This document shows positions 1 through 64,000 of a stretch of DNA of 64,000 nucleotides, one piece after another. The stretch comes from Niveispirillum lacus. GTDB taxonomy: Bacteria > Pseudomonadota > Alphaproteobacteria > Azospirillales > Azospirillaceae. The notes below the pieces were generated by a model that searched no databases, had not been told where the DNA came from, and saw only the letters and a program-made list of their open reading frames with translations. Position numbers and translations under genes: made by a program. Each line of letters begins with the position of its first letter. The stretch's first letter is position 1. The DNA lies in NCBI RefSeq assembly GCF_002251795.1, contig NZ_NOXU01000032.1, forward strand, positions 124,001-188,000, given 5' to 3'.

Positions 1-2
1 AC

Positions 3-1103
3 CGCTTTTATGCAAACGAATGGACCGATATTCAAAGAAAGTACTTAGCCAACAAGATTGACGCCGAGGAAATAACGCCTTTTGACGATAACGAGATGGA
101 GGAAATCCGACTTAAATTTGCAAGAAGGGCTGGAAAAGCAGCGGTGGATATACCAAGAGCTGACCAGTTAATTAACTTCGAAGATTGTCATTTTGACCAA
201 GATTTTCGTTTTAGTTCGTATATTCTAAAGGATGCCTATTTCACTCATGCCAAATTCTCTCAAGGCGCATATTTCAGCAACGCCACCTTCTGCGGTGAGG
301 CCTGTTTTCGCGGCGCTAATTTTGCAGGAGAGGTCCATTTCGATAGTGCTAAATTTTTTACATCCGCTCATTTCAGCAATGCTACCTTCGAAAGGTCTAT
401 GTATTTCCGCCACGCAGTCTTTTGCGGGGAAGCCTATTTCCGCAGTGTAAAATTCAAGGGGCGCACGAATTTCGACAGTGCGAGTTTCGAAAGGGAAGTT
501 ATCTTCTCCGGTGCAGAATTGGAGGCGGCGACAGACTTTGCCGATTGCCGGTTCGAAAAATCTCCACCCCAATTTGAAGGTGCTACGCTCCATCCACGCA
601 CTAACTGGCGTCGGGTTGCTTGGCCACGACTGAAGGGATTAAAGCCTGCAGATGTTGAAGCGTTGACCGATGCGTATTGCATCCTCAAGCTGGAGATGGA
701 CAAGCAAAAGCGGCACGAGGATGAGCTTCTATTCTTCGCTAAGGAATTGGAATGCCGGCGGAGGGAATTAGGACGGTTCAAAGGCTTACCGATCTCACTG
801 TATTGGCTCACTTCCGACTATGGGCGAAGTTACTACTGGCCGTTCCTATGGCTGCTCTCGCTCTTCAATGCTGGTGCCCCGGCCTTGTTTTTCCTTCAAC
901 CTGATATAGGGTGGACAAAATCGGTCGGACTGAGCGCCGTCAATTGCTTGGCCGGCTTCGGCCTGCGCAAGGAACTGATGGGCAAGACGGTGGAGAGCTT
1001 GGGCACCGGGGCGTTAATCGTTTCCGGCATACAGATGGTTCTGGGCCTGATCCTCCTCTTCCTTATCGGCCTCGGCCTGCGCAACCGGTTCCGGATGAAG
1101 TGA
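3..1103 (+). CDS. Pentapeptide-repeat membrane protein, 5' end outside window
   Basis: The frame is open to the left window edge, so the true start lies outside; an internal ATG at 96 follows coding-looking sequence. The first half is a run of five-residue repeats of the A-x-F-x-x type (for example AYFSNATF, AHFSNATF), which in this family fold into a right-handed quadrilateral beta helix. The C-terminal third has two hydrophobic stretches (around WPFLWLLSLFNAGAPALFFL and a final leucine-rich segment), so the protein is probably anchored in the membrane with the repeats in the cytoplasm. The gene is visibly less GC-rich than pyk and rhlE downstream, which may mean recent acquisition. No enzymatic motif is visible; function unknown. 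Confidence 0.75.
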   Translation, partial: RFYANEWTDIQRKYLANKIDAEEITPFDDNEMEEIRLKFARRAGKAAVDIPRADQLINFEDCHFDQDFRFSSYILKDAYFTHAKFSQGAYFSNATFCGEACFRGANFAGEVHFDSAKFFTSAHFSNATFERSMYFRHAVFCGEAYFRSVKFKGRTNFDSASFEREVIFSGAELEAATDFADCRFEKSPPQFEGATLHPRTNWRRVAWPRLKGLKPADVEALTDAYCILKLEMDKQKRHEDELLFFAKELECRRRELGRFKGLPISLYWLTSDYGRSYYWPFLWLLSLFNAGAPALFFLQPDIGWTKSVGLSAVNCLAGFGLRKELMGKTVESLGTGALIVSGIQMVLGLILLFLIGLGLRNRFRMK

Positions 1104-1117
1104 TCCGCTGCCCCTTT

Positions 1118-1240
1118 CCGCCTTCCCGGCGAAGGCCGGGACCCAGGGGCCACAAGCACACCCCTATCCATAGCCTCGATCAACGAAGCTGAAAGGTCGG
1201 GCGCTTGGCCCCTGGGTCCCGGCCTTCGCCGGGAAGGCGG
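1118..1240. repeat. 35-bp perfect inverted repeat (REP-like palindrome)
   Basis: Arms at 1118-1152 and 1206-1240 are exact reverse complements, separated by 53 bp. Each arm contains its own smaller palindrome (CCCGGCGAAGGCCGGG). It lies directly after the pentapeptide gene. Palindromes of this style are dispersed intergenic repeats in many GC-rich proteobacteria; a bidirectional terminator role is possible but there is no T-run. The rest of the 1104-1498 gap is C-rich and I see no gene in it. Confidence 0.8.
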
Positions 1241-1498
1241 TGGAGAGTGGGGGAGAGGTGGTGATCTTGGTGCCTCCAGGCCCTCCCCCCCCCTCCGCAC
1301 CCAACGCCTTGCCCCACCCCACCGCACCCCTGCCCCCCGCCATCCGCCCTTGTCGCAGCGCACAATCCCATGCGATAAGCACTCTATAACGCAACATTCT
1401 GGAACCGCCGCCCCATCGGGCCGCCACCGTTCCGGTGGTGCTTATGATGTCCGGCTGCATCCTGCGCCGGGCCGGTTACGAAGGTTACGTTTCCTCAC

Positions 1499-3130
1499 AT
1501 GCTTGATTTTAATGGTCTGGGGCTGCTGTCCCCGCTTTCCGCCGGGCTGTCCGCTGCCGGTTACACCAAACCCACCCCCATCCAGGCGCAGGCCCTGCCC
1601 GCCGCCCTGGCGGGTCGTGACGTACTGGGTCTGGCCCAGACGGGTACGGGCAAGACGGCGGCCTTTGCCCTGCCCGTCCTGCAGGCCCTGGCCAAGGCCG
1701 ATAAACGCGCCCGGCCGCATTATCCGCGCGCCCTGATCATGCTGCCCACGCGCGAACTGGCGCTGCAGGTCGGCACGGTCTTCGACCTGCTGGGCCTGCA
1801 CTTGCCCTTCACCAATGCGGTTGTGCATGGCGGGGTGTCGATCAATCCGCAGATCAAGGCGCTGGCGGCCGGGGTCGATATCCTGATTGCCACGCCGGGC
1901 CGCCTGATCGACCTGATGGATCAGGGCAAGTGCAAGCTGGACAATGTTGTCCTGTTTGTGTTGGACGAGGCGGACCGCATGCTGGACATGGGCTTCCTGC
2001 CGGCGGTGAAGAAGATTGTGGCGAAGCTGCCCAAGGCGGGCCGCCAGACCATGTTCTTCTCTGCCACCATGCCCAACGATGTGTCCGGTCTGGCCGAAAG
2101 CCTGCTGCATGATCATGTCCGGGTGGAGGTGACGCCGCCCGCCACCACGGTGGAGCGCATTGATCAGTCGGTGATCCATCTCGACATGGCGCAGAAGGCA
2201 CCGACCCTGGTGAAGCTTCTCTCCGATCCGGCGGTGGAAACCGCCATCATCTTCACCCGCACCAAGCATGGCGCCAATAAACTGGCGGCACAATTGGCGG
2301 GTGCTGGCTTAGGCGCGGACGCCTATCACGCCAACAAGTCGCAGAATGCCCGCGAACGTGCCCTGGATGCGTTTCGCGCCGGCAAGACCCGCGCCCTGGT
2401 CGCCACCGACATTGCCGCACGCGGCATTGATGTGGATCTGATTACCCACGTCTTTAATTATGACCTGCCGGAAGTGCCCGACGCCTATGTCCATCGCATT
2501 GGCCGCACGGGCCGCGCGGGCCGGGCCGGTACGGCGGTATCGCTGGTCACGCCTGCCGACCGGCCGCTGTTGAAGCAGATTGAAAAGGTGACGCGGCAGT
2601 CGATCCCGCGCCACCCGATGGAACCGGCCGCCGCCGCCATCCTGCCGCAACTGAAGCCCGAACGCCCGCCGCAGCCACAGCCCAAGCGTGGTAACCGGGC
2701 CAAGCCCGCAGGCCAGCCGGGTGAGCGCAGCAGCCAGGGCCGCCCCGGCCATCGCGGTCAGCCGCGCCATGGCGAGGCCGCCCGCAACGACAGCCCGCGC
2801 CCCGATGCGCCCCGGTCAGACATGCTGCGTGCCGAAGGCACGGCTGCCCCGGCCGCTGCCCCCGCTGCCCGGCCGCAGCCGCCGCGCCCCCAGCAGGGCC
2901 CCCGCCCCCAGGGGCAGCAGGGCCAGCGCCCCCCGGCTCAGGGCCAGCGGCCCGCCCCGCACGGCAAGCCGCAGAACCATTCCCGCCCCGCCGCCAAACA
3001 GGCCGCCGACAACCGTCCGGCGCGCGACGGTGCCGCCCAACCGCAGCGGGCCCAGCGCCCGGCCCGTGAAACGACCGAGGCAGGCGGCGACTGGACACCC
3101 GATTTCCTGCGCCGCCCCGCCCGCGGATGA
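1499..3130 (+). CDS. rhlE: DEAD-box ATP-dependent RNA helicase, RhlE type
   Basis: Cytoplasmic RNA helicase that unwinds short RNA duplexes with ATP, typically in ribosome assembly and RNA decay. Visible motifs in order: Q motif region (GYTKPTPIQ), Walker A AQTGTGKT near residue 45, PTRELA, DEAD in LDEADRMLDMG, SAT (FFSATMP), and the C-terminal RecA domain ending with HRIGRTGRAG. Residues after about 370 form a low-complexity tail rich in proline, arginine and glutamine, which is common in RhlE proteins and probably binds RNA. The length of 543 aa fits a RhlE with a long tail. Several long shadow frames inside the tail region reflect its base composition. Confidence 0.93.
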   Translation: MLDFNGLGLLSPLSAGLSAAGYTKPTPIQAQALPAALAGRDVLGLAQTGTGKTAAFALPVLQALAKADKRARPHYPRALIMLPTRELALQVGTVFDLLGLHLPFTNAVVHGGVSINPQIKALAAGVDILIATPGRLIDLMDQGKCKLDNVVLFVLDEADRMLDMGFLPAVKKIVAKLPKAGRQTMFFSATMPNDVSGLAESLLHDHVRVEVTPPATTVERIDQSVIHLDMAQKAPTLVKLLSDPAVETAIIFTRTKHGANKLAAQLAGAGLGADAYHANKSQNARERALDAFRAGKTRALVATDIAARGIDVDLITHVFNYDLPEVPDAYVHRIGRTGRAGRAGTAVSLVTPADRPLLKQIEKVTRQSIPRHPMEPAAAAILPQLKPERPPQPQPKRGNRAKPAGQPGERSSQGRPGHRGQPRHGEAARNDSPRPDAPRSDMLRAEGTAAPAAAPAARPQPPRPQQGPRPQGQQGQRPPAQGQRPAPHGKPQNHSRPAAKQAADNRPARDGAAQPQRAQRPARETTEAGGDWTPDFLRRPARG

Positions 3131-3138
3131 CGGGGGTA

Positions 3139-3162
3139 GGGAGGGTGTTCGCTCACCCTCCC
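3139..3162 (+). terminator. Possible rhlE terminator hairpin
   Basis: A 9-bp perfect stem (3139-3147 with 3154-3162) and a 6-nt loop start 9 bases after the rhlE stop codon. It is followed by a C-run instead of a T-run, so intrinsic termination is uncertain. Confidence 0.4.
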
Positions 3163-3173
3163 CCCCCAGACCG

Positions 3174-3202
3174 CTGACTTCCCCGCCCAACCCTGCTATA
3201 CT
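3174..3202 (+). promoter_or_regulatory. Candidate sigma70-like promoter in the rhlE-pyk gap
   Basis: CTGACT (3174-3179) and TATACT (3197-3202) are separated by 17 bp. A second -10-like box, TATAGT, occurs near 3386, closer to pyk, but lacks a good -35. The 3163-3452 stretch contains no convincing gene. Confidence 0.35.
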
Positions 3203-3458
3203 GTGCCAGGACAGCACCCGGACCCTGTCTGTCCGGCAGGTCGTCCCCAACGCCCATGCAACACATCCCTGTTTTCTGTTGCATCCTGTTGCACGAAGGC
3301 GGCAGGAGTGGCGCCGTGGTAACTGAATTACCAAACTGACATCGAATTCTTGTAACTGGGGGATTAATTCCGCAACCGGGCGTGCTATAGTGCTGTCAAT
3401 GACAGGTCGCATCATGCCGCGACCGGATAAATGGACCACCAAGCCCCAAGGAATGCCC

Positions 3459-4871
3459 ATGCGCCGCCATCGCCATGCCAAGATCGTCGCCACCGTCGGC
3501 CCGGCCAGCAATACGCCGGAAAAGCTGAAGGAGCTGTTCCTGGCCGGGGCCGATGTCTTTCGGCTGAATTTCAGCCATGGCAGCCATGAGGACCATGCCA
3601 AGGTTCATGCCGCCATCCGGGCGCTGGAGAAAGAGGTCGGCCGCCCCATCTCCATCCTGCAGGATTTGCAGGGCCCCAAGATCCGCATCGGCACCCTGAC
3701 CGCTGGCAAGGAAGAGCTGGTGAATGGGGAGAAGGTGACCTTTGTTCTGGGCAAGGAACCCGGCGGCAAGGACACGATCCCCCTGCCCCATCCCGAGATT
3801 TTTAAGGCCATCATGCCGGGCCAGGACCTGCTGATCGATGATGGTCGCGTGCGGGTGCGGGTGCGCGGGGTCAGCGACGACAAGATCACGGCGGAAGTGA
3901 TCGTCGGCGGTGTCATCTCCAACCGTAAGGGCGTGAACCTGCCCGGTACGGCGCTGGACCTGTCACCCTTGACGGAGAAGGACCGCGCCGATCTGGCCTT
4001 TGGCCTCTCCTTGGGCGTCGATTGGGTGGCCCTGTCCTTTGTGCAGCGCCCGTCCGACGTGATCGAGGCCAAGTCCCTGATCGGGGACAAGGCGGGTCTG
4101 GTCTCCAAGATCGAAAAGCCGCAGGCGCTCGAAAAGATTGAAGATATCATCCGCCTGTCAGACGCCATCATGGTGGCGCGTGGTGACCTGGGCGTGGAAA
4201 TCCCGCATGAGGATGTGCCCGGCCGCCAGAAGGAACTGGTCCGCGCCGCGCGTCTGGCCGCCAAGCCGGTGATTGTTGCCACCCAGATGCTGGACAGTAT
4301 GGTGGCCAGCCCCACCCCGACCCGCGCCGAAGCGTCGGACGTGGCCACTGCTGTCTATGACGGCGCCGATGCGGTCATGCTGTCTGCCGAAAGCGCGTCG
4401 GGTCAGTTCCCGGTGGAATCCGTGTCGATGATGAACCGCATCATCACCAGCACGGAAAAACATGGGACCTACCGTCCCATCATCACCGCCCTGGAGCCGG
4501 AGGTGGACCACACCCCGTCCCATGCTGTGGCCGGGGTGGCGGCCGATCTGGCTGGTACCATCGACGCCGCCGCCATCTTCGCCTACACATCCAGCGGAAA
4601 CACCGTGGCCCGTATCGCCCGCAAACGGCCGGATGTGCCGGTGCTGGCGGCGACCCCGCATGAAGGTGTGGCCCGACGTCTGGCGCTGGTCTGGGGGGCG
4701 CACGCCATCCATTCCGGTGATGTCGGCACCTATGAAGAAATGGTGGACCGCGCCCGGACCCTGGCGGTGAAGGAAGAGTTTGTGCGGCCGGGCGAACGTA
4801 TCGTCATCGTCGCCGGCATCCCCTTCGGACAGGCCGGCAGCACCAACAACCTGCGTATTGCCAAGATCTGA
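3459..4871 (+). CDS. pyk: Pyruvate kinase
   Basis: Last step of glycolysis: phosphoenolpyruvate plus ADP to pyruvate plus ATP, in the cytoplasm. Family motifs run the full length: HAKIVATVGPAS at the N terminus, LNFSHGSHEDH, ILQDLQGPKIRIG, IEKPQALEKIEDI with the catalytic lysine, MVARGDLGVEI (metal and substrate site), ATQMLDSM and PTRAEASDVATAV. The 470-aa length is normal. I place the start at 3459 (MRRHRHAK) because AAGGA sits 6 bp upstream; the in-frame ATG at 3453 would have no spacer. A rho-independent terminator follows, so the gene is probably monocistronic. Confidence 0.96.
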   Translation: MRRHRHAKIVATVGPASNTPEKLKELFLAGADVFRLNFSHGSHEDHAKVHAAIRALEKEVGRPISILQDLQGPKIRIGTLTAGKEELVNGEKVTFVLGKEPGGKDTIPLPHPEIFKAIMPGQDLLIDDGRVRVRVRGVSDDKITAEVIVGGVISNRKGVNLPGTALDLSPLTEKDRADLAFGLSLGVDWVALSFVQRPSDVIEAKSLIGDKAGLVSKIEKPQALEKIEDIIRLSDAIMVARGDLGVEIPHEDVPGRQKELVRAARLAAKPVIVATQMLDSMVASPTPTRAEASDVATAVYDGADAVMLSAESASGQFPVESVSMMNRIITSTEKHGTYRPIITALEPEVDHTPSHAVAGVAADLAGTIDAAAIFAYTSSGNTVARIARKRPDVPVLAATPHEGVARRLALVWGAHAIHSGDVGTYEEMVDRARTLAVKEEFVRPGERIVIVAGIPFGQAGSTNNLRIAKI

Positions 4872-4886
4872 TCCAGGCGGACCCAC

Positions 4887-4923
4887 AAAAGCCCGGCACC
4901 GCCAACGGTCGCCGGGCTTTTTT
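4887..4923 (+). terminator. Rho-independent terminator of pyk
   Basis: AAAAGCCCGGC and GCCGGGCTTTT form an 11-bp stem with a 13-nt loop, followed by further T residues, 16 bases after the pyk stop. The A-run on the other side lets it also act toward the convergent gene at 5034-7760. Confidence 0.9.
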
Positions 4924-5033
4924 GTAGGGTCGTCAGACGCTTTTCCCGCCTGAAGGCTGAACAGACCCCACAAGAGTAAATTGTGTGGCTTCCGGTGGTC
5001 CCATTGCGGATCGGTCAGAACGCTCGCCTTGTA

Positions 5034-7760
5034 TCACGACGTCTTTGGGGTGATCTCCGGCATGCCAACAACCACGATCTCTATCTCTGCCGGCGCGCAG
5101 AAGATATTCAACGATACGACTTTCGGAAACAGGTTGTCGGGATTCTTCTTGAAGTTATCCGGATTGTAAATCAGCGACTTATGCCGCCAGCAGCGATAGC
5201 CCAGGGAATGGATCTTCTCCAACATTCTGGCCGTATCGACGTTGGCGCCATATTCAAAATAAAGGAAAGGCCGGCACCGTTGAATGGTGCCGACAGCACC
5301 GTCAAGCACGGCCATTTCCATACCTTCAACATCGGCTTTCAGAAGCCGGAGATGGGGCACATTCAGGCTGTCAATCGTCACAACGTCAACCTGGTCACCA
5401 TCACCCGCGTGATGAAGCGAAATGCCACCAAAGTTTCCGCGCTGATCATAATCTGTCCGGGGGACATATAATGTCCCGATTTCGGCCCCGACCGCCACCG
5501 GGTGAACGGACACGTTGCTGTTCTTGTTCGCCTGCAGGTTCAAGGTCAGCACGTCACTGATCCGCTTCTGCGGCTCAAACGCATGGACATGCCCCTGTGG
5601 CCCAACCGCATTGGCAAGCAACAGCGTATGGGCGCCAATATTGGCGCCGGCCTCAACCACTATATCGCCCGGTCGAAGCACGGATTGGCACACCAATGCT
5701 TCTTCCACCGACCATTCGCCATAAAGCTCAAGGGAGCGACCAATAAACTGATCGGTGCCCAGATACCACATGGGACCAGTGCGGGTGGCTGCCTGTCGCA
5801 GTCCCGCCGACACCTGCTCTTCCGGTGCCTGCTTAAGCAAGACCGGCGGCATATACCGGGGCAGCGGAGGACGGGATACGGGCGGGTATGTTTCGGCAGG
5901 TGCCGGGCCGGGCGGTGGCGGCGGGAGCAGCCGCGACCGGTCTCCATCTTTCAGGGCCGCAACCTCTGCCGCCAGCCGGTCAAAGACCTGCGGCCAGTCG
6001 CCCGGCTGCCGCTGCCGGAACAACCGCATGGTATGAGGATACCAAGGACTGTCCTCCCGGTCGGTCAGCCAACGCCAATCGGGCGACAGTTTCAGCGGCA
6101 CCCAGACGGGCCGACCCAAGGCACCGGCCAGATGGGCAACCGAAGTGTCGGAGGAAATGATCAGATCCATATGCTGCATGACAGCCGCGGTATCCAGGAA
6201 GGCATCGGCGCCTGCATCGAAATCAGGGCCGAGCGTTTCCACCCGCATGCCGTCGGGCAAATTCTCCAACTGATCAAGGCCATAACCTTTCTGGAGGCTG
6301 ACCAGGGTCACACCCGGAACACGGGCGACCGCCGCCAGATGATGCAGGCCATAGGAACGACCACGGTCAATGCCCACACCGGCCTTGCCCTGCCAGACAA
6401 TCCCGATCCGGAACCCGCCCGGCGGTAAGCGATCCCGCCACATCTCCACCCGCTGCGGGTCCGCAAACAGATAGGGAATCGGCGCCGGAATGGTTGCCAG
6501 CGTGGTACCCAGGACAAAAGGCACACTCATGATGGCCAGATGCACATCAAACGGCGGAACAGGCTCCCCATAGGTCGCCAGGGTCACCCCCTCGATCTTC
6601 AGCAGGCATCCATACAGCGCACGCAGGTTAGGCGGCACCTCCAGGATAACCTGCCGTGCCCGGGCGGCGACATCGGCAACGAAGCGGACAAACTGGATAC
6701 TGTCGCCCAGCCCCTGCTCGTGATGCAGCAGAATGGTCTTGGTCGAGATATCCTCCCCCTGCCATTCCGGCTTGCCGAAATCGCGCAGCGGAACCGGCAG
6801 ATTGGGGCGCAGCCAGCGCCACTCAAAATGAGCCCATCCCTCTTCAAGTTTCCCGGCACCCAGAAACAGGCCCGCCGCTGTACCATGGATCGACGGGCTC
6901 AAAGGGTGGTGGCGCAGCGCCCGGCGCACGATCTCCTCCGCGTCCGCTGCCCGGCCCATATTCATATAGGTATTAGCCAGATTATTCAGACCGTCAGGAT
7001 GTGTCGGGACAAGCCTCACGGCCTCACGGAAACTGCTTGCCGCCCCTTCCAGGTCGTTATGAACATCATACAGGGCACTGCCCAGATTGATGTGGGCTTC
7101 CGCCAGATCAGGCCGAAGCTGGGTTGCTTTGCGCAGAAGCGTGATCGCTTCTTCCCCACGACCGCGCTTTGACAATTGATTGCCCAGATTGACCATGGCC
7201 TCGACCATGCCGGGATGATGGCGCAGCGCCTCTTCATAGACCGCGATGCCATCGTCCGCCCGACCCGTATCGCAAAGAATATTCGCGAGGTTGAATAGGG
7301 CCATGGCCGCGCCTGGATGTTCCTTCAAGACCAGGCGGTAATTCTCCTCTGCCCCCGCCGCATCGCCTTGCGCATAAAAGGCGTTGGCCAGAAAGCAGCG
7401 GATCTCCGGTGATTGCGGCCGTAGAGACAAGGCCCGCTGATAAGCACCCGCAGCCTCGCTCGCACGCCCCAACGCCAACAGGGAGTTACCGTGATTGACC
7501 AGCGCATCTGCATCTTGAGGCGCGTGGCTGAGCCAGCGGGCAATGATGGTCTCTGCCTCGGCGTGGCGTCCTAATTGCTGAAGCGCGATACCAAGCGGAT
7601 GCAGGGCATCATGCAGAGTTGGGTTGCGGGCCAGCAGCGTACGATACCGGCTCTCCGCCTCGGCGATGTTCCCGGCGATATGGACCTGCTTGGCCGCGTT
7701 CAGTTCCGCCAGTACCTTTTGATTGACGCCCGCCTTCTGCACCGTCCCATCCCCCGCCAC
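5034..7760 (-). CDS. TPR / GT-B glycosyltransferase-like / FkbM methyltransferase fusion
   Basis: A 908-aa three-part protein. Residues about 15-320 are tandem tetratricopeptide repeats. Residues about 335-610 resemble the heptosyltransferase/O-GlcNAc-transferase-type GT-B fold found after TPRs (HHEQGLGDSIQFVRF, IGIVWQGKAG, SSDTSVAHLAGALGRPVW). After a proline-rich linker, residues about 650-890 are an FkbM-type SAM methyltransferase (VVEAGANIGAHTLLL, HAFEPQ, LLKADVEGMEMAVLDGA). The start is GTG at 7760, with AGGA 6 bp upstream. It probably glycosylates a surface polymer or protein and O-methylates a sugar. Three relatives of the TPR-GT part lie at 58.5-64 kb beyond the prophage. Exact substrate unknown. 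Confidence 0.85.
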   Translation of the reverse strand: MAGDGTVQKAGVNQKVLAELNAAKQVHIAGNIAEAESRYRTLLARNPTLHDALHPLGIALQQLGRHAEAETIIARWLSHAPQDADALVNHGNSLLALGRASEAAGAYQRALSLRPQSPEIRCFLANAFYAQGDAAGAEENYRLVLKEHPGAAMALFNLANILCDTGRADDGIAVYEEALRHHPGMVEAMVNLGNQLSKRGRGEEAITLLRKATQLRPDLAEAHINLGSALYDVHNDLEGAASSFREAVRLVPTHPDGLNNLANTYMNMGRAADAEEIVRRALRHHPLSPSIHGTAAGLFLGAGKLEEGWAHFEWRWLRPNLPVPLRDFGKPEWQGEDISTKTILLHHEQGLGDSIQFVRFVADVAARARQVILEVPPNLRALYGCLLKIEGVTLATYGEPVPPFDVHLAIMSVPFVLGTTLATIPAPIPYLFADPQRVEMWRDRLPPGGFRIGIVWQGKAGVGIDRGRSYGLHHLAAVARVPGVTLVSLQKGYGLDQLENLPDGMRVETLGPDFDAGADAFLDTAAVMQHMDLIISSDTSVAHLAGALGRPVWVPLKLSPDWRWLTDREDSPWYPHTMRLFRQRQPGDWPQVFDRLAAEVAALKDGDRSRLLPPPPPGPAPAETYPPVSRPPLPRYMPPVLLKQAPEEQVSAGLRQAATRTGPMWYLGTDQFIGRSLELYGEWSVEEALVCQSVLRPGDIVVEAGANIGAHTLLLANAVGPQGHVHAFEPQKRISDVLTLNLQANKNSNVSVHPVAVGAEIGTLYVPRTDYDQRGNFGGISLHHAGDGDQVDVVTIDSLNVPHLRLLKADVEGMEMAVLDGAVGTIQRCRPFLYFEYGANVDTARMLEKIHSLGYRCWRHKSLIYNPDNFKKNPDNLFPKVVSLNIFCAPAEIEIVVVGMPEITPKTS

Positions 7761-7830
7761 GGTCGATCCTATAGAACATGTACCGAAGGCGCAGAGTGTT
7801 AATCAATGGAATCCCGGCCCCAATGATTGG

Positions 7831-8235
7831 TCAGCGCAAGGCGTTGCTGATCAGGTAGGCGGCATAGTCGGCCACTTTCAGCTTGATACCAGCCCGTTCA
7901 CTTTCGCCTGCCATGGCACGGGCCAGCACGATATGGCGCTGGACATCGGCCTCTACCACCTTGAACAGGGCGGTCTCCCCCTTGATCCGGGGGTAATAGG
8001 TGGGATCGACGCGTTTCTGCCGCTTGCACAAACGCTCCACCACCTCGTCCTCGCTCACCGCGACATCGGCCTGCTTTTTCACCAGGGTCCAGTCTTTCTC
8101 GCCCGCAAACCCCTCGGCCAGCAGCGGTGCCGGATCACCGTCGCAGACGCCGACCTTGAACAGATTCTTGCCCAGACCGACATCGGAGCCCCACTGGCTA
8201 AGATTGGCGCTGCGCGCAACAAAGATCGTCGCCAT
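7831..8235 (-). CDS. Hypothetical protein, 134 aa
   Basis: Soluble, lysine- and aspartate-rich protein starting MATIFVARSANLSQWGSDVG. I chose ATG 8235 because GAGGAG lies about 10 bp upstream; the frame stays open further but without coding character. No signal peptide, membrane segment or catalytic motif is obvious. It is the last host gene before attL, and codon use matches the chromosome. Function not recognised. The 263 bp between its start and the tRNA fragment show nothing I can name. Confidence 0.6.
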   Translation of the reverse strand: MATIFVARSANLSQWGSDVGLGKNLFKVGVCDGDPAPLLAEGFAGEKDWTLVKKQADVAVSEDEVVERLCKRQKRVDPTYYPRIKGETALFKVVEADVQRHIVLARAMAGESERAGIKLKVADYAAYLISNALR

Positions 8236-8498
8236 TGATTCGGGGCTCCTCTTCGCACATGACCCCACCACCGGGGTCATCGGCTTCCCGAGGTAGCGCA
8301 TAGGAACGCCGGTGAAAAGAGGCAAAGAAGTGGTGAGAAGAGCATACCCAAACCAATCAGGATTGGCGGGGTCGCCACAACCACCCTTCTCTGAGGGGCG
8401 GGCAGGAAGAAGTGCCGGTGGCCCACCAACGCGGCCAGCCTGCGCTGGACATAACGGACGGGAGCCGCAGGGTCAGTATAGATTCCGGGGAAAGAAGG

Positions 8499-8550
8499 TG
8501 GCGGACCCGAATGGATTCGAACCATCGGCCTCTGCCTTCGGAGGGCAGCG
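8499..8550 (-). pseudogene. Displaced 3' half of the original host tRNA-Arg
   Basis: Reading the minus strand gives the anticodon stem-loop (CTGCCCTCCGAAGGCAG), variable region, a complete T-arm (GATGG TTCGAAT CCATT), the acceptor strand CGGGTCC, discriminator G and encoded CCA. The 5' half is missing. It is the host tRNA end cut off when the prophage entered at the anticodon stem-loop. The intact hybrid copy is at 56232-56308. Confidence 0.85.
8529..8550. other. attL core (22 bp)
   Basis: Identical to 56262-56283; it spans the anticodon stem-loop of tRNA-Arg. Flanking bases differ directly outside the core on both sides. Confidence 0.9.
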
Positions 8551-8622
8551 GCACTTCTCCGATTTTGCAAAAAACACAGGATTTCTGCGGGGTTTATGAG
8601 CGCCGCATTGCACATTCTGACT

Positions 8623-8681
8623 ATCACTGACGTTCATTGACGGCCCAAATCTGCTCTGGGCGGCAGTGATGCGTCAGTGAT
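8623..8681. other. Candidate integrase/excisionase arm-type sites, left
   Basis: ATCACTGA (8623-8630) and two CAGTGAT copies (8664-8670 and 8675-8681) lie 75-130 bp inside attL. The same octamer family recurs inside attR. The remaining sequence up to 9127 is AT-rich, has a small hairpin (9026-9032 with 9043-9049) and no convincing gene. Confidence 0.55.
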
Positions 8682-9127
8682 TTTGGCGTTCTACCGACTT
8701 ACCTCAAAATCATGTCAACTATATTCGTTATGCGTTTGGCGCAACCTAATAAGGCAATTTCTATTGCCCTGAAGACAAATTACCCCTCCAGGCCATCAAT
8801 AGGATAATTGACCTACTTTCATTAGGAAAAGAACGAAATCGCATGACCGTCCTATTCTCCGAAAGTGGCGGAAATCCTGGGTTTTTTGGGCATATTGGCG
8901 AAGGTGCGGAAAATTATAATGGTTAACGGCTGTGTGACTAATTCGTAACACATTCCTATCTTGCGGATATTTTCGGTAAAATAGGTTTTTTATCGCTCGA
9001 CAGCCTAAAAACGCTGGATTATGTTCTGCTCATACCCGCCGCTGAGCAGGTATCTGGGCTCCCGCCACCCCATCATAATCACAATATGAACAAAAGCCGA
9101 TATTGGCATCGGCGAAGGAGAGTAGTC

Positions 9128-9724
9128 ATGTCCACGTCTTCCGTGAACCATCAGGTTGTTGTGCCGGCTGTTTACTATTCATTTTGTGTAACAGATATGA
9201 ATGTGTATGACGCCTCTGAGAGCCGCGTGACTTTTGACTTCCATGTAAGTGCATCGCCAATTGAACGTGATGGCGAGGTATTGGTCAACATCGACTTCCG
9301 GTCGATTAGCAATGGCCGCAGGTTTAGCCGGTCGGCTGGACCCATGGTTGAACTTGTGCTAAAGCACAACCGCGCTGGCGATGACGAGGAGCTGCTCAGC
9401 GACACTACTTTTACTTATGGTTACCAAGAACGCGTATATTACAGCCCGGCTTACAATAAGAAGCCTCGCTGGAAGTTCCGCCACTATGAATCGTTGCGTT
9501 CGATGCACTACATGATTACCGCAACCGGCGAGATGCGCTACGACGACTCAGTCGCACTTCATCTCGCAGTTTATACCGCGCTTCTCAACAAGCTTGCTGC
9601 GCATCCGCATGCCGGCGATCCGATCAAGCTGCGCGTGAGCAGTATCGTAGGTGCGCTTCAGCGCAAGCACGATAGGAACATGGCCACGCTGCCGTTCAAG
9701 GCGACGGTTCCTGTGGCCGCTTGA
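9128..9724 (+). CDS. Uncharacterised accessory protein A, 198 aa
   Basis: First of four same-strand prophage genes after attL. ATG 9128 has AAGGAG 7 bp upstream, which decides the start. The protein is soluble, rich in aromatic residues and beta-strand-like sequence (VVVPAVYYSFCVTDMNVYD, VTFDFHVSASP), followed by a helical C-terminal third (SVALHLAVYTALLNKLAAHP). No signal peptide or known catalytic motif is visible. Base composition is slightly more AT-rich than the structural genes. Function not recognised; the neighbourhood (three further unknowns and an AAA+ ATPase) suggests a co-acting accessory module. Confidence 0.6.
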   Translation: MSTSSVNHQVVVPAVYYSFCVTDMNVYDASESRVTFDFHVSASPIERDGEVLVNIDFRSISNGRRFSRSAGPMVELVLKHNRAGDDEELLSDTTFTYGYQERVYYSPAYNKKPRWKFRHYESLRSMHYMITATGEMRYDDSVALHLAVYTALLNKLAAHPHAGDPIKLRVSSIVGALQRKHDRNMATLPFKATVPVAA

Positions 9725-9840
9725 CAGCAGCACAGTTCCGGGTGGGCTGGCTGACCAGCCCACCCAGGCCACATCCCAAGACCCACAACACCGAGAAGTC
9801 GGACCCTGCTCAACCGGGCAGCGCCCGAAGGAGAGAAGTC

Positions 9841-10500
9841 ATGCCCGCCGAGATCCGCCTGCCGTACCTCACACCCGAAACGTCCGCCGCCGAAATCGAC
9901 AAGCGCCTGGCCGCCATGGGTTTCCAGTCCCTGCGCAGCGCCGACATCGCCGCCGCAGCCAGCCGTTCCCCTCAGCCGGCGCCTGGACAGAATTTCCACG
10001 TGTGGGTTGACGCCCCTGCAGATGGAGCCGGGATCAGGGTCGCGATGATCCCGGAAAGCGACGGCGGCTATGTCCTGCGCGAAATTTCGCATGAGGCCGA
10101 CACTATGGGAGACCAGCGTCTCGTCCCTATCGCCCTTTGCCCGTCAGCGGCTGCTATCATGCCGCCGCAGGTCGCCTCAGGCATTCTGGATACCGTCGGC
10201 CTGCAGATTGCGGACGTCATCACGTACCTGGAAGCCGCCCAGGCTGCCCTGCGCCGGCGCGAACTTTCCGCCCGCAAAGTTGTTGAAGCCACCACTGTGT
10301 CTATCCCCACAACCGACGGCCGCTTCGTTGACCTCTACATCGCCCGCGCGTCGCCGTTCCGTTGCTGGTGGGTCGCTCAAATCGTGGACACGCCCGCCGC
10401 CACCCCCTGCCAGATCGTCATGCGCACCAGGCGCGGCACTGTTCGTACGATCTCCATCGAAGATGGCCGCCGCACCCGCCACCAGCGCGCCGCCGCCTGA
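9841..10500 (+). CDS. Uncharacterised accessory protein B, 219 aa
   Basis: ATG 9841 is preceded by AGGAG at a normal spacing. The N-terminal part is alanine-rich and possibly a small helical domain (TSAAEIDKRLAAMGFQSLRSADIAAAA). The middle resembles a beta-rich domain, and a helical segment (VITYLEAAQAALRRRELSARKV) precedes a second beta-rich part with WWVAQIVDTP. There is no membrane segment and no recognisable active site. It lies 116 bp after protein A and 72 bp before protein C, so one transcript is plausible. Confidence 0.6.
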   Translation: MPAEIRLPYLTPETSAAEIDKRLAAMGFQSLRSADIAAAASRSPQPAPGQNFHVWVDAPADGAGIRVAMIPESDGGYVLREISHEADTMGDQRLVPIALCPSAAAIMPPQVASGILDTVGLQIADVITYLEAAQAALRRRELSARKVVEATTVSIPTTDGRFVDLYIARASPFRCWWVAQIVDTPAATPCQIVMRTRRGTVRTISIEDGRRTRHQRAAA

Positions 10501-10572
10501 AAGCGCCACGCACGAACAACGTCACAATGACGGGCCGGCTGCCGTGCCTGGCCCCAGGAGAAGGATAGCCCC

Positions 10573-11448
10573 ATGTCCACCGCTCGCACACAGCTCATGG
10601 CCACCGCCGCCACCGTTCTCAGCTTCAACCCCAACCCCGACGGCGAGACCGCCGACGTCGTGGTTGAAGTTGCTTACCCTGAACATGGTCATGCCGACAT
10701 CCTGCGCGGCACTTCGGCCCGCGACGGCCAGGAGCGCTCGTGGACCCACGTTCACCGCTGCTCCCCGGAGGAACGGGCCAGCCTTTACACCCTCGGTGAT
10801 GACGGCAAGCCACTGATCTACAACGCTATCAGCCGCCAAGAGTTCTGGTCTGTTATGACCGGAGTCGAGCTTTTCGGGCCGAACACGGGCTCTTGCCGTC
10901 GGCCCCTGAACCCGTTTGAAGGTGGCGATCTTGAAACTGAGATAAGCCAGGCTGCCCGCGGTTACCAGGGCAAGTGCTACGAAGAAATGGGCCCCTTCGA
11001 GCGCATGCTGCACTTCAGCGACCGCGTCATCGCCGTTGCCGATCAGTCCGTCTATGAATTTTGGAATAACCATCCCTCCTCGTGTACCATCCGGGAACTC
11101 GAAGTTCATGTTCGCGGTGAGGATGTTGTTCGCCGACAGCCCATTCTCAGTCGGACCATTGAGTTGTTCGAAGATGCAATTAAGCGCTCCGGAATTACTA
11201 CGAAAGAAGCCGAGAACGCACATTTTCATGTGACACTTCACAATTCGGTGAAAGCGCTTGAGACAATGGTGCATGTAACTATTCGCCGCGATGGGCCTGA
11301 AAATTGGGTAATACAGGATGTGGTCGCCGCTGATCCTGATAACGAAGATGAGCATTACTATGGCGATAGTCTTTTTCTTCCCAACCGCGACGATCTTTCG
11401 ATTGTAATTCCCGTGGATGAAGGCGGTGTCGTTATAAGGTTTGACTGA
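10573..11448 (+). CDS. Uncharacterised accessory protein C, 291 aa
   Basis: Start ATG 10573 follows AGGAGAAGG. The protein is acidic, without membrane segments or cysteine clusters that would suggest metal binding. It has beta-rich stretches (ADVVVEVAYPEHGHADIL, CTIRELEVHVRGEDVV) and an acidic C terminus (DPDNEDEHYYGDSLFLPNRDD). The 3' half of the gene is noticeably more AT-rich than the 5' half, which may reflect mosaic origin. Not recognised; part of the 9.1-12.3 kb cassette. Confidence 0.6.
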   Translation: MSTARTQLMATAATVLSFNPNPDGETADVVVEVAYPEHGHADILRGTSARDGQERSWTHVHRCSPEERASLYTLGDDGKPLIYNAISRQEFWSVMTGVELFGPNTGSCRRPLNPFEGGDLETEISQAARGYQGKCYEEMGPFERMLHFSDRVIAVADQSVYEFWNNHPSSCTIRELEVHVRGEDVVRRQPILSRTIELFEDAIKRSGITTKEAENAHFHVTLHNSVKALETMVHVTIRRDGPENWVIQDVVAADPDNEDEHYYGDSLFLPNRDDLSIVIPVDEGGVVIRFD

Positions 11449-11480
11449 TCTAATGCTTTGTATATTTCGCGGAGACATTC

Positions 11481-12311
11481 ATGTCGGACAAGAAACTCAG
11501 ACTCGTGACGTCAGCCGGAACCCGGCTGACGGTAACAGAAATTGAAGTTGAACCTGAACCAGTTCTGCTCAGCGAGTGTCTCGGATATTACCGGCGCCCG
11601 CCGGTCAAAACCGTCGTAATCTCAATCAGCCCCTCAGCCCACAGCGGCGGCCAGCCCCTCATTCTCCGCTGCTACTACGCCAGCGGCCCAGGCGGCTCAA
11701 AGCTCGACGTCGGCACCATCGGCGGCCCAGGCCGCCGCCCGTCCGCCACCCGCCTGGGCGACCACATCCTGGAAACCGGACACATCCTGCCGCCGCCTGA
11801 AACCGACACGCGGCTTATCGCCTGTGCCTACCTTCTCGCCCGCCGCGCCTTGGACATTGAGCAGCCGGAAGATGAAGCCCACGTCCGCCGGATCATCGCC
11901 TCGCCGGTCACCGCCGACGAACTTCTGACCCTGCGGACCCCGGCAGACATCGAAGCCGAGGTCTTCGGGTGTGATATTTTTGCGCCAATTGAAAAGGATG
12001 CCGCACCGGTTTCGCAAGCCTGCGCTATGGCCGATCGGCGTCTGGATGCCGACGAGCTTCCGCAGGGCTTGGCCAGGATCGGCTATCACTTCTTCCTGCC
12101 CGTCAACCCGCCGTCAGGCGGGCCACCCATTCACATCAAATGCACCATCGGACTCTCTGGCTGGTCCGCCCAGATGGCCATCCGCACAGACAATTCTGGC
12201 CAGATCTATAGCTTGGATGGCCGGCCTTATTGCGAATTCATGACCATCCGCACCAACGCCCAGGCTGCCGAAATGGACGCCATCCTGGCTGCCTACCGCG
12301 CCCCCGCCTGA
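11481..12311 (+). CDS. Uncharacterised accessory protein D, 276 aa
   Basis: Starts 32 bp after protein C with GGAGA 5 bp upstream of ATG 11481. Two beta-rich halves (around VKTVVISISPSAHSGGQPLI and YHFFLPVNPPSGGPPIHIKC) share a similar PSxGGxPxxxxC pattern, so the protein may contain an internal duplication. No catalytic motif, signal or membrane helix is visible. It ends 38 bp from the convergent AAA+ gene. Function not recognised. Confidence 0.6.
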   Translation: MSDKKLRLVTSAGTRLTVTEIEVEPEPVLLSECLGYYRRPPVKTVVISISPSAHSGGQPLILRCYYASGPGGSKLDVGTIGGPGRRPSATRLGDHILETGHILPPPETDTRLIACAYLLARRALDIEQPEDEAHVRRIIASPVTADELLTLRTPADIEAEVFGCDIFAPIEKDAAPVSQACAMADRRLDADELPQGLARIGYHFFLPVNPPSGGPPIHIKCTIGLSGWSAQMAIRTDNSGQIYSLDGRPYCEFMTIRTNAQAAEMDAILAAYRAPA

Positions 12312-12349
12312 CTACCAGCGTTGCGCATCTGCCACGCCGTCCTGTCACA

Positions 12350-14164
12350 TCAGTGCAGCACCAGATCGCCAAGCTCCAGCGCCAGGGCACGCTCCAGCGC
12401 CGCCCTGACCCTCCGCAAATCGGCCCCGCCCGGCTTCGCAAACCCACGCCGGATGACCGCCATCACATCCCCGCGGATGCCGGGCACTGCGTCCGCGGGA
12501 ATTCCCCTGTCCGCCAGGATCCCCCTGAACAGGGCCTGGATCGCCTCATCCGCATGCTCCAGTCCAGGCCGGCCCACATGCAGGATCCGGAGGCGGGACC
12601 GGAGCGGAAGCGGGACGCTGTCCAGGCTATTCGCCGTCATAATCCAGGAAATCGCGGAGATATCGAAGGTGGCTCGCAAAGCATCGTCATAGTATCGGCT
12701 GGCGGTTTCCTTCTCCAGCATGGTCAGCAAGGTGTCTGTCATGCTGCCGTTATGGCGACTACTGCCAATCTTGTCGACCTCATCTACAATGATTAAAGGA
12801 TTGGCCACCTTATGCTTTGCAATCGTGGCAACAGGCCGCGACGGGGCGGAACTTGACCAGCCGGCCGCGGTTCCGGCCAAATCTCGGTTGTCCGACGCGC
12901 CGCTGGCGGAAATGATGTCGACAGGCAGAGCGAGCCAGAAGCCAAGCTCACGCGCCAGCGCCGTCTTGCCGGAACCCGGCGGCCCGACAAGCAAAACCGG
13001 CGGCAGGTTCCTGAACCCCGTGCGGCTCATCTTCATAATTCTTTCCTGTTCAGCCGCGAATTTGATAACTTCCTCGGCCCACGGCGCAGATACTTTCACG
13101 CCCTGCGCGTAGTCTGTCATGCGCCCGGCGATCCGCTGCGTTTCTTCATGGAAATACTGGATCATTTTCACCAAGTCCGGCCTTTTGTCCCCATTGGGAA
13201 GGTCAGACGGCGGGCGCGGCATCACTTTCATACTCCGCGCCCGAGGCTCCGGTTTCTTGGCATCTTCCGCTTTCGCGCGCCGATCTTCATGCGCCGCGAG
13301 GACCATCGCCTCGTCTTCCGTGATCGCCTCCGGGCCATCCTTTTCCCGCGCCGCCCTGATGGCCGCCAACGCCTGTTCACGGCTCAGATCGGCGAGAGTC
13401 CTCGGTTTTTCTGACGATCCACCTTCCGCCTCAGTAGCGTCATCCTTGCGTCCGGCAGCTTCGGACAGCCCATGCGGACGCATCCAGCCAATCGCCATGG
13501 CGGCAGTCGTCAGTGGATGATCGTCAACTAAAACGATGGTCGTCGCCACGAAATCAGCAGTGAAAACCTTGGCCTGGCCGCGAAGATATCCAAGTCTTCC
13601 TCGGCGCTTGTCGTCAGCGAATACATGCTTATACAGCAGGTCGCCGTCGGGAAGCGCCTGTTCTCCGCGGACAATTCGCGACGCAAGTTGCGTATACCAA
13701 ACCAGGAAATGGAAATAGAGTAGATAAACGGCGTATTCGTGAAAATGCTTGGCCCTGTCGATGTAATATGAAGTAGTAAACAAGCCGATGCCCAAAGTGA
13801 AGATATGCATATAATATTTGTGGTAGACAACATTGTTTCTGCGTGAGCTGGCTGTAATCATGCCAAGAGCGGCTTCCATAAGCCTCACGATTACTTCAGG
13901 CCTGTGTGCCAGCGGCCGGACATTTTGATCGCGCAGGAGATGAATCGCATCGTCCAGTGCCGCAGTTAACCAGTCGATTCTATCATCGCCACGGGCCTGG
14001 GCAAGAATAACATGTCTCAGGCTCTCCGAACGCCGAAGTAATGCAGCCTTGACGCCTTGGTGATCCTTCGGTTCGATTGAAGTCATGCCAAACAACAACC
14101 GCCGAAAGTCGTCATGGCGCGCGTTTTTGATCCGACGCAACTTAATCATCATTACCACCATCAT
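12350..14164 (-). CDS. Lon-like AAA+ ATPase without protease domain, N-terminal hydrophobic region
   Basis: 604 aa. The N-terminal 230 residues include a hydrophobic aromatic stretch (FTLGIGLFTTSYYI ... YLLYFHFLVWY) that may sit in a membrane. A charged linker follows, then an AAA+ core: Walker A GPPGSGKTALA near residue 393, Walker B PLIIVDEVDKIG near 455, sensor 1 in WIMTANSLDS, an arginine-finger region (PLRSRLRIL) and sensor 2 (ADLRRVRAAL). The order and wording resemble the Lon ATPase, but there is no Ser-Lys protease domain. It faces the four-gene cassette tail to tail. It probably remodels a partner protein; an anti-phage or superinfection role is only inference. Confidence 0.75.
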   Translation of the reverse strand: MMVVMMIKLRRIKNARHDDFRRLLFGMTSIEPKDHQGVKAALLRRSESLRHVILAQARGDDRIDWLTAALDDAIHLLRDQNVRPLAHRPEVIVRLMEAALGMITASSRRNNVVYHKYYMHIFTLGIGLFTTSYYIDRAKHFHEYAVYLLYFHFLVWYTQLASRIVRGEQALPDGDLLYKHVFADDKRRGRLGYLRGQAKVFTADFVATTIVLVDDHPLTTAAMAIGWMRPHGLSEAAGRKDDATEAEGGSSEKPRTLADLSREQALAAIRAAREKDGPEAITEDEAMVLAAHEDRRAKAEDAKKPEPRARSMKVMPRPPSDLPNGDKRPDLVKMIQYFHEETQRIAGRMTDYAQGVKVSAPWAEEVIKFAAEQERIMKMSRTGFRNLPPVLLVGPPGSGKTALARELGFWLALPVDIISASGASDNRDLAGTAAGWSSSAPSRPVATIAKHKVANPLIIVDEVDKIGSSRHNGSMTDTLLTMLEKETASRYYDDALRATFDISAISWIMTANSLDSVPLPLRSRLRILHVGRPGLEHADEAIQALFRGILADRGIPADAVPGIRGDVMAVIRRGFAKPGGADLRRVRAALERALALELGDLVLH

Positions 14165-14336
14165 CTGGATATTTGTCTGGCGCTGGCTTGATTGTCAGCC
14201 AAACGCGCACGCGGCTCCGGGCATCAGCCCGATATTATGAGGCCGCCGCATATCTCGATGAAGGATGTGGTATATGATGTATATTCCATGCTGTTAGCCT
14301 GCAGCAGCTGGGCGGCAGGCGTCAAGGGGATCCGAG

Positions 14337-14654
14337 TCAGTCCGCCTGCGCGCCGGCCCATGCCTGCCATGCAGAAACAGCATTTCGTAGTTGATCGACA
14401 TATCCTACAAGCGCGGCACGGCCAGCAGCGTCGATGCAGGCGACAGCGCCCGGTGCGCCAGGCGGAAGGAAAACGTCGGTGGCCGGCGGCTGGATGGCGG
14501 CGAGGAGTTCGGCGGGCGGTGCGACGGAAACGGGGACCGGCACCGCGACCTCCATGGTGCGGATAGTCTCGCGCGGGGGCGGCTGGGATGAGCAGCCGGC
14601 CAGGGCCAGCATGGTGAAGGTGGCCAGGATGGCGGCCCAGATCCTGGTGGTCAT
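14337..14654 (-). CDS. Rz1-like outer-membrane spanin lipoprotein
   Basis: Lysis protein anchored in the outer membrane. MTTRIWAAILATFTMLALAGCSS is a lipoprotein signal with lipobox LAGC, followed by a short proline-rich periplasmic part, as expected for o-spanins. Start 14654 overlaps the stop codon of the preceding Rz gene (ATGA), so translation is coupled. It pairs with the i-spanin to fuse inner and outer membranes at the end of lysis. Total length 105 aa. The 172 bp after it, up to the AAA+ gene, show no gene. Confidence 0.75.
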   Translation of the reverse strand: MTTRIWAAILATFTMLALAGCSSQPPPRETIRTMEVAVPVPVSVAPPAELLAAIQPPATDVFLPPGAPGAVACIDAAGRAALVGYVDQLRNAVSAWQAWAGAQAD

Positions 14655-15043
14655 CGTGCGTCTCCAGTGGGTTGGCGGATCCATACATTCAAGGCCGCGA
14701 CATCCTGCGGAACCGGCGTCGGCGGTCGGGAAAGTTCCCGTTTCGCTGCGACGTCGGCCCGCCTGGCCCGTACCTGGCCGTCGGCCTGCATTCGTGCGAC
14801 GACGGTGTTCTGGGTGGCGATCGCCCGCTCAAGCTCACCGATCTGCGCATCGCGGCGGGCGATGTCAGCCAGGGCTTCGGCCTGGGCGACTTGGGCCCGG
14901 GCGACGGCGGCCTCCAGTCTGGTGACAGTGACAATGTGGAATGCGACAGCCGTGGTGAGGGCCAGGCCGGCAGCAGCCAGGCCGAATAGGTGCCATGGGA
15001 CGGCGGACGCGGCGATGCGGGTGAGGATGGAGGCGAGCATCAC
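14651..15043 (-). CDS. Rz-like inner-membrane spanin
   Basis: 130 aa with one N-terminal transmembrane helix (WHLFGLAAAGLALTTAVAFHI) and a long alanine- and glutamine-rich periplasmic coiled coil (VARAQVAQAEALADIARRDAQIGELERAI), the usual i-spanin design. Start 15043 overlaps the endolysin stop (ATGA) and its own stop overlaps Rz1, giving a tightly coupled three-gene lysis unit. Confidence 0.75.
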   Translation of the reverse strand: MMLASILTRIAASAVPWHLFGLAAAGLALTTAVAFHIVTVTRLEAAVARAQVAQAEALADIARRDAQIGELERAIATQNTVVARMQADGQVRARRADVAAKRELSRPPTPVPQDVAALNVWIRQPTGDAR

Positions 15044-15921
15044 CGCCTCCCCTGGCGGCGATCCGACCAGCGGGCATACAGGGCGAGCAGCGCGCCGGCA
15101 ATGGCCAGGCCGGCCAGCACCATTTTTAGTGTCGGCGCGTCGACACCGATGCTCCAGAGCGCAGCCTGCACTGGCTGTAGGGCATCTTGGGTGTCAGCGA
15201 CGACAGATGCAGTGGTAGCCACAGCCGCCGTGGCCGATCCAATGACAGTCCGGCTTGCAGTCAGCGGCGCGACGGTCGGCATGGCGGCACTTTCAGTCAT
15301 GCCGCCCGCCTGGTCATCGCCTTCCGCGACCGGTGCGGAGGCAGGTGTTAAGAGATAGAGCGCCGCTTCGTAAGAGCGACGGCGGACAAGCCCTGGAAGA
15401 TCCTGCCGCTTGCCATCAATCGTTCCCTTCGTCCACATCCCGAAGGCGCGGCCGGCGCCGGCGGTGTCGCCGGCGTTGTGCAGCCGGAGGACGCTAGAGC
15501 CAGCAAATCCCTTTTTGCCAAGGCCAACGTTGTAAGCAAGGCTTGTCATCGCAGCGAGTTGCTGAGCAGTAACCGGCTGCGCCAGCAGATCAATGACCCC
15601 GGACATGAACCTCTGCATGTCTTCACGCAGCATCTGCTCGCATTCTGCCCGACTGAACCCCTGCGGCCACAGTTCCTTGGCCCGCGCCAAGCCTGCCTTC
15701 CCTTTGAGTTGCTGGCCAGTCTGCGGGTCGATCAGGACCCGGCCCCACCCGACAGTGACGTAGCCGGTCGGGCACAGCACAGGGTCAGAATGTGGCGTCC
15801 GCTTGTCCCCATCGTGCCAACCCTCGAACCGTCGCAGGATCTGCTGGAGGATCGTCACAGCCTCGCGCCGGACCTCCTCGCTCACCGCAACCACGCTAAT
15901 TTTTCCTGTATTCGCAGCCAC
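15040..15921 (-). CDS. GH24-type lysozyme (endolysin) with C-terminal membrane helix
   Basis: Degrades peptidoglycan. Residues about 20-190 carry the lysozyme pattern: glutamate in RRFEGW, TVGWG, then LAYNVGLGKKGFAGSSVLRLHN and MWTKGTIDGKRQDLPGLVRRR. An Ala/Val-rich region is followed by a C-terminal hydrophobic helix (MVLAGLAIAGALLALYARW). There is no N-terminal signal or SAR helix, and no separate holin gene is visible next to it, so the C-terminal helix may have an export or holin-like role. Probably the first gene of the lysis operon, driven by the promoter at 15993-16021. Confidence 0.85.
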   Translation of the reverse strand: MAANTGKISVVAVSEEVRREAVTILQQILRRFEGWHDGDKRTPHSDPVLCPTGYVTVGWGRVLIDPQTGQQLKGKAGLARAKELWPQGFSRAECEQMLREDMQRFMSGVIDLLAQPVTAQQLAAMTSLAYNVGLGKKGFAGSSVLRLHNAGDTAGAGRAFGMWTKGTIDGKRQDLPGLVRRRSYEAALYLLTPASAPVAEGDDQAGGMTESAAMPTVAPLTASRTVIGSATAAVATTASVVADTQDALQPVQAALWSIGVDAPTLKMVLAGLAIAGALLALYARWSDRRQGRR

Positions 15922-15992
15922 TTGCGGCCTCCTGTCCTATAAACCGTAGGACGATTGTCAGATTTCGATTGACGTAGATCGTCTTATTCGAC

Positions 15993-16021
15993 AGTATACG
16001 CATAGGCGGCACGGTCCGCAA
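15993..16021 (-). promoter_or_regulatory. Prophage promoter 1 (lysis cassette)
   Basis: On the minus strand ATTTGCGG provides -35 TTGCGG (16016-16021); 17 bp; -10 TATACT (15993-15998), followed directly by GTCG. One of seven similar sites in the prophage. Confidence 0.65.
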
Positions 16022-16039
16022 ATCGACGGAGATTAGGAA

Positions 16040-16351
16040 ATGGGAATCATGGCGTTGATCGCCCGGCCGCGCGCCGTGGCGGAAGGGGAAGCTGCGCCGC
16101 CGCCTGGCCGCTGCACATACTGCGGAACCGAAGTCGGCCCAACGTGCAGCTCGTGCCCGACGTGCGGGGCAATGCGTCTGTCGCTGTCGCCTGCAGGTTT
16201 CGCAATGGCTGGCTACGCTACGCTGTCAGCCGGAATGGAGCAAATCCCGCTGTACGCCCTACCTGTCGCCCTTCTTCTTTGCGGCGTTCTCTATGCGGTG
16301 GCATCCAGCCGCCGGTCAGCTTCCAGGCGGTGTATCTGGATCAAAATCTGA
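16040..16351 (+). CDS. Zinc-ribbon membrane protein, 103 aa
   Basis: N-terminal zinc ribbon with CTYCGTEVGPTCSSCPTCG (paired Cys motifs), then a hydrophobic helix (IPLYALPVALLLCGVLYAVA) and a basic tail. Such proteins usually sit in the inner membrane with the ribbon in the cytoplasm. Start 16040 is preceded by AGGAA. It is transcribed divergently from the lysis cassette. Specific function unknown. Confidence 0.55.
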   Translation: MGIMALIARPRAVAEGEAAPPPGRCTYCGTEVGPTCSSCPTCGAMRLSLSPAGFAMAGYATLSAGMEQIPLYALPVALLLCGVLYAVASSRRSASRRCIWIKI

Positions 16352-16441
16352 CATGTCCAAAAATCGCATTGTCCCGAAAATGGATTGGTGCGAAACAGAA
16401 TGGCAAAACATCATCTTACGCAGAGCGACTTGGGGGCTGTC

Positions 16442-17629
16442 ATGCCGGATTTCTACGAGTTTTTTGCCGGTGGCGGCATGGCTCGGGCCGGCCTTGGTAA
16501 CGGCTGGACCTGCAAGTTTGCTAACGATTTCAGTGAGATGAAGGCCGACACTTACCGGTCAAACTGGCCGTCCGATGATCTCCACGTCGGTGATGTGAAT
16601 AACGTCACCGTTGCGGATATCAGCGGCGGCGCGGGGGCGGCAGATCTTGTTTGGGCTTCGTTCCCGTGCCAGGATCTGTCCCTGGCCGGCAACTATCTCG
16701 GCATCGGCCATTGGGGCGACAAGCAGAAGACCAGATCTGGAACTTTCTGGCCGTTCTGGCGACTGATGCGTGGTCTGATCGACGCCGGGCGTGCGCCGAA
16801 GATCATCGCCCTGGAGAATGTCTACGGCGCAATCACATCGAACAACGGCAAGGATTTTGCCGCGATCAGCAGCTCCTTCAGCGGTGCCGGCTATCGCTTC
16901 GGTGCGATGGTAATCGACGCAGAGCTGTTCCTGCCGCACTCACGCCCGCGCCTGTTCTTCGTCGGTGTGCGTTCAGACGTCGAGATCCCGGCCAGCATCC
17001 GCTGCTCTGGTCCGGCCGATCCGTGGCATCCGTCCTCTCTGGTCGCCGCGCAGCAGGGTATTTCGGCCGAGGCGCAACGAAAGTGGGTTTGGTGGGACAT
17101 GCCTACGCCGCCGGCGCGCACCAAGCGGTTCGCGGATATCATCCAGGACAAGCCTAACGGCGTCGACTGGCACACAGCCGCGGAAACGAAGGCCTTGCTT
17201 GGCCTCATGAATCCATTGCATCTGGCGAAGGTCGAGCGCGCCAAGGTGGCCGGTCGCCGAATGGTTGGCGGCGTCTACAAGCGCACCAGGTCAGAAGATG
17301 GTGTGAAAAAGCAGCGGGCCGAGGTTCGGTTCGACGATATTGCCGGGTGCCTACGCACGCCCGCTGGCGGATCGTCTCGCCAGAGCATCCTGGTCGTCGA
17401 CGGCCAGCGCGTTCGGTCGCGTCTGTTGTCGCCGCGGGAGGCTGCGCGGCTGATGGGGCTGCCCGACACATACAAGCTTCCGGCCGGATACAACGACGCA
17501 TACCATGTGGCCGGCGATGGCGTCGCGGTTCCCGTAGTCCGTCACCTGGCGGCGCATATCTTCGAGCCGATCGTCGCATCGTCGGAATCCGCGACCGATG
17601 TTGTCCATCATACCATTGCTGCTGAGTGA
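16442..17629 (+). CDS. C5 cytosine-specific DNA methyltransferase
   Basis: Transfers methyl from SAM to C5 of cytosine in DNA. Motif I FFAGGGMARAG at the N terminus, motif IV FPCQDLSLAG with the catalytic Cys, motif VI ENVYG, motif VIII HSRPRLFFVGV, and motifs IX-X (RLLSPREAARLMGLP, GDGVAVPVV). At 395 aa it is a normal size. Start at 16442 (MPDFYEFF) puts motif I at the usual place; in-frame ATG 16400 is the alternative. Next to a GIY-YIG nuclease gene, so it may be the modification half of a restriction system or simply protect phage DNA. Recognition sequence unknown. Confidence 0.92.
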   Translation: MPDFYEFFAGGGMARAGLGNGWTCKFANDFSEMKADTYRSNWPSDDLHVGDVNNVTVADISGGAGAADLVWASFPCQDLSLAGNYLGIGHWGDKQKTRSGTFWPFWRLMRGLIDAGRAPKIIALENVYGAITSNNGKDFAAISSSFSGAGYRFGAMVIDAELFLPHSRPRLFFVGVRSDVEIPASIRCSGPADPWHPSSLVAAQQGISAEAQRKWVWWDMPTPPARTKRFADIIQDKPNGVDWHTAAETKALLGLMNPLHLAKVERAKVAGRRMVGGVYKRTRSEDGVKKQRAEVRFDDIAGCLRTPAGGSSRQSILVVDGQRVRSRLLSPREAARLMGLPDTYKLPAGYNDAYHVAGDGVAVPVVRHLAAHIFEPIVASSESATDVVHHTIAAE

Positions 17630-17709
17630 GCGACGAACCACTCGACTCTCTCAACTCATCCGGTTATGACTCCTGGCATTGATTCCGTCTTCGCCTGGAG
17701 GCTTGTATC

Positions 17710-18465
17710 TTGCCGACCGATATAATAGGCCGCAACCCGGATTCCGTAAATTTCCCACCGTTTGAAACCGAAGACCTTAGGAGAAACCTGGAGCTTTTCC
17801 TTAACCGTACAGTCATTGACCCGATAACTGGAAAGAATGTTGTTCTTGGGAACTATAAGTGGGGTGTATACGCATTTTTTGATTACGACGGTGAGCCGAT
17901 TTATGTCGGTCAAACCAATGAGATGCTGAGAACCAGGATCAGGAGACATCTGACAAACCAGCGCACTGACGCTGTAGCTATGTCGGTACTTGATCCGTTT
18001 GAAGTCCACACGATCAATGTCTATCCACTTCCACAGTACCAGAATGTCGGGAAGGGCAATAAGGAGCAGTTCCAGGCGGCCAAGGCTCATCTCGATGGGC
18101 TTGAGCGGGCTATCTATGATGATTCGATCAACAGAAGCGAATTCAGGGCAATCCTGAACGAGAAGGACCCGCCACCATCGACCGTTGTGCTCGGCGCCCT
18201 ACCTGTTTGCTTCTCCGGGTGCATTGTGTCTGAAGAAGTTTACAGAATCAGATCTCACCCGGATTTTCGTATTGCTCGGCGGGCATACATCATCAGCCGC
18301 CTCGCCCAGGTTATATCCGAACGCAAGGTTCAGGGCGGTCTGCGCAGGACGCTTCTGACACAGGCCAAGAGGCTGCAGTGGCTCGCGGATCGGCGATTTA
18401 TGGCTCTGGGTGGAGCTTTCTCGGTCGAGACCGAGGCTGGTGGTGAAGAAGGTGATGTTGAATAG
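17710..18465 (+). CDS. GIY-YIG-type nuclease
   Basis: TTG start at 17710 is supported by GGAGG 8 bp upstream. Residues about 50-80 contain the signature WGVYAFFDYDGEPIYVGQTN followed by conserved arginines (LRTRIRRHL), the GIY-YIG catalytic fold. The remaining 170 residues are helical with basic segments, possibly DNA binding. It lies 80 bp after the cytosine methyltransferase on the same strand. The pairing C5 methylase plus GIY-YIG nuclease is known for the Eco29kI type II restriction system, so a similar system is plausible; a homing nuclease is the alternative. Confidence 0.75.
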   Translation: MPTDIIGRNPDSVNFPPFETEDLRRNLELFLNRTVIDPITGKNVVLGNYKWGVYAFFDYDGEPIYVGQTNEMLRTRIRRHLTNQRTDAVAMSVLDPFEVHTINVYPLPQYQNVGKGNKEQFQAAKAHLDGLERAIYDDSINRSEFRAILNEKDPPPSTVVLGALPVCFSGCIVSEEVYRIRSHPDFRIARRAYIISRLAQVISERKVQGGLRRTLLTQAKRLQWLADRRFMALGGAFSVETEAGGEEGDVE

Positions 18466-18515
18466 TGACTGCTAATATGAATAGAATTCCAGACTAAAAG
18501 AAGAAAGGTTCGGCT

Positions 18516-18983
18516 ATGCGCTATGGACTTTGCAGAGTTACCGGTGCCAAAGGCTTTGGTGTTTACGCTCATTGTCTTTTTAAAGAGAATGGAGATATTG
18601 ATAGAGTATTTGGGTACTCTATTTATAGCTCGGACAATATTTATGTTGGGAGTGCCGACACATTTGAGGGTGCGGTCGCAAAATTATTGAATCTATGTGA
18701 CATCTTCAAAGATTATGTTGAATCATTTATGACCCATGTGAAAGAGGATGTCGATCGCATATCAAATGAAGATTTTAGTGAACTAAAAGACCAAATAGTT
18801 GATGATGGCATAATTGGTATATCATTTGGGCTGATGGCTAGTATGTTTGAATTCTTCTGTATTCTAATCGGCGGCGGACGTACTTTTGATAGTGAGGCAT
18901 TCGAATGTATTTCGAAAAGCATAGAGTCAGCAAAATCAAAACTTGATGAATTAATGCCAAATAAGTCCGAATTAAAGGTCTAA
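18516..18983 (+). CDS. AT-rich accessory protein, 155 aa
   Basis: ATG 18516 follows AAAGG. The gene is much more AT-rich than everything around it, a sign of recent transfer. The N-terminal 50 residues look beta-rich (GFGVYAHCLFKENGDIDRVFGYSIYSSDNIYVGSA). The rest is acidic and helical, with a hydrophobic segment (IGISFGLMASMFEFFCILIGGG). It follows the methylase and nuclease on the same strand and could be a third member of that unit. It ends against a GC-rich hairpin (18990-19025) shared with the convergent gene. Function not recognised. Confidence 0.6.
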   Translation: MRYGLCRVTGAKGFGVYAHCLFKENGDIDRVFGYSIYSSDNIYVGSADTFEGAVAKLLNLCDIFKDYVESFMTHVKEDVDRISNEDFSELKDQIVDDGIIGISFGLMASMFEFFCILIGGGRTFDSEAFECISKSIESAKSKLDELMPNKSELKV

Positions 18984-18987
18984 TGCA

Positions 18988-19365
18988 CTATAGGGGCGGC
19001 CGGTCATCCTCCAGCCGCCCCCTATCAATCGCATCCAGCAAAATCCCGAGCCCGGCTCTCGCATGCGCCAGGTGCGACCTACCGCTCTCCGGATCCATGT
19101 CCTCGCCGTCGTACCATGCAGTCACATGCCGCAGCACGGCCTCATAATACACGCTCGCCTTTGGCCGCCGACCCTCCAGCCGCCAGTTAAAAGCCCCGTA
19201 TTTCCTGGCCCCAAGCTCAAAAGCCCAGGCTTCTTCCCGCATCGCCGCTGGCGGGATCAGCCTCAGTGGCGTTTTCTTGCTGCCGGCCTCAGCCTTCGGG
19301 TCGTACCCGCCGCCGGCCCCGCCATCCCCACCGCCAGTTGCCGGGCCCTGCTCAGCGGTCTTCAT
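18988..19365 (-). CDS. dATP/dGTP diphosphohydrolase-like protein (DUF5664 type)
   Basis: 125 aa, starting MKTAEQGPATGGG at 19365. The core LRLIPPAAMREEAWAFELGARKYGAFNWR and YYEAVLRHVTAWYDGEDMDPESGRSHLAHARAGLGILLDA matches the phage MazG-like/HD-style family called dATP/dGTP diphosphohydrolase, with conserved E, H and D residues. It would alter the purine dNTP pool during replication. Last gene of the long minus-strand operon; its start lies inside the preceding small ORF. Family assignment is from memory of the motif. Confidence 0.7.
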   Translation of the reverse strand: MKTAEQGPATGGGDGGAGGGYDPKAEAGSKKTPLRLIPPAAMREEAWAFELGARKYGAFNWRLEGRRPKASVYYEAVLRHVTAWYDGEDMDPESGRSHLAHARAGLGILLDAIDRGRLEDDRPPL

Positions 19366-19468
19366 GGCGCGGCTCCTGCTGCGGCGGGGTGAAGATGGCC
19401 GCCGCCTCCATGAAGAAGGAGGCGGCAATCTGGAGGAATATGATGGGCAGCAGGGCGGCCGGGAGCAT
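19352..19468 (-). CDS. Small hydrophobic protein, 38 aa, coupled to upstream gene
   Basis: ATG at 19466-19468 overlaps the stop of the metallophosphoesterase gene (TGATG), and the end overlaps the next gene start. The peptide begins MLPAALLPIIFLQIAASFF, a possible membrane helix, and ends polar. Coupling on both sides argues that it is real. It could be a small membrane protein (holin-sized is unlikely); function unknown. Confidence 0.45.
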   Translation of the reverse strand: MLPAALLPIIFLQIAASFFMEAAAIFTPPQQEPRHEDR

Positions 19469-20961
19469 CACTGGGCCTCCTGGACGGCCCAGCGGGGCGA
19501 CTGCGTGTCACCGAATGCCCTGCTGGCGGGCTGGTCGACAAAGATCTGGGTCTGGATCGTGGTGCCCCAGCGGGGGTGGTCAAAATGCAGAGACTGGCTT
19601 GGCGGATGCGGGGCAAAGCGCATAGCGCGGCTCCACTCGTCGGCGCCTTTCAAGCAATCGTTGACGGTAATATTCGGAAGGCACATGTAATTGTGATAGT
19701 GACCAAGCAAAAGATGGTCAAATGGAGACTTTGCAGCGGCATAAGCTGCCATCATCTTCTTGGCGCCGCGAATGATCGGACCGGCGGCCCCGATGATGCC
19801 GTCACCACCACCCACCCCCAGGGAATCGCCGTGTGTCAGCATGTAACGCTTGCCGAAGACGCTGAATGGGGCGTCGTTGCTGTCAGCGACTTGCCACGAA
19901 ACACCGGGAATTCCCTCGGTTTCGCGCTGTGCCAGGCGGTAGGAGATCCAGTCGGCGTTGGTCGCATTCCGCAGTTTTGCCATCGGTTTGTGGCTGGTGC
20001 GGCCGTGGTTCCCAGTGACGCAGACGATATGGATGTTTCCGAATGCCTTCGCCATTTCTTTTATGGCGGCAGAAATATTTGAGGATAGGTCGTAGATACT
20101 CTCCATGAGGGTCTGCTCGTTCGTCAGGGCAAGCTCATGATGTATATCGCCCGACACCATGTCGCCGCCCAGGCACAGGTAAAGGCCTGGGTACCGCGGA
20201 TTCACCATGTGACCGAACGCGAAGTCGATCGTGCGCTCGACCAACGTTTTCAGACGCTTATGTGCGATCTGTGGATTGTATTCGTTGTAGCCATCCATCT
20301 CTCGCAGAGAGACGGTTTCGCCCCAGTGCCAGTCCGACCAGATTGCGATCGGTATCCCAGGGGCGCCCGAAGTCGTTCCTTGCGGCTGAGCCCGCCATTC
20401 CGGTTGGCGTAGGTTGGTTTTCCCGATGACACCGAGAATATCCAACACACGCTCGTCACTCGCCTCGGCGCGATGCGCCCGGCGCAGTTCGGCCTTCAGC
20501 CGGTTCACCTCGTCTTCCAGACCTATGATCCGGCGGGATGCTGGTGAACCGTCGATCCGATAACGCTCCGGCTTCTGCGGCGCGATCTCTTCAACCACCT
20601 CGGCGGCGGCCGCCCGTTTGTCCAGAGCCAGCGGCCGGCCATCTTCCATGCCGCCATCAAGCCCATCATCCGCCGCCTTCGGCACCGGCGGCTCGGACAT
20701 TCTCACGCCGCCCAGGCCGCCCATCAGATCCTCGAAACTGACCGCCCGGCCTTCCTCTTCCACCGGCGCGGCGGAGGCCGGCTTGCCCGGCACCTTCTGC
20801 GCCGGCGAGGCGATGCCCAGCTTTTTGCACATGCGGTGCAGGCTGGACAGGGCCCAGCCCTGGCGGATGGCAGTGGCGCGGAAGGATCCGTTGCGGGCCA
20901 GCAGGCCCTGGATGTCGGCGGCGGATATGTCGGCGGGAATTGGCGTCGAAGAGGTGGTCAT
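19468..20961 (-). CDS. Calcineurin-like metallophosphoesterase
   Basis: 497 aa; AGGA precedes ATG 20961. Residues 1-60 look like a helix-turn-helix (IQGLLARNGSFRATAIRQGWALSSLHRMCKKLGI). The catalytic part begins near residue 200: SDWHWGE (metal-binding D and H), LGGDMVSG, CVTGNHGR (N and H), THGDSLG and LLGHYHN complete the two-metal phosphoesterase signature. Phages encode such enzymes near tail genes; substrate could be DNA ends, RNA or cyclic nucleotides. The coupled small ORF and dNTP hydrolase follow in the same operon. Confidence 0.85.
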   Translation of the reverse strand: MTTSSTPIPADISAADIQGLLARNGSFRATAIRQGWALSSLHRMCKKLGIASPAQKVPGKPASAAPVEEEGRAVSFEDLMGGLGGVRMSEPPVPKAADDGLDGGMEDGRPLALDKRAAAAEVVEEIAPQKPERYRIDGSPASRRIIGLEDEVNRLKAELRRAHRAEASDERVLDILGVIGKTNLRQPEWRAQPQGTTSGAPGIPIAIWSDWHWGETVSLREMDGYNEYNPQIAHKRLKTLVERTIDFAFGHMVNPRYPGLYLCLGGDMVSGDIHHELALTNEQTLMESIYDLSSNISAAIKEMAKAFGNIHIVCVTGNHGRTSHKPMAKLRNATNADWISYRLAQRETEGIPGVSWQVADSNDAPFSVFGKRYMLTHGDSLGVGGGDGIIGAAGPIIRGAKKMMAAYAAAKSPFDHLLLGHYHNYMCLPNITVNDCLKGADEWSRAMRFAPHPPSQSLHFDHPRWGTTIQTQIFVDQPASRAFGDTQSPRWAVQEAQ

Positions 20962-21053
20962 CGGGTGTCCTTTGTCTTGGCTGCCTGTCGCGGCGTGTGT
21001 GTCGGTTCGGGTTTCGGTTGGGCAGGAAAACGAAGGAAAACAACGGGTAGGTG

Positions 21054-21374
21054 TCAGGCGGCGACCTGGATTTCTTCGCCGCCGCGGAAGACGACATCAC
21101 CCACGAAATCGTACGGGTCGTCCGCGTCCTCGTCCGTTTCGACGGCTGCCACGCTCCATGCGCCGGCGGCACGGACGAGGGTCACGTACCAGCGGCCGCC
21201 ATCCACACCGCGCAGGGTCCTGATCAGCAAGGCATCGGTCAGGTCGGCAGCAGTGCGGCCAGCGGCAGCGATGGCCGCTTCGGCACGGGCTACGAGCGGA
21301 AACAGAATGGGGTCGGCGGCGACGGCTTCAGCGCCGCGGACTGCGATCTCAAAGGCTTCAATCTGTGCGGACAT
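21054..21374 (-). CDS. Small prophage protein, 106 aa
   Basis: Starts MSAQIEAFEIAVRGAEAVAADPILFPLVARAEAAI at 21374 with AGGAG at 21388-21384. Alanine-rich helical N-terminal half, then a beta-like part (GRWYVTLVRAAGAWSVAAVETDEDADDPYDFVGDVVF). Sits between tail genes and the metallophosphoesterase in the late operon. Not recognised. Confidence 0.55.
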   Translation of the reverse strand: MSAQIEAFEIAVRGAEAVAADPILFPLVARAEAAIAAAGRTAADLTDALLIRTLRGVDGGRWYVTLVRAAGAWSVAAVETDEDADDPYDFVGDVVFRGGEEIQVAA

Positions 21375-21722
21375 GCTTCTTCTCCTGCGGGGACGGGCTA
21401 CCCATCCCCGATTGCATCGGTTGGCCATTTGCTTATTCGTGCGGCTGGCTAGATCTTGTGTTCGCCGCGCTGTGTGACCACAACATGAATCCAATGCCGT
21501 GGTCACAGCAAGTAAATAATTTCAGAGAAAACATAGCCGTGCAGTCAATCTCCGCCGATTACTTCCCAAACTTTGCTTAAAGGAGAATTTGGTTTTCCAT
21601 GGAACTTTCCATTCATCGACCACCATTCTCCTTATGAAGTCCTTTAAGGAAAATGATGGAGAATCTGGCAAGGTATGACTGTGGCGCTAGAGGCGTATGC
21701 AGGTTAAGCATGGGTGGATGGG
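21375..21722. other. Intergenic region with palindromes, no gene seen
   Basis: AT-richer gap inside the late operon. A 9-bp stem (21473-21481 with 21499-21507, TGTGACCAC) has a 17-nt loop. Further left-to-right, GGAGAAT occurs in direct and inverted form near 21580, 21623 and 21660. No ORF with a convincing start is present. Confidence 0.4.
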
Positions 21723-23048
21723 TTAGCCGACCCAGAAGGACGCAGATGAGCCAGGCGAGCTGGGAAAAATATTGTGGAGCCGGCCGTCCAGGCTGAAAAC
21801 GCCTCGCAGCTGCGATCCAGTTGCGTGGAAAATTGCCATCACAATCGTGGAAACGCCTGTTGGATCCATATAGAAGCCGGTTCCCTGCGGTGAGAGATTG
21901 GCACCTGAGTATTCACCTGCGTTCGTAAGAATAGTGTACGTAGACCCGTTGGTAGATACAGCAAGCTGCACTACCTGTGTAGGATTGGGAGGCAAGGTCG
22001 CCGACGCATCATTTGTGCGATATACGATGTAGTATGTGCGACTTGCATCGCGAGGATCTGCTACTGGACCATACAGCGCGTGAACTCTTGCATTTAGTGT
22101 CGCGTTGGTCGGCACATCGGCAGTAAAAATTCCAGTCATGCCAGGCGCCGCAGGGCGGTAAACCGACCACGCATCACCAGGATCCGCGGGCACGGTTCCG
22201 TAATCCGTGATTTTCACGGACCCGATTTCACCGCCAGGCCCGCCAATCGACCACGTTCGCAGCCGGCCAGACCCTGCATATACATCGTCGAACATCGCTG
22301 CGCATCGCATAGAAATGATCCCGCCACTTCCGCCTGTGGCAAGAGCAAACGGCGGCATCGTATACGGACCGCCAAAATCATTGGCGACTACACTGGTTGA
22401 CCGAAACTGAAGTCTCGCAATGGCCAGACCACCTGCCCCGGTATAAAGGCCAGTTGCCGTTATTGTTGACCCGGAATAAGTAATCAGTCCAACGAGTGTT
22501 CCGTTATGCTGGCTCCAGCCCTGCCAATATTCCGGGTCGACCGTCGCGGTGAAGCCGATCGCCGGGAATTTTGCGGCGCTGAGTGGCCAAGCCAGGCGCG
22601 CGATGTCTGGAAAAGCGCCGGAATCCGCGATGGTTTCAGCCGATACCCTGTCGTATCTGGTCGCCGTCGCCGCATTTTGCCAGAACAGCGCGACGCCATA
22701 TCGCGAAGCCTGGCTGCGATACGCAATAAGAAGCGGACGGCCCAGGGCAGTCGCGCCGCCAAAGGCATACTGCATGTCGGTTATGACAGTGCCGCCGGCG
22801 GTTCGGAATTCCAGGCCAGCCACGCTGACCGGCACGGCGGTGAGCGTCCGCGCCGGGTCAGTGGTCGGCGTGGCGGGCGCGACGGTGTTGTGGTCAAAGG
22901 CAAGGCGGCCGGACTGGCTCGCCCTGGCGAAGCTGTGGCTCCAGGGCCAGGCTGTACCGGCGGCCGGCGGATAAAGGTGCCACCACCATGGCCGGCCGGC
23001 TTGATACCAGCCCGGCCGCGTCCCGATTGTGCGATGTGCAATAGGCAT
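21723..23048 (-). CDS. Probable tail fibre / receptor-binding protein
   Basis: 441 aa, Ser/Thr/Gly-rich and beta-rich without any membrane segment, at the end of the tail gene block where receptor-binding proteins usually sit. It begins MPIAHRTIGTRPGWYQAGRPWWWHLYPP. Sequence such as GGSGGIISMRCAAMFDDVYAGSGRLRTW and TYYIVYRTNDASATLPPNPTQVVQLAVSTNGSTYTIL resembles beta-sandwich domains. The start is 4 bp after the stop of the previous gene. Function inferred from position. Confidence 0.6.
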   Translation of the reverse strand: MPIAHRTIGTRPGWYQAGRPWWWHLYPPAAGTAWPWSHSFARASQSGRLAFDHNTVAPATPTTDPARTLTAVPVSVAGLEFRTAGGTVITDMQYAFGGATALGRPLLIAYRSQASRYGVALFWQNAATATRYDRVSAETIADSGAFPDIARLAWPLSAAKFPAIGFTATVDPEYWQGWSQHNGTLVGLITYSGSTITATGLYTGAGGLAIARLQFRSTSVVANDFGGPYTMPPFALATGGSGGIISMRCAAMFDDVYAGSGRLRTWSIGGPGGEIGSVKITDYGTVPADPGDAWSVYRPAAPGMTGIFTADVPTNATLNARVHALYGPVADPRDASRTYYIVYRTNDASATLPPNPTQVVQLAVSTNGSTYTILTNAGEYSGANLSPQGTGFYMDPTGVSTIVMAIFHATGSQLRGVFSLDGRLHNIFPSSPGSSASFWVG

Positions 23049-23052
23049 GATT

Positions 23053-23631
23053 TTAGTACCCCAGGCCGCCGACAAACGAAAACCAGCGGTTCAACCCCTC
23101 GACGTAAGTGCATGTTATTACGTCGATTTTCCCAGCGGTGGTTGAAAACTGGATTTGCGTCGCGTCGGCTGGCACGGCGCCCAGGCCGCCAGGCAGCGAC
23201 AACGTCTTGGCGCCGGACGCGCCGTGGACAATGAAAACAGTCAGACTCCATGCCCGGCGGCGGGGGGCGAGCCCGGCTGGAACTTGGGCGGCAGGAACAG
23301 CTGGACGCGAGGCGACAGACAGTGAGCCCGACAAGCCCGGTAGATTCCAAACGACGATTTGCCCGCGGGCCGGATCGGCGATCACAGAAGACCCGCTAAG
23401 CTCTTGAATTACTTCGCCATAATCCAGCAAGTCCATCTTTCCGAGGATCGTTAAATCTCTAATATCGTGGAGCGGATCGGCCCGCACGGCCCGGCCCGGC
23501 TCAGGTGGCCCTACGCCGGCAACGGCGGGCTGGCCACCCCCTGCCGGCGATGCGGGCACGGGCCGGCGGGACGCTGTGTCAGCTGGGCGGCGGGCTGTGG
23601 TGGCGATGAGTGAGGCGAGATCGGTGGACAT
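23053..23631 (-). CDS. Tail-tip or fibre-associated protein, 192 aa
   Basis: Starts MSTDLASLIATTARRP at 23631. A proline- and alanine-rich N-terminal linker is followed by a beta-rich C-terminal half (VIADPARGQIVVWNLPGLSGSLSVA, ATQIQFSTTAGKIDVITCTYVEGLNRWFSFVGGLGY). The ending resembles phage fibre segments built from short beta repeats. Between the tail-tip protein and the larger fibre candidate. Confidence 0.55.
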   Translation of the reverse strand: MSTDLASLIATTARRPADTASRRPVPASPAGGGQPAVAGVGPPEPGRAVRADPLHDIRDLTILGKMDLLDYGEVIQELSGSSVIADPARGQIVVWNLPGLSGSLSVASRPAVPAAQVPAGLAPRRRAWSLTVFIVHGASGAKTLSLPGGLGAVPADATQIQFSTTAGKIDVITCTYVEGLNRWFSFVGGLGY

Positions 23632-23656
23632 GTGGGCAGTCCCTTGGTGTTCTGGT

Positions 23657-25738
23657 TCAGGCCGTGCGGGCGAGGTTGATGCCGAGCGGCAGGCCGGCGA
23701 CGAGGCTGGGCAGATCGGCTTCGAGCAATATTTCGCCGGATTGCGGCTCAATGTTTTTCAGCGCGATACTGATGCTGATGGGATGGTCCCGCAGGTACGC
23801 CTCGGGGTCAGATGTCAGCGCCAGGCCGGTGTTCTGCGACCCGAGCGCGTTGGTAACGGTAACGTTTGTGATGCAGAAATCGTCCGGATCCGCGACAAGT
23901 GCGGCGGCATCAACAGGGCGCCAGGGGTAAACCCCGGATTCCGGAGTCTTGGTGCCGACATACGACATGACCGATGATGACAGACCCGCGGGTCCATCCG
24001 CGGTTTCGTTTTGCCAGCTTGTCGCCCCGGCAGTTTGCCAGCCCGTCAAAGACGCTTGCACGCCCGTACCGATCGCGACGCCGATCGTGACCTTCGCCGT
24101 CCGCTGACCATCCGCGTCCGCCGACAACGTGAGCTGTGTCACTTTTCCTCTGCATGTGCCCAGCCCTGGGATTCCAGAAAGGCGAACAGAGGACGACAGC
24201 GTCAGCGCGGCGGCGGCCTCGAAGGTGCATTCGAAGCTCACCGCGATCGCCCTGGCCGCCGCGGCCAGCTTCGCCCTGGCCCGCTGCATGGCGTTCTGGA
24301 CCAGGTTAAGGCCCAGGGTCGACAACCCGCCGCCGGCGAAGCATGCGCTGGCCGCGGCTCGCTGGCGAACCGAGGTTTTCCATGTCGTTTCGCCATCCGG
24401 CGACTGGTATTCCACGAGCTGCGAAGTCTCAAGCTCAGCATCAATGTAAGAGTTGGCCTTCAGGGCCAGCTTTTCTCTCTTGGCAGAAGAACCGGACGCC
24501 ACAAAAAGTGGCTGAATACCAGCGGTTACTGAGAATGAAACGACTTCCCGGCGCGGCTGCTCGTAGTTCGCCTCGATTTGCATTTGCCCAGTGAAAACGC
24601 CCACTTCGTAACTGATCTGCCGGTTCCGCGGCACGTCGGGTGTGGCCGGCCAGTCGGGCGAACGAATGTAGTCCACTTCTGGGTCGCCGGACGGGTAGTC
24701 CAGCGCCGACACCGTGGCGGCGGACGACACAGTTGTACCCACTTTTCGCAGTGCGGCATATTTCACGGAGTAGCCGGACGACGAACCTGACACAGCCCCG
24801 GTCCAGGCGCTTTCAAGGTCGTCCTGGGTTATCGTGGATATCGTGGTCGTCGGAACTCCGCCGTTTGCAGCCGCGAAAATCTTCGGTGCCGCATCGAACT
24901 GCGTCGCAACCCGCTGCGACCAGCCCACATCCAACTCGACATCAATTTGTGTCACAGGCGGTTCAGTCACCTCAACGCTTACATTCCACACATCCGAAGC
25001 TGTTAAAGTGGTGAACCCACTGCCCGCGAAAATGTGGCTCAGCGTCGGTGAACCCCCGACGCGCGGCCAATGGACCACCAAAGGGATCGCGGCCAGTGCC
25101 ACGGCTGGATCCGCCGGGTCGTAATCTTCCGGCAGCAAAAGTGGTTCGAACTGGGGGCGGCGCGGCCTGGAGATCGACACCGCAAGGTTCGCCGGCGTCC
25201 AGCCAACTGGGATTTCGATGACGGTCAGGATTCCGGCAGCGAAATCAACGCGATAGTGCGTGTTTTCGATCCAGAGCGGGTCGACCACATCGGCGGACGC
25301 GAGCTGCGTGAAGCCAAGGTTGAGCTTCGCACCGGCCAGAATCCCAGATTGTGGGAGTGAAGCCGTCGATACAAGGCCGTTTAAAGAGCCGAACAGCGCC
25401 AGAAGGGCCCCGCGGTCATCAAAGGGCCTAGAAACGCATTCTATAGCAACGCTTTCCTGACCAACCAGGCCGACCGGGAATGCGGTCAGCGAACCGGCGA
25501 ACAGCAGCGTTGGGCTCGCGCCGGCGGTCAACTCGCAGGAAATGAAGGCCCGACGCTTCCTGCCTGGCGCAAGAAGGCCAATCCCAGGATTCCGGATCTC
25601 GACAGATGCCGTTGCGAACTCACCCTCGCCGTGGGAAATCGTCAATGCAAAGACTTCCTCGTCCTCGCGGGCGTGAGTAGCAACCGAGAAAACTTCCGCA
25701 TCGTCAACCCACGCGAAATAAATCTTCCCAGACGACAT
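23657..25738 (-). CDS. Large tail-tip (hub-like) protein, 693 aa
   Basis: MSSGKIYFAWVDDAEVFSVATHAREDEEVFALTISHGEGEFATASVEIRNP at the start has the look of phage tail hub proteins, which bind the end of the tape measure and tail tube. No enzymatic motif is evident. GAGG lies just before ATG 25738. It overlaps nothing and follows the 179-aa tail protein after 2 bp, so it is cotranscribed. Assignment rests on position, size and beta-rich composition. Confidence 0.65.
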   Translation of the reverse strand: MSSGKIYFAWVDDAEVFSVATHAREDEEVFALTISHGEGEFATASVEIRNPGIGLLAPGRKRRAFISCELTAGASPTLLFAGSLTAFPVGLVGQESVAIECVSRPFDDRGALLALFGSLNGLVSTASLPQSGILAGAKLNLGFTQLASADVVDPLWIENTHYRVDFAAGILTVIEIPVGWTPANLAVSISRPRRPQFEPLLLPEDYDPADPAVALAAIPLVVHWPRVGGSPTLSHIFAGSGFTTLTASDVWNVSVEVTEPPVTQIDVELDVGWSQRVATQFDAAPKIFAAANGGVPTTTISTITQDDLESAWTGAVSGSSSGYSVKYAALRKVGTTVSSAATVSALDYPSGDPEVDYIRSPDWPATPDVPRNRQISYEVGVFTGQMQIEANYEQPRREVVSFSVTAGIQPLFVASGSSAKREKLALKANSYIDAELETSQLVEYQSPDGETTWKTSVRQRAAASACFAGGGLSTLGLNLVQNAMQRARAKLAAAARAIAVSFECTFEAAAALTLSSSVRLSGIPGLGTCRGKVTQLTLSADADGQRTAKVTIGVAIGTGVQASLTGWQTAGATSWQNETADGPAGLSSSVMSYVGTKTPESGVYPWRPVDAAALVADPDDFCITNVTVTNALGSQNTGLALTSDPEAYLRDHPISISIALKNIEPQSGEILLEADLPSLVAGLPLGINLARTA

Positions 25739-25740
25739 AA

Positions 25741-26280
25741 TCAAACCTCTTCGAGTTCAACGCCCCAGCTTGCAGACCGGCCCCAATCATTTTCCGACCT
25801 GGACCAGGATGCGACCAGACACTGAACAATGGGCCGATATGTCACGTAAGCGACTGCTTCCGGAAAAGTAACACTCCACGGGGCGCTTGTCGAACTTGTG
25901 GATGGCGAAATTTCGACTCCGTCGACAGTCACGCCCCTGACTGACCCCGCCACCGGCTGCCGGGCCAACACCGCCTGCGTCGGCGTGCCCGGCGTCGGCA
26001 GTTGCTCCACAGGATCCGGCATATGCACAGTGACCGGCATGCCGCGCCACAAACCCACCAGCGTCGGAACCCGCCCACCGCTATGCGCTAGCGAGATTTT
26101 GACCTTGCGGAACAATGGGTTGGACAGGTTCTTGAGCGTGCCGTTGACCGTCCTCCGGAGTTCGCCGGCATCGATCGGCGACACGTCCACGTCAATGCCG
26201 CGGGCAGAACGGACCGGGAACACGACTTCCCCTATTTCCGAGGAAATAATCCGCAGATAGGTATCTGGAGCATCGGTCAT
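25741..26280 (-). CDS. Tail assembly protein, 179 aa
   Basis: Lies directly after the tape measure gene. It begins MTDAPDTYLRIISSEIGEVVFPVRSARGIDVDVSPIDAGELRRTVNGTL. The pattern IDxxGELRRTVNGTL is typical of small beta-barrel tail proteins such as distal-tail components. Length fits. No membrane segment or catalytic residue is seen. Confidence 0.6.
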   Translation of the reverse strand: MTDAPDTYLRIISSEIGEVVFPVRSARGIDVDVSPIDAGELRRTVNGTLKNLSNPLFRKVKISLAHSGGRVPTLVGLWRGMPVTVHMPDPVEQLPTPGTPTQAVLARQPVAGSVRGVTVDGVEISPSTSSTSAPWSVTFPEAVAYVTYRPIVQCLVASWSRSENDWGRSASWGVELEEV

Positions 26281-26329
26281 TTCGTTGTTTTCCTATTCTG
26301 ATTGTCGTCCTACGGCCTTGCGGGAGGGG

Positions 26330-29257
26330 TTAGCGCCAGGCGGGCTGGCTGCCGCTCGAAGACACGCGCGCGGTGCGCTGCAGGGCGGCCTTGATGTCCC
26401 TGATGCCGGCGTCCGACGTCCGCGCGGCCACGGACTGGCCGCTTGGCAGCACGAGAGTCAGGCCGGCGCCCATTCCGGTACCGCCAACGTCGCCGATGCC
26501 GGCGAGGCTTGGGACCGACATCCGGGGCATGGACATGGCCCCGACGAACCCTCCGGTGGCGAAACCGGGCAACCGCAAGCCGTTGACGCGATTGAGGAAA
26601 TCGACGCCGTACTGGCGCACGGCGGCGGCCCTGACCACGAACTCACCTGTGGACAGGCGGGCAAGGATAGAGTCAGAGGTCGGGCCGCCGGGCCCGGAGA
26701 CCTGGCCGCCGTCGGCGTAGCCGGGGATGGACGGGGTGGTGGATGAGGTGGCTGGTGAAGACAGGCCCAGGAACCGGCCCGCGGCGGACAAAGCTTCGCC
26801 AACGGACCGGCCGACGTCGGCGGCCGTAGTGCGCAGCCAGTCCCAAAATCCGGCAAACAGGTCCTTCCACGCGATTATGGAAGTGGAAATTGCGCCCGTG
26901 AATCCTTCGACCAACGCGGTTCCAATTGCGGCGAGCGAAGGCAGCGGGAAAGTTCGGATGACCGTGACAACGCCAGCCAGCGCATCGCCAATCGCAACGA
27001 TAACCGGCCAAAGTCTTGATACGACTGCAAAAACGGCACGCAGCGCACCGCCAAGCGGCGCCAACAAGCCGATCAGGATAAACAATTGACGATTGTTCTC
27101 AGCGCCTGTCAACTCGCGCAGAAAAGCCAGTACAGGCTCAACAAAGGCTTCGATTGGCTTGTAGATTTTCTCGAAAACCTTAGACACATCACCAGCGAAA
27201 CCGACAATGTACTTAATAATCTCGTTGATGGCATCAAGGATCGGCTTGATGTCACGATCGTAAACCTTGACAAAGTCGTCAAACAGCGCTTTGAACTCTT
27301 TTGTAAGAGTTGCACGAGCCTCTGAGATCCATTTCGGTACAGCGCTTGGCTGGCCGTTGATGAACTTGAAAATCTCGCCGAAAATCCCGCGGATTTCAGA
27401 CGCAACGCCGGTAAATGCTTTCAGCCAATCGTTGGTCAGCGGCTCCTGGCTCCCGGAAAGCAACTTAAAGATGTCGACAATGACGCTGCGCAAAAAGCCG
27501 AACCCCTGCGCAGCGAGGTCAACGATCGCGGCGCGGTTTTCAGCGATCCAAGCGGTAAGCGCCTGAAGATCTGCGGCGGACTGCGGCCCAAGGGCTTCCA
27601 GCAAGGCGCGCTGAACCGATTTCAAAGACAGAACAAGTCCTTGCCAAGCAGAGTCAACCTCTACGGCAATTTTCCCCTGGTTATCCGAAACAAACAGGCC
27701 CAGTCGATAAATTTCCTCCATTTCCTTTCGGATGCCGGCACTGCCCTTTTCGAGGAGTGGCAGCAGTTTTATTGCATCGTCTTCACCAGTAATCCTTTGC
27801 AACGCGAAAGTCCGGCCAGCCGAATTCGGCATGGCGGCAAGACCATCGGCGACGCGGGGGATGAGCTGGCTCATAGTCAGCAACTCGCCGTTCGGCCCGC
27901 GCAAAGCAACGCCCAACGCTTTGAAAACGCTGGCTTGCTCGCTCTCTGGATCCTGGAGCGCTGTGACGTAGGCGTCGGTCAGACCGGACAGAGCGCCGGA
28001 CAGGTCATCGACTTCAATGCCGGTTTTGCGGGCAACTGCGGCAAAAGCGGAATACTGTCCAACGCCCCCGGAAAAACCGCTGGACTGCGTAATGCGCTGA
28101 AGCTTTGCTGTTTCGTCCGCGCTGTCGCGAAGGGAGACAGCGAGTCCGGCACCCGCTGCGGCGCCGGCGGCAAGGCTCGCCAGGCCGGTGCGGATGGTAA
28201 TCCCAGCAGCTGCGCGAGCAGCGCCAAGGAGTGCGCCGCGCAGGCGGCCCGCTGTTGAAGTGGAAGCAGAAAGGCCGGACGCCAGCGGGCCGGTCGCAGC
28301 GGCCATAGATGAGATGGACGAAGCGGCACTGGAGGGCGGCAATGCGGAAGTGAAGGCGGACATGGCCGTCGCAGCGGAACCGGCGGTCGTGGCGATTGAC
28401 CTTAGGGCGGCGTTGATTGCAACCAGCGCGGTTTCTAGTCTCGTCGCGGAAATGACGAGTTTGTCTATTGCGTCGGTGACGCGCTTCAGGGCAGCCACGG
28501 CTGCGGCGTCGCCGGTGATCCGGATGGCGATAGTGCCGGCTGAACCGACGGCTGCGACGCGGGTGAGCGCCGCCGCGATGTCATCGAGCAGTCGGGCGAC
28601 GCGGGCACCGCGAACGGCGGCACGGCCCAGGGCGGTGGCTAGGCTACCGACCGCGGCGGCGCCGGTCGACCTGATCGTCGTAAGGTCGGTGGCGATGCGC
28701 GCAAGGTCGGACGACAGCGCAGCGGCGCCAGTAGCGCGAAGATCAATGGATGCAGACGCGGAGCGCAGGGCGGTGACGGCGGTGGCGATGCGGGACAAGG
28801 AAGATTCAGCGGCTGGAGCGCCGGTGGTGGTAACGTCGATGTCGATCGGAGAACGGATGCCAGCAATGGCAGCCACCAATTTGCCAATCGCGGTCGACAG
28901 CGTGCTGACCTTCGTCGTTGCGGCACTGGCGGCTGAATCCAAGCCGCCGATCGCCGGCCCGGCACCGCTGCGAACGGCGGCAAGACCAGCAGAAACGGCG
29001 GCAAGATCGCGGGCGATGGCAGCCAGACCTGGAGACTCGATGTCAATTTTCCCAGAAGCGCTTTTCAACGCCGCGGCAGCGGCTGCCGCGGCGTTGAGAT
29101 CGGTCGTCAGCGCTGCGACCTTGGACATCGCCCGTGTCGTCGCCACCTCAATATCGCCCAGGGCCGCCCGGATTCTATCCAGGGCAGTCGTCACCGTGCC
29201 CACGCCGGATGCGTCAAACTCGAAACTAAGTTTCTGACTGGCCGATCCGGTAGTCAT
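26330..29257 (-). CDS. Tape measure protein
   Basis: 975 aa, setting siphovirus tail length. The first 350 residues are alanine-, serine- and threonine-rich helical repeats; a hydrophobic stretch (AGITIRTGLASLAAGAAAGAGLAVSL) follows, then helical sequence, more hydrophobic segments (FILIGLLAPLGGALRAVFAVVSRLWPVIVAIGDALAGVV), and a glycine-rich C terminus with YADGGQVSGPGGPTSDSILARLSTGEFVVRA, a segment often seen at the end of tape measures. Its position after two small chaperone frames confirms the call. A 349-aa opposite-strand frame inside it is a composition artefact. Confidence 0.92.
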   Translation of the reverse strand: MTTGSASQKLSFEFDASGVGTVTTALDRIRAALGDIEVATTRAMSKVAALTTDLNAAAAAAAALKSASGKIDIESPGLAAIARDLAAVSAGLAAVRSGAGPAIGGLDSAASAATTKVSTLSTAIGKLVAAIAGIRSPIDIDVTTTGAPAAESSLSRIATAVTALRSASASIDLRATGAAALSSDLARIATDLTTIRSTGAAAVGSLATALGRAAVRGARVARLLDDIAAALTRVAAVGSAGTIAIRITGDAAAVAALKRVTDAIDKLVISATRLETALVAINAALRSIATTAGSAATAMSAFTSALPPSSAASSISSMAAATGPLASGLSASTSTAGRLRGALLGAARAAAGITIRTGLASLAAGAAAGAGLAVSLRDSADETAKLQRITQSSGFSGGVGQYSAFAAVARKTGIEVDDLSGALSGLTDAYVTALQDPESEQASVFKALGVALRGPNGELLTMSQLIPRVADGLAAMPNSAGRTFALQRITGEDDAIKLLPLLEKGSAGIRKEMEEIYRLGLFVSDNQGKIAVEVDSAWQGLVLSLKSVQRALLEALGPQSAADLQALTAWIAENRAAIVDLAAQGFGFLRSVIVDIFKLLSGSQEPLTNDWLKAFTGVASEIRGIFGEIFKFINGQPSAVPKWISEARATLTKEFKALFDDFVKVYDRDIKPILDAINEIIKYIVGFAGDVSKVFEKIYKPIEAFVEPVLAFLRELTGAENNRQLFILIGLLAPLGGALRAVFAVVSRLWPVIVAIGDALAGVVTVIRTFPLPSLAAIGTALVEGFTGAISTSIIAWKDLFAGFWDWLRTTAADVGRSVGEALSAAGRFLGLSSPATSSTTPSIPGYADGGQVSGPGGPTSDSILARLSTGEFVVRAAAVRQYGVDFLNRVNGLRLPGFATGGFVGAMSMPRMSVPSLAGIGDVGGTGMGAGLTLVLPSGQSVAARTSDAGIRDIKAALQRTARVSSSGSQPAWR

Positions 29258-29261
29258 TTTA

Positions 29262-29471
29262 TTACGCTCCGCTCAGTTCCTTGAGCAATTTTTTGACACT
29301 GTCGTCTTTGCCGTGGTGCGCAGCGCGGGCGGCGACTATGGACCTGGCCATCGCGAGATCCAGGCGGCGGGCGTCGATGGCGGCGAAGGCGGCGATCTGG
29401 CGCGGGGTGTATTGCCAAACTGACGACGGAGGATGGCCGGCGGCAATCAGTTGATGTATCGCCGCCGCCAA
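29262..29471 (-). CDS. Tail assembly chaperone second frame (GT-type extension)
   Basis: The reading frame (AAAIHQLIAAGHPPSSVWQYTPRQIAAFAAIDARRLDLAMARSIVAA, positions 29262 to about 29500) has no ATG; the nearest start would be TTG at 29469-29471, without a good ribosome site. The frame continues upstream through the end of the previous gene in -1 register, giving a smooth fusion (GPLSELAAAIHQL). Lambda-like phages make such a product by programmed frameshift between G and T just before the tape measure. Either a frameshift extension or a coupled small gene. Confidence 0.6.
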   Translation of the reverse strand: MAAAIHQLIAAGHPPSSVWQYTPRQIAAFAAIDARRLDLAMARSIVAARAAHHGKDDSVKKLLKELSGA

Positions 29472-29476
29472 TTCGC

Positions 29477-29872
29477 TCAGCGGTCCTTCGGAGCGCCCCG
29501 ACCGCCGGTCGCCGCGGTGGCGAGGCTTTCGAGGCGGCGAACGAAATCCTCCACGCCCTGCGGCATGGTTTCAGCGATGATGGCCGACAGCAGATCCAGC
29601 TGTTCTGAGGCGGACAGCGTCGCGGCCACGGCTTCCGCCTTGCTGTCACCCGGCGAACCGGTGCCGGCGGCGATCACCGCGGCCAAGGCTTCAGGCGCAG
29701 CCTCAGCCAGCGTCTCAGCCGACATGTTGCCGCCACCGAGGGCCGCCAGCAGCGCCGGAAACCGGTGCAGCAGCGTAGCCAGTCCAGCCGCCGAGACTCC
29801 GGTGACAGCCACGTCCGTCCCCCTCACGGGAACGGTGCGGCCGGCGGGTGCGATATCGAGAAGGGATGCCAT
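29477..29872 (-). CDS. Tail assembly chaperone (gpG-like)
   Basis: 131 aa, MASLLDIAPAGRTVPVRGTDVAVTGVSAAGLATLLHRFPALLAAL. The opening pattern and the helical C terminus (EQLDLLSAIIAETMPQGVEDFVRRLESLA) match phage tail chaperones encoded between tail tube and tape measure. It coats the tape measure during assembly. The last codons overlap the -1 frame of the following extension. Confidence 0.7.
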   Translation of the reverse strand: MASLLDIAPAGRTVPVRGTDVAVTGVSAAGLATLLHRFPALLAALGGGNMSAETLAEAAPEALAAVIAAGTGSPGDSKAEAVAATLSASEQLDLLSAIIAETMPQGVEDFVRRLESLATAATGGRGAPKDR

Positions 29873-29913
29873 AGTCTGATATCTCCAATCAGATCAACTG
29901 GATAGCGGGAGAA

Positions 29914-30684
29914 TTAGAGGGTGGACTCGCGGCCGATTTGGAACCCGGCGGGCTGCGTGCCGTCGGGGTAGGCGCGCCCGGACAGTTCGACCGTGCCAAA
30001 GTCGCTCTCGGAAATCAGAGCGCGGGCGCTGGCGGGGCGAAGCTCAACGTCGTGCAGCTCAACGAGCGATTTGACGCCGATGGCGTTGATCCCGCGAACG
30101 ATGAGCCGGCCGCGAATTCCGGTTCCATCGGCGATCCCCGACTGGTGGCCCGAGGTAATCGCGGCGGCGTCGTAGCCGATGGTGAGGTCGCCGGACAGGC
30201 CCGAGGGAATGGCGACGATTTCGACCAAGCCAGCGGCAGCGTCGACGCGGAAGTGGGTGTTGGCGACCCAGGTGCCGGTGCCGGTGGCGGACGTCAACTC
30301 GACGCCGCTGACGGACAGGCGCGGCAGGCGGTAAATACCGCCGGCTTCAACGTCTGCGGAGGGGATAACCAGCGTCTGATCCGTCGCGGCGGCCTGCGTC
30401 ATGACGGTGGCGGTGGACATGAGGCTCGCGGCGCGGGCGTACGGCGACATCTGGGCGAGCGTCATCGAGACCTCGGCGTCGACCTGGGAAACGACCCGCT
30501 TCACAAGGGTTCGCGTCGCCTGATTGTTCGCGTACCTGTCCGTTTCTTCGACCGAAATGGTGATCTCGACACTGTCGGCATCGCCCAAGTTCAGGAATTT
30601 GGTGCTTCCGCGCGGCTGAAACAAAAGTTCCGCCTTAGGGATCGAATAAAACTCGTCGCTCAGGGGGCTGAAAACCTTGGACAT
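29914..30684 (-). CDS. Major tail tube protein
   Basis: 256 aa, MSKVFSPLSDEFYSIPKAELLFQPRGSTKFLNLGDADSVEITISVEETDRY; this wording (KAELLF, FLNLGDADS, SVEETD) is characteristic of siphoviral tail tube subunits. The later part includes DQTLVIPSADVEAGGIYRLPRLSVSGVEL and DLTIGYDAAAIT, a beta-rich insertion. Placement between the tail terminator-like gene and the chaperones agrees. Confidence 0.8.
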   Translation of the reverse strand: MSKVFSPLSDEFYSIPKAELLFQPRGSTKFLNLGDADSVEITISVEETDRYANNQATRTLVKRVVSQVDAEVSMTLAQMSPYARAASLMSTATVMTQAAATDQTLVIPSADVEAGGIYRLPRLSVSGVELTSATGTGTWVANTHFRVDAAAGLVEIVAIPSGLSGDLTIGYDAAAITSGHQSGIADGTGIRGRLIVRGINAIGVKSLVELHDVELRPASARALISESDFGTVELSGRAYPDGTQPAGFQIGRESTL

Positions 30685-30703
30685 TTCGGAAAACTCCTGG
30701 TGA

Positions 30704-31156
30704 TTACTTGGTTGTGGAGCCCTCACGGGCGACGATATCGACCTCGTAGGTCGCGGATACGGAGTGAGTGAGGCGGTCGCCCTCAGACGTGATTGCCTTT
30801 TCTGCGCCAGTCAGCTGCAGATCTGCGGCGATCCCGCCGAGCGTCACATCGGCGAAAAGGCGGACCTCTACATCGGCGGCGACAGCCTCTGCGGCATCCT
30901 CGCCGTCATCGCCGCGGCTCGCGCCGACAATGGTCACGAGAACGGTCCTGGTGAGCATCCTGCTGCCGGGCCGACCCGCACTTCCGGTGGAGACGCGCTC
31001 GCCGGTGACATAAACCAGCGCGGCTGGATAAGCCGTGTCAGCGAGCGGGTAAGCGCGGCTGGCTTCAACTGTGCCTGCCACTGGCACACCGGAGGTCAGC
31101 GCGCCGACAATGGCGTCCCTGACCTGGCTGCGGATGTGTGGTACGGTGGCGGTCAT
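30704..31156 (-). CDS. Minor tail protein, tail terminator-like
   Basis: 150 aa starting MTATVPHIRSQVRDAIVGALTSGVPVAGTVEASRAYPL. The form (N-terminal helix RxQVRDAIV, then beta strands PAALVYVTGER, RTVLVTIVGASRG) is that of gpU/tail-terminator or tail-completion proteins. It precedes the tube gene by 19 bp and has its own promoter-like site upstream (31195-31223). Confidence 0.65.
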   Translation of the reverse strand: MTATVPHIRSQVRDAIVGALTSGVPVAGTVEASRAYPLADTAYPAALVYVTGERVSTGSAGRPGSRMLTRTVLVTIVGASRGDDGEDAAEAVAADVEVRLFADVTLGGIAADLQLTGAEKAITSEGDRLTHSVSATYEVDIVAREGSTTK

Positions 31157-31194
31157 GGCGATTGTTGGAGATCGTTGTTTTCTACACAAAAGGC

Positions 31195-31223
31195 AGACTA
31201 TCACGGCGATCTGGCTGGCGCAA
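31195..31223 (-). promoter_or_regulatory. Prophage promoter 2 (tail genes)
   Basis: Minus strand: ATTTGCGC with -35 TTGCGC (31218-31223), 17 bp, -10 TAGTCT (31195-31200). It lies 40 bp upstream of ATG 31156, in the gap after 31245. Confidence 0.6.
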
Positions 31224-31244
31224 ATCTGAGCCCGGCTGGCGGGA

Positions 31245-31565
31245 TCAGCTGCGGGAAAGCCGGCAGACGACGAGCCCGCCCGCGGGCTCGGCCACTGTTC
31301 GCACCTTATATATATGTCCGTCGGGCGAGATGAGGCTGTGGCCTTCGGCAATCCCGGGCGCTGCGTCTGCGGAGATCGTGGCCATGGGGGCGGTGGACTG
31401 GTACTCAACCCCGTCCTGAACATCAACAACCACAGCGTCAGCGCGGAAAATCAGGCGGATCGGCGTACCTGCGGACGACGGGCTGGCCCGCCAAGTCCAA
31501 GCCTGGCGGTCGGCGAAAGCGCCGATGGTGAGGGCAGGCAGTGCGGCGAAGATGGAGGCGGGCAT
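31245..31565 (-). CDS. Head-tail joining protein candidate, 106 aa
   Basis: MPASIFAALPALTIGAFADRQAWTWRASPSSAGTPIRLIFRADAVVVDVQDG, small and beta-rich, located between capsid and tail tube genes where lambda FII-type joining proteins are found. Start 31565 is 4 bp downstream of the preceding gene. Motif support is weak; the call rests on synteny. Confidence 0.5.
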   Translation of the reverse strand: MPASIFAALPALTIGAFADRQAWTWRASPSSAGTPIRLIFRADAVVVDVQDGVEYQSTAPMATISADAAPGIAEGHSLISPDGHIYKVRTVAEPAGGLVVCRLSRS

Positions 31566-31569
31566 TGGC

Positions 31570-31920
31570 TTAGATCCTTGCGGATGGGCCGCCACCGGGT
31601 CCACGGGAAGCGAGGGCAGCAAGGACGGAATCGATGCGGGAGGTGAGCCCACCGAATCCTGCTCGAAGCTCGGCGCCGAGGTCGCTGATGCGGGTTTCCA
31701 TGCGCTCGCGATCAGCGACGTATTCAGCGCGCTTCAGGTAATCATCCCGGATGTCATCGAGGCGGCTGAAGATTTCGTCGCGGTCGCGGTCGACGCGGGC
31801 GACAATTTCGACGCGGGTCTTGTCGATTTTCTTGGACAAGAAAGAATAGACACCCCAGGCGACGCCGACGGCTGAAACAGCGGTGCCGGCGATTTTGAGG
31901 AGCAGATCGAGTTCATCCAT
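31570..31920 (-). CDS. Membrane-anchored coiled-coil protein, 116 aa
   Basis: MDELDLLLKIAGTAVSAVGVAWGVYSFLSKKIDKTRVEIVARVDRDRDEI: one N-terminal helix able to span a membrane, then a charged coiled coil and a Gly/Pro-rich end. This design is frequent in phage genomes for small proteins of unknown role (some are lysis or superinfection factors). Promoter-like site 3 lies upstream. Confidence 0.55.
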   Translation of the reverse strand: MDELDLLLKIAGTAVSAVGVAWGVYSFLSKKIDKTRVEIVARVDRDRDEIFSRLDDIRDDYLKRAEYVADRERMETRISDLGAELRAGFGGLTSRIDSVLAALASRGPGGGPSARI

Positions 31921-31976
31921 GGAGGCACCGCGAATATTTGGGGTATGTGGTTGGCCGTGTCGGCTGGTGATGATCG

Positions 31977-32006
31977 ACAATATCATGGGCGCGACGACGA
32001 ACGCAA
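31977..32006 (-). promoter_or_regulatory. Prophage promoter 3
   Basis: Minus strand: ATTTGCGT with -35 TTGCGT (32001-32006); -10 ATATTG at 17 bp or TATTGT at 18 bp (31977-31983), followed by CGATCATC. It lies 57 bp upstream of the 31920 start. Confidence 0.55.
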
Positions 32007-32092
32007 ATCCGCCCAGCGAAATGCAAGAGTCGTAGCCACATCAATTTTCGGATACGTTATGTCGGTCGCAACACATACTGAAGGTGCAGATT

Positions 32093-32509
32093 ATGCAGGC
32101 CGACGACCCTACCGCCGCTATAAAGGCGAAACTTGACCCGATATTGAAAAGTATAAATGATTATGTATTGAGAGCGTTATATAATGGTTCTGGCAGTAGA
32201 GATCCGGCTTATAGCCAACATTCCGCAATTATAGCTCAAATTATTGAAGACTATAACAAAATCGAGAATGCGACTGTTGATCTTATGATTCAAAGCGTGA
32301 AGTCAGGTGGCGTTAGTATTAACGACCTGTTCCAGCGCATTGATTCTGCTGCAAGAAACTTTACTGATGCCGCACTGGTGACCAGAAGAGTTGGTTTCAA
32401 GGACGAATATGTCAATCCGACCATGTTTGGCGGACCATCGGTAATCAGTAGAATCAAATATACGAAAGATGTTCTGGATTATTTTATCAGGGAACTGAAC
32501 AAAATCTGA
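32093..32509 (+). CDS. AT-rich moron protein, 138 aa
   Basis: Opposite in direction and much richer in AT than the surrounding morphogenesis operon. AAGG lies 8 bp before ATG 32093. The product is helical (AIKAKLDPILKSINDYVLRALYNGSGSRDPAYSQHSAIIAQIIEDYNKIENATVDLMIQSV), soluble and without known motifs. Such insertions with their own promoter are typical lysogenic conversion or defence genes. Function unknown. Confidence 0.6.
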   Translation: MQADDPTAAIKAKLDPILKSINDYVLRALYNGSGSRDPAYSQHSAIIAQIIEDYNKIENATVDLMIQSVKSGGVSINDLFQRIDSAARNFTDAALVTRRVGFKDEYVNPTMFGGPSVISRIKYTKDVLDYFIRELNKI

Positions 32510-32619
32510 CACACAATATTTGTTGGAGCAGCATGGCTATCAGAGACTTATCTTAGATAATTCTGCTGCCATGCCGCGTTCTGTGATGACAACCTGATCT
32601 TGAAAGGGAATATCTCACT

Positions 32620-32799
32620 ATGCCGACATGGGAAGGTGTGTTTAAAGTCAGAGGTAAAGACGGTGGGCCAAATAAAGTCATGATATCGGACGGCGATTAT
32701 CCTGATGACATATATATTGATGAGGCGGACTACAGAGCTAGACTCTATAATCCGCCTTTCGAGAAGCTGAAGTGGAGCGACAAACCGGACGAGGAGTAA
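32620..32799 (+). CDS. Small AT-rich moron protein, 59 aa
   Basis: GAAAGGG precedes ATG 32620. The sequence MPTWEGVFKVRGKDGGPNKV continues with an acidic run (DGDYPDDIYIDEADYRARLYNPP) and ends KPDEE. It is acidic, short and follows the 138-aa gene by 110 bp in the same direction, so the pair could work together. An acidic small protein could be a DNA mimic or inhibitor, but that is speculation. Confidence 0.5.
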   Translation: MPTWEGVFKVRGKDGGPNKVMISDGDYPDDIYIDEADYRARLYNPPFEKLKWSDKPDEE

Positions 32800-32815
32800 T
32801 TTTCACACCCACGAC

Positions 32816-33583
32816 TTAAGCGCTCTGTGCGAGTGTAACGTGGATATTGCGGCCGATATCCTGGCGATAGACAGTCATTATCGTTCGCCAACCGCCGGCA
32901 GACAGTGGCACAGCCTGGCCCTGGCTCAGGCCGTGGAACTGATCTGAATTCGACGCTGGATAAAGCTCGACCTGGTTTCCCGAGGTGTTGAGATACGTGG
33001 TCGGACCCACCGCGCTGCTGGCCCTGACGCCCTGGCCGCTGGCGGTGGAATTTACGACGACCGACGACGGCAACCCGTTGCTACCATGAAACGCTGCGCC
33101 CGATGCGTTGCTGCCAGTTGCGTTAACCGAGTAGACGGCCGGCGCTTGCACCAGAGCTTGCCACGATCCGCCAATGAAGCCGTGCCAGCCGCCCCCCGTC
33201 AAATTTGCCCCGGTAGCGACCTGCACCAGGAAACCGGCGCCGCCGGCAACTGCGGCGGATGCATCCCAATCGATGACCCAGGCGCTACCGTTGTATTGGA
33301 TGATATCACCCGCGGCCACGCCGGCGATCGAGCCCCATGACCCCGCCGGCGAGCCGACAAAGCCAACGGCGTACCGGTCCCCAGTGGTAGCTGGCGGCAG
33401 AGCACCAACGCCAGGCTCTTCGAACTGCAGAAACGCGACGCGCGCGACCGGACGCAGGACTTTGAAGGCAGCCAGCACGGCGTCAGGATTGGTCCGCACG
33501 TTGGCGCCACCTTGGACAGCCGGCAGCATTTCCTTGCCACCAATTGCCGAACCGGCGGTCATTTCAGAAATCTTCTGACTCAT
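32816..33583 (-). CDS. Tail fibre-like protein with DUF2793-style region
   Basis: 255 aa, MSQKISEMTAGSAIGGKEMLPAVQGGANVRTNPDAVLAAF. The segment PPATTGDRYAVGFVGSPAGSWGSIAGVAAGDIIQYNGSAWVI resembles DUF2793-type repeats found on phage fibres. The C-terminal half is Ser/Gly/Asn-rich beta sequence. Its place beside the capsid gene rather than at the tail end is unusual. Confidence 0.6.
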   Translation of the reverse strand: MSQKISEMTAGSAIGGKEMLPAVQGGANVRTNPDAVLAAFKVLRPVARVAFLQFEEPGVGALPPATTGDRYAVGFVGSPAGSWGSIAGVAAGDIIQYNGSAWVIDWDASAAVAGGAGFLVQVATGANLTGGGWHGFIGGSWQALVQAPAVYSVNATGSNASGAAFHGSNGLPSSVVVNSTASGQGVRASSAVGPTTYLNTSGNQVELYPASNSDQFHGLSQGQAVPLSAGGWRTIMTVYRQDIGRNIHVTLAQSA

Positions 33584-33589
33584 TTTGAG

Positions 33590-33841
33590 TTACTCCAGTA
33601 CGATTGTTGCGCCGGTTTCGGTCAGGATCGGCAGGCCGGTTTCGAGAAGGATGGCCTCGCCGGACGGCGGCGGATCTGGCGGATCGGAGATCTCAAGGGC
33701 GATGGCCTGGCCATCCTCCAGCAGGATCAGCTCTCCGGATTCCAGCAGGAAGGCCGCCCCAGGATCCGGATCCGGTGGCGGGGCTGACCCGCCACCGGCG
33801 GCGCGGATCGGCGTCATGAATGTGCCGGGGCGGATCAGCAT
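33590..33841 (-). CDS. Small acidic protein with repeated LLE-x-G units, 83 aa
   Basis: Contains the near-repeats AAFLLESGELILLEDGQAI, GEAILLETGLPILTE and GATIVLE after a proline-rich start. Short LLExG repeats of this type occur in small phage virion accessory proteins. Lies 6 bp before the fibre-like gene and 118 bp after the capsid gene. Confidence 0.5.
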   Translation of the reverse strand: MLIRPGTFMTPIRAAGGGSAPPPDPDPGAAFLLESGELILLEDGQAIALEISDPPDPPPSGEAILLETGLPILTETGATIVLE

Positions 33842-33958
33842 TTTGGCGAAGCCTCGGGGTGGCGGCCGACGGCGGGTGACGCAGTGGGCGGAAAAGAAAA
33901 ACCCCGGCGGGATGTTGGCCCGCCGGGGGTGAGGGCCGGAAAGGTCGGCGTTGGTGGG

Positions 33959-34969
33959 TTAAGTGCGCTTGCCCTTGATCAGGACGCGCGGCCTGGTGCA
34001 GAGGCAGAGCGGGTTGCTCTGCACTTCCAGCGTGGCGGACCGGATGGTCTGCAACTCCGTCGGCATCGCGGCGTAGCGCGGCAACCCGGGGCGGTTCACC
34101 GTTTCATTCCAATCGGCCGGAGCGAAAGTAACCGTGAACAAATCAGGAATACCGGACGGGAAAAACTGGACCTTCTGGTCGCCAATTCCGGACGAACCGT
34201 CGTCCATGCCCTGGTAATCGTGCCACCTCACTCCAGCATACGTGAAAACGCCGTGCGTATAGTCTTCGCGAAGGGCAGCCCCCTCCTGGAAGCGATCATA
34301 CGCCTGTTTGACCTCAGGATGATTGATCAGGGCATCGAAAAATTCGCCGTCGCAGAACGCCTCCAGACCGAACGGCAAATTTCCCTGAACGCCAAGCTCA
34401 GACTTGATGAGGCGGCGAATGGCGGACGTCTTCGACCGGATTCCGGCGGCAGCGCTGTCCAAGTCGAAGTCGACTTCCGTATGCTGGGCGACCTGGAACT
34501 CGCTGAACAGGTCGTAAATCACCGACCCATCAGCATCCAGCAGCAGGCCGGACACGGCGCCCAGCATGTGATGCTCAGTCGTGGCATCCAGATCGCTCAG
34601 GGCCTCGTCCATCTTTTCATCGATCTTCGACTGCAGCGTCTCCAGTTCGTTCTCGCTGCCGAACTGCCTCACACCCTGGACCTCATCGGCCCGGATCGTG
34701 CGCTCCTGCTTCAGATGGGGGATGATGAAAGACCTGGCCTTGCGCTTGCTGTTGCCCTTTGTCGGGGCGCGCTGGTAGCGCTGCGAGGTCTGAATAAGGC
34801 CCAGCTGACCGTCCTTTTCCTCGACGATCACAGTGTCCGTGCGGACGCTCTTGGGCGTAAAAAGCCCCATGGTGCGCAACTTCGACGGCGCGTACGGGCG
34901 CTTGTTCACCGCCGCGGTCAGGCTCGTGGTGCTGAAAGCGTCGCCGGCGAAGGGATTGATCATCGTCAT
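33959..34969 (-). CDS. Major capsid protein, lambda gpE family
   Basis: 336 aa. Forms the icosahedral shell. Characteristic sequence: INPFAGDAFSTTSLTAAVNK at the N terminus, LGLIQTSQRYQRAP, KARSFIIPHL, HHMLGAVSGLLLDADG, FGLEAFCDGEFFDALINHPEVKQAYDRF, GIPDLFTVTFAPADWNETVN and the end CTRPRVLIKGKRT. Full-length. Preceded by decoration protein as in lambda (D then E). Start MTMINPF at 34969; MINPF is possible. Confidence 0.93.
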   Translation of the reverse strand: MTMINPFAGDAFSTTSLTAAVNKRPYAPSKLRTMGLFTPKSVRTDTVIVEEKDGQLGLIQTSQRYQRAPTKGNSKRKARSFIIPHLKQERTIRADEVQGVRQFGSENELETLQSKIDEKMDEALSDLDATTEHHMLGAVSGLLLDADGSVIYDLFSEFQVAQHTEVDFDLDSAAAGIRSKTSAIRRLIKSELGVQGNLPFGLEAFCDGEFFDALINHPEVKQAYDRFQEGAALREDYTHGVFTYAGVRWHDYQGMDDGSSGIGDQKVQFFPSGIPDLFTVTFAPADWNETVNRPGLPRYAAMPTELQTIRSATLEVQSNPLCLCTRPRVLIKGKRT

Positions 34970-35031
34970 GATGTGTCCTTACTTGTTGGTCGTCATATTC
35001 GACATTGCAGACATGCGAAAATGTCGAGGCC

Positions 35032-35400
35032 TTAGCGGGCGACGATCTGTTTCGTGGAGGAAAGGATGGCCAGGGCCGCGGCCTTTTCGGTGCTGTCGAC
35101 GCCGACATGCCAGACCAGGTCCGAGGCGCGAACTTCGGACAGCCTGGCGGTCACGACGGCGGGCCCGTTTCCAGCGCGGGCGTACAGAATGGCACCGGGA
35201 ACGTCGATGGTGGACGTCGACGGGTCATACTGCGTCCAAGTCCCAGCCGAGCCGCCGGATTCCACCTGAGCCAACACGGTGCCGGGCTGATAGACAGCCC
35301 CGCCGGTCAGGCCGGAAATCGTCACGCGGTCACGCGAAATGGCGCCGACCTCCGAGATGAGGTATTCGCCAGGGTAGAGACCTTCGGTCAAAACGGGCAT
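35032..35400 (-). CDS. Head decoration protein, lambda gpD family
   Basis: 122 aa, MPVLTEGLYPGEYLISEVGAISRDRVTISGLTGG: the PGEYLISE pattern near the N terminus is typical of the HDPD fold that stabilises expanded capsids as trimers. The rest (GTVLAQV, ARLSEVRASDLVW) fits. Promoter-like site 4 lies 57-85 bp upstream. Confidence 0.85.
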   Translation of the reverse strand: MPVLTEGLYPGEYLISEVGAISRDRVTISGLTGGAVYQPGTVLAQVESGGSAGTWTQYDPSTSTIDVPGAILYARAGNGPAVVTARLSEVRASDLVWHVGVDSTEKAAALAILSSTKQIVAR

Positions 35401-35456
35401 CGTGCTTACTCCACAGATATGCCCGCGTTGGTCGGGCGAAAACGGTTGACAGACAT

Positions 35457-35485
35457 AATCTACATCAGGCTCAGCCCGGACGCAA
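35457..35485 (-). promoter_or_regulatory. Prophage promoter 4 (decoration and capsid)
   Basis: Minus strand: ATTTGCGT with -35 TTGCGT (35480-35485), 17 bp, -10 TAGATT (35457-35462), then ATGTCTGTCAACC. Upstream of the 35400 start. Confidence 0.65.
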
Positions 35486-35505
35486 ATCCTGGCCAACCCC
35501 TTGTT

Positions 35506-36792
35506 TTACTTAACCTTTCCGGCGAACCGGTTCATCGCGTCAGCCGCGTCGATCTTGGGGACGTTGCGCGGCGGCACGATGGACCCGAGGGCGCCGGCGG
35601 GGCTGAGCGACGGGTCAATCTGGAGCCTGGCGTCGCCGGCGACCATGAGGTCGAACAACCGGCTGCGGACCTGATCGACGGTCAGGGTGCCGCCTGTCAG
35701 TTCAGCCTCGACCTGGGCGGTGAGACTGGCGCCGATCTTGCGGGCGCGGTCGACCAGGCCCTTGGCGGCCCCGGCGAACTGGACGATGTCCCGGACTTCT
35801 TCAACGGTTGCCCGGCGGGCGATAAGCTCCGACGCGCGGTTGGCGATCCCGCCTTCGGCGCAAATGCGAGCGATTTCAGCGGCTTGCGCAGCGGCGGCGG
35901 CCACGGGATCGGGGTCAGCGGCCGGCGGTGCGTCGGCGGGCTGGTTGGCCGGCGGGGTTGCATCGGCGGCGGGCTCGTTAGAACCTTCGTTTACAGGGCC
36001 GTTTTCCTGGCCTCCGTGGGAGGCAGAGGTATCTTCGGACGTCTGAGGCGTCGTAGAGGCTTCTGACGGGCCCGTATTTTCGGGGGTATCGGTGCCGGCC
36101 TCGGTGGCGTCGGTGGTTTCGGGGTCGGCTTCGGCCCAGGTGTCTGGATCTGCCACGGCGCGCAGGTTGGCCGGCACGCTTCCGAAAGTCCTGAGACGGC
36201 CAAAGTTGGCGCTGGCTGACAGCTTCACGGCACCGGTGACATTGTCCGCGAAACCCTTGGCAACGGCTTCATCGCCGGCCATCCAGGTTTCGGCATCCAT
36301 CATAGCCTTCAGCTCATCCCGGCTCATCCCAGTCTTGCGCTCGTAGGCAGTGACGATCGTCTGGCCGATCTGGTCCAGCAAGTCCGCCATGGACCGCATC
36401 TCGTCGGCATCGCCGACGCTGACGGACCAGGGGTTGTGGATCATAAGGAAGGCATTCGAGCCGATGTTGATCTCGTCACCAGCCATGGCCACGACGGACG
36501 CCATGCTGGCGGCCAGGCCGTCGATGTGGACAACGACACGGGCCGGGTGCGCTAGCAGCAAGTTATAGATCGCCGCGCCATCGAAAACGTCACCGCCAGG
36601 GCTGTTGATGCGCAGGTCGATCCGGTCAACGGCGCCGATGCTGCGCAGATCCCTGATGAAGCTGCTGGCGTTGATGCCCCAGAAGCCAATCTCGTCGTAG
36701 ATCGTGATTTCGACGGAGCTTTCGCCTTCAGCAGGCGTGACCAGGCCGCCGATGCGGTACCAGGAATTCTTGGGCTTGTTGGCAGTGGCCAT
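35506..36792 (-). CDS. ClpP-type prohead protease with scaffold-like tail
   Basis: 428 aa. Residues 1-200 are a S14-type serine protease: INSPGGDVFDGAAIYN, DGLAASMAS with the nucleophilic Ser, and LMIHNPW with the His. The second half is rich in Thr, Glu and Pro (ATEAGTDTPENTGPSEASTTPQTS), then helical, which matches lambda gpC/Nu3 style fusion of protease and scaffold. An internal start could make a separate scaffold. Ends 105 bp before the decoration gene. Confidence 0.88.
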   Translation of the reverse strand: MATANKPKNSWYRIGGLVTPAEGESSVEITIYDEIGFWGINASSFIRDLRSIGAVDRIDLRINSPGGDVFDGAAIYNLLLAHPARVVVHIDGLAASMASVVAMAGDEINIGSNAFLMIHNPWSVSVGDADEMRSMADLLDQIGQTIVTAYERKTGMSRDELKAMMDAETWMAGDEAVAKGFADNVTGAVKLSASANFGRLRTFGSVPANLRAVADPDTWAEADPETTDATEAGTDTPENTGPSEASTTPQTSEDTSASHGGQENGPVNEGSNEPAADATPPANQPADAPPAADPDPVAAAAAQAAEIARICAEGGIANRASELIARRATVEEVRDIVQFAGAAKGLVDRARKIGASLTAQVEAELTGGTLTVDQVRSRLFDLMVAGDARLQIDPSLSPAGALGSIVPPRNVPKIDAADAMNRFAGKVK

Positions 36793-36795
36793 GAT

Positions 36796-37116
36796 TTAGC
36801 ACTCCGTAACGGTAGCCAAGCCGGCGCCAGACGGCGACAGCAGGCTGATGCGGTCGCCAGGCTGGACCCTGAAATACTCAACGGCACCGGCCGGCAAGAT
36901 CATGTCGCCGGCCGCCGCGTCGGCATCGGGACCGATGGCCACGCGGGCAAGAGTCGTGGTTGCCAAGCGGACGACGGACGTAAGCTCACCGACAACTGGC
37001 GAATGCACAGCTGCGCTTGAGCCCGTGGTAAGCGCGGTTGTTAGGGACGGTCGCAGCGCGGGGACCGTCTGGCCCACAGCGCGGAGCGTCAGCTTTTCTC
37101 GGGCCATCTGGCTCAT
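36796..37116 (-). CDS. Small head protein, 106 aa
   Basis: MSQMAREKLTLRAVGQTVPALRPSLTTALTTGSSAAVHSPVVGELTSVVRLATTTLARVAIGPDADAAAGD: beta-rich, no charged coiled coil. The phrase VRLATTTLARVAIGPDADAAAGDMILPAGAVEYFRVQPGDRISLLS resembles small capsid-surface or fibritin-like proteins. Sits 3 bp before the protease gene. Role not certain. Confidence 0.5.
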   Translation of the reverse strand: MSQMAREKLTLRAVGQTVPALRPSLTTALTTGSSAAVHSPVVGELTSVVRLATTTLARVAIGPDADAAAGDMILPAGAVEYFRVQPGDRISLLSPSGAGLATVTEC

Positions 37117-37155
37117 CTGCGACTCACTATATAGATGTTGTTCGACGTTTCCGAC

Positions 37156-37184
37156 AGTTTACATGCAGTCCGGCCTGGACGCAA
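37156..37184 (-). promoter_or_regulatory. Prophage promoter 5
   Basis: Minus strand: ATTTGCGT with -35 TTGCGT (37179-37184), 17 bp, -10 TAAACT (37156-37161), followed by GTCGG. 40 bp upstream of the 37116 start. Confidence 0.65.
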
Positions 37185-37204
37185 ATCGGCGACCCGGCTG
37201 AGCT

Positions 37205-38716
37205 TTACCGGCGGGCCTGGGCCCGCGCGGCTGGGTTGGAACCGGGCGTCGGCGCGGCGGTGGACGAGGCATATCGCAGCCCCATCCTCTCCGCCCGCGC
37301 GTTGTCCCTGGCATGCTCGCTGTCGACATCCTCGCTGTCGTAGCCGGCCTCTGACACAACTTCAGAGCGAGACTTGAAGCCATTTTTGACAGCCAGTTCG
37401 TTCGCCTGGACCTCTTGGACGGGCTGCAAATAGCCCCAGCTCGGCGGCGTCCAGCGCACGTCATAAAGGTCTTCAACCTCAACGCCGGCGGGCAGTTCGA
37501 TGGCACCGGACAGGATCGCGGTGTCGATCCAGCGCTCCCATATGGGATGGCACATCTGCTGCACCATGAGGTTGTGCTGGTAGGCCTCCAAGCCGCGGCG
37601 ATACTCGATCAGAACTTGGCGCAGGGTACGGTCCGACATGCCAGACGTGGGTCCGACCAGGACTTCGTAGGGCATGCCAACCGATGCGCAGATCCAGCGA
37701 AACTGCCAAGTTAAGAATGGATCGTAACTGCCGCCGACTTCCGCGGGCTGTGAAAGCTCGGGTTTTTGGCCGGGGTCCAGCATTTGCCAAGTTCCGGGCT
37801 GCAAAACCATGGTTGAGTCGCCGCGATCGTCTGGCTCATCCTCACCAAGAACGGGGCCTGACGTGTCTGTTGGATTTGTGATCCACCCGACTATGTTTGC
37901 TGTTGCTTTCTTTCTTACGAGTTCTGCATCGTCGTAAGCGTCCAGTTCGCGCAGTTTAATGAGGGCCCTGGTGAGCAGTGGTTCGCCGCGCTCAAGGCCC
38001 GCACGGAAATTCGGATTCAGAGCGACATGGCATACAGACGAGGCTGGCACCGCTACGGTTTCGATGGTCGATCCAGCATCGTAATCCCAGATGCCGGCGC
38101 CCATTTCCCCTGGATGCCGGCGCAGCATGTGGACGTAAGCGCGGCGGCCAATCTGGTCGCGTTCGATGCCGGCCACAATCCTGTTGCCGGGGACGGCGGG
38201 CACTATCGGATACAACAGCGGCACCTGTTCGGCCTCGATGGCTTCCAGCTGCAGCGGTACAGCGAGGCCGTCTTCGGGCCGGCGCGGGCGGAAGCGAATG
38301 AACATCTCGCCTGCCGCAGCGGTGCCGCCGGCGACCAGACTTTGCATGCCGTACAGATCCAGGCGGCCAAAGGTGTCACACTGGCGGCACCAGCGGGCCC
38401 AAAGGCGTTGGATTTTGCGCTTGAGTTCTGGATGATCTGGAAGCTGCAGCAGGGGTTTGATGCCAGTCCCGACTACATCGCGCGAAAATTTGGAAACGAT
38501 GTCGGCGGCCCATCCGTCAGAGCGGACGGCCTGGCGCGACCTTGCGCGGAGGGTCGACAAGTTGTTGATTAAGCTGGCATTCGGCCCGGTCTGCGGCGCA
38601 GCCCAGTTCGCGCCACGGCCTTCGCCGCTGGCAGCCTCGTACTCTGCGCCGGACACCGCGGCTTTGACCGATACTGAGCCGGCCCTGACGCGGACTCTGG
38701 GTTTATGGGCTGGCAT
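37205..38716 (-). CDS. Portal protein, lambda gpB family
   Basis: 503 aa; dodecameric gate of the capsid. Wording such as PNASLINNLSTLRARSRQAVRSDGWAADIVSKFSRDVVGTGI, QLEAIEAEQVPL, GWITNPTDTSGPVLGE, QWRWICASVGMPYEVLVGPTSGMSDRTLRQVLIEYRRGLE (shortened here) is that of lambda-type portals. Full length. Located between the gpW-like gene and the protease, the lambda order. Confidence 0.92.
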   Translation of the reverse strand: MPAHKPRVRVRAGSVSVKAAVSGAEYEAASGEGRGANWAAPQTGPNASLINNLSTLRARSRQAVRSDGWAADIVSKFSRDVVGTGIKPLLQLPDHPELKRKIQRLWARWCRQCDTFGRLDLYGMQSLVAGGTAAAGEMFIRFRPRRPEDGLAVPLQLEAIEAEQVPLLYPIVPAVPGNRIVAGIERDQIGRRAYVHMLRRHPGEMGAGIWDYDAGSTIETVAVPASSVCHVALNPNFRAGLERGEPLLTRALIKLRELDAYDDAELVRKKATANIVGWITNPTDTSGPVLGEDEPDDRGDSTMVLQPGTWQMLDPGQKPELSQPAEVGGSYDPFLTWQFRWICASVGMPYEVLVGPTSGMSDRTLRQVLIEYRRGLEAYQHNLMVQQMCHPIWERWIDTAILSGAIELPAGVEVEDLYDVRWTPPSWGYLQPVQEVQANELAVKNGFKSRSEVVSEAGYDSEDVDSEHARDNARAERMGLRYASSTAAPTPGSNPAARAQARR

Positions 38717-38717
38717 T

Positions 38718-38966
38718 TCAGAATCCCTTGCAGGTGCTGACGATGATGCGGCGCAAGCGGCGGCGGGCGGTGCCCGTGGGCGAGGTCAGCGCGGACAGTT
38801 CATCGTCGATGGAACGCAGGCGCGAGCGCATTGCGGCTTCCGAGTCGTACTTAACCCGTTGATCTCCGTAGGAAATTTCGGTTGCGCCGCGCAGCAGAGC
38901 GGATTCCAGCTCTGCCCGCATGTTTTCGAGGTAGACGATCCGATCTGGGGTAGACATAGCAGCCAT
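38718..38966 (-). CDS. gpW-like head-tail joining protein
   Basis: 82 aa, helical, MSTPDRIVYLENMRAELESALLRGATEISYGDQRVKYDSEAAMRSRLRSIDDELSAL (abbreviated start). The YGDQRVKYDS pattern is typical of gpW. GAGGTGAG about 9 bp upstream favours ATG 38966. It completes the head before tail attachment. Confidence 0.8.
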   Translation of the reverse strand: MAAMSTPDRIVYLENMRAELESALLRGATEISYGDQRVKYDSEAAMRSRLRSIDDELSALTSPTGTARRRLRRIIVSTCKGF

Positions 38967-38982
38967 TGCGCGACACTCACCT

Positions 38983-41211
38983 CTATCTCATACCCATGAC
39001 GAACCGCGGCCCGCTCCGACGCTTTGCCTTCGGCGCGGGGGCCGGCGGCGGTGGCTGCGGAGAGGGGGCCGGCCCGGCGGCCGAATGATCGGCAGGCCGG
39101 GCCGGCTGCCCGGCGGCGGGAGCCACCCGAGGGGCCGGGCCGATGTCTGGCGATCCCACCACAGGAGATGAATGGTGTCTGTCGCGCTTTTCAACATCGT
39201 GAGCCGAAGATAGCATGGAATTTGGGGCTGACGCAAATCCGGGGCCGGCGGCCGGTGCGGCGGTGACAGAGCCGGACGGCGCACGCTGCGAAACGTAGGT
39301 GTTGAGCCTCAGGCCATAGGCTTTGAGGCCGCACAGCGCTGCGTAGGCGTAGCAAATCAAGTCCCAACTTTCGTTTCGCTTGCGCTCTGGATTCTTCCAG
39401 TAGCGCCTGTATTCGCCGCGTTCGTGGACAGTCACCAACTTTTCGGCAGTAAGTTGCTCGAAGAAGTCCTTTTCGAGGTTTTGCCCGAAGCGGATGTAGC
39501 CAGGCCCGTGACTTTCGATTTTCAGGCGGGCGTGGATTTGGTCTTTGGCGGCGTTGGTTCCAACGATGTAAAAAGTCTTGCCGGACTTGGACATGGAGAC
39601 CTTTGACGGCCACACTGGCGACCGCTGGCCGTTACGCTCGGACGCGCCTTTGATTGCCCAAACTCGCCGGCCGGCGCGGGCGGCGGCGAATTCGTAGACC
39701 CTCTGGGCGTGATGGCCACCGGTGTCGATGGTGGTGGCCTGGATGTGAAAGGCTCGGCCATCCCAACGGCTTACGGGGGTCTTGAGGAGTTTGTCGAGTT
39801 CGAGCCAAACGTGACCCTGGCCTGGATCGCCAGGGATCACAACATGGTCGATGACCGACGAGCACTCGTCGATGCCATAGGAAACGATCAACGCCTCAAG
39901 ACGATTGTCCTGGACGTCGACGGAGCAGACAAGCAAGCTGGAATCATCAGGGATGATCCCGGAGTACGATTCGCGGCGTGACATGAGTACGCCGTCGTCC
40001 AGTTTCTGCCCGCGTTCTTCGTATTCTTCGGCAAGCTGCGTATTGATGAAGAACCGAAGCTGTTCTACATCATCCTGGACGGTAATCCATTTGTATACGA
40101 GTTCGGATACTGTTTGCGTGCAGCTGTAGAGCTTACTGGCCCAGTAGCCTGCGTGGCGGTTGGAAACGGCGCGCTTGCCACAGTGGCGGCACAGAGCGCG
40201 GCCGATCAGGTGCTCATCGTCCCAGTCCCACATGCGCGTGACCTGGGGATCCTGGTCTTCGCCGCAGCACCTGAAGCGCCGGGTTTGCCGCCAGCGGATG
40301 GTGGTGCGGATAGCGTGATGTCGTTCGCGATCGGTCCAGCCCGCGCCGCAGCCTTCGCAGTAAACCCTGGCGGTTTCGGGCTGGTGATTTCCGTCTTCGT
40401 CCTTATCCCACTGGACCTGCGACCAACGAAGGATTTGCTCATGGTCGCAGTGCGGGCAGCGGACGTAGGGCCGGCGCTGGTCGGATGAGGCGTAGCTTTT
40501 CGAGATCGACCCTTCTTTCGTCGTCGGGCTGCAGGTGCGGATCGACAAGGAATTGGCCACGAAGGAGGACATGCGCTCTTCAGCGAGCAAAATGGGGTCG
40601 CCCTCGGGCGTGGTGGAATACTTGTCGACCTCATCAAGGCCAACGACGCGGATCGAGATCATAGCCAGGTTTGTGGGCGAGCCGGCGGCGGTGATGAGCA
40701 GGTCGCCGCCGGGGAATTTCTTGTAAGCCTGGGTGCTTTTGCCATCACGATCGGCGGCATCGCGCACAAGGTCGCGCAGCACCGGCGAATGGCGGATCAA
40801 AGGCGAAATCTTTTTCTTGGAAAAAGTCTGGACCGCATCTTCTTTCGGCTGAACAAATAAAATTGGGCATGGATCAAGATGAGCGAAGTATCCGAAAGTA
40901 TTCTCTAAGCAACTCGTTTTCATTATTTGGGTGCATGACATAATAGTTATTGTCCGCACGCCCGGTTCGGTGACTGCGCGCATAGGCCCACGGGCAACTT
41001 CTTGCGTAGAAGTGCGCCACTTGCCCGGAATTGCATTGCCCTCCGGTCCCAGGACTCGAAATTCATCTGCCCATTGGTCAACGGTAAGTCTCGGCGGCGG
41101 CAGAAGTGCGCCGCGAGACTTTATGCGCAGCAGTTGGCCCAGGGCCTGCCGGGCTTCAGGCGCGGTTCTCATCATCGCCTCCATCGGCCTGGTTGTTACG
41201 ATGTTGGTCAT
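38983..41211 (-). CDS. Terminase large subunit, lambda gpA family
   Basis: Packaging ATPase and nuclease, 742 aa from ATG 41211. Motifs: a degenerate Walker A-like CTQIMKTSCLEN, ILFVQPKEDAVQTFSKKKISPLI, VGLDEVDKY (Walker B), a zinc-binding CPHCDHEQ with CEGCG, and the nuclease part with VDVQDNRLEALIVSYG and WDLICYAYAALCG. After NTYVSQR an 85-residue Pro/Ala/Gly-rich tail follows; a promoter-like site lies inside the DNA of this tail. Confidence 0.93.
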   Translation of the reverse strand: MTNIVTTRPMEAMMRTAPEARQALGQLLRIKSRGALLPPPRLTVDQWADEFRVLGPEGNAIPGKWRTSTQEVARGPMRAVTEPGVRTITIMSCTQIMKTSCLENTFGYFAHLDPCPILFVQPKEDAVQTFSKKKISPLIRHSPVLRDLVRDAADRDGKSTQAYKKFPGGDLLITAAGSPTNLAMISIRVVGLDEVDKYSTTPEGDPILLAEERMSSFVANSLSIRTCSPTTKEGSISKSYASSDQRRPYVRCPHCDHEQILRWSQVQWDKDEDGNHQPETARVYCEGCGAGWTDRERHHAIRTTIRWRQTRRFRCCGEDQDPQVTRMWDWDDEHLIGRALCRHCGKRAVSNRHAGYWASKLYSCTQTVSELVYKWITVQDDVEQLRFFINTQLAEEYEERGQKLDDGVLMSRRESYSGIIPDDSSLLVCSVDVQDNRLEALIVSYGIDECSSVIDHVVIPGDPGQGHVWLELDKLLKTPVSRWDGRAFHIQATTIDTGGHHAQRVYEFAAARAGRRVWAIKGASERNGQRSPVWPSKVSMSKSGKTFYIVGTNAAKDQIHARLKIESHGPGYIRFGQNLEKDFFEQLTAEKLVTVHERGEYRRYWKNPERKRNESWDLICYAYAALCGLKAYGLRLNTYVSQRAPSGSVTAAPAAGPGFASAPNSMLSSAHDVEKRDRHHSSPVVGSPDIGPAPRVAPAAGQPARPADHSAAGPAPSPQPPPPAPAPKAKRRSGPRFVMGMR
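39207..39236 (-). promoter_or_regulatory. Prophage promoter 6, inside the terminase 3' end
   Basis: Minus strand: ATTTGCGT with -35 TTGCGT (39231-39236), 18 bp, -10 TATCTT (39207-39212). It would serve gpW, portal and later genes. Confidence 0.5.
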
Positions 41212-42034
41212 CGGCTTGCCTTTGGATTGCAGCGTCGTAGCCCAAGGCCTCCAGCGCGACATCGATCTCTTTCCGCATTTCACGGAAAAGCGTTTCCCCG
41301 TCAGCGCCAGCGAGCGTTTGCGATACGCGGGCCGGCAGGGATCGCAGGCGAGCCCGGACCTCTGAGTATTCCTCGGACACGATCTGGACCACATCGGCGA
41401 GCATCAGAGTCTCTTGGCGAACGCGCGCGAGTTGGTATTCAGCCATGCGGGCTTCGGCCGACAGTTTCCGACGCTGCGCCTCCTCCTTATCCATCAGACT
41501 GTCGTCGTCCATTCCGGCAGCGGCGCGGGCTCTTTCCTCGCGCCAGGCGATGACGGCAGCGATGTCTATTTGCCAGCCGCCGCCATCCGCCGCATTGTCG
41601 GGACGCTGATGCACAGGCATGCCGTCAGCGATCCAGGCGCGGATGGTATTGCGGGACCGGCCAGTCATCATCGCGAGCTGCGAAAGGGACACGTATCGCC
41701 CACCAGGCACCGCACCATCATCAGCTTCGCAGTCGTCGACAGCCATATCATCCAGGCGGACGGCAGCGGCTGGCTCATCATCGGCGACACGGCGTCTGAC
41801 ATCTTCCGGTGCCGGACCAGCGAGCATCAGACCTTCCGGAGCGGCGGATTTGCGGGGGCGGCCACGGCCGCGCTTCGGAGGCGGGCCGGCAAGGCGAATA
41901 CCAGCAGCTGGAGCGGCACCGAGTATCGGGGCGGGATCTGCGTCGATGGGATCCTGGGCATGGCCAGCATCATCACCACCGACTTCGAAGAACGGGACAT
42001 CGTGGAGGATGGGTGGCGGGTCGCGGCGGGGCAT
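41156..42034 (-). CDS. Terminase small subunit, Nu1-like
   Basis: 292 aa. Contains an AT-hook-like KRGRGRPRKS near residue 55, then a winged-helix DNA-binding part (YVSLSQLAMMTGRSRNTIRAWIADGMPV), the usual cos-binding region of Nu1. A helical C terminus follows (AEYQLARVRQETLMLADVVQIVSEEYSEVRARLRSLPARV). The end overlaps the large-subunit start by 56 bp. Start 42034 (MPRRDPPP). Promoter-like site 7 lies upstream. Confidence 0.85.
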   Translation of the reverse strand: MPRRDPPPILHDVPFFEVGGDDAGHAQDPIDADPAPILGAAPAAGIRLAGPPPKRGRGRPRKSAAPEGLMLAGPAPEDVRRRVADDEPAAAVRLDDMAVDDCEADDGAVPGGRYVSLSQLAMMTGRSRNTIRAWIADGMPVHQRPDNAADGGGWQIDIAAVIAWREERARAAAGMDDDSLMDKEEAQRRKLSAEARMAEYQLARVRQETLMLADVVQIVSEEYSEVRARLRSLPARVSQTLAGADGETLFREMRKEIDVALEALGYDAAIQRQADDQHRNNQADGGDDENRA

Positions 42035-42072
42035 CGTGGTGTCCGAAACTGTCGAAAATCGAGAATGACGAC

Positions 42073-42101
42073 AGTCTACATTGCAGCGGCGCGGCACGCA
42101 A
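42073..42101 (-). promoter_or_regulatory. Prophage promoter 7 (terminase operon)
   Basis: Minus strand: ATTTGCGT with -35 TTGCGT (42096-42101), 17 bp, -10 TAGACT (42073-42078), followed by GTCGTCATT. 39 bp upstream of the small-terminase start. Confidence 0.7.
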
Positions 42102-42180
42102 ATCTGGGAGGCTGGAGGATGGAGGGGGCCGGGGAGCAAGCCAGGTGTCATGGCCCAAAACCATGAAATCGCAAGCACAT

Positions 42181-42198
42181 CAAAGTGCGCGAATTACC
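42181..42198 (-). promoter_or_regulatory. CACTTT motif, copy 1
   Basis: 18-bp sequence identical to 42555-42572. On the minus strand it reads GGTAATTCGCGCACTTTG and lies 147 bp upstream of the small-terminase start. Confidence 0.5.
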
Positions 42199-42436
42199 CC
42201 TTTTTCATTTTTCCACACTGGGTCCCCGGCGGTCTGGCATCCATTCCTTCCCACCACCGACCAGCATCCCCCTCATCTCCTTCCTGCTGGCCCAGCTCCC
42301 GCTTCATCGCCCACCGCTTACCCACGCGCCGCGCAGCCACAGCAGCCATCACCACCGCAGGCGCAGCAGCGCCAGGCCAGGGCGGAAGCGATGCTGGCGT
42401 CTGGCCCTGGGGATGGAGGATAGCGGCGGCGGACAT
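42194..42436 (-). CDS. Possible small protein, 80 aa
   Basis: Frame starting MSAAAILHPQGQTPASLPPWPGAAAPAVVMAAVAARRVGKRWAMK at 42436, with AGGA 4 bp upstream and a CACTTT motif 119 bp upstream. An alanine/valine-rich stretch followed by a basic, glutamate-rich tail could be a short membrane anchor. The region is otherwise a gap of 550 bp. Doubtful, but better than its overlapping frames. Confidence 0.35.
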   Translation of the reverse strand: MSAAAILHPQGQTPASLPPWPGAAAPAVVMAAVAARRVGKRWAMKRELGQQEGDEGDAGRWWEGMDARPPGTQCGKMKKG

Positions 42437-42554
42437 GGGATCCTGCGGAGGTGTGGGCGGACCGGTGCGGATGGAGGATGATGGGCTGGCACAACAGCGG
42501 TGGAGGGCCAACCCGGCGGTGTCAGATAGGAAAATGGTCTTGTGTCGGACAGAA

Positions 42555-42572
42555 CAAAGTGCGCGAATTACC
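42555..42572 (-). promoter_or_regulatory. CACTTT motif, copy 2
   Basis: Exact copy of 42181-42198. Immediately upstream on the plus strand is TGTCGGACAG, an operator-like half dyad. Confidence 0.5.
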
Positions 42573-42600
42573 TGTGAGGACCAAAAACTTTTCGACCCGG

Positions 42601-43224
42601 CTACGGGACGATGGAGGCATTGACCAGCGCCTGGATTGCATCGGCGACCTTGCCGGTATTGCGCTCAGCGGCAGCCCTTGCGTCCTCAGTAAAGTGCAGC
42701 TGGGGCTTGTGAGTGCGCTTGCGTAGGAAGGCGATGAGCAACTCGGAGCGGGCGGGCCGGCCGGCGGCGGCACCGCGCTTGGCCTTCGGTCGCCGCCAGA
42801 TGCCGGGCTGAGAACCGGGGCCTGGGCGACCGGCGAATGCGTCAGGGCGAGCCAAGGCGCGTGAGATGGCGCCCCTGGGGATGTTGCCGTTGGCGTTGGT
42901 GCGCTGTCCGAAAGGCATCAGGAGCGGCTTGCCGGGAGCAACATGTGTCGTGCCGCCGGTTTCGATTTTGATGAGGTATGCAGCCTGAAGCTCCTGCGCG
43001 AAGACGCGGGCAATGAGCGAGCCTGGCGCGGCGTAGGCAATGCGGTAGGCTCGCTTCGTAAAAGGTGTGGGTTTGTCGATGCGGACATCCAGCTGAGCCG
43101 TGACGTGCGCCTGGACAGCTTTCGCGATGTCGTTTACCCCACGAGCCACGACACGCTCCAGCTTCGCTGACATGCGCCCCAAAGCATCAGAGACCCGGCC
43201 GGCGTTGGTGCGTATGTCGATCAT
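42601..43224 (-). CDS. HK97 gp10-like neck / minor tail protein
   Basis: 207 aa. MIDIRTNAGRVSDALGRMSAKLERVVARGVNDIAKAVQAHVTAQL followed by TPFTKRAYRIAYAA and GTTHVAPGKPLLMPFGQRTNANGNIPRGAI (excerpts). The initial long helix with RALNDTAKxVQ-like wording is that of gp10-type head-tail proteins and related late proteins. It lies outside the main late operon, next to the terminase. An in-frame ATG 12 bp upstream is possible. Confidence 0.6.
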   Translation of the reverse strand: MIDIRTNAGRVSDALGRMSAKLERVVARGVNDIAKAVQAHVTAQLDVRIDKPTPFTKRAYRIAYAAPGSLIARVFAQELQAAYLIKIETGGTTHVAPGKPLLMPFGQRTNANGNIPRGAISRALARPDAFAGRPGPGSQPGIWRRPKAKRGAAAGRPARSELLIAFLRKRTHKPQLHFTEDARAAAERNTGKVADAIQALVNASIVP

Positions 43225-43325
43225 GGCCGGGGGCATAGGGGCGGTCGCTTCTCTGGTTGTGGCTGTCTCTGCTGGGGATGATGGCAGATTGTCGGATATG
43301 CAGCAAGCGGATGATCGACATTTCT

Positions 43326-43341
43326 CCAAAGTGCGGAAATC
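43326..43341 (-). promoter_or_regulatory. CACTTT motif, copy 3
   Basis: Minus strand GATTTCCGCACTTTGG, followed by AGAAATGTCGATCATC. About 100 bp upstream of the 43224 start. Confidence 0.5.
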
Positions 43342-43388
43342 TGGCCTCCCTTCCCGGCGCCGCAGGGGAATGGGGGCGGATCCTGAGA

Positions 43389-43676
43389 TCAGGATCCGTC
43401 GCCGCGGCCGCGCAGGTGAGATGACATGCGGTCAATGCGATCCAGGGTGCCAACTAACTCCGCCCTTCGACTCTCCAACATTTTGGCCAGGACCGGCCAG
43501 ACCCATCCTGGGATTGGCCGCTGACCGGCAGCCCACCGCTGCACGAGCCGTCCGTCAATAGCATCCCGAGGGCCGCGAGGGTGATGTGGGCCAAGCAGTC
43601 GAGCGAGTGGCTGACGCCACTCACCCCCTAGCAGCAGTTCGCCTGCGAGAGCGAGGTCTTCCTGGTCGCGTGTCAT
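43389..43676 (-). CDS. Small HTH (Cro/CI-like) DNA-binding protein
   Basis: 95 aa. LAGELLLGGEWRQPLARLLG ... DGRLVQRWAAGQRPIPGWVWPVLAKMLESRRAEL follows the helix-turn-helix pattern of Cro-like proteins (recognition helix around RLVQRWAAGQ). Start 43676 overlaps the stop of the 482-aa gene (ATGA), so they are translationally coupled. A candidate reader of the repeated motifs in this region. Confidence 0.65.
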   Translation of the reverse strand: MTRDQEDLALAGELLLGGEWRQPLARLLGPHHPRGPRDAIDGRLVQRWAAGQRPIPGWVWPVLAKMLESRRAELVGTLDRIDRMSSHLRGRGDGS

Positions 43677-45121
43677 GCCGCGACCTCATTCGCATCGGCT
43701 TGGCGCCAGGAGACCCAGGAGACCCACTCCTCCCAAAACTGGGACGACACGTGGCTGCTGGCGGACGTGTCCTCGACCGTGTCGAAGAAAAACGACTTTC
43801 CGATCTTCGTCACCACGACCGGCATCCCGTCTGGCAGCCGCACGACATCGCCAACGGCGGGGACGCGCTGCGTCAAGGCGAGGAACTGGCCGACCTTCGG
43901 CCGGGACGCCTCAGTACGCCGGAACGCCGCTGCCTCTGCCTCGGTGGCCTCGCGGGTATAGACGTAGCAGTGATCATCTCCGTCCTGATGCCAGGACTGA
44001 CCGGATCCGGTCGACACGAGGATGCTAAAGCCGTCGCTGAAGACCTCACCTGGAGCGGGGGCGTCGGAGACGGTGAACTGTCGGCGGGTCCTCCTGGCCT
44101 CGCTGCGGGCCTCAGCCCTCTCCCGCTCGGCCACCAGGGCCGCGGCGGCGGCGCGGTCATCATCCGCCTTCTTGGCCACCAAGGCTGCAACCGCGTCGCG
44201 CAGGGCGCCGAGGATCCTCTTCGGATCCTCGACGGCGAGGTCAAAGGTAACGGCCTTGTCGCTGACACGGCCGAGCCGGATGAGCGCCTTGTACGCGCCG
44301 TCGCAGTAGCCGCCGTAGCTGGCAGTGGCCTGCGTCTCGCTGAAGGTGATCGTCAGGGGTGCCCATGGCTGGGCCATGATCGCCGCACGGGTACGGGAAA
44401 TCCTGACGCCCGCCTCGTCGATGGCCTTGATCGCAGCCTTGGCGTAGCGGGTGCTGATCGAGTACGACTTCAGCGAGGAGTCCCAGCGCGCGGTGGGGAC
44501 AGCCTTTATTAGGTCGGCGATCGCATCGCCCGGCCACCCAGCCAGGATGATCTGCCCGCCAGAAACAGAGGCTGCGATCCCGGGGACCTGTGGCAGGACC
44601 ACGTCGCCCTTCGCTGCCTTCGCAGCGGCACGGGTGGTCTTGGCGAAGAGGCCCAGCAGGGCCTCGGCGTGCTCGAATGGCACGCCAAGGCGATTGGGTG
44701 CGCCGACGATCGCCTCCCCGCCGATGCGCTTGAGGGACGGGCGGGCGCTGGCAGGACCTTCGACCTCATAGCGCCAGGCCGACGAGGAGGCGGAGACGGT
44801 GAAATCGCCGTGGACCCCCGGAGCGATGCCGCCGCGGTCGCCAGCCATGACCAGGGCATCCAGTGCCGCCAGCAGGTCCGCTTCCGTCGGGCCGGGCATG
44901 ATCACCACACGGCCGTCGCTCGCCGTCGAGACATCCGTCTGGCTGGCGGCCCACTCGTAGACGCTTGGGGCATACTCCATCGACGGGGGCAGGACAATCT
45001 GCAGCTTGGCATTCTCGGATCTCGCGTTGTCGGCATGGCCGACGCGCAGCCCGGACGGCCGCTGGCCGAGTTCGATGCCGCGGACTACGCCTTCGGAGAT
45101 GATGCGGATGGATATGGACAT
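43673..45121 (-). CDS. Uncharacterised 482-aa protein with HARP-like stretch
   Basis: AGGAG lies 7 bp before ATG 45121. The middle region IKAVPTARWDSSLKSYSISTRYAKAAIKAIDEAGV resembles the HARP DNA-annealing domain. A charged helical linker (ADDDRAAAAALVAERERAEARSEARRTRR) precedes a C-terminal part with VYTREATEAEAAAFRR and WEEWVSWVSW. It is encoded in the early region with replication genes, so a role in DNA annealing or recombination is plausible. Its leader has a 7-bp hairpin (45149-45165), a TGTCC/GGACA dyad (45170-45189), a CACTTT motif and iteron element A. Confidence 0.6.
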   Translation of the reverse strand: MSISIRIISEGVVRGIELGQRPSGLRVGHADNARSENAKLQIVLPPSMEYAPSVYEWAASQTDVSTASDGRVVIMPGPTEADLLAALDALVMAGDRGGIAPGVHGDFTVSASSSAWRYEVEGPASARPSLKRIGGEAIVGAPNRLGVPFEHAEALLGLFAKTTRAAAKAAKGDVVLPQVPGIAASVSGGQIILAGWPGDAIADLIKAVPTARWDSSLKSYSISTRYAKAAIKAIDEAGVRISRTRAAIMAQPWAPLTITFSETQATASYGGYCDGAYKALIRLGRVSDKAVTFDLAVEDPKRILGALRDAVAALVAKKADDDRAAAAALVAERERAEARSEARRTRRQFTVSDAPAPGEVFSDGFSILVSTGSGQSWHQDGDDHCYVYTREATEAEAAAFRRTEASRPKVGQFLALTQRVPAVGDVVRLPDGMPVVVTKIGKSFFFDTVEDTSASSHVSSQFWEEWVSWVSWRQADANEVAA

Positions 45122-45148
45122 GTCGGGCTCCTGGCCGATTTGGTGATC

Positions 45149-45189
45149 GGGCGGCAGCGCCGCCCTGTGTGTCCGTATATATATGGACA
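45149..45189 (-). promoter_or_regulatory. Leader hairpin and TGTCC-N10-GGACA dyad
   Basis: GGGCGGC and GCCGCCC (45149-45155, 45159-45165) form a stem 28 bp upstream of the 45121 start. TGTCC (45170-45174) and GGACA (45185-45189) flank an ATAT tract and form an operator-like dyad. Confidence 0.45.
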
Positions 45190-45241
45190 ACGAGACGCCC
45201 GTCAAGGGGAAAATGTAGGCAGCATGAGATTAAGTCTGCAC

Positions 45242-45253
45242 TGTCGATCGACA
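45242..45253. promoter_or_regulatory. Palindromic operator candidate TGTCGATCGACA
   Basis: A perfect 12-bp palindrome next to a CACTTT motif and iteron element A. Half sites (TGTCG) recur beside several prophage promoters. Confidence 0.45.
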
Positions 45254-45258
45254 TTTCG

Positions 45259-45274
45259 CCAAAGTGAGGAAATC
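45259..45274 (-). promoter_or_regulatory. CACTTT motif, copy 4
   Basis: Minus strand GATTTCCTCACTTTGG, then CGAAATGTCGATCGACAG; 138 bp upstream of the 45121 start. Confidence 0.5.
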
Positions 45275-45285
45275 CCGCCGCCTGT

Positions 45286-45556
45286 TGTGCAATTGTGTAG
45301 TTGCTGTGTAGGCCCGCTACACAGCATAAATCATTGATATAATTGACTAAAATGACATTTGTGTAGTTGTGTAGCGAAATCCGAAAAACCTCTATACGTA
45401 TATATAAGGAGCCCATATATCAGTTTGATATCTTCCCATATTTTTCCGTCATAAAAATTCTTTTAAGCTGCACAACTACACAAATGGCAAAAAGTCCATA
45501 TTTATCAATGAGCTATACTGTGCAGCGGGCCTACACAGCAACTACACAGCTACACA
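45286..45556. repeat. Iteron element A: twelve TGTGYA-type heptamers in dyad order
   Basis: Heptamers start at 45286, 45294, 45305, 45360, 45368, 45519 (TGTGTAG type) and 45317, 45468, 45476, 45531, 45542, 45550 (CTACACA type). The left 38 bp and right 38 bp are near-perfect reverse complements. The central core contains CTATACGTATATATAAGGAG (45392-45411). It aligns without gaps to element B at +4342 bp. Non-coding, AT-rich; no frame with a start and ribosome site was found. Confidence 0.9.
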
Positions 45557-45818
45557 AAGCCGGGCCAGGGCTGCCGCACAAAAAAATTAACTAACGTTAA
45601 CCATTCCGTTCTTCCGAAGGCACGATCCCGCCAGCACTTCAGCCGCCCTTCACCCGGCGCCGCAGGCGTCGGTGGCGACCCCGCAGGGGTGGGGCGAAGC
45701 CCGGTTGTCGGCCGTCGCGCCGCGGATGCAGAAAGGGCGGCACGCATTGCTGCGGCCGCCCCTGGATAGTTTGTGTGTCGCCGTGGTGTGTCTGCCATGG
45801 GCCCTGCCTGGTGGCTTA
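45557..45818. other. GC-rich block downstream of element A
   Basis: No convincing gene. About 45655-45710 repeats, with changes, the block at 49993-50037. On the minus strand it contains CGCC-TGCG-GCG, a hairpin with an UNCG-type loop, and ACCCC/GGGGT. Confidence 0.5.
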
Positions 45819-46190
45819 TCACCGCAGCGCAGGAAGGCCCCGCAGGTCGCCGCCGACATCCTCGGCCTCGATCGGTCCGATCCCAAGGCACGTCACCGTC
45901 GGCGCCGCGAAAACCGTGTGCCCGGCATCGACCACGAGAAAGGTGCCGCACCTGTCGCTGTAGGCAGATGCCAGGGCGGCCAGGTCGGCGGCGGTGGCGG
46001 CTACCAAGACGATCTTGCGCGGCGCATCTGAAGCAACATAGGCTGCCGCAGCGCCTGGAAAGCGGGCCGTGGCGTCAAGGAAGGCGTGGAGGAAGGCATG
46101 GCCGGCTTGGGCCATCATCTTGCCCCGAGCGCCACCAGCGGCGTCGATAGCCGCCCGTGACACTATGCAATACATCGTCATCGTCGTCAT
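45819..46190 (-). CDS. Pth2-type peptidyl-tRNA hydrolase
   Basis: 123 aa. The Pth2 signature is present: RGKMMAQAGHAFLHAF (K, Q and H in the catalytic region), a KIVLVAATAADLAALASA stretch, then VDAGHTVFAAPTVTCLGIGPIEAEDV, matching the D-x-G-x-T...P-x-T...LxIGP end of the family. Pth2 frees tRNA from stalled peptides and is common in archaea and eukaryotes; bacteria normally use the unrelated Pth1. Start 46190 overlaps the stop of the previous gene (ATGA). Lacks the N-terminal membrane helix of eukaryotic forms. Confidence 0.75.
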   Translation of the reverse strand: MTTMTMYCIVSRAAIDAAGGARGKMMAQAGHAFLHAFLDATARFPGAAAAYVASDAPRKIVLVAATAADLAALASAYSDRCGTFLVVDAGHTVFAAPTVTCLGIGPIEAEDVGGDLRGLPALR

Positions 46191-46849
46191 GGGGATGGGT
46201 CATCGTCCGCGGCCGCCATAGCCGCTTCGATCACCGAGAAAGCGGGCGCATAGTCAGGCGGATCGACTGGTGCAGGGGCAAGCGCAGCTGCTGCCGCAGC
46301 CTCGCCAGATCCACCGCCATCATCGCCATCGCTACCCATTGCGGCGGCATACTGATCCGGGAAAATCCCCTGTACCCCCGCGACAAACGACATAACCGTG
46401 TGATGGATTATAATAGCTACAGCTACCCGCTGAGCATCCGTCATCGCCGCAGGGCCAGCCTTTGCGATGAGTTGGCAAAAAATCTTATCCTGGATAGGAA
46501 TTTTTCGCACATCCAGGCCAAGCTCATCGCGGCAAACAGTCCTAAAATCTGGGTCCTGCATACCAGCCGCCGTGGCGAGCAGATGCATAAACTGCCTACT
46601 CATAGCGGGCGTGAGATCGGATATCCGCTCCCGGATATGCTCAAGCGGAACGGTCGAGGAAGAGACCCTGCACGCCGGCAGCAGTATCCGCATCGTTCGT
46701 ATCGCTTCATATGCGATGGCTTGATCATCGCCAATCCGGGCCATCTCCAAGATTGCCGCGGCCCGATAAGGCCGCGAGTAGATATCCCTCGGTGTCCATG
46801 GCAGGACTGGGCCCGGCTTCGCATCGTGATTTTGTTGGGTCGGCAACAT
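46187..46849 (-). CDS. Uncharacterised early protein, 220 aa
   Basis: A very strong ribosome site (AAGGAGGTGGAG) precedes ATG 46849. The N-terminal 120 residues are helical (AAAILEMARIGDDQAIAYEAIRTMRILLPACRV). A central hydrophobic helix (VAVAIIIHHTVMSFVAGVQG) and an Ala/Pro/Asp-rich tail follow. Coupled to the Pth2 gene and divergent from ruvC. Function not recognised. Confidence 0.6.
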   Translation of the reverse strand: MLPTQQNHDAKPGPVLPWTPRDIYSRPYRAAAILEMARIGDDQAIAYEAIRTMRILLPACRVSSSTVPLEHIRERISDLTPAMSRQFMHLLATAAGMQDPDFRTVCRDELGLDVRKIPIQDKIFCQLIAKAGPAAMTDAQRVAVAIIIHHTVMSFVAGVQGIFPDQYAAAMGSDGDDGGGSGEAAAAAALAPAPVDPPDYAPAFSVIEAAMAAADDDPSP

Positions 46850-47049
46850 ATCTCCACCTCCTTGCCGCCGCGCCGCGCGCGTGCGGGAAAAGTGGCCGGC
46901 CCCGATTGGAGGCCGGCCGAGTTTGGCAGTAGGAGAAGGAAAGCAAACAACAGGCTTTGGCGAAGCCCGCAGATCTGAATGTAGGTCAGAGTGTCGGATG
47001 ATGCAAGAAAAATATTGTGTTGTCTGTCGAAATAATCGACAATCGACAC
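46850..47049. promoter_or_regulatory. Divergent control region with TGTCGA/TCGACA dyad
   Basis: Lies between the 220-aa gene and the RuvC-like gene. TGTCGA (47026-47031) and TCGACA (47037-47042) form a dyad with 5 bp spacing, followed by another TCGACA just before ATG 47050, so the RuvC-like gene start may be covered by a repressor. CTTTGGCGAA near 46952 resembles the extended CACTTT motif. Confidence 0.45.
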
Positions 47050-47535
47050 ATGAAGATTCTGGCGATTGACCCCTCGAAACGAAACTCTGGCTGGGCCGTC
47101 ATTGACGCGGTTCGCTGGACCCGCTTGGCGAGCGGAGGCCAGAGTTTCCAGCACATTCATGACTATGCTGAGATTGGGCAGGCTTTTGAGGGATGGCTGC
47201 TGGGTATGTGCCGCAAGCACAGGGTCGACGTACTTGCGATCGAGCGTCCACCGATGCGCGGGGCGAGCACTTACCTGCTTTTTGGGCTGGTGTGGACCGC
47301 ACACAGGGTTGGCCACCACCTCGGCTTGAGGCGTATGGAAACGGGCCCCAGCGAGCTGAAAAAATGGGCCGCGGGTAAGGGAGATGCCGACAAGTCGGAG
47401 ATGGTCACCGCTGCCCGGAAAGCTTTTCCTGGGCACGAACCGGCGGACCATGACGAAGCAGACGCTCTGCTTATCGCAGCCTGGGCTGCGACCGTCATCC
47501 GTAGCGAAGCGGAGAAAAAGAGGAGAGCGGCCTGA
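47050..47535 (+). CDS. RuvC-like Holliday junction resolvase
   Basis: 161 aa. The RNase H-type fold is visible: first catalytic Asp in MKILAIDPSKRNSGWAVID, Glu in VLAIERPPMRG, and the late Asp pair in HEPADHDEADALLIAAWAA, in the order usual for phage RuvC proteins. It would resolve branched DNA before packaging. Only plus-strand gene in the early region and flanked by operator-like dyads. Start 47050 (MKILAID) is preferred to upstream alternatives because motif I should be near the N terminus. Confidence 0.85.
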   Translation: MKILAIDPSKRNSGWAVIDAVRWTRLASGGQSFQHIHDYAEIGQAFEGWLLGMCRKHRVDVLAIERPPMRGASTYLLFGLVWTAHRVGHHLGLRRMETGPSELKKWAAGKGDADKSEMVTAARKAFPGHEPADHDEADALLIAAWAATVIRSEAEKKRRAA

Positions 47536-47541
47536 TCATCG

Positions 47542-49494
47542 TCAGGCTGCCTTTCCCGGAGAAGCTGGCGAACCTGGCAGGTGATAGCCCGATTTGTGAA
47601 GAGCGGACATCAACTTGTCGATGACATCCCGGGCTTCGGGAAAGTCAGGCAGGACGTCACGAATGCCGGCAAGTGCGTAGATCGGTGAGGCCATCGCCAG
47701 ATCGTGCGCAGCGCCGTGTAGATTGTCCAGGTCAGCGGGTAGGCGCTTCCAGCCACCGGCTTCCACCGCCAGTTCCTGCTCCTCCGTCATGCGAACCGCT
47801 AGATCCGTAACCGCATCCAACAGCCGCCCGGCCAGTTCCCTACGCTCGCCGATACCGGCACCCTGGAAAGCAACATCGGTCGCAAGCCGGATCGCCTCAG
47901 ACCGCGTTACGTCACCCCTCCGCGCCGCAGCCATAAAGGCCTTGGCCGCAGTGCGTTCGCAGAAATGGTCCGGCGCAATCATCGTCAACCTGACCGGCGC
48001 ATCCACATCCTCGTCGCCAGCGGCCGACCCCCGCGCCATTGAAGGTGGCGGGATGACCTGGATCGCGGCAGTGTAATCCGGCTGCTGGCCATCGCCAGCT
48101 TCGGCGAAAAGTTCGGCGGCGATGCGTGCAGCGGAATAGCGTATCCGCATCCAGAGATCCTGGGGAATCTTGCGCGAAGCCGCGTCCTTTTCGGCGATGT
48201 GGCGATTGCCGGGCCAGCCGTCCGGCTCCTGGGTGTAGTTGACGATCGGCTCGATGGTCAGCGATATGTGGGGGCCGGCGGTATCGCGGGCGATGGTTGC
48301 ATCGAAGCCTGCGGCGCGAAGGTCGGCCAGCGAAACGACATGGTCAGCCAGCAGGCGGGTCCTGAGTGCATCCGCATACTGTTCCCATCCTGCCCGGACC
48401 TCCGCCGGAGCGGCGAGCCACCGAGCTAAGTCCGGCGGCATCGGCCAGCCTGTGGCTGGGTCGATATGAGTAGGTAGGAGATCCAGGTCAACCAACAGAC
48501 CCAGGAAGGCCGCGATGCCCTCCGGATTGTCCGAATATCGACTGGGCGTCATGGACAGCGCGCTTGCGGCGCGGTCAGCCTCGTGCATCGCGGCATTGAT
48601 GATCAGCGGCGCTATGTCCGTGGCCAAGCCATCCGCAATGGCCCGGCCCCAGTTTGCCTGGACCTCCAGGATCTCGATGCAGGCCCCCAAGTGCGTCCTG
48701 ACGCCCTCTATAACCTCGTTCGGGATCTTCGCGCCCGGCTGCTGCACAGCAACCCGGGGGTCGCCACCTGACCGGCACAGCAGCAGCTCGCCGCCGGCAT
48801 CGCGCAGGGCGCGCATGGCCGATCGGGCCGCGGCGTAGACGCTGGGGCTGACGGGGCAGCCGGCGGCGATGTTGTCAGCGGGCCGATGGATGGGTAGGAA
48901 ACGGTCAGCAATGGCTGCGCGGACTACTGGCGTCATCGCCACCCTGAAGGTTTCCCATGCGTCTTCAGATGCCGGAGCATCTGGGTCCGCGTCTACGGCG
49001 TCGACGCGACGGACCGTAAGGTCCGTTTCGCACCAAACCGCATCGCTGATTATCTTTATACCCAGGTCCTCAGCGAGAGTGGTGGCCTGGATGGATAGGT
49101 CGTGGCGCTGCCAGTCGGGCCGATCGGCGCCGGCGAGCTGTGCAAGAACGCGCGGGACATAAGCTGTAAGCTTCGTCTTGTCTGTGTCAGGGTGCAGCCA
49201 ATACCGCATCCGACGAACGTAGGCTGTATCGGCGACAGCCATTGGATCGTCATGAATCCCAGAAACGAAGCCGGGTTCGCCTGGCTTCACGCGGTTTTGC
49301 CCGGCACCTGCGGCTGCCCAAAGCGTCGGCCGCAGGGACAGGTCAACAACATCGCCGTGCTGCTGGAGCGTGACAAGGGTCGGTTGGTCAGTAAGCGCTG
49401 TTGCCTCGAACTGGGCAACCCGGCCGTCCGGCCCACGGGCCGGGTAGGAATAGCGTATTATGCTGTCAGCTGCTGCCAGTCCGGCGGTGGTCAT
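47542..49494 (-). CDS. Uncharacterised early protein, 650 aa
   Basis: AGGAG lies 8 bp before ATG 49494 (MTTAGLAAADSIIRYSYPARGPDGRVAQ). Globular, no membrane helices. Segments such as LSLRPTLWAAAG, YVRRMRYWLHPDTDKTKLTAYVPRVLAQLAG and ATDIAPLIINAAMHEADRAASALSMTPSRYSDNPEGIAAFLGLLVDL (excerpts) do not match a family I know. Located between the RuvC-like and primase genes, so possibly a replication or recombination factor. Iteron element B and a CACTTT motif lie upstream. Confidence 0.6.
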   Translation of the reverse strand: MTTAGLAAADSIIRYSYPARGPDGRVAQFEATALTDQPTLVTLQQHGDVVDLSLRPTLWAAAGAGQNRVKPGEPGFVSGIHDDPMAVADTAYVRRMRYWLHPDTDKTKLTAYVPRVLAQLAGADRPDWQRHDLSIQATTLAEDLGIKIISDAVWCETDLTVRRVDAVDADPDAPASEDAWETFRVAMTPVVRAAIADRFLPIHRPADNIAAGCPVSPSVYAAARSAMRALRDAGGELLLCRSGGDPRVAVQQPGAKIPNEVIEGVRTHLGACIEILEVQANWGRAIADGLATDIAPLIINAAMHEADRAASALSMTPSRYSDNPEGIAAFLGLLVDLDLLPTHIDPATGWPMPPDLARWLAAPAEVRAGWEQYADALRTRLLADHVVSLADLRAAGFDATIARDTAGPHISLTIEPIVNYTQEPDGWPGNRHIAEKDAASRKIPQDLWMRIRYSAARIAAELFAEAGDGQQPDYTAAIQVIPPPSMARGSAAGDEDVDAPVRLTMIAPDHFCERTAAKAFMAAARRGDVTRSEAIRLATDVAFQGAGIGERRELAGRLLDAVTDLAVRMTEEQELAVEAGGWKRLPADLDNLHGAAHDLAMASPIYALAGIRDVLPDFPEARDVIDKLMSALHKSGYHLPGSPASPGKAA

Positions 49495-49601
49495 GTCTGC
49501 GATCTCCTGGCGCTGGCGGTGGCTGCCGCCTTGGTGCGCTTCTTTGGATGACAATAGCCCGGATGGATGATGTGTCGCAAGACGTTTTTCGCCAAATCGA
49601 C

Positions 49602-49617
49602 GAAAGTGCGGTAATCC
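49602..49617 (-). promoter_or_regulatory. CACTTT motif, copy 5
   Basis: Minus strand GGATTACCGCACTTTC, followed by GTCGATTTGGCGAAAA; 108 bp upstream of the 49494 start. Confidence 0.45.
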
Positions 49618-49627
49618 AGAAGGTGGA

Positions 49628-49898
49628 CATGTAGTCATGTAGGAGCTATGTAGGGCCGCTACATGGCGTAACTATCTGATATGACTGCCAAAAATGCTGA
49701 AAATGTAGTTATGTAGTCTAAACCGAAGAATCCCTATACGTATATATAAGGAGCCAATATATCAGTTCGATACCCTCCCATATTTTTCCATCACAAAAAT
49801 TCTTTTGAGCTACATAACTACATAAACTGCAAAAACTCTAATTAGATCAATGCATTGATGGATGTAGTGAGGCTACATAGCTTCTACATCCCTACATA
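49628..49898. repeat. Iteron element B: twelve NATGTAG-type heptamers in dyad order
   Basis: Heptamers at 49628, 49636, 49647, 49702, 49710, 49861 (ATGTAG) and 49659, 49810, 49818, 49873, 49884, 49892 (CTACAT) correspond one-to-one with element A at exactly -4342 bp. The core CTATACGTATATATAAGGAG is at 49734-49753. Linkers between heptamers have diverged more than the heptamers. Non-coding. Confidence 0.9.
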
Positions 49899-50169
49899 AC
49901 CTTGGCCAGGGTTTCTGCACCGAAAATTAATGAATGTTAACCACCGCCTTCACCGAAGGCAGGATTCCGCCATGATCCCCACCGCCTTAACCACGGCGCC
50001 GAAGGCGTCGGTGGACCCGCAGGGAGGGGCGAGTGCGATGGCTGGTTGTGTCGGTTTTGCTGATCGTCAACGACAACCGAATCAGCGCAAAAAGACGAAT
50101 GGCGGCCCAACCGAGCCGCCACCCATCACTCATTTATAAATGTAGCAGGCTGGGCCGTCTCTTGACCTC
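49899..50169. other. Second GC-rich block, downstream of element B
   Basis: Includes GGTTAAC-like and GC-rich sequence matching 45590-45710; on the minus strand CGCC-TTCG-GCG (UUCG loop) near 50000. It follows the primase stop in the direction of transcription. No convincing gene. Confidence 0.45.
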
Positions 50170-53100
50170 TCAAAACCGCATTCTGCGCTGCTGCTGCGCC
50201 GGAGCCTGTTGCTGCACATGACCGCCGTTGTAATAGCTGCCAGTCCTACCGGCGGCCTGGTCATTTCGATCCGAAGAAGCCGGCTCCGGCAACAGATACA
50301 GGCCCTTCCAGATCATTCCGCCTGCATTGCGGCTTTCATGAAAACCATGATCCTTCAAAGCACCCTTCAGCCGATCTTTCGCCATCGGCTGCGTTCCAGA
50401 GTCCAGGCACCACTTCTTGTATGCGTCGTACAGCCTCGATTGTGCGACCCAGGGCTTATCACTACTCTCATCCCGCTCAACCCGCTCAGCAATGAACTGA
50501 CCAACGCGGTCTTGCTCCCCGCGGTACTCAACCACAGCATCCGTCACGCGTCGCGGCCGGATCAGCCCATGTTTGTGCCAGTCCACAGCCCCCTCAACGA
50601 TCCAAGCCAGAATCCCGTCCATCTCCCCACGCAGATCCATAGCGAGATTCTTGTCCGCCAGCGGCAAATCCTTCATCCGCTGGTCATTTTCTTCACCAGC
50701 GACGCGCCACAGACGCAGGAACCGCAGAACTTCCTGCCGCCTCCAGATGCCCCTGTCGGTACCCGAAATGCGCAGCAAACTATTGCAAAGCAAGAAGATT
50801 TTTCCGTTGAAGCGAAACTCGACGACCTCGTTGCTGTAGCCATACCGGGCGCTCATCTGATCGCCGCCGGTCAACCTTTTCACGAGCCCCTCAGCCATCG
50901 CTTCCCCGCGTTCAGGTTCGCTGGCTAACACGAACCGGGCTGCCCGCAAGGCAAGAATGTCGGCCCGGGGCTTACCGCCGGAGTCAGCGTCAGCCTTTAT
51001 CAGCAGCGCCGGTTCTATCGTCCGGGCGTAGCTACCGAGGATGTCCCTGACTGCCTCGAACAACACCGTTTTCCCGTTCGCGCCTTCGCCCCAAACCGAC
51101 ACAAGCTTCTGTTCTGTCGCAATCCCCCATGCAGCGTAGCCAATCAAAGCTTTGAAATACCGCACATATTCAGGATCAACGGAGCCATCTTCTTCAGCCA
51201 GCACCTCCTCGACGAACCTGGTCCAGCGTGGGCACGACGCCGGCCTGGGCGACCATCCGCAGCTGGTGATTTGGGTAAGTAGCATTGCCGGATCGTGGGG
51301 TGTCAGCGCGCCGGTGCGGAGGTCAACAATGCCGGACCGGGTGTTGAGAAGGTGCGGGTGAGCATCCAAGGCTTTATCGTCCACCTCCAGGTGCGGCCTA
51401 AGGAAAGACACAGCGGAGCGGATGAAAGCAGCGGACTGAGTGTGATCACAGTATTTCGCGTGTTCGGCCCGCTCTTTGTCAGCAAAATCCCGCATTTCTC
51501 CGTCGGACGGGCCGTGAAGATTCCCGGCGACTTTCCTGTATTCAGCGGCCGCCTTGGATGCCTTCGTTGGCCCGTAAACCCCTGCAAGAGCGCACGCTTC
51601 TGCAAAATCCAGCTCAGCCTCGATCTCGAAGGTGAGCTGTTGGGCTTTGGCCATGACTCGTACCTCGTCCGGGTCATGGACCCACGACATGCCGTCCCAT
51701 ACGTACCAGCCAAGGCCGCCGGCATGCAGGATTTCGTGGCGGAAACGGGCGGCCATACGAAGCGCAAAGCCGACCTCAGTCCGAGCGTGTGAGAGGTATC
51801 CTTCAAGGGCCCGGCGGGCAGGTGCGGCGAAGCCGTCGGCCGACAGGGCTGTGTCGACTTTCCTGAAAAGCTCAATGATGGGCTTGTAGATGCGCAGCCG
51901 GGTGCATTCGGCTTCACCGAGCGTTTCCACATGCGCCAAAAAGGCCCGCCTGAGATCGTCATCCAGAAGCAGCTCCTTCCGGGGGCGGTCAACGATCCGG
52001 CGAACAGCGACCTTGGCTGCGTCGACCGCGAATTCCTGCTGTTCCTGCATTTCCATCTTCCGTATATGCCCCTCGCTGCCCACTTCCTGGGTTTCGTCAA
52101 TCAAGCCGCGCAGCGCGTCACCCGCCAGCCGATCGTATTCTTCGTAATCATCCTCGCCGCCGATCGCAGGGCTCTCATCAACGCCGCCAGCCGCAGCAGC
52201 AGCGGCATCCCGCCGGTCCTGCTCTTCCTGAAGCAGCCGGTCCGCCAGAGCCTGCAGCTCTTCAACCAGCTCTTCCGTCACCTGCCGGAACGTCGCGCCG
52301 GCATACAGATCTGGGCCACGGCCAGCACCTTCGCGGGTCAAAAAGTCATCCAGGCCTTTGCCCAGGGCCTCGGGCCAGTCCAGCACCGAAGCGGGGATAT
52401 TGCGCGCCAGTGCTTCTGCGGCCATTGCCGCAACTGCTTGAGCAACGCCAAATTTCCGTTTGAAATCAGCGTCCAGTGCGATGACGAGTTCATTGTAAAA
52501 TGATCCGCCGTCAGCATCTACCAGCTGGCAATCGACGACCTCATCGATTGCCAGGCGCCACGATGACACACCCGGGATGGACAGGGCGTAATCGCCTATG
52601 GACGTAACGAGATCGGCCTTGATCTCACCTTCTGTAACTATCAGCCTGCCGCTTTGACGGGCGGCCGTAACGGCCGGGAAATGGACAGCGGGTACGCTGC
52701 CCGGAAGCCACAGATACTTTTTCCCGCCATCCTCAGTCTCAACGCGCTGGCGCATTCCAACGATGTCGCCCGCGTGATTGCGGACTGGTACGAGCAGTGC
52801 GCCGGCGACCATTTGAAAACGCTGCGAACCGGGTTCAGGCATACCGGGAACTTTTTCGGCGCCCTTGATGTCTCGTATCAGCAGCCCCACGCCGTCCAGC
52901 GCCTTCGCCGTAGCATAGCCAGCCACCTTCATGATCTCTTCGGTCATGCCGGGCCGGGCCAGCAGCGCGCCCCTATGCCCATCGCTCAACGGGCACATAG
53001 AAAGCACTTTTTCATAAACGGCGTCGCAGGTCAGCGCGCTGGCCGCAGGCTTCCTGGCGCGGGCCTCGGCTTTCGCGTCCCGCGCTGCCAGCCGCCGCCG

Positions 53101-53343
53101 CGCTGTGGGCACCCAACCGTCGCGCCGTTCGTACCCACGGGCTTCATGCCATGAGATCTCGCGACCTTCTGGAGAATAATGGAATTCGTCGTGCGCATGT
53201 CCGCAGGTCCAGCGTATCGCGCCAGTCGTGACGTGCGTTTGATAGCAGCAAGGCCAATCCTTCGCGCCACAAGCCCAACAAGGGTTTTTCCGATTTGCCC
53301 GTGTCGCCGACGTTATGTCGGACCACACTCTACCTTCTGCCAT
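50170..53343 (-). CDS. P4/D5-type primase-helicase
   Basis: 1057 aa. N-terminal zinc finger (CWACGAKDWPCC ... RWTCGHAH), a toprim-like primase region (GRLIVTEGEIKADLVTSIG, VIALDAD), a helical middle, then D5_N and an SF3 helicase: Walker A VWGEGANGKTVLFEAV near residue 752, ADILALRAARFVLASEPERGE, FNGKIFLLCNSLLRISGTDRGIWRRQEVLRF. The C terminus includes a winged-helix-like PWVAQSRLYDAYKKWCLDSG. TAGGA precedes ATG 53343. It primes and unwinds DNA at the phage origin. The family includes P4 alpha, which binds iterons directly. Confidence 0.93.
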   Translation of the reverse strand: MAEGRVWSDITSATRANRKNPCWACGAKDWPCCYQTHVTTGAIRWTCGHAHDEFHYSPEGREISWHEARGYERRDGWVPTARRRLAARDAKAEARARKPAASALTCDAVYEKVLSMCPLSDGHRGALLARPGMTEEIMKVAGYATAKALDGVGLLIRDIKGAEKVPGMPEPGSQRFQMVAGALLVPVRNHAGDIVGMRQRVETEDGGKKYLWLPGSVPAVHFPAVTAARQSGRLIVTEGEIKADLVTSIGDYALSIPGVSSWRLAIDEVVDCQLVDADGGSFYNELVIALDADFKRKFGVAQAVAAMAAEALARNIPASVLDWPEALGKGLDDFLTREGAGRGPDLYAGATFRQVTEELVEELQALADRLLQEEQDRRDAAAAAAGGVDESPAIGGEDDYEEYDRLAGDALRGLIDETQEVGSEGHIRKMEMQEQQEFAVDAAKVAVRRIVDRPRKELLLDDDLRRAFLAHVETLGEAECTRLRIYKPIIELFRKVDTALSADGFAAPARRALEGYLSHARTEVGFALRMAARFRHEILHAGGLGWYVWDGMSWVHDPDEVRVMAKAQQLTFEIEAELDFAEACALAGVYGPTKASKAAAEYRKVAGNLHGPSDGEMRDFADKERAEHAKYCDHTQSAAFIRSAVSFLRPHLEVDDKALDAHPHLLNTRSGIVDLRTGALTPHDPAMLLTQITSCGWSPRPASCPRWTRFVEEVLAEEDGSVDPEYVRYFKALIGYAAWGIATEQKLVSVWGEGANGKTVLFEAVRDILGSYARTIEPALLIKADADSGGKPRADILALRAARFVLASEPERGEAMAEGLVKRLTGGDQMSARYGYSNEVVEFRFNGKIFLLCNSLLRISGTDRGIWRRQEVLRFLRLWRVAGEENDQRMKDLPLADKNLAMDLRGEMDGILAWIVEGAVDWHKHGLIRPRRVTDAVVEYRGEQDRVGQFIAERVERDESSDKPWVAQSRLYDAYKKWCLDSGTQPMAKDRLKGALKDHGFHESRNAGGMIWKGLYLLPEPASSDRNDQAAGRTGSYYNGGHVQQQAPAQQQRRMRF

Positions 53344-53427
53344 TTTTCCTACTCCTGTTTGCCTATTTTCCTAAAACCGCCTTGTTTGGCGAGATGTTTG
53401 ATGATGGCGTTCGGTGTTTTCTACACC

Positions 53428-53847
53428 TTAGGCAGCCAAAAACGCCTTTTTCGTGGCCGCTTTACCCTGCCGGTCGCCGAAGGCGGCCAGGTTTTCCCCG
53501 ATCAGCCGCCAGCCAGACCTTTCCGGCTTCGCCTTGTCCGCCTCGGCTGCGATTCTGATCCTTGTCTTAATGCATGCTGGGATAGCCTCGATCCCGGCAT
53601 AGTCGCACAAGTCCTGAATCTCATTGCAACGGGCTGGGTCCAGAATCATGGCCCTGGCTTCCAGCGTCACCGCCGCACGGTCTCTGGCGTCTTCATAGCG
53701 CTCATCGTCTGCCACCATTCCCGAAGGGAGGGGCCGGCAGGCATCGGATATGACTTGCTCGACAACGGCCCCCCAAAGGCGCCGGTAAGCCGCATCAGAT
53801 ATCGGTTGCGGCTGGCTTCCTATCACGGGTTCCGTCGTCGGGCGCAT
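53428..53847 (-). CDS. Early protein, 139 aa
   Basis: AGGAG lies 8 bp before ATG 53847 (MRPTTEPVIGSQPQPISDAAYRRLWGAVVEQVISDACRPLP). Helical, with CNEIQDLCDYAGIEAIPACIKTRIRIAAEADKAKPERSGWRLIGENLAAFGDRQGKAA at the end (excerpt). First gene left of the repressor and divergent from it, a typical cro/cII position, but no clear HTH is seen. Confidence 0.55.
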   Translation of the reverse strand: MRPTTEPVIGSQPQPISDAAYRRLWGAVVEQVISDACRPLPSGMVADDERYEDARDRAAVTLEARAMILDPARCNEIQDLCDYAGIEAIPACIKTRIRIAAEADKAKPERSGWRLIGENLAAFGDRQGKAATKKAFLAA

Positions 53848-53933
53848 ATTCGTATCTCCTAGCTGGCTCTGGGACTGGCTTCCTCCCTGGCTCCAACCTA
53901 TAGCTCCAAAATCGCCTGTTGAAAAGCATTTTG

Positions 53934-53947
53934 TTGTCGACCGACAA
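53934..53947. promoter_or_regulatory. Repressor operator candidate TTGTCG-AC-CGACAA
   Basis: A 6+6 dyad with 2 bp spacer in the divergent region between the 139-aa gene and the repressor. TATGCTATAC about 6-15 bp downstream is a -10-like box for the plus strand; on the minus strand TTGTCGG with TTTCAA at 17 bp could serve the 139-aa gene. Confidence 0.55.
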
Positions 53948-54040
53948 ATCGGCATATGCTATACCTAAAATGCAGAAACACGGACCGCCACCGACCATCC
54001 CCAGGGCGGCCCTTATATAGAGTGTGGAGAGCCAGCCCAG

Positions 54041-54484
54041 ATGACCAAGTCCAGCGCAGTCCTTCCGCCGCCGACCCTTGCCGGCCCCAGCCTCCTCGAC
54101 ATTGGCGCGCCCGCCGAAGCTGTGAAGGCCGATTTCGCGCGTCGGTTGCAGCATGCGCTGAACGCGAAGGGCTGGAATCAGAGCGATTTGGCCCGTGCGG
54201 CTGATATCGGACGGGACAGCGTTTCGGTCTACCTGCGCGCAAAGAGCCTGCCGGGACCCAAGCATTTGACCAGCATCGCTGCGGCTTTGGGCGTCGAACC
54301 GGACGATTTGTTGCCGGGCGCATCGGATGCGGCAACGGCGCGGACTGGCGTCGCTGCCATGGAAGTGATGCAAACCGCCGCTGCCGGCCGGGTCTGGCTG
54401 AAAATCAACCGTAGCGTGTCCATGCGCCAGTTGGGAAAGATAATAGAGATCCTAGATAGTGAGCCCGCCGGCGACGATAGCTGA
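54041..54484 (+). CDS. CI-like repressor, HTH without peptidase domain
   Basis: 147 aa. An XRE-type HTH is visible: FARRLQHALNAKGWNQSDLARAADIGRDSVSVYLRAKSLPGPKHLTSIAAALGVEPDDLLPG (excerpt), near residues 30-95. The C-terminal 50 residues are helical (VWLKINRSVSMRQLGKIIEIL) and probably dimerise the protein. There is no LexA-type Ser-Lys peptidase, so RecA-stimulated self-cleavage is not expected; induction may use an antirepressor. Divergent from the early genes. Confidence 0.85.
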   Translation: MTKSSAVLPPPTLAGPSLLDIGAPAEAVKADFARRLQHALNAKGWNQSDLARAADIGRDSVSVYLRAKSLPGPKHLTSIAAALGVEPDDLLPGASDAATARTGVAAMEVMQTAAAGRVWLKINRSVSMRQLGKIIEILDSEPAGDDS

Positions 54485-54549
54485 AATCGGCAGTCGTCCC
54501 CGTGGGAGCAGTGGATCGGATCTCATCACGCTCCAGGTGATCCTGCGTC

Positions 54550-54870
54550 ATGACCATGCTTTTGACTCTTGAAGAAGCAGCCGTCCGTCTTCGACCGGAC
54601 GGTCTGATCTCAGCTCGGAGCTTGCGCTCCGAAATCTCAGCCGGCCGCCTTCAGCCGACACGGATCGCGGGCCGTATTTTCGTGGCTGAGTCCGATTTGG
54701 ACGAGTTCATCCAAGCCGCCAGACAGTCCGCTCTGGTGCCTAAAGGGCGTGCTCACGCCGACGCAATCGCTACGAAGCAACCCCGTGCCCGCCGCACCGG
54801 GGCCGCTCCCATTTCGTCCTCCGCTCATCTCACCGCCGTAGCCGATAGGCTGACGCGCCGTCGGGGTTGA
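54550..54870 (+). CDS. Excisionase-like MerR/HTH_17 protein
   Basis: 106 aa. TLEEAAVRLRPDGLISARSLRSEISAGRLQPTRIAGRIFVAESDLDEFIQAAR has the HTH_17 form of excisionases and recombination directionality factors. A basic tail follows. It lies 65 bp after the repressor and 37 bp before the integrase on the same strand. Starts at 54550 or the in-frame ATG at 54556. Confidence 0.75.
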   Translation: MTMLLTLEEAAVRLRPDGLISARSLRSEISAGRLQPTRIAGRIFVAESDLDEFIQAARQSALVPKGRAHADAIATKQPRARRTGAAPISSSAHLTAVADRLTRRRG

Positions 54871-54907
54871 CCGGAACTCTCTCTACAATACATAGGGTCT
54901 GCTCCAC

Positions 54908-56089
54908 ATGGCCAAGGCCAAGCCGAAGACGGCGACAACCGGTGCGTCCAGCCCCCATCTCGTTCCTGTGCTGTCACCAGGTTCGGTTACCTGGCGCTGG
55001 TCCATTCGTTGGCGAGAGGATGGTCGTAAGCGGGAAAAGGCAACCGGCCTGCCGGTCGAGGACCGGGCAGGTGCAGAGCGGCTGTTAGGTGAATTTCTGG
55101 TAGAGTGGTCTGCGCGACAGAGCGCTGCGCCGGGCGCTGCTCTGCGGCCGGACCGTATTACCTGCGGACAGGCAATGACGATTTACGCCCATGAGCACGT
55201 CCCAGGCACCGCAGCGCCCGAACGGATCGGTTGGGCACTCAAGGCCCTGGCAGAATTCTGGGGCGACGTTCCTGTTTCTGAGGTACGTGGCGAAACATGC
55301 AGGCGCTACGTCGCCAGCCGCACAATGGAAAGGCGCATTCCAGACACAGACCCGGCGGAATACCGAACGGTTCCCATTGCTCCGGCGACAGTGCGTCGGG
55401 AACTTGGCGTTCTTGCCGCTGCCCTCAACTACTGCGCAAAAGAGGGGCACATTACTGCGGCGCCAAGGGTGTGGTTGCCGGAAGCGCCACCGCCCAAGGA
55501 AACTTATCTGTCGCGGCAGGAGGTTGCTGGACTGGTCAAGGCCGCTCGAAGGGACAGGCGGACCCGATGGCACCTACCACTGTTTGTGCTGGTGGGCTAT
55601 TACACGGGCAGGCGCAAGGATGCGATCTTGTCGCTTCGGTGGGAACCGAACGCGGAGGGAGGACATGTCGACCTGGATAAGGGCGTCATTGACTTCCGGC
55701 CGGTCGGGCGGGCCGAAACTGCCAAACGCCGAGGACGGCTTCAGGTTCCGGCCAGGCTCTTGCGCTTCCTGCGGTACGCTCGGCAGCGAACCGAGAAGTT
55801 CGTCTTCGAATATGGAGCAGACGGGAAAGAGCCGCGTCGAATCAAAGATGTGAAGCGCAGCTTTGCCAGCGCGGCAGCTGCTGCTGGCCTGGATCCGACG
55901 AAGGTCACTCCCCACGTCCTGCGCCACACTTGCTTGAGTTACCTGGCCAACGCTGGGGTGCCCCTATTCAGGGCTGCCGCCTGGGTCGATCTGACACTGG
56001 ATACCGCAGAGAAGGTCTACGCTCACCACGACGGGCGCCATGACGATATCAGGGACCTGCTGGACCGCGGCGGTCGTGCAGGGCGCTGA
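54908..56089 (+). CDS. int: Tyrosine integrase
   Basis: 393 aa. N-terminal arm-binding region (SPGSVTWRWSIRWREDGRKREKATGLPVED) and SAM-like core domain lead to a catalytic domain with Arg in YYTGRRKDAILSLRW (about residue 235), HVLRHT (about 336-341) and Tyr in KVYAHHD (about 370). The gene points at the tRNA and ends 142 bp from it. Three CAGTGAT-family repeats lie between its end and attR. It mediates integration at the anticodon arm of tRNA-Arg. Confidence 0.93.
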   Translation: MAKAKPKTATTGASSPHLVPVLSPGSVTWRWSIRWREDGRKREKATGLPVEDRAGAERLLGEFLVEWSARQSAAPGAALRPDRITCGQAMTIYAHEHVPGTAAPERIGWALKALAEFWGDVPVSEVRGETCRRYVASRTMERRIPDTDPAEYRTVPIAPATVRRELGVLAAALNYCAKEGHITAAPRVWLPEAPPPKETYLSRQEVAGLVKAARRDRRTRWHLPLFVLVGYYTGRRKDAILSLRWEPNAEGGHVDLDKGVIDFRPVGRAETAKRRGRLQVPARLLRFLRYARQRTEKFVFEYGADGKEPRRIKDVKRSFASAAAAAGLDPTKVTPHVLRHTCLSYLANAGVPLFRAAAWVDLTLDTAEKVYAHHDGRHDDIRDLLDRGGRAGR

Positions 56090-56157
56090 CACCTGATTCA
56101 CCGCCGACGATCCCGCCTGACCGACCACCACCACGGCCACGGTCGGGACCATGGCGT

Positions 56158-56192
56158 CAGTGATGCGGTCAGTGATTTGACTTCAATCACTG
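56158..56192. other. Candidate arm-type sites, right
   Basis: CAGTGAT at 56158-56164 and 56170-56176, and inverted ATCACTG at 56186-56192, mirroring the left set near 8623-8681. Confidence 0.55.
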
Positions 56193-56231
56193 CCGTAACA
56201 TGGCTAAGTTATTGATTTCATTGAGAGAAAA

Positions 56232-56308
<77 letters not shown>

Positions 56309-56427
56309 ATGCCGGCATTGGGGGAAAACCCCAAGCGGCGCGGACCATAGCGCATCGGTCCGGCCGGTGCAAATGCTTCTTACATAAAATGTGATTGTAC
56401 AATATCACGTTGGAATCGATAGGTTTT

Positions 56428-56631
56428 TTAACCAAGCATCGCCCGCAGCGCCTGACGCGACAGGTCTTTCAGGGCGTCACGCATGCGTTGAAGCTCGTCG
56501 GCGGCGGCTTCGTAATCCTGGATCAGGCCGCCCACAAGGGTCGCGGGGTCGTCCGCTTCATCGGGGTAACGATCACGGGCACGGGCGGCGCGACGGCGCA
56601 GACGTTCAACAATATCTTCTTCTGCCGGCAT
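56428..56631 (-). CDS. Small coiled-coil host protein, 67 aa
   Basis: MPAEEDIVERLRRRAARARDRYPDEADDPATLVGGLIQDYEAAADELQRMRDALKDLSRQAL (excerpt): charged and helical throughout. AAGGAAGG precedes ATG 56631. First host gene right of the tRNA, convergent with nothing. Short proteins of this form occur in alphaproteobacteria; function unknown. Confidence 0.6.
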   Translation of the reverse strand: MPAEEDIVERLRRRAARARDRYPDEADDPATLVGGLIQDYEAAADELQRMRDALKDLSRQALRAMLG

Positions 56632-56901
56632 ATCGGCCTTCCTTCTACAGGGCCTGAGACCAGGGTCCGCACTATCTGAGCCTGGCCCCCGCGCCGACTG
56701 ACGCGGCGGCGCGCGCATAACGTCCTTAAAACATGCCCTCCCCTGCCGCGTCATCCCTTTCCTGCATTGCGTATCACGACCGCAGAAGCCTATCCGGATG
56801 GGGTATGGCACTTGCACTACACGTCAGGGGTTGATTTTAGGAACGCTCATGCCCTATTCAGAGTTTGGGGCGTTCATCTAGATTACGGTACGAGGTTTCC
56901 A

Positions 56902-57297
56902 ATGTTTTCCATGATCCGTGTGTCAGCGGGCCTCGGCGCGCTGGCCTGGATATGGGCGTTCGCCCCGCTGTCGGTTGCCCAAGCCGCCACCGAGTCCGCA
57001 CATGAACAATGCATCGCCCCTGCGGGCTATTGCGATTTCACACCAGGTCGGGAAGGCGTACACCGTATCCAACTGCGTCTTCCTGCCGCGCAAGCTGAAA
57101 AGCTGGGCGAATTGTCAATAAGCGGCCAGCAATGCCCGCTGACCCGCGGCAAGGCGGAAGACGGCGCCGTCAGCCTTTCTTGCTTTGCCTATTTGTCGGG
57201 CGGCATGAGCTACCGTGTCAAAGTGCCCGCCGAGACGGCGGTGACCATTACCAGAGCCGACCCAGGAAACGGGGAACCGGTGACCCTTATCCCTTGA
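56902..57297 (+). CDS. Secreted protein, 131 aa
   Basis: Signal peptide MFSMIRVSAGLGALAWIWAFAPLSVAQA with cleavage before ATES. The mature part is small, with four cysteines (EQCIAPAGYCDF, GQQCPLT, LSCFAY) that could form two disulphides. GAGG lies 6 bp before the ATG. Its end overlaps the end of the convergent gmd gene by 11 bp. Periplasmic; function not recognised. Confidence 0.6.
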   Translation: MFSMIRVSAGLGALAWIWAFAPLSVAQAATESAHEQCIAPAGYCDFTPGREGVHRIQLRLPAAQAEKLGELSISGQQCPLTRGKAEDGAVSLSCFAYLSGGMSYRVKVPAETAVTITRADPGNGEPVTLIP

Positions 57298-58357
57298 TAC
57301 TGGCGCTGGCCGCGGCCTGCCGGGCCTTTTCCGCCGCCACCATCATGGCGACAAGGGCCGGCAGATCGACCGTGGGGGACCAGCCCAGCCGTTCGCGCGC
57401 GAGGCCACTGTCCCCCCGGAGTTCCCCCACCTCCGCCGGGCGGAAGAGGGCCGCATCGACCGTGACGCAGGTGCGGCCACTGTCCAGATCAATGGCCGTC
57501 TCCGCCGTTCCTTTTCCCCGCCATTCCAGACGCAGGCCCAGAGTCTGCGCCGTCAAGCCGACAAAATCGCGTACACTCCATGTACATCCGCTGGCCAGCA
57601 CATAATCGTCTGGCGCGCCGGCCTGCAGCATTGACCACATGCCCCGGACATAATCACCGGCATAGCCCCAGTCGCGGCGAGCATCCAGGCGCCCCAGCGT
57701 GATTGGGGCATCTTCTGCTCCACCCTGCCAACGCACCAGACGCCGGACAATCTTGGCCGTCACAAATTCCGGTCCACGCAGGGGCGATTCATGGTTGAAC
57801 AGGATGCCGTTGACACAGAACAGGCCGTAAGCAAGGCGATACAGGGTGGTCATCTGGTGGGCAGCCACCTTGGCGACTGCATAAGGGCTGCGCGGCCGGA
57901 ACAGGGTGGTTTCCCGTTGCGGCACCTCCGGCGCGTCCCCGAACATCTCTGATGTGGATGCATGGTAAAAGCGGGCTTCCGGATGCCGGGTCCGGATAAC
58001 CTCCAGCAGGTTGGTGGTGGAGACCGCGTTGCTGGCAAAGGTTTCTGCCGGCACGTGGAATGAGGAATGGACCGAACTATGGGCCGCCAGATGGTAGATC
58101 TCGTCTGGTGCATGGTCGTCCAGCAGCCAGGAAACGGCACGGGCATCAGTCAGATCGACGGTCACGCTGGTCACCCGACCCGTCAACCCCATCTCCGCCA
58201 ATCGCCAAGCCGCGCTGATCGGGGTGCCGCCGGGACGCAACGTGCCGGTCACGCGATACCCCTTATCCAGCAGCAAGGCAGCCAGATAGGCCCCATCCTG
58301 GCTGGTAATGCCGGTAATCAGCGCCCGCCGGCCCCCTGTTCCGCTATGCCCACTCAT
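57287..58357 (-). CDS. gmd: GDP-mannose 4,6-dehydratase-like SDR
   Basis: 356 aa. Converts GDP-mannose to GDP-4-keto-6-deoxymannose, precursor of GDP-fucose, rhamnose or perosamine, in the cytoplasm. ALITGITSQDGAYLAALLLDKGY is the NAD(P)-binding start typical of GMD; DEIYHLAAHSSV, HASTSEMFG and the catalytic YAVAKVAAH (YxxxK) follow; NHESPLRGPEFVTAKI is also conserved. Starts at 58357. Adjacent fucosyltransferase-like and TPR-GT genes fit a glycan pathway. Confidence 0.88.
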   Translation of the reverse strand: MSGHSGTGGRRALITGITSQDGAYLAALLLDKGYRVTGTLRPGGTPISAAWRLAEMGLTGRVTSVTVDLTDARAVSWLLDDHAPDEIYHLAAHSSVHSSFHVPAETFASNAVSTTNLLEVIRTRHPEARFYHASTSEMFGDAPEVPQRETTLFRPRSPYAVAKVAAHQMTTLYRLAYGLFCVNGILFNHESPLRGPEFVTAKIVRRLVRWQGGAEDAPITLGRLDARRDWGYAGDYVRGMWSMLQAGAPDDYVLASGCTWSVRDFVGLTAQTLGLRLEWRGKGTAETAIDLDSGRTCVTVDAALFRPAEVGELRGDSGLARERLGWSPTVDLPALVAMMVAAEKARQAAASASIKG

Positions 58358-58496
58358 ACGCCAATTCCGACAATTGCGATGGCATCGGCAGTGCCGATGC
58401 GGATAATGACTATCTATAGAGTGTTCGGCACCGGTTTGGTTCGGGAATATCGGTGCCAATGGTGGTCTTTCCCGATGTTTCATTCGGAACTGGTCT

Positions 58497-60275
58497 ATGC
58501 CCCCGCCACCCGATCTTTTCGCCGCCGCTTCCGCCGATCATGACGCAGGGCGCATCAATGAGGCGCTGGCGGGATACAGGGCGGTGCTGGACCGTAACCC
58601 GGCCCATGCGGGGGCGCTGCATCGGCTGGGTATCCTGCATCTTCAGACCGGGGATTTTGTGGCAGCCCTGCCTGTACTGGAGAGGGCCGTGATGGCGGAA
58701 CCGGATGGTGCGGTCCAACATTCCAACCTGGCCAGCGCCTTGCGTCGGCTGGGCCGGCTGCCTGAGGCCCTGAACGCCTGTATTCAAGCCCTGCGCCTGT
58801 CACCGGATTTTGTCGATGCCCATATCAATCTGGTCAATATTCTGGACCAGATGCAGCGTTACGGCGATGCCATCAGGGCCCAGAAACAACTGATCTCGCT
58901 GCGTCCGTACCAAGGTGAGGCCCGGTTGCAGTTGGCCCGGCTTCTGATTCTGGATAACCGGCCCGAAGAAGCGGTGGAGGCGCTGTATGACCTGTTAGGC
59001 ATGCAGCCGCTGTCGGTACACGCCTATACCAATCTGGGCGTGGCACTGCGCCGGCTGGGCCGGCTGGACGATGCCGCCGCTGCCTATCGGACGGCTTTGG
59101 GGTTTGCCCCCGATGATACGGGCCTGCTCAATAATCTCGGCATCGTGCTTCAGGATCAGTATCGGTATCCAGAAGCCATGGATTGTTTCCGGCAAGCCCT
59201 GGTTCGACAGCCAAACAGTGCGACCACCCATCTCAACTTGTCCGTCGCCTATCGGGAAGAGATGAGGATCGCGCAATCGGTGGACTGTGCGCGCGCTGCT
59301 GTCCGATGTGACCCCAGCCTTGCCGCCGCCCACACGGCCCTGGCCGTCAGCCTGCTGATGCAGGGAGAATATGAAGAGGGCCTGGCCGAGTATGAATGGC
59401 GCAGCCGCATGGCGGACTTTCCCTCACCCCGCCGCGACTTCACCTCACCCGTTTGGGACGGGTCGGACCGCGCGGGTGGCACCCTGCTGGTGCATGATGA
59501 ACAAGGTGTGGGTGATGCACTGCAATTCGTGCGCTATCTGCCGATGCTGAAAGCGCGCGGTTTCAAGGTCATCTTGGAATGCAACAGCCAACTGGTCCGT
59601 CTGCTTGGGCGCATGCCGGGTGTGGATCAGGTTGTCGGGCGGTTCCAGCCGCTGCCGCCGCACGATGCGCATATCTCTTTGCTGTCGCTGCCCTATCTGC
59701 TGGGGGCGCGTGTCGATAATGTCCCCGCGCAGGTGCCTTATCTCGCCACGGAGCCGGATGTGCAGGCGCACTGGGCAAACCGGCTGTCGGATTTCGCGGG
59801 AGTGAAGGTCGGCTTGGTCTGGGCTGGCAATCCGGAATTCAAGGCTGACCGCCTGCGTTCCCCCGGTCTGCGGGCCTTCCGGCCCCTTCTGGACCTGCCT
59901 GGCGTTTCCTTCTTCGGGCTGCAAAAAGGGCCAGGGCGTCAAGATCTAGACACCATCGGCCCCCTGCCTGTCAGCTTCACGGATCTGGGGCCGGAGATCG
60001 GGGATTTCGCCGATACGGCCGCCATCATGGCAAACCTGGACCTGATCATCACCTCCTGCACCGGCCCTGCCCACCTGGCGGGGGGATTGGGAAGGCCAAC
60101 CTGGACGGTGCTGCCCTTCTCCCCTGACTGGCGCTGGCTGGCGGCAGGGGAAGACACGTTCTGGTACCCAACCATGCGCTTGTTCCGACAGCCTGAGCGG
60201 GGTGACTGGGGCACGGTCATCGGCCGGGTAAGCGCTGCATTGCGGGCCCGGACCGGCCTCGTTTTCACCCCCTAG
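58497..60275 (+). CDS. TPR-glycosyltransferase-like protein, 592 aa
   Basis: Residues about 1-300 are tetratricopeptide repeats (for example PAHAGALHRLGILHLQTGDF, AYTNLGVALRRLGRLDDAAAAYRTAL). Residues about 310-585 resemble a GT-B heptosyltransferase-type domain: LLVHDEQGVGDALQFVRYLPML, VGLVWAGNPEFKADRLRS, TSCTGPAHLAGGLGRPTWTVLPFSPDWRW. Similar to 5034-7760 without the methyltransferase. Divergent from gmd. Likely modifies a surface protein or polysaccharide. Confidence 0.82.
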   Translation: MPPPPDLFAAASADHDAGRINEALAGYRAVLDRNPAHAGALHRLGILHLQTGDFVAALPVLERAVMAEPDGAVQHSNLASALRRLGRLPEALNACIQALRLSPDFVDAHINLVNILDQMQRYGDAIRAQKQLISLRPYQGEARLQLARLLILDNRPEEAVEALYDLLGMQPLSVHAYTNLGVALRRLGRLDDAAAAYRTALGFAPDDTGLLNNLGIVLQDQYRYPEAMDCFRQALVRQPNSATTHLNLSVAYREEMRIAQSVDCARAAVRCDPSLAAAHTALAVSLLMQGEYEEGLAEYEWRSRMADFPSPRRDFTSPVWDGSDRAGGTLLVHDEQGVGDALQFVRYLPMLKARGFKVILECNSQLVRLLGRMPGVDQVVGRFQPLPPHDAHISLLSLPYLLGARVDNVPAQVPYLATEPDVQAHWANRLSDFAGVKVGLVWAGNPEFKADRLRSPGLRAFRPLLDLPGVSFFGLQKGPGRQDLDTIGPLPVSFTDLGPEIGDFADTAAIMANLDLIITSCTGPAHLAGGLGRPTWTVLPFSPDWRWLAAGEDTFWYPTMRLFRQPERGDWGTVIGRVSAALRARTGLVFTP

Positions 60276-62173
60276 ACCCATCCAACGAAGGGTTTGATCC
60301 CGCCTGTCGCCAGATCGGGTTCCACACATAGTACAGCATTCTTGTTCAGGCGGGCCGCCAACTGACTGAATCCGCTGGCAGCGCTGATACCGACAATGTC
60401 GGCCTGTGTCAGCACATGGAAATCCTGGAGGAATTCCAGCCCCGGCCAAGCCGGCCCCGCATCATGCAGGGTGACGGGCCGAAATTCGCGGAAGGCCGCT
60501 CTCACACCTGGAATATCATCGCTGGCAAGGTAGAGGACCGGCTTATCCAGCGTCGGCCACAGACGGCGCAGCCAGTCAACATAGCTCTGGGTTTCCGTGA
60601 TCGGATAGCCGTACTGCAGAAAATCCCCGCGCCTGATATGAATTGCCACGATTGTCTTCCCCACGGCACGCAGCGCGTTCACGGGCGGGTCAATCCAGGG
60701 GGCCCATTGCCGACGCGGGCGAAGCCACGACCGCACGCGATCACGCAACGCCAATGGATAATCATAGAGGAACAGCGGCGACAGGGCGTCGCGATCCACC
60801 GGTGCCTCCCCTTGGTAGTGCCCGGTGACAAAGCCGTTCAGGATGCGGCGGCCAAAGGGCCAGGGCGGCAAGGGACCGCTGGGTACCGGATCGTCCAGTT
60901 CGAAATAGGCACCGCCTACCCAGTCTGGTGTCTCAAGGATGCAGCCCCGCTGCTGCGCGTAAAGGCGCAGCAGCACATATTCCAGCACATTGTGGGCGAA
61001 CCGCCCCCGGTTGCCCAGGGTGGTCGATGTCAGGCGGGGGCGCGTCGGATCATGGTTGGAGGGCCGATGCCAGTGCCATCCCTGCTGCCGGCGTGTCCGT
61101 TCCAAGGCGGCCAGGGAACGCACAGTAAACATCCAGCAGTTGTCGCTGCGCAGATTTTCCAGGCGCGCGACCGCCTTGGCCGGGTCCCCATCAGCCAGAT
61201 CCAGGGCCGACAGCGCTGTACGACATTCTACCGGATAAAGCCGGCCTGCCATGGGCACCGTTTCCAGCCTGCTGAACAGGCTGCGTGCCTCGGACTGCCG
61301 GTCTCCGCGCACCAGAAGCAGGTAAAGATACTCAAGGCAGGTGGATACATCCGTACCGTCCAGCGGCAGATAGGCCACCAGCGCCACCTCGGCCTCGCCA
61401 TCGCGTCGAAGATCGACCAGGGTCGCAACGACACGCGCCCGCGCTGCCGCCAGCCCCAACGCCGCCGAGCGCCGGTAACAGGTCAGCGCCATCTCCAGAT
61501 TGGCATTGCGGTAGTGCAGATTACCCAGGTTAAACCAGATTTCCGGCCGATGCGGTGCCAGACAGATGGCGCGTTTGAGGGCAGTTTCGGCCTCCAGCAC
61601 CTCGCCCTTTTCCAGCAGCGCGTTGCCCAGACTCATCCAGGCGGACAGCATGCCCGGCTGCAAGGACAGGGCCTGCCGCTGGCAGGCGATGGCCTCCTCA
61701 TTCTGGTCATCCTGGCGAAGCAACAGACCCAGATCATGATGGATTTCAGCCCGTGTCGGTTCCAGCCTGGCGGCGCGACGCAGAGCGCGGATGGCACCAG
61801 CCCGGCCCGCCCCCCCATGCCCGGCCGATGCCGCCCCCAGCGCATGCCACGCCGCTGTGTTTGACGGGTCCAGCGCCAGTACGGACCGCCACATTGCCAA
61901 TGCATTGTCCCTGTCACCCCGCTGCGACAGCGCATTGGCTAGGTTCAGTCGCGCCTCGACCATCCAGGGGGCCAGTTGCACAGCGCGCGCCATCAATGCC
62001 ACGGCCTGATCGGTACGCCCGGCCTGCAGCTCTGTCAGGCCCAGCAGATGGAGGGCATCAACATTGTTGGGGTCAGCCTTCAACATCTGCCGATAGGCAT
62101 CGGCCGCGCGGTCGATATGACCGTCGCGATGATCGGCCAGCGCGGTGGCCAGACGCTCAGATATTGTTTTCAT
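60272..62173 (-). CDS. TPR protein with fucosyltransferase-like C terminus
   Basis: 633 aa from ATG 62173. The first 300 residues are TPRs. A helical middle follows, and the C-terminal third includes VAIHIRRGDFLQYG, matching the HxRRGD motif of alpha-1,2/1,6-fucosyltransferases (GT11/GT23), and the end ADIVGISAASGFSQLAARLNKNAVLCVEPD. With gmd nearby to make a GDP-deoxyhexose donor, a deoxyhexosyl transfer role is reasonable. Its 3' end overlaps the convergent TPR-GT gene by 4 bp. Confidence 0.75.
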   Translation of the reverse strand: MKTISERLATALADHRDGHIDRAADAYRQMLKADPNNVDALHLLGLTELQAGRTDQAVALMARAVQLAPWMVEARLNLANALSQRGDRDNALAMWRSVLALDPSNTAAWHALGAASAGHGGAGRAGAIRALRRAARLEPTRAEIHHDLGLLLRQDDQNEEAIACQRQALSLQPGMLSAWMSLGNALLEKGEVLEAETALKRAICLAPHRPEIWFNLGNLHYRNANLEMALTCYRRSAALGLAAARARVVATLVDLRRDGEAEVALVAYLPLDGTDVSTCLEYLYLLLVRGDRQSEARSLFSRLETVPMAGRLYPVECRTALSALDLADGDPAKAVARLENLRSDNCWMFTVRSLAALERTRRQQGWHWHRPSNHDPTRPRLTSTTLGNRGRFAHNVLEYVLLRLYAQQRGCILETPDWVGGAYFELDDPVPSGPLPPWPFGRRILNGFVTGHYQGEAPVDRDALSPLFLYDYPLALRDRVRSWLRPRRQWAPWIDPPVNALRAVGKTIVAIHIRRGDFLQYGYPITETQSYVDWLRRLWPTLDKPVLYLASDDIPGVRAAFREFRPVTLHDAGPAWPGLEFLQDFHVLTQADIVGISAASGFSQLAARLNKNAVLCVEPDLATGGIKPFVGWV

Positions 62174-62435
62174 TCGACAGATCGACGGGACCGTGCCGGA
62201 AGGGCACCCAGTCCTTGTGGTCCGGCCGGTACTGTAATCCATAGGGAGATTTCAGGAAGATTTTGTCGTGCAGCGGGCTTTCGCGCAAAGTGCGCTCATG
62301 ATCCACCAGCGGCGAAGGAGCAAACACCTTCTCCCACACCTCCGATGCCTCTACAGAACGGCCTGCCTTTTTTACATAGTCCAGGGCCGCATCGCTTAGC
62401 TGCCAGCAGCTTTCGACCATATCATAGTAGCCCAT
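62157..62435 (-). CDS. Hypothetical protein, 92 aa
   Basis: GGGAGGA precedes ATG 62435. MGYYDMVESCWQLSDAALDYVKKAGRSVEASEVWEKVFAPSPLVDHERTLRESPLHDKIFLKSPYG (excerpt): soluble, aromatic-rich. Its end overlaps the start of the TPR/fucosyltransferase gene by 17 bp, so they are probably coupled. Function unknown. Confidence 0.6.
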   Translation of the reverse strand: MGYYDMVESCWQLSDAALDYVKKAGRSVEASEVWEKVFAPSPLVDHERTLRESPLHDKIFLKSPYGLQYRPDHKDWVPFRHGPVDLSNENNI

Positions 62436-62486
62436 AACATTCCTCCCCTGCGCCCGGCCAGCAGGCTGACTGATACAGGAACCCGG

Positions 62487-63965
62487 TCAGGCCCCGCAAG
62501 ATTTGACGGCGGCGCGCCGGGCACGGGCCAACTCGCGCAACCCTTCCACCGCAGCCTGGAACACCGGTTCCCAGTCCTGGTCGCTGGTCTGCCGGAACAG
62601 CCGCATACTGGGATACCAGGGGGTACCAGCCGTACGGTCGCCATAGACCCAGTAAGGCATGTACTGCACCAAGTTCCAGACCGGCGTACCCAGCGATCCT
62701 GCCAAGTGCGCCGTGGAGCTGTCGGTCATGATCAGGAGATCGAGCTTTTCCAGCATAGCGGCGGTATCGGCGAAATCATCGATATGCGGTCCCAGCGGTG
62801 TGACCAGAAGCCGGCTGGACAGTGCGTCTAGCTGTTCTTCTGGCGGACCTTTCTGCAAACTGTACAGGCGTACGCCTGGCACCTCGCCAAAACGCAGGAA
62901 GCGCGACAGGTCAGTGGCCCGGCGTTGGTTGTCGGCGAAGGTCACACGACCAGACCAGATGATGCCAACGCGCAGGATACCCGGTTCCGCAGACCCCAGG
63001 ACCCGGGCCGCCTTGGCCCTGGCTTCGGGGGGTATATGAAGCCGGACCGGCGGCGGTATTGTGTCAAAGGTGGTACCGCACAGATAAGGCAGGCTCATCT
63101 GCGAAGCCTGAACATCGAATTCCGGGAAGTCAGATCCGGCGGGCACGAACTCATCCACCGGCAATCCGCCCAGCACGCGACGCAGTTCCGGGTGGCATTC
63201 GAACAGGATGCGGCCACCGCGGGCCTTAACCAATTCAACATAGCGGGCGGCCATGAGCGTGTCGCCGAACCCCTGTTCGGTGGAAAGGAAGATGCGCTTT
63301 CCATTCAGGGGACTGCCATCCCAGGCAGCACCCGGCGTCGGCCGGGTCCGATAGGCGGCAATATGCCGGCGGGCTTCATATTCGCGAAAGCCCAGCTCGT
63401 ACTCGCCCACCTGCAGAAGGGTCAAGGCTCGTTCCCAGCACAGGGCCGGTGTGACCGGCCCCAATGCCACAGCCTTGTCCAGCAGGAACAGCGCTTCACG
63501 ATAGGCCGCAGCCTTGCGGCGGCCGATGACGGCATTGAACAGCAATTGCGGGTTGTCGGGGACCAGACGCATAGCTTGGGCGTGGGCTTCCGCAGCTTCA
63601 TCATGGCGACCGGCCTCGGTCAGCAGATTGCCCAGGTTGGACCAGATGCCAGCATTGCCGGGATCAAATTCCAGACCACGGCGATGACAGATCATCGCCT
63701 CGTCAATGCGGCCGAGCCGTCGCAATAAAATCCCCAGCGTGCTCCATGCCCCGCCATCGCGTGGATTGGCGCGCAGCGTCTCCTCGGTCGCCTGCAACGC
63801 CTGTTCATCCGCATTGGTGGGGGCTGGCACGGCCGCTGTCAGCAGCGGCGCCGCCGGAAGTGGAACCATAGCCGGCGCGCCGGTCACCGGCACCGGTGCC
63901 GGGGCGGCACGGTGGACGGGCGGTGGTTTCGGTGAGGCAGCGGCTTTACGCTTCTTGGCGGTCAC
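62487..63965 (-). CDS. TPR-glycosyltransferase-like protein, start uncertain
   Basis: 492 aa from GTG 63965, but the frame remains open to the window edge, so the gene may begin outside. A proline- and alanine-rich N terminus is followed by three or four TPRs and a GT-B-like domain: IFLSTEQGFGDTLMAARYVELV, RVGIIWSGRVTFADNQRRATDL, MTDSSTAHLAGSLGTPVWNLV. Third relative of the 5034-7760 glycosyltransferase part. 51 bp upstream of the 92-aa gene; same operon. Confidence 0.8.
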   Translation of the reverse strand: MTAKKRKAAASPKPPPVHRAAPAPVPVTGAPAMVPLPAAPLLTAAVPAPTNADEQALQATEETLRANPRDGGAWSTLGILLRRLGRIDEAMICHRRGLEFDPGNAGIWSNLGNLLTEAGRHDEAAEAHAQAMRLVPDNPQLLFNAVIGRRKAAAYREALFLLDKAVALGPVTPALCWERALTLLQVGEYELGFREYEARRHIAAYRTRPTPGAAWDGSPLNGKRIFLSTEQGFGDTLMAARYVELVKARGGRILFECHPELRRVLGGLPVDEFVPAGSDFPEFDVQASQMSLPYLCGTTFDTIPPPVRLHIPPEARAKAARVLGSAEPGILRVGIIWSGRVTFADNQRRATDLSRFLRFGEVPGVRLYSLQKGPPEEQLDALSSRLLVTPLGPHIDDFADTAAMLEKLDLLIMTDSSTAHLAGSLGTPVWNLVQYMPYWVYGDRTAGTPWYPSMRLFRQTSDQDWEPVFQAAVEGLRELARARRAAVKSCGA

Positions 63966-64000
63966 TTTACTCTGGCTCTCAGACGCGGGCTGCCGCCTCA

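Follow-up and report, generated by a model that had tools for sequence, protein, structure and literature searches.

Two paralogous iteron arrays in a Niveispirillum lacus prophage as probable copies of a SaPI/PICI- and P4-type replication origin

Two arrays of short repeats, elements A and B, lie close together in a 64-kb stretch of Niveispirillum lacus DNA (the window; Table 1), and their repeats differ from one array to the other by a single letter that is switched throughout. What do these paired elements do, and are they read by one protein or by two?

A and B are paralogues of 271 bp, each with twelve heptamers at equal relative places, and they align without a gap at a constant offset of 4342 with 197/271 positions identical, a recount that agrees with the initial annotation of this DNA. 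The sites are short, lie 8-12 bp apart and occur in either orientation, and in both elements they follow the dyad-like order that had been claimed (+++-, ++, core, --, +---). The reported switch at heptamer position 2 was likewise found, with G in 12/12 A sites, A in 12/12 B sites and identity in 0/12. TGTGTAG is exact in 9/12 A sites, and the three degenerate ones are TGTGCAA at 45286 and TGTGCAG (on their own strand) at 45468 and 45519. Heptamer positions 3-7 are identical between A and B at 56/60 positions, the cores at 79/93 and the linkers at 56/94, confirming that the linkers diverged more than the sites; this comparison and the ungapped paralogy both agree with the earlier proposal that the iteron elements arose by duplication followed by divergence. 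The proposed bounds were sound in that paralogy spans the 271 bp, but both ends were set too short, as the duplication extends approximately 25 bp further left and, after a 3-bp shift, rightward to about 45675/50014 (family D2, 62 nt, 76%). Clustering of RTGTAG in A and B is not due to chance, since such sites never numbered more than 3 per 271 bp when the 64-kb window was simulated 200 times with a Markov model. Furthermore, a search of the entire 4.97-Mb genome found the pair TGTAGTTNTGTAG only within A and B, at 3 places. Both cores contain the alternating tract TATACGTATATATA (45393-45406 in A and 49735-49748 in B), which falls within the longest A/B identity, 22 bp from 45392. These two identical 14-mers are the only alternating pyrimidine-purine runs of at least 13 in the window.

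Table 1. Features of the prophage region, with alternating tracts found beside D5 genes of other loci
Feature	Position	Strand	Remarks
Portal, large and small terminase and minor tail protein genes	37205-43329		
482-aa orphan gene, adjoining A	43673-45121	-	No family found (Pfam, PHROGs, NCBIfam)
Element A, second copy	45286-45556	.	12/12 sites with G at position 2
Core of A	45375-45467	.	93 bp, 31% GC
RuvC-like resolvase gene, between A and B	47017-47535	+	phrog_159, E 2.6e-26
650-aa protein gene, adjoining B	47542-49494	-	No family found (Pfam, PHROGs, NCBIfam)
Element B, candidate main origin	49628-49898	.	12/12 sites NATGTAG
Core of B	49717-49809	.	93 bp, 34% GC vs 61% GC in the window
Terminator-like hairpin, between primase gene and B	50094-50127	-	Weak: 3 sites per 5.1 kb, 3.9 expected
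P4-family (D5) primase-helicase gene, proposed iteron reader	50170-53343	-	1057 aa; TIGR01613, D5_N, Pox_D5
Repressor-like HTH protein gene	54041-54484		Pfam and PHROGs
Integrase gene	54908-56089		PHROGs match
Z-DNA-prone alternating tracts, 17-28 nt	At most 400 bp past the D5 stop		L030, L031, L032, L035, L036, L048, L080, L081, L082, L084, L086, L090, L101

The gene content identifies the surrounding region as a full prophage, with a portal gene (phrog_21, E 3.4e-88) and a large terminase gene (phrog_15, E 1.1e-210) among those listed in Table 1, and a 51,056-bp IMG/VR contig encodes an identical primase (100%) and contains the cores of A and B. The primase stop and the start of B are 272 bp apart, with no ORF of at least 80 aa lying wholly between the two (shorter 61- and 69-aa frames are present). 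A lies 4.3 kb beyond B, between a PTH2-like gene and the 482-aa orphan gene, and adjoins no initiator gene. As a separate observation, the cumulative GC skew of the plus strand over 36-57 kb peaks at B (interval 49000-51000) although the large flanking genes share one strand; the skew turns negative there, opposite to the sign of a usual origin, which speaks against an origin at B.

The protein encoded beside B scored 198.9 bits against NCBIfam TIGR01613 (phage/plasmid primase, P4 family; cut-off, 108.7) and 96.2 bits against D5_N, and its residues 944-1001 matched Pox_D5 at 25.3 bits (cut-off, 21.4). It also aligned with P4 alpha by BLASTP (E 6e-9), in which the Pox_D5 match coincides with the part solved as 1KA8 (residues 671-770). 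The structure model of the C terminus of the N. lacus primase was weak (mean pLDDT, 64.6), and 1KA8 was absent among the 50 matches listed for it. D5_N gave one match in the N. lacus genome.

We consider it likely that the prophage carries its replication origin twice, as A and B, that this origin is of the SaPI/PICI and P4 type and that it is read by this P4-family primase-helicase. The initiator produced from the gene adjoining B would bind the short iterons via its C-terminal domain and would assemble on the direct and inverted sets, with the two assemblies opposed across the AT-rich core. This core, which includes the alternating pyrimidine-purine tract, would then melt, and two helicase assemblies would load there to start replication. 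B has the canonical position directly beyond the 3' end of the initiator gene, with all twelve sites perfect, and A would be a second copy 4.3 kb off, in number and spacing comparable to the P4 crr/ori1 pair. Judged by its perfect sites and its position, B seems to be the working origin, and A an auxiliary copy or one that is drifting or tuned differently. Binding, melting and firing, and the use of one initiator for both iteron alleles, are what we infer from sequence.

The initial annotation knew of no described element like this pair. However, one report (PMC6092414) describes PICI/SaPI origins with an AT-rich stretch between two iteron sets, located beyond the 3' end of the gene for the initiator, a layout that matches, and P4 crr lies just 3' of alpha. 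According to another report (PMC7581432), SaPI Rep, apparently as two hexamers, reads the origin directly downstream via its C-terminal domain, and a D5-type helicase, Cch2, likewise uses its C-terminal domain to bind direct repeats that lie downstream of the helicase gene. The putative SCCmec Cch2 origin described there resembles our locus in having a D5-type helicase with repeats downstream of its gene, but it contains three 5-nt iterons, whereas A and B each contain twelve sites in four symmetric groups.

Relative to the SaPI/PICI origin (pri-rep-ori), B is placed likewise, directly beyond the 3' end of the gene for the initiator, whereas A is not, and both A and B have iteron sets flanking a core that is AT-rich against the window. 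The differences are that two complete copies are present here, in a full prophage, and that the copies differ coherently in their iterons. A PICI is a satellite island without virion genes of its own. Since portal, terminase and tail genes are present here, our locus has the origin type alone in common with PICIs and not the whole element. In the P4 record, alpha, a terminator and crr (ten iterons) follow in order, and ori1 is 4.7 kb from crr. P4 and the N. lacus prophage are alike in their P4-family primase-helicase, in a site just 3' of its gene past a terminator (the hairpin here being weak), in iterons in both orientations (8-bp in P4) and in a second site 4.7 kb away, compared with 4.3 kb here. 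In contrast, P4 has the iteron TGTTCACC, with a few variants, at crr and ori1 alike, sites that differ in layout, whereas A and B differ at position 2. Moreover, ori1 is found 5' of alpha, whereas A is located 3' of the primase gene. These comparisons suggest that A and B belong to a kind of origin already known and that the apparent novelty is an origin duplicated within a full prophage with its iterons switched together. No duplicated origin with switched iterons was seen in the titles and abstract openings of mainly open-access papers on P4, SaPI/PICI, D5 and Z-DNA origins with iterons, and the sole match to the heptamer-pair strings in open-access literature was, by its title, a fish-nutrition paper.

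We drew D5 loci from genomes in the family and class of N. lacus (the class taken as Alphaproteobacteria) and scanned each for repeat clusters without a preset motif. One set used 34/37 D5 matches (leaving out our own locus, one already in the set and one partial), and a second set used 11/15 matches (leaving out our own locus and three short fragments). L039 was removed for having no open frame, and two of the 44 loci left had <400 bp of 3' flank, giving 42. Across these 42 loci, 15 of 25 significant clusters fell within 400 bp past the D5 stop, where uniform placement would put 0.77 of 25 (binomial 5e-17, a value that treats the loci as independent when some are related). No cluster fell in the 400 bp before the D5 ORF, a control smaller than the downstream set because seven loci have <100 bp there. 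A significant cluster at the 3' end was absent in 27/42 loci, and 20/42 had none anywhere. Simulation of 42 loci (40 of them versions of surveyed loci, one simulation each) gave zero clusters at the threshold, and the motif-free scan recovered both P4 sites unprompted.

The clusters beside these D5 genes share both the place and the layout of B. Sites occurred in both orientations in 14/15 of the clusters 3' of D5, and opposed iteron sets around a 52-81 bp core recurred across loci. With one mismatch allowed, L030 and L032 have 3 direct sites, an approximately 80 bp core and 3 inverted sites, and L101 has the order +++-, +++, core, ---. The iteron sequence varies by locus (for example, TAGGGAG, GGAGGGT, TGTCCCG, TGTCATT and TGTAGGG), as expected for initiator-specific iterons. 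By-eye comparison with hand-entered motifs found one iteron common to L030 and L032, whose D5 C termini are 90% identical, another common to L087, L088 and L033, whose D5 C termini are similar, and different iterons in L080 and L082, whose D5 proteins are 66% identical over 322 C-terminal residues. These comparisons are no more than suggestive of a link between iteron and D5 C terminus. Clusters were also present just 3' of D5 in 4/6 named phages with hosts outside the class (phi105, the Lactobacillus phage CR28, Aminay and Methanoculleus virus L4768), overlying an annotated small gene in Aminay and L4768; TG1 and Samy had no cluster just past D5.

In several GC-rich D5 loci the core is not AT-rich and instead contains a long alternating purine-pyrimidine tract. 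With a threshold of 16 nt that was set after viewing the locus data, we counted 21 alternating runs in 46 D5 loci (our window, L041 and P4 included), and 13/46 loci had such a run no more than 400 bp past the D5 stop (Table 1). None was found in the 400 bp upstream of the D5 ORF in the 46 loci, seven of which have <100 bp there. Our own window is not among the 13 since TATACGTATATATA is shorter than 16 nt and lies at least 422 bp past the primase stop. The alternating tracts are possibly opening sites, serving as a melting element in GC-rich hosts.

BLASTN of B against phages and of A against plasmids gave no match, and A as DNA matched only the N. lacus genome among 82 genomes of the order. 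The inner-pair pattern, too, was found only in the N. lacus genome among 385 genomes of the class. In the viral contig collection (viral_contigs), this pattern with a gap of 75-105 bp matched, besides the N. lacus prophage itself, a single further phage contig, L006, whereas no match was obtained when the gap was set to 45-75 or 106-136. The TGTAG pentamer was unclustered in the 11 D5 loci examined from this family (maximum of 3 per 300 bp), and the iterons present in some of these loci were found only by the motif-free scan.

L006 contains 14 TGTAG sites in the order ++-, ++++, core, ---, ++--, with an inner gap of 94 compared with 93 in A and B. Its record encodes a D5_N protein that scored 108.3 against TIGR01613, just under the cut-off of 108.7, and the array lies approximately 3 kb 5' of the D5 gene rather than 3' of it. 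The phage contig with this array also has, near its D5 gene, a gene (L041:10167-10448) for a small protein of 93 aa that matches the C-terminal HTH domain of DnaA (PF08299) and may be a second DNA reader of that phage. A looser pattern additionally matched L042 in viral_contigs and gave five matches in genome_contigs, of which L011 and L013, judged phage-like on reading, were retained; L011 is a near repeat of L006 in layout. None of the three (L011, L013 and L042) gave a D5_N match in its assembly or record, that of L042 being 16 kb long. L042 is a phage contig with terminase- and portal-like frames and a long TTTGTAGTTTTGTAG repeat array in both orientations at 8094-8565. We discarded the remaining three genome_contigs matches, from Neolewinella/Lewinella, as arrays of tandem 8-bp repeats flanked by apparent chromosomal genes; these intergenic TAGTTNTG-like arrays are partly inverted (L009:4600-4730, L010:3245-3390 and L012:6470-6810).

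The switch at position 2 had been ascribed to two different readers or two alleles of one reader. Among alternatives to a shared initiator, the one that survives best is that D5 reads only ATGTAG in B and that A was taken over from, or became tuned to, a different initiator, for example one belonging to a co-infecting phage or satellite, or some phage protein. Two differently addressed origins would account for the completeness of the switch, with position 2 different in 12/12 sites while positions 3-7 match at 56/60, and they are consistent with the similar L080 and L082 D5 proteins standing beside different iterons and with P4 keeping one iteron at its two sites. However, both purines are mixed within single arrays, as in L006 (9 ATGTAG and 5 GTGTAG sites), L011 (12 A-type and 2 G-type sites) and CR28 (6 CCATCAC and 4 CCGTCAC sites). 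Together with the one D5_N match in the genome, these mixed arrays make a single reader accepting either purine possible and do not call for a second reader. In addition, no G-only array occurred among the pattern matches, which by their fixed inner spacing represent only part of such arrays. We regard two separate addresses as unlikely. It is similarly doubtful that one temperate phage maintains two origins addressed by a one-letter iteron code, whether for switchable initiation or with A serving or titrating a foreign initiator. The initial annotation had also proposed a check of whether each array co-varies with a nearby protein. Neither the 650-aa nor the 482-aa protein had phage matches, the former was found in 2/385 genomes (its own and one weak match), and both were rejected as co-varying readers.

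A and B could instead be operators at which a phage regulator sets the downstream minus-strand genes, meaning the 482-aa gene and late genes for A and the 650-aa gene for B. Each element is indeed upstream of an adjoining minus-strand gene, and iterons often double in autoregulation, but a scan for promoters of the sigma-70 type found none in A or B (one match in 5.1 kb, elsewhere), and operators would leave the position 3' of D5 in other loci unexplained, making this role improbable. Partition sites are the least credible option, for although A and B, with short sites 8-12 bp apart in either orientation, resemble the parS-like heptad arrays read by ribbon-helix-helix proteins, no partition gene was found among ten Pfam- and ten PHROGs-scanned proteins of the region (small frames excluded), the prophage has an integrase, and such arrays adjoin D5 genes in other loci.

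With A and B read as two copies of one phage origin served by the D5 primase-helicase, origins of the PICI/P4 type are now placed in a full prophage and beside D5 genes in phages of several host phyla. A simple rule, to search just 3' of the D5 gene, would allow some phage origins to be found from sequence. The tract-bearing cores of GC-rich loci would make the melting step directly testable, and the duplicated origin with switched iterons would provide a natural test of how the specificity between initiator and iteron drifts.
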